DNA from: Gordius sp. MW1
Lineage: Eukaryota; Nematomorpha; Gordioida; Gordea; Gordiidae
DNA: 64,000 nucleotides
Reading direction: 5' to 3'
NCBI GenBank assembly: GCA_964036665.1
Contig: OZ038527.1
Coordinates: 6,696,001 to 6,760,000 of the forward strand
Every line of letters starts with the position of its first letter. The stretch's first letter is position 1. Both the position numbers and the translations under genes were made by a program. This document shows positions 1 through 64,000 of the stretch, piece by piece. Below the pieces are notes generated by a model. That model did not search any database and was not told the origin of the DNA. It worked only from the letters and a program-made list of their open reading frames with translations.

Positions 1-1410
1 ATAAATATGCACAAGGTTTATTGTACCCCTTACCAAAAATCAATGATTTGTTAAATAAACTCGATAACGCGTGTTGCTTTTCTAAGCTGGACCTAACTAA
101 AGATTACCTACAGCTATAGTTAGGTTTAGAGACGAGCCAACGATTGACGAACTCCATGCACAAAGGCTTATTTAAATAATCGAATGCCTTTTGGTTTAAA
201 TTGTGCCGCGGCTATTTCAAAAAAACAATGGATCAAATATTAGGAGGCATGGAGGGAGTAGCGGTATATATCGACGAAATACTAATTGCAGGGGAAATGG
301 AAGAAGTCCACAACGAGCGGCTACTCAAGGTACTGGAAACGTTACAAAAGTGGGGGTTAGTGCCAAACATATCCAAGAGCATATTGTGGGCTAAGGAAGT
401 AACATTTTTGGGATACTTAATAAGGAACAAGGGGTTTAAATCAACTATAATAAAGCCGAACTAGTCACGCAATGAAAAAATTTAACAAACAAAAATCAAA
501 AAAAAATCGTTTCTTAGGTTATCATCATATTTTTCAAAGTTCATTATGGACTACGCCAAAATCGTGCACCCTATTTAGAAACTCATGAAAAAAACGTGAC
601 GTACCATTGGGGTGGAGAACAACAAGTTTTATTTGACGCTATCAAGTCCGCGCTTACGAAGGCCCCCGTACTAGCATACTTTAATGGAGATTTGGAGACA
701 GGCCTGGTCGAAGACGCCTTGGGTACAGGGTTAGGGGCTATCTTACAGCAACGAGCACCAGGGGAGAATTGGAGAGTGGTGGCTTATGCTTCAAGAGAGT
801 TAAACGATAATGAAAGCCGATATTTGACGATCAAGCGGGAGGCACTGGCGGTGGTCTATGGGCTAAAAAAGTTCAATGAATATATACAAGGACCAAGTGT
901 TGCTATAATGACGGATCATAGACCGCTAGTATATATATTTGACCAAGCAAAAGGGGCATGGAACAATGGTCACCACGTCTAATTAGATGGGCCTCATGGT
1001 ATCAGGTTACACGACCAAGTTTGAGTACAACAAGGGATCCGAAAACGCGGCAGATTTCTTGTATAGAAAACCGAATGAACACGCGTATCTTGTTAGCGAG
1101 GAAATGCCAGAAGTCTCTACAAATCCATTTATATCATTGGACGTGGTGAGACAACACACCTTGGACGATCCAGGGCTACGTCAATTAAAAGAGTGGATAA
1201 GAGGTAAATAAAACACAATGGTCACTTATGGTCTAAAACGCTCCTACGAAAAACACCTGCCCAAGTTACACGAGTCAAAAAACATAATATTTTACAAAGG
1301 GCGAGGAATAATAATTCCGACTAAATTAAAATGAGCCGTACTCCAAAGATTACATGGGGGCCACGTGGGTATCAAGCGAATGCAAGAAGTGGTCTGGCAG
1401 TATATATGGT
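1..1410 (+). pseudogene. Ty3/gypsy-type pol remnant, part 1 (RT, RNase H, start of integrase)
   Basis: Decayed pol of an LTR retrotransposon of the Ty3/gypsy type. Positions 201-464 encode the end of the reverse-transcriptase palm, with a degenerate active-site box reading YIDE where YxDD is expected, then the connection ending in FLGYLI. Positions 596-980 encode an RNase H region with the TDHRPL motif. The frame then shifts (frame from about 987) and continues to a linker with GSENAADFLYR. Around 1345-1410 comes the start of the integrase zinc finger (LHGGHVGIKRM). Stop codons near 464, 980 and 1211 and the frameshift show it is dead. The integrase resumes at 5563 after an inserted element. 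No LTR is visible in the window. Confidence 0.88.
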
Positions 1411-1742
1411 TAGTGATGGGAAGAAGTTAGGTGGGGTTGACGCCCAGGTCAACCTTAGGCTAGGTTAGAGGTTCATTGAAAACCTTGAGGTCTTTTAAAA
1501 ACGCTAACCTCTGCCTCGAAATTAGAGGTCAAAATTAACCTAAAAACCTCGAGGTCAATTAGAAGCTTAGAGCTTAGGTTAGAGCGTTTTATTAACCTAA
1601 ACGCTTAGGTTAATATAGACCTAGCCTAAACCTTTAGGTTAATTAAGCATTAGGTTAATTACCTAAGGTCAATAATGTTTTATATACTGTAAAATTTCAA
1701 CTCAACTACGGTCTTTTAGAACTTTGTCTGCTTAATTTTGAT
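1411..1742 (+). repeat. Left long inverted repeat
   Basis: Pairs with 5264-5562 in reverse complement. Shared phrases include gctaacctctgcctcga, ctaagcttctaattgacctc on the other arm, and tactgtaaaatttcaact near the inner edge. Confidence 0.85.
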
Positions 1743-2426
1743 TATATATAATATAAAATCGAAATTTTAAAATTTATTCCAATTAAAAGTAAGGCAAATT
1801 AAACTAAAAATATAATATAATTTTAATTTGATTTAAATCTTTAATTCTTAAGAAAAAATTTCGATTTGGGTTTTTATTACATACCTACCTCTATCGAGTG
1901 TTTTATTTTTGATTGCCACCATTTTGTAACACATTCTTTTTGTGTCCTCCAAAGTAGCGTGACTAATAGTGGTTGTATTTCACAACAAATTATTTGCTAA
2001 GAATTTTATTCAAATAATTAAGTATTTTTAGCGTCGGTGCTAAGTATTTTATTCATTTGCTAAGTATATAATTCGTAACGAATAAATACTTAGCAAATGA
2101 ATAAAATACTTAGCAACGACGCTAAAAATACTTAGCAACGACGCTAAAAATACTTAGCAATTTGAATAAAATACAGGCAAATAATTTTTTGTGAAATACA
2201 ACCACTATCAGTCACGCTACATGGGACACAAAAAGAATATGTTACAAAATGGTGGCAATCAAAAATAAAACACTCGATAGAGGTAGGTATGTATTAAAAA
2301 CCCAAATCGCAATTTTTTTCTTAAAAATGAAAGAATTAAAATAAATTAAAATTATATTATATTTTTAGTTGAATTTGCCTTAATTTTAATTGGAATAAAT
2401 ATTAAAATTTCGATTATATATTATAA
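1743..2426. mobile_element. Palindromic element (hairpin MITE)
   Basis: About 240-bp arms are near-perfect reverse complements around a centre near 2090. The left arm begins about 1745 (tataatataaaatcgaaat) and the right arm ends about 2425 with its complement. Both arms carry the blocks gaggtaggtatg and ttgattgccaccattttgta, or their complements. The centre holds short direct repeats of cttagcaacgacgctaaaaa. There is no ORF. It sits exactly at the inner edge of the left long inverted repeat of the surrounding hAT-like element, so it is probably a later insertion. The superfamily is not determined. Confidence 0.75.
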
Positions 2427-2714
2427 ACTCGGGCCTTCGGCCCTCGTGGGAAGGGGGAGAAGGGAAGGGGAGTAGGGGAAGGGAAGAGGGGAAGGGAAGA
2501 GGGGAAGGGAAGAGGGGAAGGGGGAACTCTTCTATACTCCGTATAAACGTAGCATATTTGCTATGCAATTTATGGGCGAGAAAGGTGGGAAGGGGCGAGA
2601 ATGCCTATAGGGGGTATTAGATGCAAAATAATTAGTTAATTAGTTATAGGCCCTTGTAGGGGAGGACATAGGGTAATTATCAATGTTAACCAATTCAAAA
2701 ACGAAAAAAAATTT

Positions 2715-4730
2715 CGATTTATTTGGCCAATGGTCATTTTTTTATTGGTCAGTAGCCAGCGGACGGTCAAAAATTCATATTATCATTGGTATTAACATGA
2801 ACAAATATTAATTTAATTTAAAAAAATTAAAAAAAAAATTTGTCCCCTCCCTGACTTGAACCCCACACCTTCAGTTCACAAGCCGGCGCTATAACCACTA
2901 TACCATGCTGGCTTTAAAATAGTAGAAGTTATTATGTTATTTATATAGATGATGAAATAATAAAGCTGTGTTTTATGTTTAGAAAATCAATATATTTCGT
3001 CGGTCAGTAGCCAGCGGACGGTCAAAAAGTCATATTATCAATGGTATTAACAAAAACAAAATATTAATTTAATGTAAAAAAAAAATTAAAAAAAAAGTTT
3101 TTTTTAGTTTTAAAAAAGGGCTAAATTCTTAAACTACCAGCCCGATTCGCTCGAAACTTTACCCGTAGGTGCCCAGGGCGGCCGGGGGTAAAATAACCTT
3201 TTCAGATTCCTAAAATACCTTTTCATTTTAAAAATATCGGACATTTCCCTGCCACACGTGCGGTGTAATATCTATGACACGTAGAAAAATTTTACTAATT
3301 ATATAAACTTACGCGCGCCATCTAATAAAGTACAATTCGTGTTTGAGTTTAATAGTAGATTCAATTTAATTAGAAATAACGGGCTATGCTTATACCTTTG
3401 AAGGAGTTTCGAATTTTGTGTTAGTTTCTATCGATATATTTTATCGTAAATTAGAATCTAATACCTATATTATTTTTTTAAATATTACTTTTTAGGTTTT
3501 CTATGAAATCACAATCTAATTAAATGAAATATATTAACCCAATAAAAAAATATATATGCATTTATAAGGTTAAAAATATATATTACATAGTTGGCTGTCT
3601 GTTAGACCATCTATAATAAATTTTTAGGTTATATATAAAATTTGGCCAATGGTCATTTTTTTTCATTGGTAAGCAGCCAGGACACGGTAAAAGTGGATAT
3701 AAATTCATAAGTCAAAAAAAAACGAAAAAAAAAATTTTCGAATCACATTTTGGCCAATGGTCATTTTTTCCATCGGTCAGGAGCCAGCGGACGGCCAAAA
3801 AGTCATAATAGCAATGGTAGTAACAGGAACAATCATAATAGTCAAAAAAAACGAAAAAATAAACTCGGATTCACATTTTGGCCAATGGTCATTTTTTTCC
3901 ATTGGTCAGCAGCCAGCACACGGTAAAAGTGGATATAAATTCACAAGAGTAAAAAAAACGAAAAAAAAATTTTCGAATCACATTTTGGCCAATGGTCATT
4001 TTTTTCCATTGGTCAGCAGCCAGGACACAATAAAAGTGGATATAAATTCATAATAGTCAAAAAAAAACGAAATAAAAGTTTCGAATCACATTTTGGCCAA
4101 TGGTCATTTTATTCCATTGGTCAGCAGCCAGCGGACGGCCAAAAAGTCATAATAGCAATGGTAGGAACAGGAACAATCATAATAGTAAAAAAAAAACGAA
4201 AAAAATAATTTCGATTCACATTTTGGCCAATGGTCATTTTTTTCCATCGGTCAGGAGCCAGCGGACGGCCAAAAAGTCATAATAGCAATGGTAGTAACAG
4301 GAACAATCATAATAGTCAAAAAAAACGAAAAAATAAACTCGGATTCACATTTTGGCCAATGGTCATTTTTTTCATTGGTCAGCAGCCAACGGACGGCCAA
4401 AAAGTCTTATTATCAATGATAGTAACAAGAACAATCATAAAAGTCAAAAAAAACTCCGGGATTCTAACCCAAAAACTAGTTAAATTGCATAGCAATTAAA
4501 AGTAAACAACTTTTATTTATGTTTATTATATAACATTGGTCAGCAGCCAGCGGACGGCCAAAAAGTCATAATAGCAATGGTAGAAACAGGAACAATCATA
4601 ATAGTCAAAAAAAACGAAAAAAATAATTTCGATTCACATTTTGGCCAATGGTCATTTTTTTCATTGGTCAGCAGCCAGCGGACGGCCAAAAATTCTTATT
4701 ATCAATGATAGTAACAAGAACAATCATAAG
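2715..4730 (+). repeat. Tandem array, about 130-bp unit
   Basis: The repeated unit begins with ttttggccaatggtcatttt, continues through ccattggtcagcagccagcg and gacggccaaaaagtcataat, and ends in an A-rich stretch. Units are well ordered from 3640 to 4730; earlier ones (2715, 2991) are isolated and separated by unrelated DNA. ORFs across it are by-products of the repeat. Confidence 0.85.
2845..2913 (-). other. tRNA-like sequence (tRNA pseudogene or SINE head)
   Basis: On the minus strand it reads like a tRNA: an A-box region tatagtggttat, a central segment with a GTG triplet at the anticodon position, and a B-box ggttcaagtc. A run of T follows on that strand, as at a Pol III terminator. The 5' and 3' ends do not form an acceptor stem and the anticodon stem is poor, so it is not a functional tRNA. 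It may be a tRNA-derived SINE fragment inside the surrounding element; copy 2 at 37117 lacks it. Confidence 0.55.
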
Positions 4731-5000
4731 AGTCAAAAAAAAGTCCGGGATTCCAACCCCAAAACTAGTTAAATTGCATAGCAATTAAAAAGTAAACAAC
4801 TTTTATTTATGTTTATTTATAACTAGTTAAATTGCATAGCATTAAAAGTAAGCAACTTTTATCTATATTTATTATATAACCAAAACTAGTTAAATTGCAT
4901 AGCAATTAAAAGTAAACAACTTTTATTTATGTTTATTATATAACTAGTTAAATTGCATAGCATTAAAAGTAAACAACTTTTATCTATGTTTATTATATAA
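4455..5000 (+). repeat. Tandem array, about 60-bp unit
   Basis: Repeats of aactagttaaattgcatag followed by caattaaaagtaaacaactt and tttatttatgtttattatat, several copies, some lacking a few bases. The same array lies at 38245-38760 in copy 2. Confidence 0.85.
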
Positions 5001-5263
5001 TAGATAATTTAACAAATCTTATATATAACACACCGAGGGAGATATAGATGAGGGGTGGGGCACCTCTTATGCATTAATTTAAAAAATAACACAGCGAGGG
5101 AGATAGAGATGAGGGGTGGGGCACCTCTTTCTCATGCATTAATTTAAAAAAGCGATAACCTAATATACCCAATGCAAATAGATAGGGAGGGTAACGGACG
5201 ACGGACGACGGACGACGGACGACGGACACCAAAAAACGATCCCATAAATTGCATAGCAATTAA

Positions 5264-5562
5264 TATGATCAAAATGAAGCAGACAAAGTGCTAAAAGACC
5301 GTAGTTAGTTGAAATTTTACAGTATATCAAAAAAGAAATATTGACCTTAGGTTAATTCAACTAACCTAAAGATTTAGCTTAGGCTAGGTCAATTTAACCT
5401 AAGCGTTTAGGTTAATAAAGCGCTCTAACCTAAGCTCTAAGCTTCTAATTGACCTCGAGGTTTTTAGGTTAATTTTGACCTCTAACCTCGAGGCAGAGGT
5501 TAGCGTTTTTAAAAGACCTCTAGGTTTTTTGAACGACCAAACCTGAGGTTTTCCCATCACTA
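5264..5562 (-). repeat. Right long inverted repeat
   Basis: Reverse complement of 1411-1742, with small indels, ending in cccatcacta. Confidence 0.85.
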
Positions 5563-5953
5563 AATATGGTGGTCTACCCTCGACGATGACTTAGTGAGCA
5601 TAGCAAAAGGGTGCCGAAGTTGCAATTACACTGCCGCGGCGGCGAAGAGGGCACCGTTGATAGAGTGTCAGCCTAGCCATAGACCTTGGGCTCAAGTAAA
5701 AATGGATATCATGGGACCTCTCAAGGGTAAATCATACCTGGTTATGGTGGACAATAGTTCGAAATGGGTAGAGGTGTTTAAATTAGATGACACCACATCG
5801 ACCACCATTATAAAAAAACTTGCCGAAACGTTTGCTAGATTTAGAAATACACCATTTTTAATATCAGATAACGGGCCGCAATTCAAAGGGCAGGAATTAA
5901 AGAATTTTTGCAAGATGAGAGGGGTTAATATTCCCTTGCTCAACAATAAATAA
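5563..5953 (+). pseudogene. Ty3/gypsy-type pol remnant, part 2 (integrase)
   Basis: Continues the integrase of part 1 after the inserted element. The cysteines of the HHCC zinc finger (GCRSC) appear at about 5605-5625, then the catalytic core with the first Asp in MDIMGPL and the second in SDNGPQF. The frame ends at 5953, before the catalytic Glu would be reached, and the downstream DNA shows no further integrase or LTR, so the element is truncated. Confidence 0.88.
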
Positions 5954-7460
5954 ATAAAAAGTAATATGTTTTTTATCACACAAACAGCATTGATGATATT
6001 GAAAAACAAAAAAATCCTATTGAAAGGATACCAGAACCATTCTTTAACCCCTTTACGTTAAAAATAATAAAAAAAAAGATTTGACTAAGATCCAAATATA
6101 CCGCGATCATTTAAACGTTTGGTATACACGTATACCACAATATCCATGAATTCTTTTCCAAATAATAAATCATGGATTACCAGGAATTTTAAACAAAAAG
6201 ATCTCTTACCAATATACAATATAGTTTGTATTCATTACTGTTTAGTTATTTTTTAAAGTTTACGGAGATTTTCTATATATCTTTATTGGGAACCATCTAT
6301 GTATATTAAATCACATTCATTATCTTGTATAAATTCGGGGTGCGGGGGATAGTGTATATAAAAATATACTGTGTCTGTCTCACTTTTTATTTCCAAGCAG
6401 ATGTTCTAAGTTTGAAGATAGTTTTATTAAAGGGGTATGTGGCACATTGGCCGCTAGCGCTAGGTAATAAAACAATGAACGAACTTGCAATTAATATATA
6501 TAGAAAGAAGGGGGGGGGGGATCGAATAAGTATGTATGAGATACGCGGTAATACAACTTCTTTGTATAAAAGCGTGGGGGGGGGGAGAATCCGTATATAC
6601 TACAGCCTTTGTATAGGGGGACATGGGGGGGGGAGAGGAGAGTATCTATTAGTATATACGGATACGACAGGGGAGAATCCATATATACGACAGTTATAAA
6701 ATACTAATTGTGAAGATAAGTGAAATGAATACGAAAAAATTATGTGCTGTAAATATTAGGAAATAGATGATGGACTATAAGTGTCCGAAATATTGCGTTC
6801 CATTTCCCTCTACCTACGCTATCAATCCAAATCCACCGTATTTATACAATGAAATTTATATGAAACAGATGTTTACATTTATATTTCTAAGTATATCCGC
6901 AGAGATAAGCCAAATGTGGGCTGTTGTCCGCCAAATTACTCTTACTTTTTAAAGATGCTTATAAAACCTCTGACGCTTGACCCATTTTTTTTGTTTGAAA
7001 ACCGTAATACTTGTCTTTTATAATGCAAAAAGTAGTTTTTAAAAGTTTATTATAATAATAAAATAACTGCAAATACGGCAATATTTATTTGAAAATTATA
7101 AGTGTCAAAAATCGCTTAAGTGATATTATTTTTCAAATTTCAGAACTAGTGATTCTCAAGCGATTTAGACTGTACCTCGTACAAGCAGGCTTGCAGGCCG
7201 TGCTGTCCTCTATTGTAAAGCATGCTTTGGTATAAGTAAATATGACAAATTTAAATAAGTTTTAAATATTAGACACGTTAGGATTTGCTGATCTCTACGA
7301 TAATGAGAATTTTATACATATAATTAAATTGCCTAAAATTGGAAAAAGAAACAGAAAATAAAAGAATAATAAATTATATTTTTAAGGAAATTAAATCATA
7401 AATATTCCACAAACAATAAGTCTCAAAAGTTTCTCGGTTGACGTAGTTATTTTTGGTTTA
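5954..7460. other. Non-coding AT-rich DNA with a short G-rich repeat cluster
   Basis: No gene recognised. Positions 6490-6700 hold imperfect repeats alternating poly-G runs with gagaatccgtatatac and similar phrases; the long frame across it is not supported as a gene. Confidence 0.6.
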
Positions 7461-8371
7461 GGGGAGACCGGGGCTAGTCGTAGCCCATGGCACTATTATC
7501 TTTGTAATTATTTTTTAAAATAATAATGTTATATAATTAAATTAAACCATATGTGTATTTTTTAATAAGGTATAAGTAAAAAAAATTTTGTTAATAAAAA
7601 ATGAAATTTTTATAGAGGAAAAACGATTTTTTGGGGCTACTAGTAGCCTTGACAAAATTTTGTATTTTGCACATAAAATTTTTTGGCTTTATATTTTCGA
7701 CTAATTTAACTTTTATCTTATAAAGGGATATTTTTTATATTAAAACTGTATAATGATAAAATTTTTATTCGAAAAATATAACATGTTAAATTATTGTCTG
7801 TTCATAAAAATAGGGGTCGGGGCTAGTCGGAGAGGAGCTAGTTTTAGCCATTTTTGATTGCGTAGACTAATGTCAAGATTTAAAAAACAATAATTTTGTT
7901 AAATAATAATTTATCTTAGTGTAATTTGGAATATTAATAGACTATTTAAACATTTTTTCCATTGCAGAATTTATCTTTTTTGGATACCTAAATCAGAGTG
8001 TCATCGTGACCCTTTTTTATTTGTATTAGGCAAAATATAACTATATTACATTTGCATTCTCTATGTTTTTTACAATAAAACAATCTGTTTATTGATTTGA
8101 GTTAGCATACACCAATAGGAAGTGAAAACGTAAGGAATAATCTATTCCCCGTAGGGGGCTATGACTTACCCCAGGCATTTTTTAAATTTTTAGGATTTTC
8201 GTTTTTTTTTAAATTTAATTTGTGAGAAAGCTATTAATTTTTTCAATCCGAATTTTTTTCCTATAGTAAAAATAGACCTTAAAATTACCTTCCAACAAAA
8301 AAATTGGAAAAATAATATTTTTTTTTAAACCAGATTTAATTTTTTATGGCTACTTAGTCCCCGGTCTCCCC
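7461..8371. mobile_element. Inverted-repeat element with GGGGAGACCGGGG ends, copy 1
   Basis: Starts ggggagaccggggctag and ends ctagtccccggtctcccc in imperfect complement (about 20 bp), flanked by TA on both sides, consistent with a TA duplication as in Tc1/mariner-like or related elements. No ORF. Internal copies of ggggct and tagcc phrases at 7630 and 7810 suggest partial nesting. A shorter relative lies at 39747-40039. Confidence 0.7.
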
Positions 8372-9214
8372 TAATATATGAGGTATTTAGATTACCTGAA
8401 AATTTAGAATGCATATGTAAATAATAATCATTAATATGAAAAACACTTTTTTTAAATAGGACATGTGATTCTCCAAAAAGATACAGAAACTATTGAGAAA
8501 ATAGAGTGAACTACGATTTAGACTTTGGTTAATTTTAGTGATACCGCAAAAAAACTATAAATTTCTAATCCCACCCTAAAAAATTACAATTGAAATAATT
8601 TACAATATCATTCATAAAAATAAAATTCCGGGCCAATTTAATCATTAAAAATCGTGATAAAGATTGGTGCTTCAATATGAACAAATCCTTTTTCAAATTT
8701 TATCTTCACAAGACCCTATTTATTATGTTTTAGATTATCAAGAGCGACACTTCTTCAAAAGTAAGCAATTTAAGTATTTAATCTATTTATTTATAAAAAA
8801 AATTCGATATAAACAACATATCTGACAATTAAAAATGTATAGATGCAACAAACAAGCACAAACAACGTTTAACAAAACGGCAGTCCCAGGAATGGAACAA
8901 CAACGATTTAATTAATATCCACAAAATAATAAATACATCCAACATATTACAGATGAAATAGTAAATTATGTCTTATTTGTAATTTTAGCGAGTTATTTCA
9001 AGTATTGAATAAAGGGGAAACGAGAGTCAGAGAGGCTACATAATGCTTGCTTTTAACCTGAGTCGACGAAGGCCCAAAATATGAGTTTAGCCCAAAAAAT
9101 GGAAAACATTGTAGAAAATCTTTTTTATATAATACTGGAAAACGACACAAGTTTTGAGTAATTCTGATCCAATTTTTACACATTAAATGCCCTAGTAAGA
9201 TTTGTATATAAATT
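8372..9214. other. Intergenic DNA downstream of the fucosyltransferase gene
   Basis: AT-rich, no coding signal seen. It will contain the 3' UTR of the minus-strand fucosyltransferase; TTTATT near 8785 could be its polyadenylation signal read on the minus strand. Confidence 0.4.
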
Positions 9215-12200
9215 TCAGACGGCGCAGGCTGTATCTTTATTCCACCACCGTGAGATTTGATAAGATTTGGGCGGGATGTCGCCTAAATGTAAGTGGCGAC
9301 ATATTTGACACATGTAAGTTTCGGAGCTGGGCCCGGGGCCGGCTGCGTAAAGAGCTCTCCAAGCGTGATAACTATTATAGGCGGTATCGTTCGTGTTTAG
9401 GAATTTCAGGTATTCCGCTAGGTCGCGCAGATTGGATGTGGTAAAATGTGGGTGATAAGGGGGCGTATCCGTGGAGTTTTGTAAATCTTCTATATAGTGT
9501 TAAGTTAGAGTGGTAAAAACAGCATAATAAGTAAACAAAGTCAATAATCTGTTTTCGAGGTGTCATATAAGAGACATAAAAGCTTCTCAGGAATTTTAAG
9601 CCTCAAGATGTGTAAGCCAAATAGATCGAGCTTACCTTATAATAGTATACATCAATTGGTTTCTCCTTTCAAAATATAGAACGGCCGTGAACAGTTCAAA
9701 AATCATGGGCGTAGCCAGCATTGTAATTATAGGGGGAAAATAATAATTTAGGGAGGGCAAAATGATCATTTTATGAAACTTTTAAATTTAGAGGGGGGAA
9801 GTCGCCCCTCTCTGCCCCCCCCCCGGCTACGCCTATGAAGGTGTTTATATTTTTTCAATTTAATAAATTATCGCAACCGTAGGTAAAAAAAATTTTTTTT
9901 CAAATGATAAGTGTAAATCGATCATTTTAAATAAGTAAGCCTTTGAAGATTTCACTGCAACACCTTCACTCCATTAGTGTTGGTTAAGGGACAAAAAAAG
10001 GTAGGTCGTTACTCCTTTTGACAAATGTGACAATGTTGACAAAAACCATTAATTTGGTATTAAACGCTTGATTTCCAACATAAATATAACAGAAAATTGA
10101 CTATTTTAAAGCAAACTATGTATGTGACATCCTAAACTCTCACACTAAGAATATATTCGAGTGTTGTTAAAACAGCTGAGTTTTGTTTGGTCGACTTGGG
10201 TTTTAATCGGCTTAACATAAACGGACAAAGGTTTTTTTGCTTTTTTTTTTAGTGACATAAACAAACCAAAAATTTCTTGGTCAAACCCTAGGTTCGGGTC
10301 GACCAAACGAACCCCAGCCAATTATACAACACTTATACGCTGAATTAAAAGGTCTAAATAGCCTTACCTCCTGGAACCGGTTGATAATGTCTATCCAGGG
10401 GAGACGCTACGTAAACGAATGACATAGGGGGCAAGTGGGCCACATAATCCGGGTATCGTGCCCCATAAACGACGGGCACTAAGCCATACTTCAAGGCTCG
10501 GTAAGATTTTTCTGTGACGTATTCGACGCAATTGCTGTTTTCGAAAGCGAAATAAAATTTGTAAGGGGCTAGCAGGGATGCTTCACACTCACCCTCCCCG
10601 CTACTTTTCCTAGAGCAGGTCGTTGGATGAGAACCACATTGCCCGTAAACATCTAGCTCCGCCTCCGGCTTTAAATACTGCCCTAATTCCTTCACGTATT
10701 CTACGCAAAACAAACAGGTTCCATTATATAAAGCAGTGTTGAAAAAACGGCTAGATTTTGTTTGGTCAATATTTGGTTTTAGTCGGTTTCGGGTCTGTTT
10801 TTCTTATGGCCTGTTTATGACTAGTCGACTAAAACCAAATGTCGACCAAACAATACCCACCCGTTTTTACAACACTAATACAAAGTGCCAAAGAATGGTT
10901 AGGTTTTTTCTGGTTAGAGTAAATACAAAACTTAGTGGTAAACCTTATATAGTTATACCTTGAAAAACCAACTGGTAACAGGCAAAAAGTAGAAAAAATT
11001 TTGCGAAAGTTTAGTTAAATTAAAAAATTGTAGTTTTAAAAAGTTAATATTACAAAAATCTACAGACATGTCTTCGCTTAAATAAGGATATTCGAATAAC
11101 ATAGCGTTTTTATCGCCATGGACCCCAATATAACGATTGGCTAATATAACTTCTAACAAAATTTGGACGTCTGGATAGTTAAAAGTCTGCACTTATTTGG
11201 CAAGATAAAGCAACCTGTATAACTAATGTCACAAATAAAATCGACGTAGCAATCGCTAATTTTAAATTCGGGAAACACTCTTATTCAATTTCCTATTACA
11301 ATTTAATTTAATTATGAAATTCTCATGCTGGCTACAAACAAGAAAGTATTTAATAAAATATTATAAAAAAATAAAAGACCCCATACCATGTTATATCCTC
11401 CCCTAAACCAATGACCGCTTTTAAACCTATAATATTTGCTTAACCAAACCCGGTAGTCGAAGAAACTAAGCCTTTCAAATCGCGGAAATCGCTTGTTCAG
11501 GGTAAAAACACAGTTAACTCCATTTAAGACTTGTAAGCAAATTAAAGATTTCACCGCATGAAGCCATGCTCATTCATGGCTGTTGACGGAAATAACTTTA
11601 GTTAAGTCCGTAAAACACCTCATGCAGTGGTAAGGAATTAGGTTAATCTATCAAGGGGGAATCTTAAATTTTTAGTTTCAAGAGCGAGCCAAAACTATTT
11701 GCGAAAATTTTTGACGCAGAAATTATCCTTCTTAGGGCTAGGATTAAAAAATCGTTTTTAAAGCTTATTTATCAGAAGTTTATATATCATATGATTCGGG
11801 CCCGCCGCTCTGAGGGTCCAGGGGGGCACCATAATAAAATTCGGGCAATACAGGCTTAATGAGATTTTTTATATAATATATAATTTTTAATTTAATTGTA
11901 TAATATTTATAAATCGAAGTTTTTTCCAAAAAAATAGAGATGAAAAAGTATTAATTTAATAATCATCCTTTCGGGCGGGGATAAAGTCGGACAGGGCCGT
12001 AGGGAGCAAAAAAATTTAAACAACTCTGACCTTTGAGAAAATAACATATATTTTGGTAGTATACATCCCTCCTTTAGCCCGATGGTAAGAAGCGGTTATA
12101 ATTTTTGCACATAATTTTAGGAAAAAATGACGACATAAGCCTGCCTAGAGGCTGCGATATGAAACAATGAGATAGGGGTTAATCGAATTTTACCAATTTC

Positions 12201-15200
12201 GCGGTTGACAGAGCGAAACAGGATTAGAAAAAGATATTAAAAGACCTAAACATAAAAATTAAAGAGCCAAATGTCTTATATAATAGTTACAACGAAAACA
12301 ATATAGCAAACATAAAAGGGTTAAAAAATTGTAAGTCAACACCTTGCAAAGTCTTAGGTGTAAAATTTTATATGCTTGGCTGAAATAAATGTTCGTTGAT
12401 GAGATTAAACAAAAAAAACTGACATTTTAATTAATTTACCTAATTTTTAACCATCATTTTTTATTAGGATGGTATAAAAAAAGTACATTCACGACTAAAA
12501 AATTATAAAAACGCGCTATAACTAAACGGATGGCATTGATGCGTGTATGAAAATCGTGTTGGATTCAACGATTTCCATTGTGATCTTTAAAAAAAACTAA
12601 CTTTTTTCTTATATAAAGTTGCTACCAATCAAAAAACTATGGTCGAGTCGAGTAAGAGAGGATATCTAAATTTTTATCACCTGTCATAAGGGTACATCGC
12701 AAATGAAAAAAGCCTAATGCTATGGTACACAATAATCTCAAAAATAAATTTGCAAAGCACTAAGCATGCACAAAAAAATATAAAAAAATAAGACCTTGAA
12801 TTAAATTAAATTCAAAAAATTTTCGCTATCCCATCAAGTCAACCGCTTCAACTTAATTAAGAGTAGCGGTCAGTTAAGCGAAATTCGATTAAAGTAAGAA
12901 TTATCAAATCAGCTATACACTTTTGTGCTGTCGCGATCAAAGGAAAGCCTTATCTAATCACATCCTTTGATTAGGTGAAGTCAATTACGAAAATCCTTTT
13001 GACAACTCCATTAATTTTAATTAAATTTGCTTCCTTTTTTCATGTATAATATAATTAACTTCAATTTATTATTGATATTCTAGGAATGGTGATTGTAACC
13101 GACAAATTTTTTTGTAGGCACCGGAATATTTATCATTAATAAAAAAACAAAAATAAATTAAAAAACTTTCAAAGTATGTTAAATTCCACCGGAAAAAAAC
13201 GTACAAATTTATTGTGTTTTTTACAAAAAATGGAGTGACCAATAACAATAAGCTTCGTTATCTATAAATTCCTACTAGTTCCGCGTTTGTTTGAACGGCA
13301 ATTATTTATATTAAAATTCAACATAAAACACAAATGATTAGATAAGCCAATGATTTTGTATAATTGTCAATATTAAAAATAACTACTTATATGTGCCAAC
13401 TAAAAAACACCTATCGAAAATAAAATCAACGTTATCAATTTACAGCCACTATCATAATAGGGTAATAAACTTCCGCATTACTTATTTATTAGTATATGTC
13501 AAAACTCCATTAAAGCAAACCTAACGTGAGCTCATAAAAAGGTGGCATTAAGTGAAATTACACTTCCCCTAGTGGAAAACTTTACGTTTTTTATAGGCTA
13601 CTAGGCTTTTTTTGCAAAAAACATCGTAAAATCATAAAGCCGCTAAATGGTATATAAAACTGTGCATTAAAATTACATTTAGGGCGACCTTTTAAATGTA
13701 CTAGTTAAACGATATTTTAGTCCCTTGGGGAAATAGTTCAAAAATCTCCCATATCATAAATATAATTAATGTTTCTTTAAATACAACAATATTTAACTCT
13801 AAGCACACAACGCATAAGGCTGTATACTAGAAGCCGATTTCGCCACCACCTGGGTAAATTATAAACCTAGATTAGGAACCTAGCATGGGCGTAGCCAGGG
13901 GGGGCGGCTGCCCCCCCCCCTAAATTACGAGAATTTTTAATGCAAAAACTTTGAAAAATTATGTTTTGCCCCCTCTAATTGAACTTTTAAACGTTTTGCC
14001 CGCCCCCCTAATCCAAAACCTGGCTACGCCCATGGAACCTAGAGCTCCTTAGAATAAATTCATATCTCCAATCCCTAGCAGATATTACAAAAAGTGCCAC
14101 TTAAAAATTAACAATATCCTCAATTAAATATTTCCAACATTATCACTTTTTTGCATATGCTACGTTTTAACCAACTCGACCACAAATCCTTTCAAAATAT
14201 TTAGGCCCGACTCATAGCCTTCAACACTCTGTTGGTCAAATTGAAAAAGGGAAACCTGGAAACCTAATTTTTAAAAACCTATATAACTTAATTTGTTTAA
14301 AAGATTAGCATTTCAAACTTTGCACGCATAATAAATTTAACTTTAATACGTAGCCTGCTATGCTTAATTCCTAATTAAATTTAGTAGAATTTTCCCAAGT
14401 TTTCAAACGCATGGGGTCTCAAGGACCCCATGTGACCAAAGGACTTTTAAAGATTTTGTATTGCAGGTTAGGAGGTAATTTTTTAAGATAAAAGTTAGTT
14501 TTTCGATATATATCTGATCATACATAATACTATTAGCTTAAAACACTAAAATTTAAATACAATAACATAATAAAAGTGTAATATGAGCAATATGTATAAT
14601 AAATTTTGCGATAACATTGCTGATAGACTTACGCAGGCGATTATTAACGGTATTGCAATTGCTTATGAAGCTAGCGGCCAATTTGCTCCTGCCCGCAGCC
14701 CAATTCCTGCCCTCCCCAAGTGAAAGATTTCTGCTGGGGGTCGGATTTACACGAGGTTGAGGCAATTTGTGATAGGATACGTAAGGGACCACGATATCCG
14801 AATGTGACATGTAAGTACCGGTCCAGTTGAAGGCTCCATCGTAGGAATTCAAGTTACAAAACCCGTTCCAACCCACAAAATCGCACGTGTGGGGCGGTGA
14901 TTCCTATAGTGTATTTGTAAAATTCTTACGAATGAATTTAAAGGTGTGCACGGATTTTAAATGCTTTTTTTAATATTTCTAAGAAGGCGATGTATAATTT
15001 AAAGTTCGTCGTCAAAGTGCACTTTTTTTGATAAACTCTTTAGTGTACGTACCCTTACAAGGTTTTTGAGCCATTCGCTCTTGATTTTAAGAGCATACGA
15101 GTCCATGGGCGTAGCCAGGTTTTGGATTAGGGGGGGGGCAAAACGTTTAAAAGTTCAATTAGAGGGGGGCAAAACATAAGATTTTTAAATTTTTCAAAGT

Positions 15201-16410
15201 TTTTGCATTGAAAATTTTTTTATTTCGTAAATTGGGGGGGGGGGGCGGCCCCTGGCTACGCCCATGTACGAGTCATAAAATATGTGGGACAAGTGTGTAA
15301 TTGTGTTTATTTATAAGAGAAGCAAGGGTTAATATGCCTCAGCTCAACTCCATTTCATAATGGCAGAAAAAACTTCCAAAAGCTACGTATTTTTATAAAT
15401 GATTTGATCCCAAAAAGTCAATATATATACTAATATTAATAAGGAGTGTAAAGCTATATAAAAAAATTCAATTAATTTCTATTTCGTGACCTATTCTTAA
15501 TAAAACCTTTGAATAGGATATAATTTTTATGGTTTTTTATATTATCTGCTTTTTTATAATGTATTTGTTAATATGCTCATAATATACAAATAATTAAATA
15601 GCGATCAAGTCAATTAATTAGACAATTAAAAACTTAAGATAAATTAATTTACACTTTTAGTTTACCCTAGTAACAATTAATTAAATGACTTTATTTAATT
15701 ATTGTATTTGTATAAGTTTATAAAAAATATTTTAATATTTTTTTTAAAAATATTAGTAAAAATGGAATCAAATTAAATTTTTAAAATGTATATTAATATA
15801 ACATTAATTCTACCACTAAAAAGAATATCCATATTTGATTATAAGGGTGAGATTCAGGTAAGGCATCAAAATATGGTAAATTTCTATAGTGAATCAAAAG
15901 AGCATTGGCTTGATTAAGATAATTTTTTTCTGTTACAACTTTACAGGCTTTATATTTACACCCAGAAAATATTTTATTAAGGTCTTTATAATACCATGTT
16001 GGAGAATTGAAAAAATGTGTCCACAAAAGTATAATTTTATTATATTTTGTATCATTGGGATATAATTTATTGACTATTGATTGTTGAGGTAAAGGCTTCC
16101 CTGAACTTATCCAATTCCAAAAAAAGTTCAGCTTTTGAGGCAAGTTATAATGTTCATTTGATACAATGCCTTTGAGGTGTTTATATTTTATAATTCTGAT
16201 TAAAGAGGATCTTGATGATTGAAAACTCGTTAATGATAAATCTTGTAGGATATAAAATAAAAATAGGCATCCAAATAGTAGGAATATAACTAGAGGTGTT
16301 TTTTGCTTTAATTTTCCCCATATCTTAATATAGCTTTTATTGGTCCAATTAACAAATATTGCTAAAGAATCTTTAATGCGACTTTTTTGGGGTAACATCA
16401 TAAGATCCAA
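9215..16410 (-). CDS. Alpha-1,3-fucosyltransferase (GT10), four exons
   Basis: Transfers fucose from GDP-fucose to N-acetylglucosamine or a related acceptor; a Golgi type II membrane protein. Exons on the minus strand are 16410-15814, 14903-14633, 10700-10368 and 9489-9215. All junctions have GT/AG and matching phases, giving 1476 nt (491 aa and stop). Residues about 39-57 form the single membrane anchor (PLVIFLLFGCLFLFYIL) after a short basic tail. The stem and N-terminal domain contain IILLWTHFF; ESPPHT begins exon 2. Exon 3 has the family's donor-binding motif FAFENSNC with VTEK and VPVVYGA. The last exon ends with a CQIC pair before the stop. The first ATG at 16410 is chosen; ATGs a few codons later are possible. 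Which paralogue (FucTA to FucTD type) is not determined. Introns hold several small transposons. Confidence 0.92.
9704..9837. mobile_element. CATGGGCG-family MITE, copy 1
   Basis: Ends catgggcgtagccag and ggctacgcctatg in inverted orientation, with G-run/C-run segments inside. No clear target duplication. It lies in intron 3 of the fucosyltransferase. Confidence 0.8.
10159..10334. mobile_element. AGTGTTGT-family MITE in the fucosyltransferase intron
   Basis: Imperfect palindrome starting gagtgttgttaaaacagctg and ending caacactt, with gttttgtttggtcgac and its complement inside. It belongs with 10734-10877, 52389-52509 and 53922-54095. No good duplication is seen at this copy. Confidence 0.7.
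10734..10877. mobile_element. AGTGTTGT-family MITE with 8-bp duplication
   Basis: 144-bp palindrome, cagtgttg to caacacta, flanked by atataaag and atacaaag (7 of 8 identical), as expected for a hAT-type insertion. It sits about 35 bp upstream, on the minus strand, of the fucosyltransferase exon 10700-10368. Confidence 0.8.
10878..13883. other. Large intron of the fucosyltransferase, no gene seen
   Basis: AT-rich intronic DNA. Frames up to 80 codons occur on the minus strand (10953-11192, 11312-11554) but have no family features and no codon bias. Nothing else recognised. Confidence 0.5.
13884..14034. mobile_element. CATGGGCG-family MITE, copy 2, perfect 8-bp duplication
   Basis: catgggcgtagccag to ctggctacgcccatg, flanked on both sides by gaacctag (13876-13883 and 14035-14042). 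The interior has C- and G-runs next to caaaa/ttttg. The perfect duplication indicates a fairly recent insertion by a hAT-type transposase. Confidence 0.93.
15104..15266. mobile_element. CATGGGCG-family MITE, copy 3, perfect 8-bp duplication
   Basis: Same ends as the other copies, flanked by tacgagtc at 15096-15103 and 15267-15274. Interior ggggggggcaaaacg and aggggggcaaaacataag repeat a G-run plus caaaac pattern. It lies in intron 1 of the fucosyltransferase. Confidence 0.93.
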
Positions 16411-16682
16411 AATACATGTTTATAACTATCTACATTAATTATTTGACTCATTGCCGCCACTTAATTAACTCAGGTGTTATCGAAAAACATCTTTTTGGTA
16501 CATTTTATAACGTAAAATTTATCATATGCGAATTTTATACAAACAATCTCTTTTATTTTGAACATTAAGTAAACAAAAATATAATTTTAGTAAGATAATT
16601 AAATATTCTTATATGATAATTTAAATAATCTATAAAAATGATTTTGCCGAATTATTTCAATTTAGTGGTCGAAGCGCTTAGC

Positions 16683-17124
16683 TGGATATGGTTTAAAGGT
16701 CAACGATCGAAAAAAAGTATAAATGGAAATAAACGGTACAAGCACCCCATCGCTGGATAATCCTCTAAATTACCCAAAAGTAGACGGGCTTACATGCCTC
16801 GGCTCGATGCTACATCAAGAAGGAAGTTGCGCAACAGAAGTCAATGCCCGGATCCAAAAAGGATGGCTCTAATGGCGAAGTATATCCGGTGTAATGTGCG
16901 ACAAAAAAATGCCAATATGGTCGAAGAGCAAAGACTACAAATCCATCGTAACCGGTGTTACTCCATGGAAGTGAAACATGGGCATTAAACACCACGGAAG
17001 GAGAACTATTACAAGCCACGGAGATGAGAATGATACGGCGGAGCTTGGGGTATACTAAGCTCGACCATATGACGAATGACTTTCTTATGACAAAAATGGG
17101 TATTCAACCTATGGCGGACATTAG
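16683..17124 (+). pseudogene. LINE (RTE-like) reverse-transcriptase C-terminal remnant
   Basis: Conceptual translation gives the familiar tail of RTE-like LINE proteins: YLGSMLHQEGS, VNARIQKGW, SGVMCDKKMP, then a frameshift to GSETWALNTTEGELLQATEM and MRMIRRSLG. At least two frame changes make it a pseudogene. It is cut at 17124/17125 where tagtgttgtaaaa begins, so another element probably inserted there. Confidence 0.8.
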
Positions 17125-17580
17125 TGTTGTAAAAAACCAAGGGTTTCTATTGGTTGCCTGCAAGCGTTGGCGTTTATTTTCACCCAACCTTTTCAGTGTT
17201 AGGTGAATTTTCTTGGGAGGGCTTTGGCGTTTGGCGTTTTCGTCAAAAACACCCAAAGCGTTTTGGGTGTTTTTTTTGGGGGCACCTTTGGCGTTTAGGT
17301 TTGGGTGTATTAAACAGCTAAAGGGTTTGGGTGGATAATATTATTATCCCTTTTGGTTTGGTTTTGGTCGTTTTGGGTTGGGCATGCAAATATATCAATT
17401 TGTTTATATTATTCATTATATTTGTGTATTTAGATTTAGGTAATGAACTTTTAATTTAAGAAAATAAAAATAAATCTATCATGACGTCACAATCTAGTAA
17501 ATTATAGTTAATTATTATGCATTATAGAAGTAGGTAGTGAATCAATATGTTTTAATTATGAAAAAAAATTTGGTGAAGAT
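17125..17580. other. Start of an inserted element (TAGTGTTG end) and repeat-like DNA
   Basis: Begins tagtgttgtaaaaaacc, matching the ends of the hAT-like families in this window, directly at the break in the LINE remnant. Then come repeats of ttggcgttt and gttttgggtg to about 17390, a palindromic centre ggataatattattatcc and AT-rich DNA up to the minisatellite. The matching right end was not found. Confidence 0.45.
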
Positions 17581-18610
17581 TTGCCCCCCCCCTTTATTTT
17601 TTACCCTCTTTCTCACCTGGGGAAGAACGGCGGGCAGGTGGGGTGTTTGCCCCCCCCCCTATTTTTTACCCTCTTTCTCACCCGGGGGGGGGGGCGGCAG
17701 GGGGGTGTTTTGCCCCCCCCCTAATTTTTTACTCTCTTTCTGATGGGGGGGGGGCAGGGGGGTGTTTTGCCTCCCTCCCTAATTTTTTACCCTCTTTCTC
17801 ACCCGGGGAGGGGGGGGGGGGTGTTTGCCCCCCCCCTAATTTTTTACTCTCTTTCTGATGGGGAAGGGGGGGGGCAGGGGGGTGTTTCGCCCCCCCCCCC
17901 TAATTTTTTACCCTCTTTTTCACCCGGGGAGGGGGGGGGGGGGTGTTTTGCCCCCCCCCCTTATTTTTTACTCTCTTTCTGATGGGGGGGGGGGGGCAGG
18001 GGAGTGTTTTTTTACCCTCTTTCTCACCCGGGGGGGGGGGGGGGCAGGGGGGTGTTTTGCCCCCCCCCCTTATTTTTTACTCTCTTTCTCACCCGGGGAG
18101 GGGGGGGGGTGTTTTGCCTCCCCCCTTTTTTACTCTCTTTCTGACGGGGGGGGGCAGGGGGGGTGTTTTGCCCCCCCCCCTCCTTTTACTCTCTTTCTGA
18201 TGGGGGAAGGAAGGGGGGGTGTTTTGCCCCTTCCCCCCCCCCAATTTTTTACCCTTTTTCTGATGCGGGGGAGAGAGGGGGCAGGGGGGTGTTATGCCCC
18301 CCCCCCTAATTTTTTACCCTCTTTTTCACCCGGGGAGGGGGGGGGCTGTTTTGCCCCCCCCCCCCTTATTTTTTACTCTCTTTCTGATGGGGGGGGGCAG
18401 GGGGGTGTTTGCCCCCCTCTTATTTTTTACCCTCTTTCTCACCCGGGGGGGGGGGGCAGGGGGGTGTTTTGCCCCCCCCCTTATTTTTTACCTTCTTTCT
18501 CACCCGGGGAGGAGGGGGGGGGGGGTGTTTTGCCCACCCCCCTTTTATTTTTTACCCTCTTTCTCACCGGAGGGGGGGGGGGGTAGGTAATTTGACCCCG
18601 CCCCCTTTTT
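17581..18610 (+). repeat. C/G-rich minisatellite array A1 (left of the hAT gene)
   Basis: About 17 units of 50-60 bp. Each has a C-run, then ttattttttaccctctttct, then cacccggggg or gatggggg, a long G-run, and tgttttgc. Unit lengths vary through the homopolymer runs. The array is the reverse complement of array A2 at 23620-24740, and the hAT transposase gene lies between the two. Proline/glycine-rich frames across it come from the repeat. Confidence 0.95.
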
Positions 18611-19163
18611 TATCATTTTAAATGACAATAAATAGAAAACGATTATAAAGTGAGATTTATCTGGCCATTCAAGAGCAAATTTTGAATTCTATCCTTCAAT
18701 TAAAAATTAATATTTTAAAATTCTTTATTCTAAATTAATGACAGCTAACAGATCCCCCTCTAAATATTCCCGGCATTTTTATTAAAATAATCAATAGCAA
18801 TTTTAATCACAAAATTTAATTTCAAAAATATATTTTGAATTCCTCGCCTCTTGTAAAAGATAAAGACTTATTAATTTTATATAATGTCCCTTTTATTTTA
18901 TATACTATATTTTCAATATCAGAGAACAACATCTCGCGCGACTCAGACATATCACCACCCCCATGTAGCATGTACATGTACTAATCCACCCTCTCTCTCT
19001 CGTTGCAATGCATGCGCAATACCAGATTTAAACCTATCAGATTTAACTTAAGTACTATATAAATATATAAAAGGAATCATGGCACACCAAGGCATCGTGG
19101 GGCGTGGGCTGGCTAGGCTCTTTATTATATCATTTTACATTCATTTCTTTTTTAACGTATAAC
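18611..19163. other. Non-coding DNA upstream of the hAT transposase
   Basis: AT-rich, with a ctctctctct stretch near 18990 and tatataaatatataaaag near 19060 that could serve as a core promoter about 100 bp before the ATG. No element end identified. Confidence 0.4.
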
Positions 19164-22100
19164 ATGTCTAATTGTTACGATTTCGACTCTAACTCTAACT
19201 GTAGCTCTACTATGGATATGGATGAAAATGAAAGCGATGCTTTTTCTTATGACCAAAATTATGAGGTATACAATTTTTCACGAAATTTATAATTTATTTA
19301 TAAAGAGGATAATAGATGAACCTAGAAATTCAACTCCCATACCCACAATCAATAATTCACCTTCAATTATTTTAACTCCATCTGAATCTTCTTCGAAATT
19401 TTTGTGGACCCCAACCAAGAGTCGCCGTAGATGTAATATATGTGATAAGTTTTATAGCGGAAAAACATCAACAAGTATATTTTTAATTTTGAATAATTTG
19501 ATCTCACTTAGGGATGGATATTTTCCCGGGAAATTTGCTTAAAGGAAAATTCCCGGGAAAATACGGGAAATAAAGGGGGAAAACGGGAATTAACGGGAAA
19601 AATGGGAAAAGCAAGAAATTAAAGAGAAAAAACGAGCTATATAGATAAATTAGTATAAAAATATGTTAAGGAGTATGATAGACTAATTAAATTTATTTGT
19701 CGAACAATATAAAGAAGCAAATACAAGCATTTTATAATTAAATATAAATCAAAGTCATAAATTTTCAATATCAGAATCTTCGTTGAGTGAAAGACATTGA
19801 CTCATCAGAAGATGATACCAAATCATTGTAATCTTGTCAAATAGTTTATTCAACAAAGGACCTCCTATTGCTTTTCTGGAAGGGGGTTTGTAAGAAGGTT
19901 TTATAAATTTGAAAACATATATTTAACATTACTTGATTTGAAGTTAGTGAAAAATGTTTCACAGTTAAATGGCAATATAAAATATAATAAATTTTGCTAA
20001 AAATTTAATTAAATATACAGCATATGTTAATTTAATTTATATGGAAAGAATTTCAGATTCAGAGTAAGGCAATATAAAATTTAATAGATTTTGCTAAAAA
20101 TTTAATTAAATATACATCATATGTTAATTTATTTATATGGAAAGAATTTTAGATTCAGAATATAATGGCAACATAATATTTAATAGATTTTGCTAAATAT
20201 GTAATAAAATCTACAAGATTTGTACATTTAAATTATATGGAAAGAATTTGATATCAAATAACTAAATATTAATGTAACTTGAAGACTAATATAATTTTCA
20301 CAAGTGAAAAATGAGAAAATATTTTAAAATATTAGATAACACGATGTAAATATAAAATTGAACTAAATCAAAATAAGATATGAATCATAATTGATCATAG
20401 TATTTAACGAAAAAAAATATTTTTTAGGGGATTTTTTCCCGGGAAAAAACGGGAATTTTCCCGGGCAAAATTCCCATTGTGCCATCCCTAATTCTCACTA
20501 TAATTTTTTGAATTAGGTAATCTAAAATATCATTATTCAACATGCCATCCAAATGTGAATGACACATCAAAAAAGCAAATGTTGAAAGGAAATATGTCAG
20601 CGGATGACAATAAAGAAATAAATAAGTTGATTACAGACTTGATTATAGAAGAAGGCATATCATTTCGCCTTATAGAAAATAAAAAGTTCAAAGCTCTTTT
20701 TAAGCGAATTAACAATTCCATCCAAATAATTTCTAGACCCTCATTAATGAAGCATATCAAAAATTTGTATGACATAAAACTCCCTATGATACAAAATATT
20801 TTAAATGAAAATTACCATATTGCTTTAACGCTGGACTTATGGTCAAGCGTTCAATCTATACCATATATTGGCATAACTGCCCATGTTATAAATGAAGAAT
20901 TTGAACTGAAAAGTTATACCCTAGAGATTTCAAATATCCCCTACCCACATACGGGGAATAATATAGGGAAAAAAATATTAAGTATACTAAACAAATTTAA
21001 TATATCCACTAAAGTAGTGGCTATTACTACTGATAATGCCACCAATATGATATCATCAATGAACATTATTAATAAAACCAAAATCGAAGAAATATATCAT
21101 ATTCGATGTTTCGGGCATCTAATAAATTTATTCGTAAAATCCGGAGTTAAGGAATTTGAGGAGGATATTAATAAGGTTTCCAAATGGGTGAGGAAACTGC
21201 ATACTTCCCCAAAATTAATGCAAAAGTTTACAGATTTGGCAGATGTTAAAATTCCGTTGGATATTGTCACTAGATGGAATAGCACATTTAAGATGCTAAG
21301 TGTGTTTAACAAGGTAAATTAATAATTAATTTTATCTAAATTTTTAGAATATTAATATAATTAATTCACTTGGAATTAAAGATGGGGGTATATCGGATAG
21401 CCCATTATGTACAGAGGAGGATATCAAATTTCTAAAAGAAGTTGAGTCCTTTCTTTCCATATTCGACGTCATGACAAATTCTATTTCAACACAAACACAT
21501 CCTTCAATAGGATTGTGCGTATTTTACCTAAACAAAATACGCAAATATCTAAATGGTTTGACCCAGACAAACCCTAAAATTCAAAGAGCAGCCGAGTCCA
21601 TGCTTGAAAAACTTGGGCAATATGAAATTTTATTTGGATCTTTTAATTTTTACGTTGGGGTTCTACTTGACCCGCGACTAAAAAAGGAGAAGATGCCAAG
21701 GGATTGTCTAACCGAGTCCAATGATAGGGAACTTGATTTGTTGTTAGCTGTAACAACTCCAGATATTGAGATCTCACAAGAACTCTTATCTTCAACAGCA
21801 ATCGCCTTCCAATTACTTGAAGAGTAAATTATTTTGATTCTAATTTTATTTTGAAAAGGGATTGCCAAACTAGAGACGAAGAGTTGAAAAGATATTTGGA
21901 TCAACCTCTATTGGATGGTAAATTTATATTGTAAAATTATAATATTTTTTAGCGGAGAATGACATCCTACAGTGGTGGGCAATTAACAAAAGAAGATACC
22001 CTAGATTATCTAAAATTGCAAGAAAATATCTAGTCCAGCAGGGGACATCGGTACCGGCGGAAAGACTCTTTTCTGCTGCATCCAATTTAGTAACAAAAAA

Positions 22101-22167
22101 AAGAAATCAGATATCGTCTTCTTGTGTAAATTACATTTTATGTTTAAGAAATTGGGCTAATATGTGA
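19164..22167 (+). CDS. hAT transposase with BED zinc finger, apparently intact, six exons
   Basis: Cut-and-paste DNA transposase of the hAT superfamily. Exons 19164-19265, 19306-19474, 20517-21313, 21348-21823, 21859-21917 and 21953-22167 have GT/AG introns and consistent phases, totalling 1818 nt (605 aa). The BED finger (CNIC, then HYSTCH) is completed only after splicing intron 2. Catalytic RNase H-like Asp residues are seen in LTLDLWSS and TTDNATNM, and a CxxH pair in RCFGHLINL. The C-terminal dimerisation block has DILQWWAINKRRYPRL and VPAERLFSAASN, whose Glu is the likely third catalytic residue. No stop or frameshift is needed anywhere. Intron 2 carries a 982-bp MITE. Inverted minisatellite arrays lie on both sides. 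Family identity is secure; activity is inference. Confidence 0.92.
19509..20490. mobile_element. hAT-like MITE inside intron 2 of the transposase gene
   Basis: 982 bp. Ends tagggatggatattttcccg and its partner ttgtgccatcccta, with cccggg/aaacgggaa phrases in both terminal regions. The flanks are atctcact (left) and attctcact (right), an imperfect 8-bp duplication sharing tctcact. It encodes nothing. Internal direct repeats of about 95 bp lie at 19965-20245. Because it lies between donor 19475 and acceptor 20516 it need not disrupt the protein. Confidence 0.88.
19965..20245 (+). repeat. Three imperfect 95-bp direct repeats in the MITE
   Basis: Each contains tagattttgctaaaaattta or close variants, a catatgttaattt phrase and atatggaaagaattt. 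Confidence 0.8.
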
Positions 22168-23619
22168 TCGTTTACATTATTATTAAATAAATTATTAATT
22201 GAATCCATTTGTATTATCAAGGTATGTAGAAGTTGCGAATCTAATTATTATAAATAAAATCAATGAAAATTAAACTTTTTTTTATTATGTAAACTACTAA
22301 TTAAGTCAAAAGCAATTAAAAAATTAGGTTTCTTATTAAATAATAAGTAATAATTTAAATTAAGATGCTTAACTCATTTTTGTTACTCAGAAAAGTCCTA
22401 TATTTTTTATGATCCTTATCAGCATTGTAAACGCGAGATCTAAGTCAACAGGACGTAGAGTGTGGGTGTCTTGTGAAAGCTTAGTAATTAATAGCATGAT
22501 AGGCTTTTTGGAAATACCTGAAGTTTTTCCATTAAATGCCAAGATAACTTAAATAGTAAAACTTGCTTACCCATGATGGCAAATTTTTTTAAATTGGTAA
22601 AACTTCATATAAATATTATATTTAAAAATACAATTTTCTATAAAGGTAACTAATTTTGTTAGGCATATCAATCAACTCTTCTCATCTTAATCTCCTGTTA
22701 ACTCACTCACAGGTTTATGACTACTCTAGTATACGTAATCATAGAATCATCAAGGACTTGATAAAATGTTATAACTGTTATGTTCATATACCATCTTCAG
22801 ACGAAGAACTATAAAAACTGCACTTTTTAATATTAGACTTATTAAAAAATCAAAAAATGCAGGAAAAATCACAGAAATAAGCACTTTGAAATACCACGAG
22901 GAAAATTAATTATGTTAAAATCAGAGTTTAAAATTTGAATATTTTAATAAAAAGATATGTATACAAAAAATTGATTTACAAATGGGTTTACAATAATGGG
23001 TTTTAATAATATATTTAAAAAAAATGTTGAAAATGTTTTTTATTTTATTTTATGGAAGGTGGGGTCGTGGAAGACCCTGGGCATCTAAAACACTCTCTAT
23101 CTTAAAAACTAATGGATAAAAACTAGCCAAATTTTGCAGAGATATTCTAGGGTAAATTTTGTTAAGCTACTGAAAAAATGAAATTGCAATATTTACTAAT
23201 TTATTTTGTACAGCATTTTTAAACGGCTTGGAGTTTTATAACCCCACCCGACCTATGAAGTGTTAAATGAAGTTAAATTAAAAAAATTTATTTTAATTGA
23301 TATGGTATATCTATATTAAGACAATTTTTGACCACAAATCTTCAAAAATATGTTTTCGAATATTAGAAAATCTTTGTCATATAATAAGTCAATTTTAAAA
23401 AATATTAAACAGAAAATGTTGATAATGACATTTGTCACCACTGTGACCGCAAATCTTCCCAAAAATATTTTTTCTCATAGTAGAACATCTTTTAGTCATA
23501 TAATAAGTCTATTTTCAAAAAAAATATTAATTTCAATAGAAAATGTTGATTATGACATTTGTCACCACATTGACCGCAGAAATTCACAAAAATATTTTGA
23601 AGGGTTAAAAAAGGCTTTC
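22168..23619. other. Non-coding DNA downstream of the hAT gene, with a tandem repeat
   Basis: No gene recognised. Positions 23328-23600 hold about two and a third copies of a roughly 120-bp unit containing cataataagtc, gaaaatgttgat and gacatttgtcaccac. Confidence 0.6.
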
Positions 23620-24740
23620 CGCCCACCCCCCCCCCCGGGAGAGAAAGAGGGTAAAAAATAAGAAGAGGGGCGAATCACCCCCCCCCCCCCAAAGAGGGTA
23701 AAAAAATAAGGGGGGGGGGGTGGCAAACAACCCCCCTGCCGACCCTCTCCCCCGCATCAGAAAGAGGGTAAAAAAATAAGGGGGAGGGGCAAAAAACCCC
23801 CTCCCCCTCTCCCCCGCATCAGAAAGAGGGTATGAAATTAGGGGGGAAAAAACACCCCACCCCCCCCCCCCCGGGTGAGAAAGAGGGTAAAAAAAGGGGA
23901 GGGGGCAAAACACCCCCCCCCTCTCCCCCGCATCAAAAACAGGGTAAAAAATTAAGGGGCGGGGCAAAACACCCCCCCCCCCTCCCCGGGTGAGAAAGAG
24001 GGTAAAAAAAGGGGGGGGGGCAAAACACCCCCTCTCCCCCGCATCAGAAAGAGGGTAAAAAATTAAGGGGGGGGGGCACCCGGGTGAGAAAAAGGATAAA
24101 AAAAATGGGGGGGGGGCAAAATACCCCCTGCCCCCCCATCAGAAAGAGAGTAAAAAATTAGGGGGGGGGCAAAACACCCCCCTCTCCCCCGCATCAGAAA
24201 GAGGGTAAAAAAAAAGGGGGGAGGGCAAGGGGGGGGGGCAAAACACCCCCCTGCCCCCCCCCATCAGAAAGAGAGTAAAAAATTAGGGGGGGGGGGGCAA
24301 AACACCCCCCCCCCCTCCCCGGGTGAGAAAGAAGGTAAACCATTAAGGGGGGGGGGGCAAAACACCCCCCTGCTTCTCCCCTCTCCCCCGCATCCGAAAG
24401 AGGGTAAAAAATTAGGGGGGGGGGGGGCAAAACACCCCCCCCCCCCCCCCCCCCCCATCAGAAAGAGTGTAAAAAATTAGGGGGGGGGGCAAAACACCCC
24501 CCCTCCCCCCCCCCCCCTTGGGTGTGAAAGAGGGTAAAAAATAGGGGGGGGGCAAAACACCCCCCTGCCCCCCCCCCCCCCATTAGAAAGAGAGTAAAAA
24601 ATTAGGGGGGGGGCAAAACACCCCCCTCTCCCCCGCATCAGAAAGAGGGTAAAAAATAAGGGGGGGCAAAACATCCCCCTGCCCCCCCCCCCCCATCAGA
24701 AAGAGAGTAAAAAATTAGGGGGGGGGGGCAAAACACACCT
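23620..24740 (-). repeat. C/G-rich minisatellite array A2 (right of the hAT gene)
   Basis: About 20 units, the same repeat as A1 but in opposite orientation: G-run, caaaacaccc, C-run, gcatcagaaagagggtaaaa or gggtgagaaagagggtaaaa. A1 and A2 form a long inverted pair around 18611-23619. Confidence 0.95.
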
Positions 24741-25435
24741 AAGCACGTATAAGATGCCTTTTTAAATTATCTTCCCGTAGGTCCTAAATTGTAGATAAAA
24801 TTAATATGAGGCGAGCATTGTGGATTTAATAGCACCGCCACAGGTGCCTATTTCCTAGCTACATTTAGGCTAAACACTCTCAGCATTTTACATTATTATT
24901 ATTATTATTATTATTATGAGCACACGGTTGTTAGTTATACATGTTCACAGTAACACCTAGTATCTAATAGCACATCCGAGTCTTATTGATAAAAGAATAT
25001 ACTAAGGGCCGGCTTGTTCCAAACCCACATTTAAAGTCCTTATAAAAAAGAGACTAGCACTTATAATATGGTTATTTTATGAACACCATATACAGCATTT
25101 TTCTTTACTCTTACACTTCTTGACTCTCCTCCCGCACACTAGTGGGAGAGAGCAGGATGATCAATCATGGCTTTTGAAAGAGAACGCTCTTTTTTCTACT
25201 TAATAAGGAGAGAGAAAGAGCGTTCTTTTTCAAAGGCTATGATTGATTACCCTATTTCTCTCCTATAATGTGCAAGAAGGAGTTAAGATGTGCAAAACTA
25301 AAGAAAAACGCTGTAATTCTCTCTAACAAAACGGCGCGCCCCTCCCCGGCACGCCCGTTACAACATTATGTAAAACACTAAAAAATAGAGAAATAATATA
25401 GCTGCCATTTCCTCGTTATTAATTGCTATTATAAT
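24741..25435. other. Non-coding DNA with (ATT)n and a 230-bp imperfect palindrome
   Basis: An ATT microsatellite lies at 24892-24917. From about 25090 to 25325 the arms pair in reverse complement around a centre near 25203 (gagaacgctctttttt with aaagagcgttc; acagcatttttctttac with gtaaagaaaaa-type complement). It is probably a MITE; its ends and target duplication are not clear. Confidence 0.6.
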
Positions 25436-26020
25436 TAGAGATGCACCGATACCAAGTATCGGCATGGTATCGGCGCCGATACCTTGCCAAAAGTATCGGC
25501 TGATACTTTGCTAGTATCGGCAACTACCAAGTCGATACCTTTTTTAATATGAAACTCAAAAAATAATACTTATAGTATCTCCTACGATTAAAAAATAGAG
25601 GACTTTTCAAATTTTTTGAAAATTGTTTCATTTGATTGGCTATAAATATTTCTATGTGGAGTATAATAAACTCATTGACCATCTGTTCCGACTGCGCTTT
25701 TAAGTAAATATTATTTTATTTTAAAAATTATTATATATTAAGCCTTAGATGGATTCTTTAGATACACTATGGAGTTATTTTGTTGTGTCAGCAGATGAAA
25801 AAATTGTAATCTGTGAATTATGCAAAGCTAAAATAAGTCGTGGGGGCAAAGACAAACATTCCTTTAACACTTCAAATTTAAGGAAACATTTAAAAACTAG
25901 ACATTTAGTATAAAATTTTTTTTATTATAAGTATCGGCATGGTATCGGTATCGGCAAAAAAATCTTAAGTATCGGCTGGTATCGGTATCGGCACAAAATA
26001 GTGGTATCGGTGCACCTCTA
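25436..26020 (+). mobile_element. 585-bp hAT element that keeps only a BED-finger ORF
   Basis: The ends tagagatgcaccgatacc and ggtatcggtgcacctcta are inverted, and both subterminal regions are packed with gtatcggc or its complement. The flanks attataat at 25428-25435 and 26021-26028 are a perfect 8-bp duplication. The interior carries a 54-codon BED zinc-finger ORF and no catalytic domain. It is an internally deleted hAT element, mobile only with a transposase supplied elsewhere. Confidence 0.93.
25749..25913 (+). CDS. 54-aa BED-type zinc finger protein within the hAT element
   Basis: A short ORF from ATG 25749 to stop 25913. It begins MDSLDTLWSYF, has the first Cys pair in CELC and ends with the loop TSNLRKHLKTRH, matching the BED consensus (Cx2C, Hx4H) seen at the N terminus of hAT transposases. 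The protein ends right after the finger, so it is only the DNA-binding module of a transposase. It could bind element ends and interfere with transposition, or be a deletion by-product; its frame is open and all zinc ligands are present. Confidence 0.75.
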   Translation: MDSLDTLWSYFVVSADEKIVICELCKAKISRGGKDKHSFNTSNLRKHLKTRHLV

Positions 26021-26202
26021 ATTATAATTACTGTTTAATTATTACAAAAAGAAGTCAAATATTTTTCTTTAAATTAAAGTAAAGTCCTGACTATTATGAC
26101 CTAAAAACACTTTTAAAACTTAAATTTGAATATACCTAAATTAGACATAGAACAATTATCCAACATTAATAATAAAAAAAGCATTAATTTGTTCTAATGT
26201 CA

Positions 26203-26961
26203 TTAATTGAACATAATATCATTATAAGATTTTTTGAATTTTTCGATTTCTTTTAAGATTTTTTTGTTATCTGCTTTGAACCTAGTTATGCAATCTGATA
26301 AATGATTTCTAATATTTTGCATTTTTAAATATTCCTCATATTCCCTGCTCTCATTTTCGCATGCATTCTCTCTTGGCTTTATATTTGTAAATGACGATGA
26401 TACCGAGATATTAGTTTCCTCGTATTTTTGTTGTTCATAATGGTCTTTCATTTCTTGATAAATTTTTCCTAACCTAACAAGCTTGTGTACGTCCTGCCTA
26501 ATACTGGCGACCGTCTCAGACATCAACGCACTTCTCTGCACCGGTTCTTCAGAAGTTTGTAATCGATTTCTTTCACCTACCTCACCACTTAACCTGCTTG
26601 ATTCATTGCGTTCAGCGCTATTTACATTCGAAATTGATATAGCAGAATTGCTTAAGCTTGCCACTCCCACCTTTAATGGTTTAGAGGAATCAATCAGCGT
26701 TTTTCTGTTAATTTCTATAACTTTACTTGTATCATGTAGAGGATTGCCATGTTTCCGATAGCTAAATGTAGAACGATGACTACTATCCGAAGAATCACCG
26801 CGCGCACCTATGCATTCTTCAAATGTGGAAGTACTTAGTTGATCTAATGTGAGCTTATTATGGTCATTTCGCTTATTTTTTATGCTGCAATAATTTGGAT
26901 CTTCAATCGTGACTATATAAGAGACTTTGCTGCTCAGCGATTTTTTTCCTTTAGTTGTCAT
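26203..26961 (-). CDS. Unrecognised 252-aa coiled-coil protein, single exon
   Basis: An open frame without introns from ATG 26961 to a stop at 26203. It starts MTTKGKKSLSSK. An earlier non-ATG part of the frame is not needed. Residues about 1-135 are polar, rich in Ser, Asn and Lys, and probably disordered. From about 140 to the end heptad-like patterns (VASIRQDVHKLVRLGKIYQE, then LKMQNIRNHLSD and ILKEIEKFKKSYND) suggest coiled coil. I do not recognise a family. Codon use and length argue for a real gene or a recently dead one. It lies between the BED-only hAT element and the first visible peroxidase exon, on the opposite strand from the latter. Confidence 0.65.
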   Translation of the reverse strand: MTTKGKKSLSSKVSYIVTIEDPNYCSIKNKRNDHNKLTLDQLSTSTFEECIGARGDSSDSSHRSTFSYRKHGNPLHDTSKVIEINRKTLIDSSKPLKVGVASLSNSAISISNVNSAERNESSRLSGEVGERNRLQTSEEPVQRSALMSETVASIRQDVHKLVRLGKIYQEMKDHYEQQKYEETNISVSSSFTNIKPRENACENESREYEEYLKMQNIRNHLSDCITRFKADNKKILKEIEKFKKSYNDIMFN

Positions 26962-26985
26962 GAAACGTCTGCCAACTAATAACAA

Positions 26986-27986
26986 TTGCGATTTTATTCG
27001 TCAAATCTTGAATAACTAGTATATGCATTGTTGTATTGTAAATAGATTATTATGCAAATTTATTAACATAAAATTTGCCATTTAAGTGGCATTCCAATAC
27101 CTGTACCTATAGTAACACTTCAACATTTAATTTATGACAATTCTATTTATTTGAAAGTTAAAAGTATAATGATAACATTATAAATAATGCAAAAAAATTA
27201 ATTATAAGAAGTTTAGTTTAAAGTGTGGCAGCGTAACTTAAAAAATAACATATCTTGGTCTTTCATCGAGCAATAACAGTTTAAGGAATTCTTAGAATAC
27301 TAAAATACGCAAAGGATAGGCTGTTTAAAAAATCATATACAATAGAAAAAAGGAATTATTTTACCGAATCTTTTAGTCTGAAATTCTTAGAGGATATATG
27401 GATCTTTAAAGAACCTTCAAGAGGTTTAAGTTTCCACTGATTTCGTTTCGATTAGTTTGTATTTTAATTTATATTTAGGTTGGTTTCTAAATTTAATCGG
27501 TATCGCTTATGAACTGCTTAGAAAACTTTTTTCATATAAATTAAATGACCTAAAGCGTTTTAGAAATCTACATTATTTGTCAGAAAAACAAATAAAATGA
27601 CGAAGTCTGAAATTAATACTTTGTGGTAAACATTTATTTGGAATGATTCATTCCTTTAGGTGAATATTCTCTAAAAAATAATATTTTTATTATTCTAATT
27701 ATGAAAATATTAATAAAAAGAAAAAATTGTGGTGATTAAAAAAACACAGAAATTTAATGGTTAGTCTACTCAATCTTACGTCGCTTTTAAAAAACGGTAG
27801 GGATTTATATTATTTAACAAATATTTTTACAACTTTACAAATTTTGATTCCTAAGCTATCTGAATCTGAAACATTAGATCTTTCGTTAAATACGTATTTT
27901 TAATATGCATAAATAACGAATGTTGATATATTAACAATTTATAAATGAAGGGTAAATTATCTTTAACCGCACGGCACCGTTGTTCA
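26986..27986. other. Non-coding AT-rich DNA
   Basis: No feature recognised. The missing 5' exon(s) of the peroxidase could lie here or further upstream; no signal peptide exon was identified. Confidence 0.4.
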
Positions 27987-28155
27987 CATGGGCGTAGCCA
28001 GCATTAGAATTAGAGGGGGGGGCAATAATGATTTAGGGAGGGGCTAAATGAACACTTTTTGAAATTTTAGCCATAATTTTAATAAATTTCAATTTTTTGG
28101 ATTTAGAGGGGGGCAGCTACCCCTCCCTGCTCCCCCCCCCTTAGCTACGCCCATG
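27987..28155. mobile_element. CATGGGCG-family MITE, copy 4
   Basis: catgggcgtagccagc to gctacgcccatg, with G- and C-runs inside. The flanks gttgttca and tttgttta match at six of eight positions, so the duplication is partly decayed. Confidence 0.85.
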
Positions 28156-28811
28156 TTTGTTTATATATTTTAGACTAAAACAGATTATTTTTTTGTTCTA
28201 GTTAATTGTTTAAGCGTTTTAGACAGTAAAACCATATTGATCTTATATATTAAATCACGTCGCCCTAAGGCCGTAAAGTTTGTTTATCCTAACAAATTAA
28301 GCTTTCGTTCAGTCTTTCCATTTCGGTCTTTTACAAATTTTCAATTTTTTAAACTAAATTTTTTAGCTAGCGATATATAGCATTATGAAGTAAATTAATT
28401 CTTACATATATTAATATTGTTAAAAAGCGAAATTGGCTGCAACATATTATTTTGCCATTTATTCCTGTTCTTTTGGTGGTTACAATTAGCTCATTCTTCC
28501 AACGAAACTTCCATAAAACCCTTTAATATTTCAAGAACCTCAGGTAAAATATTGGGCCAATTATCTAAATATTTAGAATTTAATTAATGCATGTTGAATA
28601 AAATTTTATGTAATTTACAATCTTTCAATATATACAATTTATAGGAATTATTTATTTTTAACACTGTCTTCGGTTAACATTAATTAAACGTCTATACAGT
28701 TTATTTATTATAACTTTTTTTGATCCTTAAAACATTTGATTCAAAATAAGTCTAATTTTAAATTAAAAATGGACTTGTTTAATTTCAATTGAAGAGCAAA
28801 TAATAATTTAG

Positions 28812-31800
28812 TTTTGGGCGATGCACTGGGCAAGAATAATAAATTGGAAATTGATGCGGATTATCTCAAAAATATTTTTGCGCTTGAAACTGCCTACGTA
28901 GACAAATGGTTTGGCGAGATGGGCCAATCCGGTAAGGCACATAATTTTAAAAACAAATTAAGCTATCAAAATGTTAAAATTCAACAACCAATTTATTAAA
29001 ACTAAAAATATAGTACATTTTTGGTATAATAAGTACTATAAAGTTGTCGACCATTGAAAAATTTTGTTCACACGGCACTATATATAAAGCATATTCTTGA
29101 AAGTTTCCATTTTATTTGATAAATTTGTTTAACATTTTATAATCATTCAACCATAAAAACGCAAATTATTGACTTGGCATCAAGGTAAAAAGGATTAATT
29201 GTAACTTGATACTATAAATATTGCAATTTAATACAGAGGGCCCAAACAGATCTGAGAGGATGTGAATTAATACTAAAAAATAAATGTATGAAGTGGTCGG
29301 GTCAGGCTTTATAGGCTAAACCGAAGCGATTTTAGTTTTTTTGATAATGATGATAAATATTTAGCATAATTATTAAGCATAATAATAAATTTTATGTTCA
29401 ATCTACCTTCGCCCAATAATTTTTTGGTTTAAATTTGGAAATTTTATTAAAAATACAAGTAAAATAGCTAACTCCTTATACTACAATTAACATAATGAAT
29501 ATATAAATTCTAGAATAAATACCTATCAGTAGAGTTGTTAAATCGCTCGCATGAGCAATGATCACTATGGGCTTTGCTCGAGCACGCACATTGAGCTGTT
29601 TAATTTGCTAGTTAGAACAATGAGTGCTCGCTGTTCGGTGCCCCTTCGGGTTAGAAAAAGGGTAAAAAAATAGGCCCCCCCCCCGTGTGAGAAAGGGTAA
29701 AAAATAGGGGGGGGGGGGGGTGAGAAAGAGGGTAAAAAGAGGGGGGGGTGGCAAACCAACGGGACAAAAGGGGCAAAGTTCTTAATTTATTTATGATATA
29801 TAATATGAGAAAATATTGTAAGTTACTAAATTATAACAAATAGCATTTAAATCTGCTTACTCGAGTTTACTGCTCAAGCTATCTGCTAAATGCTTTAACA
29901 GATTTAGCTGCTTCGACTCGCCTCTCGAGCATTTTTACATGCTACTGTTCTGCATAGTGCACCGAACAGCGAGCACTCATTGTGCTAACTAGCATATTTT
30001 TTTTATGGTTAAAGAGTTTATTTTCACGAAACAAAGTTAAATAAATAAGCGAAAAACAATGTTTACCAAAGGAACCGGAGCACGAGGCAACGACAGGGAT
30101 AAAAATATTGGATGCCAAAAGGGCAGAATACTTTGTAGTTTTACGCCCTTCTGCTGTAGCGAGGTCGTAATTAAAATGGGAAGAGGCAAATAGGGCAATA
30201 CAAGTAAAATCCCATTTGAGGGATAGGCCATTTTGCCAAGGGACTAGAGAAGAGCCGTCAGGGCGCATCCGACCTTCAAGAGAGGGATCTGACGGCTCAA
30301 GGATTGGGGGGGGGAATTTTGCCTTTTTAAGGGCAGCTTGAATTAATAAATTAGCTTTAGTGTGCCTAACATATTTATATTTGTTTGCTAGGCAGTGTAG
30401 AGGGTGCCTAGCATATTCGTCTACAATAGTGAGACATTTTCGACAATTGGATTCTTTGCTGTAACTAATACCCAACCTTAAAGCAAAGCAATGGAATATG
30501 ATAGCTCAAAGTCTTCAAGCATTCCCAAAAGTTTGCTGGGATAGGCTTTAAGCCACTCATGACCGGAACCATCAAAAGCGAGGGACTTAAGGTTGTAATG
30601 CTGGCTATCATCGCTGCTCGATAAAAGGTAATCAAAGGAGCGCGATACTTGTCCAGCCAGTTTTTTTGTTTCGTACTTTGAGGTTGAATGGTCTCGGGTG
30701 TGACATTCAAATTCCAAAGCTCCAAGGCTTGAGTTAGCAGAGGGTCGGAATCATGTGATGTGAGATTGAAAATTAAGTTTTGGACCGACTTAAAAGAGGA
30801 AATAAAAGCAGCTAGCGATATGCTGCCGGGAGGACGTATTCCTAATCCTCCAGATTTGGTTGGGAGGGCTTGAATCCAATTATTAGTATTCAATTTTAAA
30901 TTTTAAATTTTTTCTAATAAAGTTTTTAAAAAGCCTTCGTACGACTTTAAAACGTCTGGGTGTAAAAATGCACCAGATGAGCGAAAACAATGATTAATCT
31001 TTGAAATGTTAAAATAGTTTTTGATTATGTAAAAAGAGTGATGTGCAGTAGTGTTGTTAAAATGCCAAAATGCTACTACCATAACCTATGGTAGTAGCAT
31101 ACATCTCGCCCATTACCATCATCATAACCAGCATCATGCTGCTTAATAACCCGGTTGCTATCACTGGCAACCATGGTTGCTTGGTTGTAAAAGATGTAAG
31201 TAACCGGGCATTTGGCAGATAGGATTGATATAACCGTGGTATTGAGCAGGCTCGTTTTAAACTAAACATTGTTTTTAGCAAATTCAATTTTAGCTTACTA
31301 TTAGAGTTGGTAGCTGCCATATAATGCTAATCAATATTTTTCAATCATTTATTAATACAAAAATGGTGATTAAAAAATTTAAATATATTATAAATTTGTC
31401 CCGTTATTTTGCCCCCCCCCCCCTAATTTTTTATCCTCTTTCTCACCAGGGGGGAGGGGGGGGGGTGTTTTGCCCCCCCCCCTAATTTTTTATCCTCTTT
31501 CTCACCAGGGGGGGGCAAAACCCCCCCCTAATTTTTTATCCTCTTTCTTACCAGGGGTAAGGGGGGGGGGGGGGTGTTTTGCCCCTCCCCCTATTTTTTA
31601 TCCTCTTTTTGACGAGAGGGGAGGGGGGGGGGGGGGTGTGTTGCCCCCCCTTATTTTTTATCCTCTTTCTCACCAGGGGGTGCCCCCCCCCCCCTAATTT
31701 TTTACGTTCTTTCTTACCAGGGGGGAGGGGGGGGGTGTTTTGCTCCCCCCTTATTTTTTATCCTCTTTCTCACCAGGGGGGAGGGGGGGTGTTTTGCCCC

Positions 31801-34800
31801 CCCCTAATTTTTTATCCTCTTTCTCACCAGGGGGTAGGGGGGGGGTGTTTTGCCCCCCCCCACCCCCCCCCCCCTTATTTTTTATCCTCTTTCTGACAAG
31901 AGGGCAGGGGGGGGGGGGGTCTTTTGCCCCCCCCTTATTTTTTTACCCTCTTTCTCACCAGGGGGGAGGGGGGGGGAGTGTTTTGCCCCCCCCCCTTATT
32001 TTTTTACCCTCTTTCTCACCAGGGGGGGGGGGGGGTGTTTTGCCCCCCCCCCCCTAATTTTTTACGCTCTTTCTTACCAGGGGGGAGGGGGGGGGGGGTG
32101 TTTTGCCCCCCCCCTTATTTTTTATCCTCTTTTTAACCAGAGGGGGGGGTGTTTTGCCCCCCCCCCCTTATTTTTTATCCTCTTTTTGACCAGAGGGGAG
32201 GGGGGGGGTGTTTTGCCCCCCCCCCCTTATTTTTTATCCTCTTTTTGACCAGAGGGGAGGGGGGGGGGTGTTTTGCCCCCTCCCTTATTTTTTACGCTTT
32301 TTCTCACCAGGGGGGGGGGTGTTTTGCCCCCCCCCCTTAGGAGTTTTTATAAATAATAGCAAAAAATATAACTAGTCGTAGTCTAGCTAGCCACTCTACT
32401 AGTTAGTCTCTCTCCTCTCCTCTCATTCTCAATCTCACTCATGTAATGTATCCGTATGAGATGAGATAAAGGAAGGGGGGGATGAGTTTATAAAAAACAA
32501 TAGAAAATGATTTAAGATTGCCACTTTTGAAATAAAAAAATAAAGTTTTAGCCAAAGTGGTTGAAAATATTTAAAGAGATAGACAGTTGCTTCTATATGA
32601 TAAAATTATTTGAAGTCAATTATAAATAACATTAATTGCAACCCTTGAGCCATAAGTTCCTGTAATTTTTAAAACCATTATAACAAGCATTTTGGCATTT
32701 ATTTAAATATAAATTTTAAAATCACTCCCCCCAGGTTAGAAATAGGGTAGAAAAGAAGGGGGGGTCAAAACACGCCCCCCTCCCCTGTGGTCAAAAATAG
32801 GATAAAAAATAAGGGGGGGGGGGGGAGCAGAACACCCCCCCCCCCCCCCTCCCCCCTGGTGAGAAAGAGGATAAAAAATAAGGGGGGGGGGCAAAACACC
32901 CCCATCCCCCCTGGTAAGAAACAGCGTAAATTAGGGGGGGGCCAAACACCCCCCTCCCCCCTGGTGAGAAAAAGCGTAAATTAAGGGGGGGGGCAAAACA
33001 CCCCCCCCCCCCCCTGGTGAGAAAGAGCGTAAAAAATAGTGGGCCCCTCTGGTCAAAATAAGGATAAAAAATAAGGGGGGGGGGGGCAAAACATCCCCTC
33101 CCTCCCCCTGGTGAGAAAGAGGATAAAAAATAAAGGGGGGGGCAAAACACCCCCCCCCCCTTCCCCCTGGTGAGAAAAAGCGTAAAAAATAAGGGGGGGG
33201 GCAAAACACCCCCCCCCCCCCCTCCCCCCTGGTGAGAAAAAGCGTAAAAAATAGTGGGGGGGGGCAAAACACCCCCCCTCCCCTCTGGTCAAAATAAGGA
33301 TAAAAAATTATGGGGGGGGCAAAACACCCTCCCTCCCCCCTAGTGAGAAAGAGGATAAAAAATAAGGGGGGGGGCCCTGGTAAGAAAGAACGTAAAAAAT
33401 TAGGGGGGGGGGGCAAAACACCCCCCCCCCCCTGGTGAGAAAGAGGATAAAAAATAAGGGGGGGCAAAACACCCCCCCCCCCCCTCTGGTCAAAATAAGG
33501 ATAAAAAATAAGGGGGGGGGGGCAAAAAATTTCCCCCCCCCCTGGTGAGAAAGAGGATAAAAAATAAAGGGGGGGGGGGCAAAACACCCCCCCCCCCCCT
33601 TCCCCCTGGTGAGAAAAAGCGTAAAAAATAAGGGGGGGGGCAAAACACCCCCCCCCCTCCCCCCTGGTGAGAAAAAGCGTAAAAAATAGTGGGGGGGGGC
33701 AAAACACCCCCCCTCCCCTCTGGTCAAAATAAGGATAAAAAATTAGGGGGGGGGGCAAAACACCCTCCCTCCCCCCTAGTGAGAAAGAGGATAAAAAATA
33801 AGGGGGGGGGCAAAACACCCCCCCCCCCCTGGTGAGAAAGAGGATAAAAAATAAGGGGGGGGCAACACACCCCCCCCCCCTCCCCTCTCGTCAAAAAGAG
33901 GATAAAAAATAAGGGGGGGGGGCAAAACACCCCCCCCCCTCCCCCCTGGTGAGAAAAAGCGTAAAAAATAGTGGGGGGGGGGGCAAAACACCCCCCCTCC
34001 CCTCTGGTCAAAATAAGGATAAAAAATTAGGGGGGGGGGGCAAAACACCCCCCCTCCCCCCTAGTGAGAAAGAGGATAAAAAATAAGGGGGGGGCAAAAC
34101 ACCCCCCCCCCCCCTCCCCCTTTGGTAAGAAAGAACGTAAAAAATTAGGGGGGGGGGCAAAACACCCCCCCCCCCCTGGTGAAAAAGAGGATAAAAAATA
34201 AGGGGGGGGCATGTTACCCCCCCCTCCCCTCTCGTCAAAAAGAGGATAAAAAATAAGGGGGGGGGGCAAAACACCCCCCCCCCCCCCCTCACCCCTGGTG
34301 AGAAAGAGGATAAAAAATAAGGGGGGGGGCAAAACACCCCCCCCCCTGGTGAGAAAGAGGATAAAAAATAAGGGGGGGGCAACACACCCCCCCCCCTCCC
34401 CTCTCGTCAAAAAGAGGATAAAAAATAAGGGGGGGGGGGCAAAACACCCCCCCCCCCCCTCCCCCCTGGTGAGAAAAAGCGTAAAAAATAGTGGGGGGGG
34501 GCAAAACACCCCCCCTCCCCTCTGGTCAAAATAAGGATAAAAAATTAGGGGGGGGGGCAAAACACCCCCCCTCCCCCCTAGTGAGAAAGAGGATAAAAAA
34601 TAAGGGGGGGGGGGGGCAAAACACCCCCCCCCCCCCTCCCCCTCTGGTAAGAAAGAACGTAAAAAATTAGGGGGGGGGGGCAAAACACCCCCCCCCCCCC
34701 CTGGTGAAAAAGAGGATAAAAAATAAGGGGGGGGCATGTTACCCCCCCCCTCCCCTCTCGTCAAAAAGAGGATAAAAAATAAGGGGGGGGGCAAAACACC

Positions 34801-37800
34801 CCCCCCCCCTCACCCCTGGTAAGAAAGAGGATAAAAAATTAGGGGGGGGCAAAACACCCCCCCCCCCCCCTGGTGAGAAAGAGGATAAAAAATTAAGGGG
34901 GGGGGGCAAAATAACGGGACAAATTTATAATATATTTAAATTTTTTAATCACCATTTTTGTATTAATATATGATTGAAAAATATTGATTAGCATTATATG
35001 GCAGCTACCAACTCTAATAGTAAGCTAAAATTGAATTTGCTAAAAACCATGTTTAGTTTAAAACGAGCCTGCTCAATACCACGGTTATATCAATCCTATC
35101 TGCCAAATGCCCGGTTACTTACATCTCTTACAACCAAGCAACCATGGTTGCCAGTGATAGCAACCGGGTTATTAAGCAGCATGTGCTGCTTAATAATGAT
35201 GGTAATGGTAGGAGATATGTGCCTATTACCAGGTTTAGCACTATACCAGCAGAACCCATTTAGCAGATTAACAACACTAATGTGCAGGCAAGCATTTTAA
35301 AAGTTCCGTTTTAGATTTTAAAATTTCAAGGTTCTTATGAAGAAAATTTAAAAGAGATTTTTCACCGCCAATGGGTGATCCCAAAAGGGATGTGTTTTCT
35401 CTCTCTAAAACTAAAAAAGTTTTAAAAATTGGAAAGTCAATAGTGTTGGAGGCCTGAAAGATTAACATTTTTTCGAGTTTAATTTAAGATTTAGAGTGGG
35501 TTCAAAATTTTTGATGATTTCTATAACTTTACTAATCTCCTCCGGGCGGCCACATAGGGTGGCGTCGTCGAGATACCAAACATTTAAATCGAGGGTACAC
35601 TGAGATGATGCCTCGACTTAATTATGAATGGCTAAACAAAATAAAGGAGGGCCTAATTTAATAAAGCAGGACTCGGTATGAATATTTTGAAGTGTGATCC
35701 GGCCAGCACAGCCGCCTTTAAGTCCGAAGCCGAGTTGATGAGAGCAGAGCTTGGCGGATAAGGAGGATTTTATGAGTTTGCATTAGATATGATACGGCGA
35801 AAACTTCCAATGGCAATGGGTCTACGAAGTTATCCGGTTTTTTAATGGCCATAAGTTTTGCACCGAATAAAATAGGGAGGATTTCATGAGGAAATTTTCC
35901 ATTAACAATAATATTACAAAAAGAAGTAATAGAATTTAAAAGAAGTTCAGTATTTAATTTAGTTAAGTTGAGTAAATCTTGTAGATATATTGGGCGCCAT
36001 CCGTCTAGTCCGGCTGAGGAGTCCAAAGGGAAGGAGTTAAGGGCTTCACGGAAGTCTGAAGACTCAAGCACTATTGATGATGGAGATGTGGGGTATTTAC
36101 TGGCTGAGGATGCTGGTAGATGTTTTTTATTAAGCTCCCTATAAGACCTATAACGTTTTCGCTCTTATTGGAGCCTATCAGTATGCAATAGAAAATTAAA
36201 CTGAGATTGCCGCATCGTTTGTCTCTTATCATTTTCGAGTCACTGCTAAAAAAGATAGGGATATATATAATAGTTCAAATTAGTCTCTAATTAAAATTGC
36301 CTATAGATGGCGCTAATAATAGTATTCTTTTAATTTACTGCGGCACTCCTGAAAGGGGTTATTATTATTATCTTCTGATTTATATCCTAAACCCGCAATT
36401 TTTAACTAATTTCTAATATAATATAACTATAAGTTTAGTAGGCATGAAAGGAATATTCAGTTGTTGCTGCTGGTGATAATTGAATAAATCCTTTTCTTAT
36501 ATTTTGGAAATAATATAGGTGTGTGAATGATAATTAATGCTTCAGGTCTAGAATGGGTTTATAAATTGATAAGTCCCTTTTTAATAAAGTTTATAATTTT
36601 TTGATCTGATCATAAACATCAGCTGATTCATTTTCTAAAGTGTGCGTGCTCGCGTTTGGAATTGAAGTAGTTAGCAATTTAAAACCACTACCTACCAGCA
36701 ATTTTATTGGATAAAAAAATAATAAAATTTAAATATATAGGATTTTATAACCATATACGACTAGTCAACGTTACAATTAACATTCCATATACTAAACTAT
36801 TTTATTTTGACTGGTGAGCTTCGTAAAATCGGGTTTTATAATGCTGCGATAGCATAAGGATGCATTAGTTATTAATCTTCTAATGTTGAAATTATAATAA
36901 TAGTAAATGTTCATAACTTTTAAATTGTCCTAAATAATATGTTATCCAAAATTTGCTATTTAAAGGATATAAAGTAGGTGATTAAAGTGTGCTATATACC
37001 ATTTTGGCGATCGTGGGATTATAAGTGGTTTTTGTGCAGTAAATAACTGCCCTGAAAATAAAAATTGATATAACATTGCCCTATAGCTTTTTTATACCAC
37101 ATATTTTTGTGTAAATATATAAACTCGGGCCTTCGGCCCTCGTGGGAAGGGGGAGAAGGGAAGGGAAGAGGGGAAGGGAAGGGGGGACGACTCATCTGTA
37201 CTTCGTATAAATGTATCATATTTGCTATGCAATTTATGGGCGAGAAAGGTGGGAAGGGGCGAGAATGCCTATAGGGGGGTATTAAATGACTAATGATTAA
37301 TTAATTATTTATACAAATTTTTCATTATAGGCAAAATGTAATAAAGGCAAAATGTAATATAGGCAAGGGTTAGGGTTAGATTTAGTGTTTGCATCTAGTT
37401 GCGTATTACATTAGTTTTTATGGCCTTTAGAGATTATGGGTCTAACAAACATTATATTCTAAAACAACATGTTAAGAATTTGCAGAATTGTTGGGAGAAA
37501 TTTTTTGTTGAATTTGAACAATTTTTAATTAAAAAAATCAAAAATTTGGCCAATGGTCACTTTTTCTCTATTGGTCAGTACCAACAGATACTCTATAAGT
37601 CAATTATAGCCAAAAAAACAGAAAAAAAAATTTTGATGCTCACTTTGGCCAATGGTCATTTTTTTCCATTGGTCAGCAGCCAGCACACGGTAAAAGTGGA
37701 TATAAATTCATAAGAGTAAAAAAAACGAAAAAAAAATTTTCGAATCACATTTTGGCCAATGGTCATTTTTTTCCATTGGTCAGCAGCCAGGACACGGTAA

Positions 37801-40800
37801 AAGTGGATATAAATTCATAATAGTCAAAAAAAAACGAAAAAAAAATTTTTGAATCACATTTTGGCCAATGGTCATTTTATTCCATTGGTCAGCAGTCAGC
37901 GGACGGCCAAAAAGTCATAATAGCAATGGTAGGAGCAGGAACAATCATAATAGTCAAAAAAAAAACGAAAAAAATAATTTCGATTCACATTTTGGCCAAT
38001 GGTCATTTTTTCCATCGGTCAGGAGCCAGCGGACGGCCAAAAAGTCATAATAGCAATGGTAGTAACAGGAACAATCATAATAGTCAAAAAAAAACGAAAA
38101 AATAAACTCGGATTCACATTTTGGCCAATGGTCATTTTTTTCATTGGTCAGCAGCCAACGGACGGCCAAAAAGTCTTATTATCAATGATAGTAACAAGAA
38201 CAATCATAAGAATAAGAGTCATAAAAAACTCCGGGATTCTAACCCAAAAACTAGTTAAATTGCATAGCATTTAAAAGTAAACAACTTTTATTTATGTTTA
38301 TTATATAACATTGGTCAGCAGCCAGCGGACGGCCAAAAAGTCATAATAGCAATGGTAGAAAGGAACAATCATAATAGTAAAAAAAAAACGAAAATAATAA
38401 TTTCGATTCACATTTTGGCCAATGGTCATTTTTTTCATTGGGCAGCAGCCAGCGGACGGCCAAAAATTCTTATTATCAATGATAGTAACAAGAACAATCA
38501 TAAGAGTCAAAAAAACTCCGGGATTCTAACCCCAAAACTAGTTAAATTGCATAGCAATTAAAAAGTAAACAACTTTTATTTATGTTTATTATATAACTAG
38601 TTAAATCGCATAGCATTAAAAGTAAACAACTTTTATCTAAAAAACTAGTTAAATTGCATAGCAATTAAAAGTAAACAACTTTTATTTATGTTTATTATAT
38701 AACTAGTTAAATTGCATAGCATTAAAAGTAAACAACTTTTATCTATGTTTATTATATAATAGATAATTTAACAAATCTTATATATAACACACCGAGGGAG
38801 ATAGAGATGAGGGGTGGGGCACCTCTTATGCATTAATTTAAAAAATAACACAGCGAGGGAGATAGAGATGAGGGGTGGGGCACCTCTTTCTCATGTATTA
38901 ATTTAAAAAAGCGATAACCTAATATACCCACTGCAAATAGATAGGAGGGTAACGGACGGACAACGGACGGACGGACGGACGGACGGACGGACAACAAAAA
39001 ACGAGCCCATAAATTGCATAGCAATTAAAACCATCTTATTGCTAATACTCTACCTTGAAATTTAAAAGAAATTGATAGAATTAGTTAATAAAAAATATTT
39101 GGCGACATTACATAGATTAGTCATTAATATAAATTTTTTGAGATAAACTAGGCAAAGCTAAATGAACAACTTTACACCTAATTAATTAAAATATAAAAAA
39201 ATTATAGTTAGAAAAAACTTGTGATGGAGATAGGCAAAATAAATAATGTGAACTTTTGTGGGGAGGCAGCTGCCCCATCCTGCTTCTTGCTGCCTATGTA
39301 CATTCTAGAGGAATAATTATTTATTATAAAAAATATTTAATCGTAGGACGAGAAAATGGAAAAGACGATGATTTGACCCCCAACGATTTTAGGAATATAT
39401 TCTCAGGGAGGGACGAAAGCGTGGATGAAATTGCCAAACGAGCTTTTGCCGCTTTACGTGTTACTTCTCGATTGGCTAGAGAGTATATTTACAATGATAT
39501 TAAATAATAATAAGTTTCATAAAAAAACAAATTTAAAATATTAAAACGAACAAAACTTTGAATGTTATGTATTCGTGTTTGCCATATATTTTTAATATAT
39601 ATGTCAGGGAAATCAATCTATTTATTGGCTTTGCGTCCTGTATATTTTTGAACAAATTAGTCTTTTTGAATTTATTTCTCTCTAGCATGAATTTATTATT
39701 ATTATAGATATTTTGAAATACACACTTTCTTAACTTCTGTAGTATAGGGGAGACCGGGGACTAAATAGCCATAAAAAATTAAATCTCGTTATAAAAAAAT
39801 TAAACATTATTTTTTCAAATTTTTTGTTAACATACAACCAAAAACAGTATAAGTGTAAAAAACAAAATTTTGTCGTGGCTACTTATAGCCCCCAAAAAAA
39901 CGTTTTCCTTCTATAAACATAAAAAAACATTCACTCATACCTTATATGGTTTATATTGCAATGTTTTATGATTATTATTTTTTTAAAAATATTTGAGAAG
40001 ATAAAAGTAACCCAGGTCTACTACTAGCCCGGGCTCTCCTACTTTCTAGTCAGCACAAATAAAATTATTTTAACGTTTATAAAACATGGAATTTATTTAT
40101 TTATTCTCTTCTGGCTAATGTTAAACAAAAATTATGGTTCGAGAACTTAATTGTGAAATTATCCCTTACCCGAGCCTGATGTTTTATATATTGTCTAAGC
40201 CCAGCATATAAATTTTTGAGTATTGATCAGATCCGAGCTCGCATTTATTTTTATCGCGATTTTTAAGCAAAATTTACATTAAAATTTTTTCTTCTTATAA
40301 ATATATATATAATAGGACTTATTATTGATAGGTAGTTTGAAACAAGAATATGTATAAATGAGTGATTCATTTATAAGGTTATAAAAAAATCATCAATCGA
40401 GTTATGTATAATTGACAATTTTATATTATAAATGGTTTAAAATAAATATTTTTTTGAGATATATACATATAATACTTTTTATAGTTCCAAACAACTAAAT
40501 GTCTATAGACAGGTAGGAGGGGCCTCTGAATAACCTTTGCTTTTGTTCTAATAGGGTTGGGCTAATTTATAAAATTTATAGTTAATAGTTATCTAGCTAA
40601 GGTTTTTTCAAATCGGGGGCCCCGGGCTGGCCCACTCGAGGTCTAATTACACTGGACAACAAATAATGGTCTTGTGTAAATAACCGGGAAACGGTCAACA
40701 TATTCCGATAGAGTTTTTTGTGGTGAACACAAATATGTTTTTCGTTGTTTTCCTATACGTCAAGTTTTTTAGATATTTCGATTCAAAGTTGCGAAAATGA

Positions 40801-43800
40801 CCGTTTTTGACCCTTTTCGACGCTCAATAGAGCGATATTGAATGGCTAAAAAAAAAATTTTAAACCTCTAAGTGGTAGAACCAACTTAGGGTAAAACATT
40901 GAAAAATGATTTTTTCCCCTATTGTTTTTACTTTTTAATATATATCAAAAATGCAATTAGTCCCTATGCGAAATCGCGGCTTCCTTTGAGCCTCCCTCCC
41001 TCTCTATCTAATTGGCTTATATGCTTATATAACACTATACCCTTAGTGCATGTAAGTGATTGATGAGTGTGGTGGGTGCAAGATTAGTGGGTTAATACGA
41101 ACTATTCCTACTACTACGCCTGTCATCCTCCCTCTCTACTAGAGGAATAGCTCGTATTACGCCACTACTTTTACATACCCCCACCCCCACATCATCCATC
41201 AATCACTCACATGCACCAAAAGTATAGTGTTATAAACCCAATTAGATAGAGAGGGAGGGAGGGAGGCTCAAAAGATGCCGCTTCGCATAGGGATTAATTG
41301 AAATTTAATATATTGGAAAAAGTAAAAACAATAGGGGAAAAAATCATTTTTCAATGTTTTGCACTAAGTTGGTTCTACCACTTAGAGGTTTAAAAATTTT
41401 TTTTTAGCCATTCAATATCGCTCTATTGAGCGTCAAAAAGGGTCAAAAACAGTCATTTTCGTAACTTTGAATCGAAATATCTAAAAAACTTGACGTATAG
41501 GAAAAAAATGAAAAACATATTTGTGATCACCACAAAAAACTCTATCGGAATATGTTGACCGTTTCCCGGTTATTTTTTTTTGTAGACCAGTGTTATTTGC
41601 CTAACCGTGCCCAAGGGCTCGACCTACAGAACTGTACTTATCATTTCTATTGCAATACTAAATAAGGCTAATTATGTTAAATCTAACACGTCTATACAAG
41701 TCGTATTAATGTCATCCCTTTAGCTTATACGTGTTTTATTTATATTAGTCGTCATATGGGCGGAACCAGGGGTGATTCAAAAATTCTTCAAAATGTAATA
41801 TAATTATGACTAAAATTCCTAAAAATTTTCATTTTGCCTCCTAAATCATTTTGCCCCCCTCTAAGTCCAATCCTGGCTACGCCCATGAGTCGTCAATATA
41901 TTATTACTTGCTATATTTTGTTAACATCAATGAAAACATTTATATTTTACTCCGTTGCCTCGCAACGTAGGAAGAACATTAGTAAAAACGAGGTTGCTGG
42001 CCGCATGGCTACCCTTCAGCTACCCGAGGAGATACTGCAAACCCTTTGTCCGGATTCTTACAGATCTGCTGGTAAAAACATAGACTTACCCGAGGAGGGC
42101 CCAATATATCGCGAAGCCGATGGTACTTATAATAATCCGTTGGATGGTGGTTTGGGAAAATCTCAATCTCCTTTTCACCGCTTATTACCACCAGAATTTT
42201 CTGACGGTAAATTTCGGGTTTTTATAAAAAAAACATTATAAACTTTGAACAAAAAAATTATCGGTACTTCAGACAATAAATCGGGGCATATTAAAAAGAA
42301 GCTTAGTTTTCCCGACAAATTCTTGTAAACTTAACAAATTCGGTGAGTACAGTAATTAAACATAGATTGAGGACCATGTGCGAATCTAGGTTTAAAAAAT
42401 TGTTGTTTTCACTTGGTTAGGTTTAATTTTTTGCTAAGAGACGCACTTTTGTTTGAATTTTAGAAAAATTTATATTATATTTTGGTGTACAATAAATAAG
42501 TCGTTTTCATTGAAACCATAACTAAATATATAAGAATTGCAAAATTTGTCATTAAACTCGATAAATTAAGCGTGATTAATATGACCTAACTATAAATTAC
42601 TCATTTTTAACATATTTCTGAATAAAAACCCTAAAATATGTTACTTTCAGACACGTTATTATAAACATCAAATGTATTATAAACTAGGAATTGAAAGTTT
42701 TCGCATGGGATCTGATGGAAGCCCCTTACCTAATGCCAGAACGATTAGCTTGCTGATTCACTCTGAACCTAAAAAACCAACCCAACTTTCAGAATTTCGA
42801 GATATTTCCTTATTCACGACGCAGTGGGCACAATTCTTGATTCATGATTTTACACTTACTCCTCTGTCCAAAGGTTTTTACCAAATGTCATTTATAACAG
42901 AGATTGTTTAAATAAAAAAATTAGATTTATTTTTGTTGATAAGAAAACATTTTTTCCGAAGGTGACAATTTATAAACAAAAAAAGAAAGCCAGTAAAGAG
43001 TTAAATAAGATTTAAAGAGTTCCAGATTAGTCTCTAATCAAAGATACTATGATCAATTAAGAATTTCTATTTTATTTTTAAATACTGATAGAGTATCTTA
43101 ATTTTAGTTTATTGCGAGTTGCACGGCACGAATAAATTATTGTAGGCCAATTCAGGAGCTATCAATGTTTTGTACTCCGCTGCAAAAGCAAAATCATTTA
43201 CCCAAGCTTATAGAAATGCCTTATATCGCGAAAACTAACAAATCCAAATGCACAGATGAAGAATTATACTAAAAACTTGTTATCTATCCAAATGAGATTC
43301 TCTGTTTAAGAAGTGCATTTCGGTCCACATAGGACTATTATCCAGGACAAAAAATAACGTAGTTGCATATTTCAAATGCATTTTTTATTATATATATATA
43401 GTGGGTAGATCGAAATGTTGCATCCCCGAAAACGAATTAAATCCCAATTGCGCTCCAATTCCAATTTTTCCCAACGATCCTTTTTATTCTAGCTTCGGAT
43501 TGTCTTGTATGGAATTTACGAGATCGAGCCCTGCCTTCAGACAAGACTGTACTTTGGGTAATTTTTGCAAATTACTTTTTTTTAATGTTTTTTAAAAAAC
43601 TGAGCTTATACTCACTCTATGGGGCTCTTCTAATCATCGAATTTTACTTAGGCTGTCGCCAGAGAACATTACGATGTTCTCAATTGATTTTTGAAATAAT
43701 TGCTAATAAATATTATTAAATTGATTGCAAATTACTTTTTTTTAATGTTTTTTAAATAAATGAGCTTATACTCTATGGGGCTCTTCTAATCACAGAATTT

Positions 43801-46800
43801 TACTTAGGCTGTCGCCAGAGAACATTGCGATGTTCTCATTAATTTTTGAATTAATTGCTAATAAATATTATTAAATTGATTGCAAATTACTTTTTTTTAA
43901 TGTTTTTTAAATAAATGAGCTTATACTCTATGGGGCTCTTCTAATCATCGAATTTTACTTAGGCTGTCGCCAGAGAACATTGCGATGTTCTCATTAATTT
44001 TTGAATTAATTGCTAATAAATATTATTAAATTGATCTTATAAACCAGATTTACTAGATATTTAACAGCCTTTATATAAGATAAAGCAAGAATATGAATTT
44101 TCCTAACTATTGCAATAAAACATTCATGAAATAAGTAATAACAGATTAGGGTTGATAACAAATTCATATCTAATACAGTTAAAACTTATGAGGGGAAAAA
44201 AAATTTGATAGGAAATTAGAATTAATCATTAAGATTAAACAGTGGAAACTAAAGTTTTTGTGTTCATTTTTAGGACCAAAAGAGGCACTGAATCAAGTGA
44301 CGGCTTACCTCGATGCCTCTGTAATATACGGATCGACTCAAAATACCCAGAATCTCTTAAGGTCTTTTCGATATGGTAATCATGTCCTTTTTGAAATATC
44401 AAAATGATACTTTTCCTAATTATATGTAACGAGAATTTAATTTATTAGTTTGGAAAAAACGTAATGTTGAAAACTTTTTGACGCTGCTTAAAATGAGCTT
44501 AAGCTATTTGAAATGGTAATTGTATTTATATTTTATAGGTATACTATTTATTTTTGTAGTGATAAGCACTCTAATAAGATCGAATTGGCCATCGAGCTCG
44601 TTCTTGATATTTAATGGAACTAAAATAAATAAATATGAGAATGATTTTTCTTTCCAATTATGGTCTTAAATATTTTGCCCTAATTATATTATCAACATAT
44701 AACGCTCGATTTAATACCACTTACAGTCTTCCCAAAGGTAGAGCAATGCTCCGAATTGTAATTATTGAGCACTTTTATGTAATAGTTTACGCTCAAACTA
44801 TTTTAAAACCTTAATGAATCAAAGTAATCACCTATTAAATTTAAATTTCACGCGATCTAACATTAAACTATTTTAAAACCTAATGAATCAAAGTAACCCA
44901 GGCGCATTGCCAAGATTTTCACGAGGGGGGAGAAATCTGGCAAAAAAAAATTTTACAACGCATTTGTCAAAAATTAAATTAAATCAAATCAAATTAGATG
45001 TATATTATATTATGTTTCTAGGTTTTTACAAGTGTCTTAAAGTCTTTGATGTAACTAAACTATAATGTATTTTAACCCATTTAATTTAGTTATTAATCAA
45101 AACGGGGGGGGGGGGAATTTCCCGTTCTCCCCCCCCCCCCCTCATTTACGCCACTGAAGTAATCATCTATTAAATTTAAATTTTCATGCGATCTAACATT
45201 ATTATAACTTTCCTAATTTTGGCTTAAGAGCTATTAATAATGAAGACACAACCAAAATAACATTTTGATAATAATAGTTATTATATTGGTTAAAAATATT
45301 TTAGGGGAATTAAAAGTCAGGGACAAAATATTCTTTGATGATGAATATGATTTTCTGCCTCTCAATCCTAACGGAACTCAGAGAGGATGCGTGGATGAAT
45401 TATGCTATATGGCAGGTTTCATTGATTATAAATTTTATAATTAAATGAGCCCATAATTTTACGGTTTGTCAATCATATTCTCTTGAAGAACTTTAACATA
45501 TAGTCTAAATTTAGAAATTTAAATATTTCTGATATTTTTTTGAATCTCATAGGTGATGTGCGTGTTAATGAAAATCCAAGTTTGACAGCAATACACGTTT
45601 TATGGCTGAGAGAACACAATCGCATAGCGAGAATTTTACAAGATATAAATCCGTATTGGGACGATGAAAAAGTCTTTCAAGTTGCGTCTTTTATTGTTAT
45701 AGTGTTCTAGATTTTTTTAACTTCTAAGGGTCCTAATATATTAATTACGTTTTTTCCTATTTTGAGTGTGAACAATGTCGTTATATACACTCTTATTAAA
45801 GATGTGATTAAAAATTCTAAAAATCATCTTAATACACTTCCTAAATTTATTTATCTTTTGCCCACCTAAAACCTTGTTACGCTAGTTTGAGAGATTGAAA
45901 TTTACAACTGAGCAGAGTACAGTTAGTTAACTGAACATTTTATTTTTTACTAGGTACATTTACATAATCCTTAAAATATTTTACTGACCATTTTCAAATT
46001 TGTAACTGAGCGTTTAAATAAAATCCATTTTAAAATAGTTTAGGTCCTGTTTCAAAGTGATTTCTACATTCACAAATAAGAGGGTTGAAAAAGCTATAGA
46101 AAACCATCCCCCTTAATTTTTATATAATATGCTTTTAATTTTAATTGTTACTTATATTAGGTGCCATATTTACAAGATCTTATAACTCGCTTTTTTACAA
46201 AGCAAATCTGACTAATGGGCGTAAATGAGAATTTTTCTTTTTTTTAATGTAAATTTTTGTAAAAATTGGAAAAAATTAGTGTTTCGCCCTTCTCCCCTAA
46301 TTGAAATTGGCGACCTTTTTTTTTTTGCTCTCACTCAGTCTCGGCGAATATTTTTTGCTCGCCCCCCCCCCCCTAATCCGAAAGCTGGCTACGCCCATGC
46401 TGACTAAGTATAGCAATCCTCAGTTTTGATTGCTATATAATTCGATTTTTATCGTTTGCATTAATTTGGAAAACTTGATATTTACTTTAATATGTTAATT
46501 TTATTTAATATAAAAATTCATAGTAATTTAAATAATGAATGGTTGGTTTCTGAATTTTATATGAGAATTGGTAAGATAAATATGAGCATAGAATTAAGGA
46601 TATTCCATGGGTAAAACTCAAAAATATTAAATAAAAACTAAGCAGAAATTCAAGAGGATCGTTTTATTTGTGTAAATTTATCAAGCCCTCCTTCTAGACT
46701 GGTTTTTTTATCCCATAAACTATCTGTAAAAGACAAAAGTATATTAATTACTTAAAATATTAGGAAACCCGGCGATTTGTTACAGCTGAATACCAGCACA

Positions 46801-48915
46801 TAACGTTTGGCGAATATTTGCCTATTCTTCTAGGCCAAAAAATATTGAACCTCTACCCCGATTTAAAAATTGAGCCTTGGAATTCTCCTTCATATTACAA
46901 TGGCTATTCCTCCGATATTTCGCCAGCCATTAGCCAAGTATTTTCTACAGCAGCCTTCCGCTTTGGTCACAGCATGGTAGCCGATAAGATGATATATATG
47001 CAATCGGGACCAAATTTCAAGTTTTGCACTAATTTATCATCTATTTCAAATGAATTTAAAATACTCTTAAATTTTGGTAAGGGGAGTGTTTAGGAAATTC
47101 AATAAAGATTGTTTGACTCCTATAGGCTTAGCTGAAGGGTCTATTGACGAAAGTTGAATAATTTTTATATTAACAAAACCATTTTAAATAAATAATTTAG
47201 AGTTTGAGCATGGTAGATAAAAGCAGAAAAAATTCATTGCAGCAAATGTCATCAATCGTTTAAAAAAATGAGAAAGTCCTGTTTTTAAAAGCCAATGTGA
47301 AGCTGAACCAACTTGTTTTCTTCTAAATTAAAGCCTCTAAAATTCCCACTATCCTAAAACTGATGGCTGAAAGTTGGAATACTACGACCAATCAATTTAG
47401 GTGGTCGACTAAAATGTTTTAAGTTTAATTTAGGATCAGGTATTTTGCTAGATGATATTTTATTTGCATAAATATTTTTATAAGAATAACTCCTTGGTTA
47501 TTTTAGGTAAAAATAATATAGTGAATCCATAAAAAATTAAAAACTTTTATAGTTTCATAATAAAAAATGCCTATTGAAAAAAAAAATTATACAATTCGAT
47601 AAAAATTTCTTAATCTTTAAAAGCACTTTCATTGTTGTATTGTAGCCGTGAAACACCTACCTACTTAAGAGAAGGTTACTTTCGGCCCAGAATGATTTCT
47701 GGGAAACAATTCGCTTTCGGTCCCGAAAACATTATTCAAGGAATATTATATCAAAAATCGTATATAATGGACAATTTAGTGACGCCCGAGGTTTTAGACT
47801 ACAATATTTCGCAATTATTTTAAGCTAAAAAATTATATTTTGTTAAATGTAGCTAACGAATCGGTTATACCAAACTAAACCCCACGTCCCTGGGCTAGAT
47901 ATAATGGCCCTAGATATTGAAAGAGGTCGAGATCATGGTTTACCCCCTTATAATCAATGGAGAATATGGTGCGGGTTGGAACCGATTAAATCTTTCGATG
48001 ATTTGGGCAAAGTTATGCCTACACACCTCATCGAAAAATACCGAAGTTTATATGCGTGAGAATTTCCCAATCAAAAATTTAGTTAATTTTAAATGAAACA
48101 ATGTGAAAATTTGGTTGAAATAGTTTATTAGTCTCATGCATATAACATTTTAGAAATACTAACAAAAAATTTTTTTTGAGATACTGGTATATATATTTAA
48201 CCACTTTGTACGATAGTTTTTAAATTATTTTAAATTCGATATAGATCGATCGACGACGTAGATTTAGTATCGGCAGGCATTTCAGAATATTGGATATATG
48301 ACGCTATAGTGGGACCAACATTTGCTTGTTTAATTACGGAACAATTTATGCGGACTCGTAGAGGTGATAGATTTTGGTACGAAAATGGGCCATCGCCAAA
48401 TCAACAAAACGGTCCCACCCATCTATTTAATCCTTTCACCATAGGTATTATTTCAGCTTTTTTCTACAAGTTTTAGTATACATAAAATGCAAACTAGTAT
48501 TTTATAAAGAATTTTAGGGTAGCTTAAAATATTTTATGAGCACAACCTTACACCAACAATAATATTTCAATTCTAGTATATTTAAACTTAAAAAGATATT
48601 TAAGCCAATTTGGCAAGCTTGAATTGTATCACCTAAATTTGACCAAAAACTATTATTTTTTAATTTACATTAATCAAAAAACACCCGAACCAGGGCTTTT
48701 GAAATTTTGTTTAATTAGAAGTTTTTCCAAATTAAGGCTTACAATTCTCTTGATTAATAAAATTAACATTATTTTACGCAGAGCAATTGTCTGAAATCAA
48801 AAAAACAACCATGTCTGCCATTATCTGTGACAACATGTTTCCCTATATAAATGAAATTCAGCCCAACGCATTTAAAAGTCCTCAAGCATCATCGAAGTAT
48901 TTATTAAACAAATAA
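28812..48915 (+). CDS. Animal heme peroxidase, 13 visible exons, 5' end missing
   Basis: Secreted or vesicular heme peroxidase of the peroxidasin/chorion peroxidase superfamily, oxidising substrates with hydrogen peroxide. Exons: 28812-28931, 39347-39482, 41971-42206, 42688-42873, 43402-43557, 44274-44375, 45305-45415, 45553-45680, 46764-47020, 47646-47790, 47853-48055, 48245-48444, 48782-48915. Phases agree throughout and give 703 aa. Seen motifs: ADGTYNN; distal region [19 protein letters not shown] with the conserved Arg and Glu; FRFGHSMV with the proximal His; and [15 protein letters not shown]. The usual Asp before the distal His, which forms one ester link to heme in mammalian peroxidases, is Ile. 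The first two exons rest on phase and splice signals; exon 9 uses a weak donor chosen to keep frame. No start Met or signal peptide is visible. Confidence 0.88.
29530..29998. mobile_element. Inverted-repeat fragment containing a short C/G minisatellite
   Basis: ttagaacaatgagtgctcgc tgttcggtgc at 29610-29641 returns inverted at 29958-29990. Between them, 29655-29755 holds two or three units of the same repeat as the large arrays (gagaaagagggtaaaaa with G- and C-runs). Ends and duplication are not established. Confidence 0.55.
31049..31410 (+). repeat. Outer inverted repeat of the foldback element, left
   Basis: Aligns in reverse complement with 34907-35279, with small indels; the outermost 60-100 bp differ most. 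Both carry a short open frame (31320-31057 on minus, 34998-35300 on plus) beginning [10 protein letters not shown], kept simply because the arms are repeats. Confidence 0.9.
31411..32337 (+). repeat. C/G-rich minisatellite array A3
   Basis: About 16 units of 50-60 bp: C-run, taattttttatcctctttct, caccagggg, G-run, tgttttgc. Close to the A1 unit, differing mainly in tatcc for taccc and ccagg for cccgg. Confidence 0.95.
32338..32730. other. Single-copy centre of the foldback element
   Basis: About 390 bp of AT-rich DNA with a ctctcctctcctctca stretch near 32410. No gene seen. Confidence 0.7.
32731..34906 (-). repeat. C/G-rich minisatellite array A4
   Basis: Nearly forty units in the orientation opposite to A3. 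Higher-order repetition is visible: blocks of several units recur (for instance 33280-33540 against 33700-33850 and 34000-34330 against 34530-34830), so the array also grew by duplicating multi-unit blocks. Confidence 0.95.
34907..35279 (-). repeat. Outer inverted repeat of the foldback element, right
   Basis: Partner of 31049-31410; ends ttaacaacacta before the atgtgcag duplication. Confidence 0.9.
36131..37116. other. Intronic AT-rich DNA of the peroxidase gene
   Basis: No coding or repeat structure recognised. Confidence 0.4.
37117..39027. mobile_element. Tandem-repeat-rich element, copy 2 (Helentron-like organisation?)
   Basis: Same order of parts as 2422-5262: hairpin cgggccttcggccctcg, ggaaggg microsatellite, ttgctatgcaatttatgggc, the roughly 130-bp array (about 37545-38510), the roughly 60-bp array (38245-38760, interleaved), two gagggagatagagatgaggg blocks, a ggac microsatellite, and the end cccataaattgcatagcaat. 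It is shorter in the segment after the microsatellite and lacks the tRNA-like part. It lies in the long peroxidase intron. Confidence 0.65.
39747..40039. mobile_element. GGGGAGACCGGGG element, copy 2
   Basis: Starts ggggagaccggggactaaat and ends ctagcccgggctctcc, flanked by TA on each side. The 293-bp interior shares atagccataaaaaattaaat and gcccccaaaaaa phrases with 7461-8371. Confidence 0.7.
40650..41592. mobile_element. 943-bp near-perfect palindrome, CACTGG ends, TTA duplication
   Basis: The arms of about 400 bp are reverse complements with few mismatches. The start is cactggacaacaaataat and the end is tttttttgtagaccagtg. The flanks are tta at 40647-40649 and 41593-41595. CACTG-type ends with a 3-bp duplication fit the CMC (CACTA/Mirage/Chapaev) group, Chapaev3-like; that is inference. 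No ORF. It lies in the peroxidase intron 39483-41970 and would form a very stable hairpin in RNA. Confidence 0.85.
41755..41887. mobile_element. CATGGGCG-family MITE, copy 5, perfect 8-bp duplication
   Basis: Starts tatgggcggaaccagg (end base changed) and ends ctggctacgcccatg; flanked by agtcgtca at 41747-41754 and 41888-41895. It lies about 85 bp upstream of peroxidase exon 41971-42206. Confidence 0.9.
43567..44035 (+). repeat. Three tandem 155-bp repeats in a peroxidase intron
   Basis: Copies begin at about 43567, 43727 and 43881 with gcaaattactttttttta, and include ctatggggctcttctaatca and ggctgtcgccagagaacatt. They start 10 bp after the donor of exon 43402-43557. Copies 2 and 3 are closer to each other than to copy 1. 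Confidence 0.93.
44797..44898 (+). repeat. Tandem duplication of about 68 bp
   Basis: aactattttaaaaccttaat gaatcaaagtaatc with the following attaaatttaaatttcacgc is repeated from about 44867. The second copy is split by the MITE 44899-45156, beyond which attaaatttaaattttcatg resumes. Confidence 0.8.
44899..45156. mobile_element. hAT-like MITE with CAGTGGCGTAAATGAG end
   Basis: Left end caggcgcattgcc, right end ctcatttacgccactg; flanks aagtaacc and aagtaatc (7 of 8). It contains a G-run/C-run pair near the right end. Confidence 0.8.
46215..46399. mobile_element. CATGGGCG-family MITE, copy 6, 8-bp duplication
   Basis: Left end atgggcgtaaatgag, right end gctggctacgcccatg, flanked by ctgactaa at 46208-46215 and 46400-46407 (one base shared with the element). 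The left end looks like the family at 44899, the right end like the CATGGGCG family. Confidence 0.85.
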
Positions 48916-49766
48916 AAATTTTAGAACTTTAATTTAAAGGCTTTTTGATCATTAATTTTATTTACAAAATTTAGCAATCAATTGGTCCCTTGCTCCAATA
49001 TTGACAGGCCAGATTTGATTTTTTGGAAAGAATAACCAACGCTTATTATGATTATTAAATTTTTATCATGAATTTTTAACATGTACAAACGCACATATTT
49101 TAGATGTAATAATTTTTATATCTGTCTCTAACTAAAATATCCATATATATATGGATATTAGATTATTTAATTTGGAAATCAAAAAAATTATCTTTACTTA
49201 AACTATAATGTATTTTTCAAATAAATTTGAATCGTGCAGACAAACATTTCCATTTTATTATACATATATGATAGAGACATGTTATCGTAGAACTTAAATA
49301 AATGGCGAAAAACATTCATTAAAATTGTCCATTGCATCCCAACGCAATTGCAAAACATTCGAAATAAACACACATATTCTCCTCTGCTAGTAGCTCCTCA
49401 AAATAGCTTGTACCTTCCGCCTCGCGCCAAATTAGGTGCGTACGTTTGCTATTAATAAAAATTTAAATTAATAAACAATGCAAATAAACAATTAAATATA
49501 GTTCCTAAATTATTTTTAAAAAAGTTTTAAAAATTGAAAGGAAAGAAGCGGCGAAATTTTGGTCTACAAAAGGCCCAAAACAAACACTTTTCTATGAAAT
49601 CCCTTTAGATCTAAAAGTCTATCTTAATAATATATTATATAATTTGTTGAAAAATTCACGATAAATGATTATTTTCAATAATCTATATATGATTTGTTGA
49701 AATTTTCGACACGTACTTATTTTCAATAAATATTAAAGTAAATATAAGCAAAAAAAATTGATTTAA
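48916..49766. other. Convergent intergenic spacer between peroxidase and DDX46
   Basis: Holds both 3' UTRs. AATAAA near 49220 and 49290 could end the peroxidase transcript. No other feature seen. Confidence 0.5.
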
Positions 49767-63466
<13,700 letters not shown>

Positions 63467-63654
63467 CTAAAAATTAATTAAAATATAAGAAAATTTATTT
63501 ACTTTGAAGAACTAGGCATCGCTAAATTTATTTATTGTCTGAATAGATAATTTAACGAATTCGGTACAATGCGATACTGCTACCAATGGATTCTATGCAT
63601 TTCGATCTCGTTTAGTAAAATTTTGTCTGATCTTGGGTTAGAACAATTATTATA

Positions 63655-63790
63655 TTAATTCTTCTTCTTCTTCTTCTTCTTTATCAGTTATTTGGTCCCA
63701 CATTCGTGGGGTTTGTTTTGTAAGTTTTTTCCATCTTGACCGGGTGAGTGCCATGTCCTGACTAATCTCTTTAGTTTCCATAACTTTATC
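63655..63790 (-). pseudogene. RTE-like LINE 3' end fragment, opposite orientation
   Basis: Reverse complement of the 3' end at 58730-58850, including tcagttatttggtcccacat and the cttcttctt tail, 5'-truncated to about 135 bp. The two fragments face each other across about 5 kb of DDX46. Confidence 0.8.
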
Positions 63791-64000
63791 GGGAACCCAG
63801 CATATTCCCGAAACCGCACAATCCCGAAACTACGATAAGGCTATGGCTACGATTTGAAATTACCATATGATATTTTTCAATTGGTTTCATTTTAACATTT
63901 ATATATGAAATCATGATAGAATGAAATCTCACAAGTAACCTTACTAAGAAAAATAAATTATTTCTAGGTTAGAAAATATGAAATCATTAGTTGAAGTTGT
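63791..64000. other. End of window, no gene seen
   Basis: AT-rich apart from ggaacccagcatattcccga at 63790-63830, which looks like part of a repeat. No further DDX46 exon was recognised. Confidence 0.4.

Follow-up and report, generated by a model that had tools for sequence, protein, structure and literature searches.

The hAT superfamily, which includes Hermes, Ac and Tol2, generally consists of elements with short terminal inverted repeats (TIRs) and short subterminal motifs, and long inverted arms of tandem repeats are more familiar from other transposon groups. In Galileo, a foldback-like element of the P superfamily, the TIRs are long, vary in length and are internally repetitive, with exchange between subfamilies, and the THAP domain binds repeated TIR sites (PMC3688188; PMC3573991); Galileo combines a P-superfamily transposase with 7-bp duplications (PMC3573991). 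Muta1 has been classed as a Foldback element of type 2, and its duplications span 8-9 bp (PMC5225508). Tetris presents a foldback structure and 8-10-bp duplications; no transposase was found for it, and a Mutator affinity was proposed by its authors (PMC4079207). Finally, Rehavkus is a DNA transposon with a minisatellite near one TIR (PMC6446971).

We analyzed a stretch of 64,000 nucleotides from Gordius sp. MW1 (hereafter, the window), which very probably contains two members of one hAT foldback lineage: a right-truncated autonomous element of family A (17122-24740) and a non-autonomous derivative of family B (31049-35279). This lineage shares a BED finger, short TIRs and 8-bp duplications with other hATs but bears inverted minisatellite arms of 1-2 kb. 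Their arms are repetitive and variable in length like those of Galileo, but the elements are hATs with 8-bp duplications, as opposed to the P transposase and 7-bp duplications of Galileo. Inverted arms of subterminal tandem repeats are also found in the Foldback-type MULEs Muta1 and Tetris; however, Muta1 has a MULE transposase and none was found in Tetris, whereas a hAT gene lies within the arms here. Rehavkus likewise carries a minisatellite but differs by its 9-bp duplications, its PHD finger and the position of its minisatellite before the 3' TIR only (PMC6446971).

Family A and its transposase

The first locus is a family A hAT element (Table 1). The preliminary description had missed both of its outer ends: the left end is present at 17122, and no right end was found after 24740 in the window, where this copy is truncated. 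The host retroelement is unbroken at the 17122 insertion point in another locus (L021). The intact spliced hAT frame described earlier was recovered as a six-exon frame of 605 aa, open throughout and with GT-AG introns. The protein contains a BED finger, an RNase-H-like core and a hAT dimerisation domain, and it retains the catalytic residues D197, D263 and E571 in the alignment. Its catalytic and dimerisation regions are homologous to those of Hermes (E = 8.5e-20 over residues 192-601). Among Pfam families, Dimer_Tnp_hAT (1e-19) and BED were above cut-off, and the DUF659 and hAT-like_RNase-H matches fell below theirs. Neither a MULE transposase nor a THAP domain or P transposase was present in this Pfam listing, which comprised hAT-type, BED and DUF659 matches and one weak PocR match.

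A nearly identical sibling on C4 is complete, with end blocks, inverted minisatellite arms, transposase A and the 8-bp duplication GTGGAAGC, and is identical to the window copy across 3,816 bp. Both arms were present in all eight family A copies examined and both ends in six, all transposase-bearing, whose duplications were perfect in five cases and matched at 7 of 8 positions in the sixth. The C4 and C2:4.49M copies carry the 14-bp TIR TAGTGTTGTAAAAA at each end. No matching duplication was found at L062, a sampled locus with A-type ends and no transposase. Family A is a hAT family by its transposase with D, D, E and a dimerisation domain, its 8-bp duplication and its short TIRs, which supports the first locus as an autonomous-type hAT foldback element. 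Copies in which this transposase, the arrays and TAGTGTTG ends form one unit with an 8-bp duplication, the arrangement proposed as a check on the preliminary description, do exist, and transposase copies devoid of arrays, which would have spoken against it, did not appear among the eight family A copies examined. We had also considered a transposase locus without linked ends, a reading dropped once the C4 sibling showed its ends.

Several internal segments vary among copies. The 982-bp MITE-like insert is found in the C4, C1:9.74M and C8:24.79M copies, and other copies are without it. Three copies present other sequence at the 22632/22633 junction, and either an insertion or a deletion fits the variable segment 22633-23262.

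Table 1. Features of the two elements in the window and family A copies with both ends elsewhere in the genome
Feature	Position	Strand	Remarks
Target sequence preceding family A left end	17114-17121		GCGGACAT
Family A left end block	17122-17580	+	TIR TAGTGTTGTAAAAA at 17122-17135; C4 sibling starts at same base
Family A left arm	17581-18611	+	~16 C/G-rich minisatellite units, median spacing 61, core TTTTTTACCCTCTTTCTCAC
hAT transposase gene	19164-22167	+	605 aa, six exons
Transposase A exons	19164-19265, 19306-19474, 20517-21313, 21348-21823, 21859-21917, 21953-22167	+	First exon least certain
MITE-like insert, transposase intron 2	19509-20490 (982 bp)		TAGGGATGG...CCATCCCTA
Family A variable segment	22633-23262		In C4, C8:24.79M, C1:9.74M, C2:19.53M; missing from L013, L029
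Family A inner repeat	23329-23598		2.2 copies of 127-bp unit with TGACATTTGTCA
Family A right arm	23620-24740	-	Left-arm unit inverted, cut short
Target-site duplication, left	31041-31048		ATGTGCAG
Family B left end block	31049-31406	+	End TAGTGTTGTTAA; 40 scored genome copies at 96-100%
Family B left arm	31407-32339	+	16 units, commonest core TTTTTTATCCTCTTTCTCACCAG
Spacer of non-autonomous element	32340-32724		
Family B right arm	32725-34911	-	32 units in window copy
Family B right end block	34912-35279	-	End TTAACAACACTA
Target-site duplication, right	35280-35287		ATGTGCAG
Complete family A copy	C4		Perfect duplication GTGGAAGC
Complete family A copy	C2:4.49M		Perfect duplication CTACATAT
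Complete family A copy	C2:19.53M		Perfect duplication CTACAAAC
Complete family A copy	C8:24.79M		Perfect duplication ATTTGTAC
Complete family A copy	C1:9.74M		Perfect duplication GTACGTAT
Family A copy	C6:20.80M		Duplication 7 of 8

Family B, family E and the mobiliser of the second element

The second element was confirmed as a unit of 4231 bp with ends TAGTGTTGTTAA and TTAACAACACTA and the perfect duplication ATGTGCAG on both sides. All 40 of the host retroelement's paralogues that were scored have the target without the insertion. The end TAGTGTTGTTAA has 532 matches in the 211.8-Mb genome against 60 in the control, a number far above chance. Both ends were read in 15 family B copies (window copy and L041 counted), of which 12 presented perfect duplications, one matched at 7 of 8 positions and two had none. 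A hAT gene lies within the same arms and ends in L041 (both ends) and L051 (one end read; dimerisation domain at 1e-19), and no matching target duplication was found at L041. All the family B transposases that we found are decayed. By its 8-bp duplication and the hAT transposase of longer copies, the 31049-35279 element is a family B hAT insertion. Parts of its spacer are 75-92% similar to sequence just within the arm of L051, and the element would represent a young non-autonomous derivative of this sister family, formed by internal deletion.

The preliminary description regarded the first locus as the autonomous relative that moves the second. The autonomous type held up; the role of mover did not, the second element coming from sister family B with a decayed transposase of its own. 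Several observations would fit transposase A as the putative mover: it is intact, family A copies are young (the identity between C4 and the window), A and B ends are identical in their first 9 bases, the arm unit is common to both families and the B transposases found are decayed. However, BLAST returned no match between A and B end blocks at E = 1e-3 despite these identical bases, and the two transposases are about 32-33% identical (32% over 114 aa). The nearest intact transposase to family B is that of family E, not A: it is about 64-65% identical to B (64% over 121 aa), and the family E end blocks share 71-78% identity with their counterparts in B and in the 31049-35279 element. Together with the decayed transposase of B itself, the unmatched end blocks and the closeness of the E enzyme leave A as the mover unsupported as stated, and we consider it unlikely. 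The second element is not simply dependent on the first locus and derives from family B. Cross-mobilisation of B elements by candidate enzyme A is possible, and the young B elements would be moved by a relative that survives, whether E, A or an intact B missing from the assembly.

Family E arms are built from a 119-bp unit and not from the C/G unit, and the ends that we read contain from none or about one up to twelve copies of it. In the first kilobase read of two copies with perfect duplications, C5:5.86M presents about one unit and C8:8.90M no unit, which indicates that long arms are unnecessary for family E transposition. The 119-bp unit is weakly similar to the 127-bp inner repeat of family A (38.3 bits, a score that none of 100 shuffles reached under either of two shuffling schemes), which is a lead only. 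Additionally, a 74-bp match (89%) links the right inner flank of A (23195-23267) to one family E copy; it ends near the edge of the segment missing in some A copies and could reflect a shared repeat or exchange, and we gave it no weight. Other hAT relatives were searched as carriers of the C/G arm, and no cores were seen in the stretches read of family E (C6, C3), C8:21.77M and C4:196.7k. A tandem repeat (CCAATGGTCA...) near hAT genes was rejected as another arm: it lies in the same orientation on both sides of the C8 gene and is a separate dispersed repeat, which in the window is also present at 3835-5263 and 37603-39028.

The C/G arm unit across the genome

The inverted array pairs originally described at the two loci were recovered: tandem units of about 54-62 bp were found at all four array positions (TRF), and left and right arms are inverted in both family A (17702-18587 versus 24739-23856; 79%) and family B (31089-32339 versus 35231-33910; 80%; BLAST). 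Across the genome, a 21-base pattern for the unit core matched 3,498 times and its reversed control never did, an abundance far beyond chance. The four arms (5,270 bases) contain 647 of the 837 bases of G-quadruplex motifs in the window.

The arms might be ordinary dispersed minisatellites that hAT elements entered by chance. In a sample of 17 consecutive core clusters on C1, four had one orientation (L054 belongs to a family A copy and three are apparently solitary) and ends were unassigned in eight (L052, L053, L056, L057, L061, L064, L065 and L067), as would be expected from such minisatellites. However, all 13 two-orientation clusters were strictly convergent, with all + cores ahead of all - cores, the arrays facing each other. 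In the elements, an array separates the end block from the interior on either side. Moreover, wherever an A, B or C element has a duplication and was read internally, its arms lie inside the duplication-bounded unit, and young B copies at differing sites bear them. Chance entry is very improbable overall and is already contradicted for A, B and C. In the same sample, L060 and the second L062 cluster each present one TAGCG-type end.

The unit is not limited to TAGTGTTG ends: the L055 element carries it with CATGAGCGTAGCCA ends. A permissive end-finder that accepted 8 of 14 TIR matches was abandoned after calling ends in 210 of 240 mismatched pairs. With the strict version, ends were assigned in 4 of 16 stretches and in only 1 of 240 mismatched pairs, this single call consisting of two C copies about 17 kb apart that share one duplication. 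The C/G minisatellite may have been ancestral in the A/B/E lineage, then lost in E and swapped for the 119-bp array, all without exchange between families. This scenario, to which we give not quite an even chance, fits the presence of the array at the same place in A and B, and the core variants, which roughly track families (GATGC/CACCC for A-group arrays, CACCAG or TACCAG for those of B and C), fit long separate evolution with homogenisation. Yet it needs a loss, since in enzyme and ends alike B resembles E more than either resembles A, and the unit is also found within the CATGAGCGTAGCCA-ended element. Alternatively, and more tentatively, the arm could be a transferable module handed on among hAT families (A, B, C and the CATGAGCGTAGCCA-ended element) whose ends are unrelated and whose transposases are distant, with E, the sister of B, having a different arm. 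Arms and transposition cores would then recombine as separate parts, and the unit would spread by switching carriers.

Foldback architecture in a hAT lineage

Both elements present a foldback architecture, with long inverted arms of tandem repeats, and an autonomous foldback hAT stands beside a related non-autonomous one. Single-stranded snap-back of the arms is expected from their inverted identity of about 80%. The subterminal regions of this hAT lineage appear to have turned into long inverted tandem arrays. Families A and B would follow the usual hAT route of excision at a short TIR and insertion with an 8-bp duplication; their 8-bp insertion products are observed, and the reaction itself is deduced from them. 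The lack of a matching duplication at L041 and L062, and the family E copies that transposed with about one arm unit or none in the stretch read, weigh against this overall picture. In three copies sharing the end blocks of the window copy, the right arm contains 22, 24 and 19 units, lengths that could partly reflect assembly error; across copies with 19-32 right-arm units, the end blocks match at 358/358 and 367-368/368 positions. This suggests that arrays change length faster than end blocks gain point mutations. Because arm lengths differ among copies with identical ends, we infer that these changes probably occur via slippage, unequal exchange and gene conversion. By analogy with what is reported for Galileo, the arms most likely serve as many extra putative transposase contacts marking the element ends. 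The arms change fast and may move between families.

This single genome hosts a hAT lineage in which foldback elements that are young, complete and equipped with a transposase coexist with non-autonomous derivatives and with a sister family built on another arm unit. Two questions can be tested within it: how foldback arms originate and whether they act as arrays of transposase sites.

The family A element and its transposase

In the window (G000:C1:6696001-6760000), the first locus holds a hAT foldback element, which we assign to family A. Tandem-repeat and BLAST comparisons agreed with the preliminary description on the two pairs of inverted arrays (17581-18610 with 23620-24740, and 31411-32337 with 32731-34906). 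That description had not found the outer ends of the first locus: the left end lies at 17122 (TAGTGTTGTAAAAAACC), where it breaks a retroelement that is intact in the fetched stretch L021, and the right end is absent from the window copy. The transposase frame was found to be unbroken after splicing, as described earlier, with six exons joined across GT-AG introns into a 605-aa reading frame free of stops, exon 1 being the least secure of the six. Pfam matches to Dimer_Tnp_hAT (1e-19) and zf-BED passed the cut-off, and those to DUF659 and hAT-like_RNase-H fell below it. Residues 192-601 match Hermes at 8.5e-20, with D197, D263 and E571 aligned to the catalytic D, D and E of Hermes.

A complete sibling on contig C4 is identical to the window copy across the 3,816 bp of core sequence first compared; the left ends of the two begin at one and the same base, and the sibling retains the right end that the window copy lacks. 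We examined both sides of eight copies with a close transposase (window, C4, C7:3.93M, C2:4.49M, C8:24.79M, C1:9.74M, C6:20.80M and C2:19.53M). They were taken from 143 matches, which include further copies at, e.g., C7:0.61M, C2:5.56M, C5:9.36M, C5:16.52M, C6:17.06M, C4:13.41M and C8:11.35M. All eight copies present arms on both sides and six present both ends, five of them with perfect 8-bp duplications (GTGGAAGC, CTACATAT, ATTTGTAC, GTACGTAT, CTACAAAC); the C6:20.80M copy presents a 7/8 duplication and one changed base in the adjoining end. Other sequence interrupts the right end of the C7:3.93M copy, and L062, with A ends and no transposase match, showed no matching duplication. The arms lie within the mobile unit: copies uniting arrays, ends, transposase and an 8-bp duplication, which the preliminary description proposed to look for, were found in family A. 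A 982-bp MITE-like insert in intron 2 is common to the window, C4, C1:9.74M and C8:24.79M copies, which suggests that the copies with this insert have moved since its arrival.

Transposase-bearing copies of families A and B
Feature	Position	Length	Structure
Complete family A sibling	C4:23401221-23409826	8,606 bp	GTGGAAGC-TAGTGTTGTAAAAA...TTTTTACAACACTA-GTGGAAGC
Family B copy L041	C2:15836608-15843766		hAT gene inside B arms and ends
Family B copy L051	from C1:18520409		hAT gene inside B arms and ends

Several further features of family A were observed. Two end-block types follow the TIR, ACCAAGGG and CGGCTGGCTGG (L039, L040, L042, L044, L045), and on the side that carries the first type in C4 and C2:4.49M, the C7 copy carries the second, a pattern resembling a swap or flip of arms. 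At the place of window 22632/22633, the C8:24.79M, C1:9.74M and C2:19.53M copies contain ~0.8-1.6 kb of different sequence, which marks another hot spot of insertion or deletion. Four near-identical truncated A genes, ~35-37 kb apart and one inverted (L021-L024, G000:C2:5556656-5667352), are a segmental duplication.

Family B and its closest intact enzyme

At the second locus lies a non-autonomous element of sister family B. It spans 4231 bp (31049-35279) and, as first described, has ends TAGTGTTGTTAA/TTAACAACACTA and a perfect duplication, ATGTGCAG. Its insertion with an 8-bp duplication is documented by the joined flanks, which form one uninterrupted stretch in 40/40 host-retroelement copies at 95-97% identity (best 40 of 280); the junction in four of these contains ATGTGCAG once in three copies and a variant in the other. 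RT-like frames seen by eye on the minus strand (29945-36164), without a Pfam match, are interrupted by the element.

Among the best 40 of 424 candidates, the 358-bp left end block found near-full matches at 96-100%, and the full-length matches ranking highest were the window copy and three others. Duplications were perfect in the window copy and in three more copies. Ten more copies, with plus and minus ends a few kb apart, were picked among the listed C1 and C2 places: eight duplications were perfect, one was 7/8 and one copy had none. L041 showed no matching duplication at its ends, so that perfect duplications were read in 12/15 copies, window and L041 counted. L041 and L051 share ~88-93% identity in long matching pieces. 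Their hAT genes are fragmented, and the C-terminal part of the L051 gene is a hAT dimerisation domain (1e-19); the second end of L051 was absent from the stretch searched. The window spacer resembles sequence just inside the L051 arm, which makes derivation from B by internal deletion the best reading of the window element.

A genome search with a 120-aa piece of B transposase yielded 125 matches. Among the best 150 of 270 candidates, only L041 and L051 exceeded 66% identity; next, at 66%, came C3:2.26M, C6:8.99M and C8:35.0M, with an open 289-aa frame (family E, TIR TAGAGATGTTAAAATGC). Over 114-165 aa, transposase identity is 64% for B-E, 36% for A-E and 32% for A-B. End blocks of E align over ~235-310 bp with B ends (74-78%) and with the window element ends (71-74%); A end blocks align with neither of these two sets of ends, and A and B have in common only the outer 9 bases of their ends and the arm unit. 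From these identity and end-block comparisons, the intact enzyme nearest to that of B among the candidates scored is the one of E. Both ends were read for six elements with E ends; perfect 8-bp duplications flank five of them, and the C6 copy gives no clean reading. The arms of E are built of a 119-bp unit (12 copies each side at C3:2.26M; at least 4, ~1 and 0 in three other copies, each read at a single end), and none of the C/G cores was found in the E arms read.

Two side observations concern E. Fifteen pairs of E ends, 102-106 bp end to end, lie within ~103 kb (G000:C4:3791338-3894002), where either tiny E-type elements or a segment containing such an element has been amplified. The E arm unit (L096) holds the palindrome TGACAATTGTCA and shows weak DNA similarity to the A inner repeat (window 23329-23598), which carries TGACATTTGTCA; 0 of 100 shuffled sequences reached this similarity under either of two shuffling schemes.

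Other repeats surround these loci. A dispersed repeat whose tandem units contain CCAATGG...CCATTGG is present at 3835-5263 and 37603-39028 in direct orientation, the two copies sharing 95% identity; among the best 40 of 2,994 candidates, nearly all are full length at 95-100%. LTR-type retroelement pieces (518-979 and 5564-5950; an RNase H match and, by eye, an integrase-like frame) flank the 2.4-5.3-kb repeat, and a MITE-like repeat whose inverted ends are of the GATGCACCGATACC type (~25437-26023) encloses a short BED-finger-like frame seen by eye.

The arm unit across families

The array core has 3,498 matches in the genome (211.8 Mb in 12 contigs) and the reversed pattern none, so it is not a chance pattern. 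The first 2.66 Mb of C1 contain 16 listed core groups, which together gave 17 clusters: plus cores all precede minus cores in the 13 two-orientation clusters, and the other four have a single orientation. Strict ends (a non-palindromic 8-bp duplication and at least 12/14 TIR matches) were present in 4/16 sampled stretches, against 1/240 in a mismatched control. They define family C (L058, L063, L066; ends TATAGTTGTTAAAT/TAGAGTTGTTAAAT, duplications TTCAAGGT, GTTAGAAT, AGGGTGGT) and L055, with C/G arms within CATGAGCGTAGCCA ends and duplication CATAGCAA. L054 and L062 carry A end blocks and L059 one C-type end; for 8/17 clusters no ends were assigned. One arm unit occurs in several families, and its core variants broadly track them: GATGC and CACCC in A, L055 and L057 (GATGT in the A copy L054), and CACCAG or TACCAG in B, C, L059, L060 and L067.

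Sea-urchin TU elements have tandem-repeat arms and 8-bp duplications; our open-access search gave nothing recognisable as on TU. The same literature, with most subscription papers and Repbase outside its scope, yielded no recognisable account of a hAT foldback element and nothing combining hAT transposase, foldback and inverted repeats. Most foldback elements are apparently Mutator-related, with exceptions, according to one source (PMC4079207).

Arm change and a possible mechanism

Arms change fast, and their lengths differ among near-identical copies. In four B copies whose end blocks are identical at 358/358 on the left and at 367-368/368 on the right, the left arms count 16, 16, 15 and 16 cores and the right arms 32, 22, 24 and 19, differences that may also reflect assembly error in the arrays. 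The arms would grow by slippage, unequal exchange and gene conversion, and the elements would move by standard hAT excision and joining. For Galileo, one study describes chimeric copies and changes in the length of tandem repeats (PMC3573991).

That arms are strictly required is opposed by E elements in which perfect duplications go with ~1 unit or none at the end read. By analogy with Galileo, whose long TIRs are reported to carry binding sites for its THAP domain in their tandem repeats (PMC3688188), the arms of these hAT elements may serve as repeated transposase contacts.
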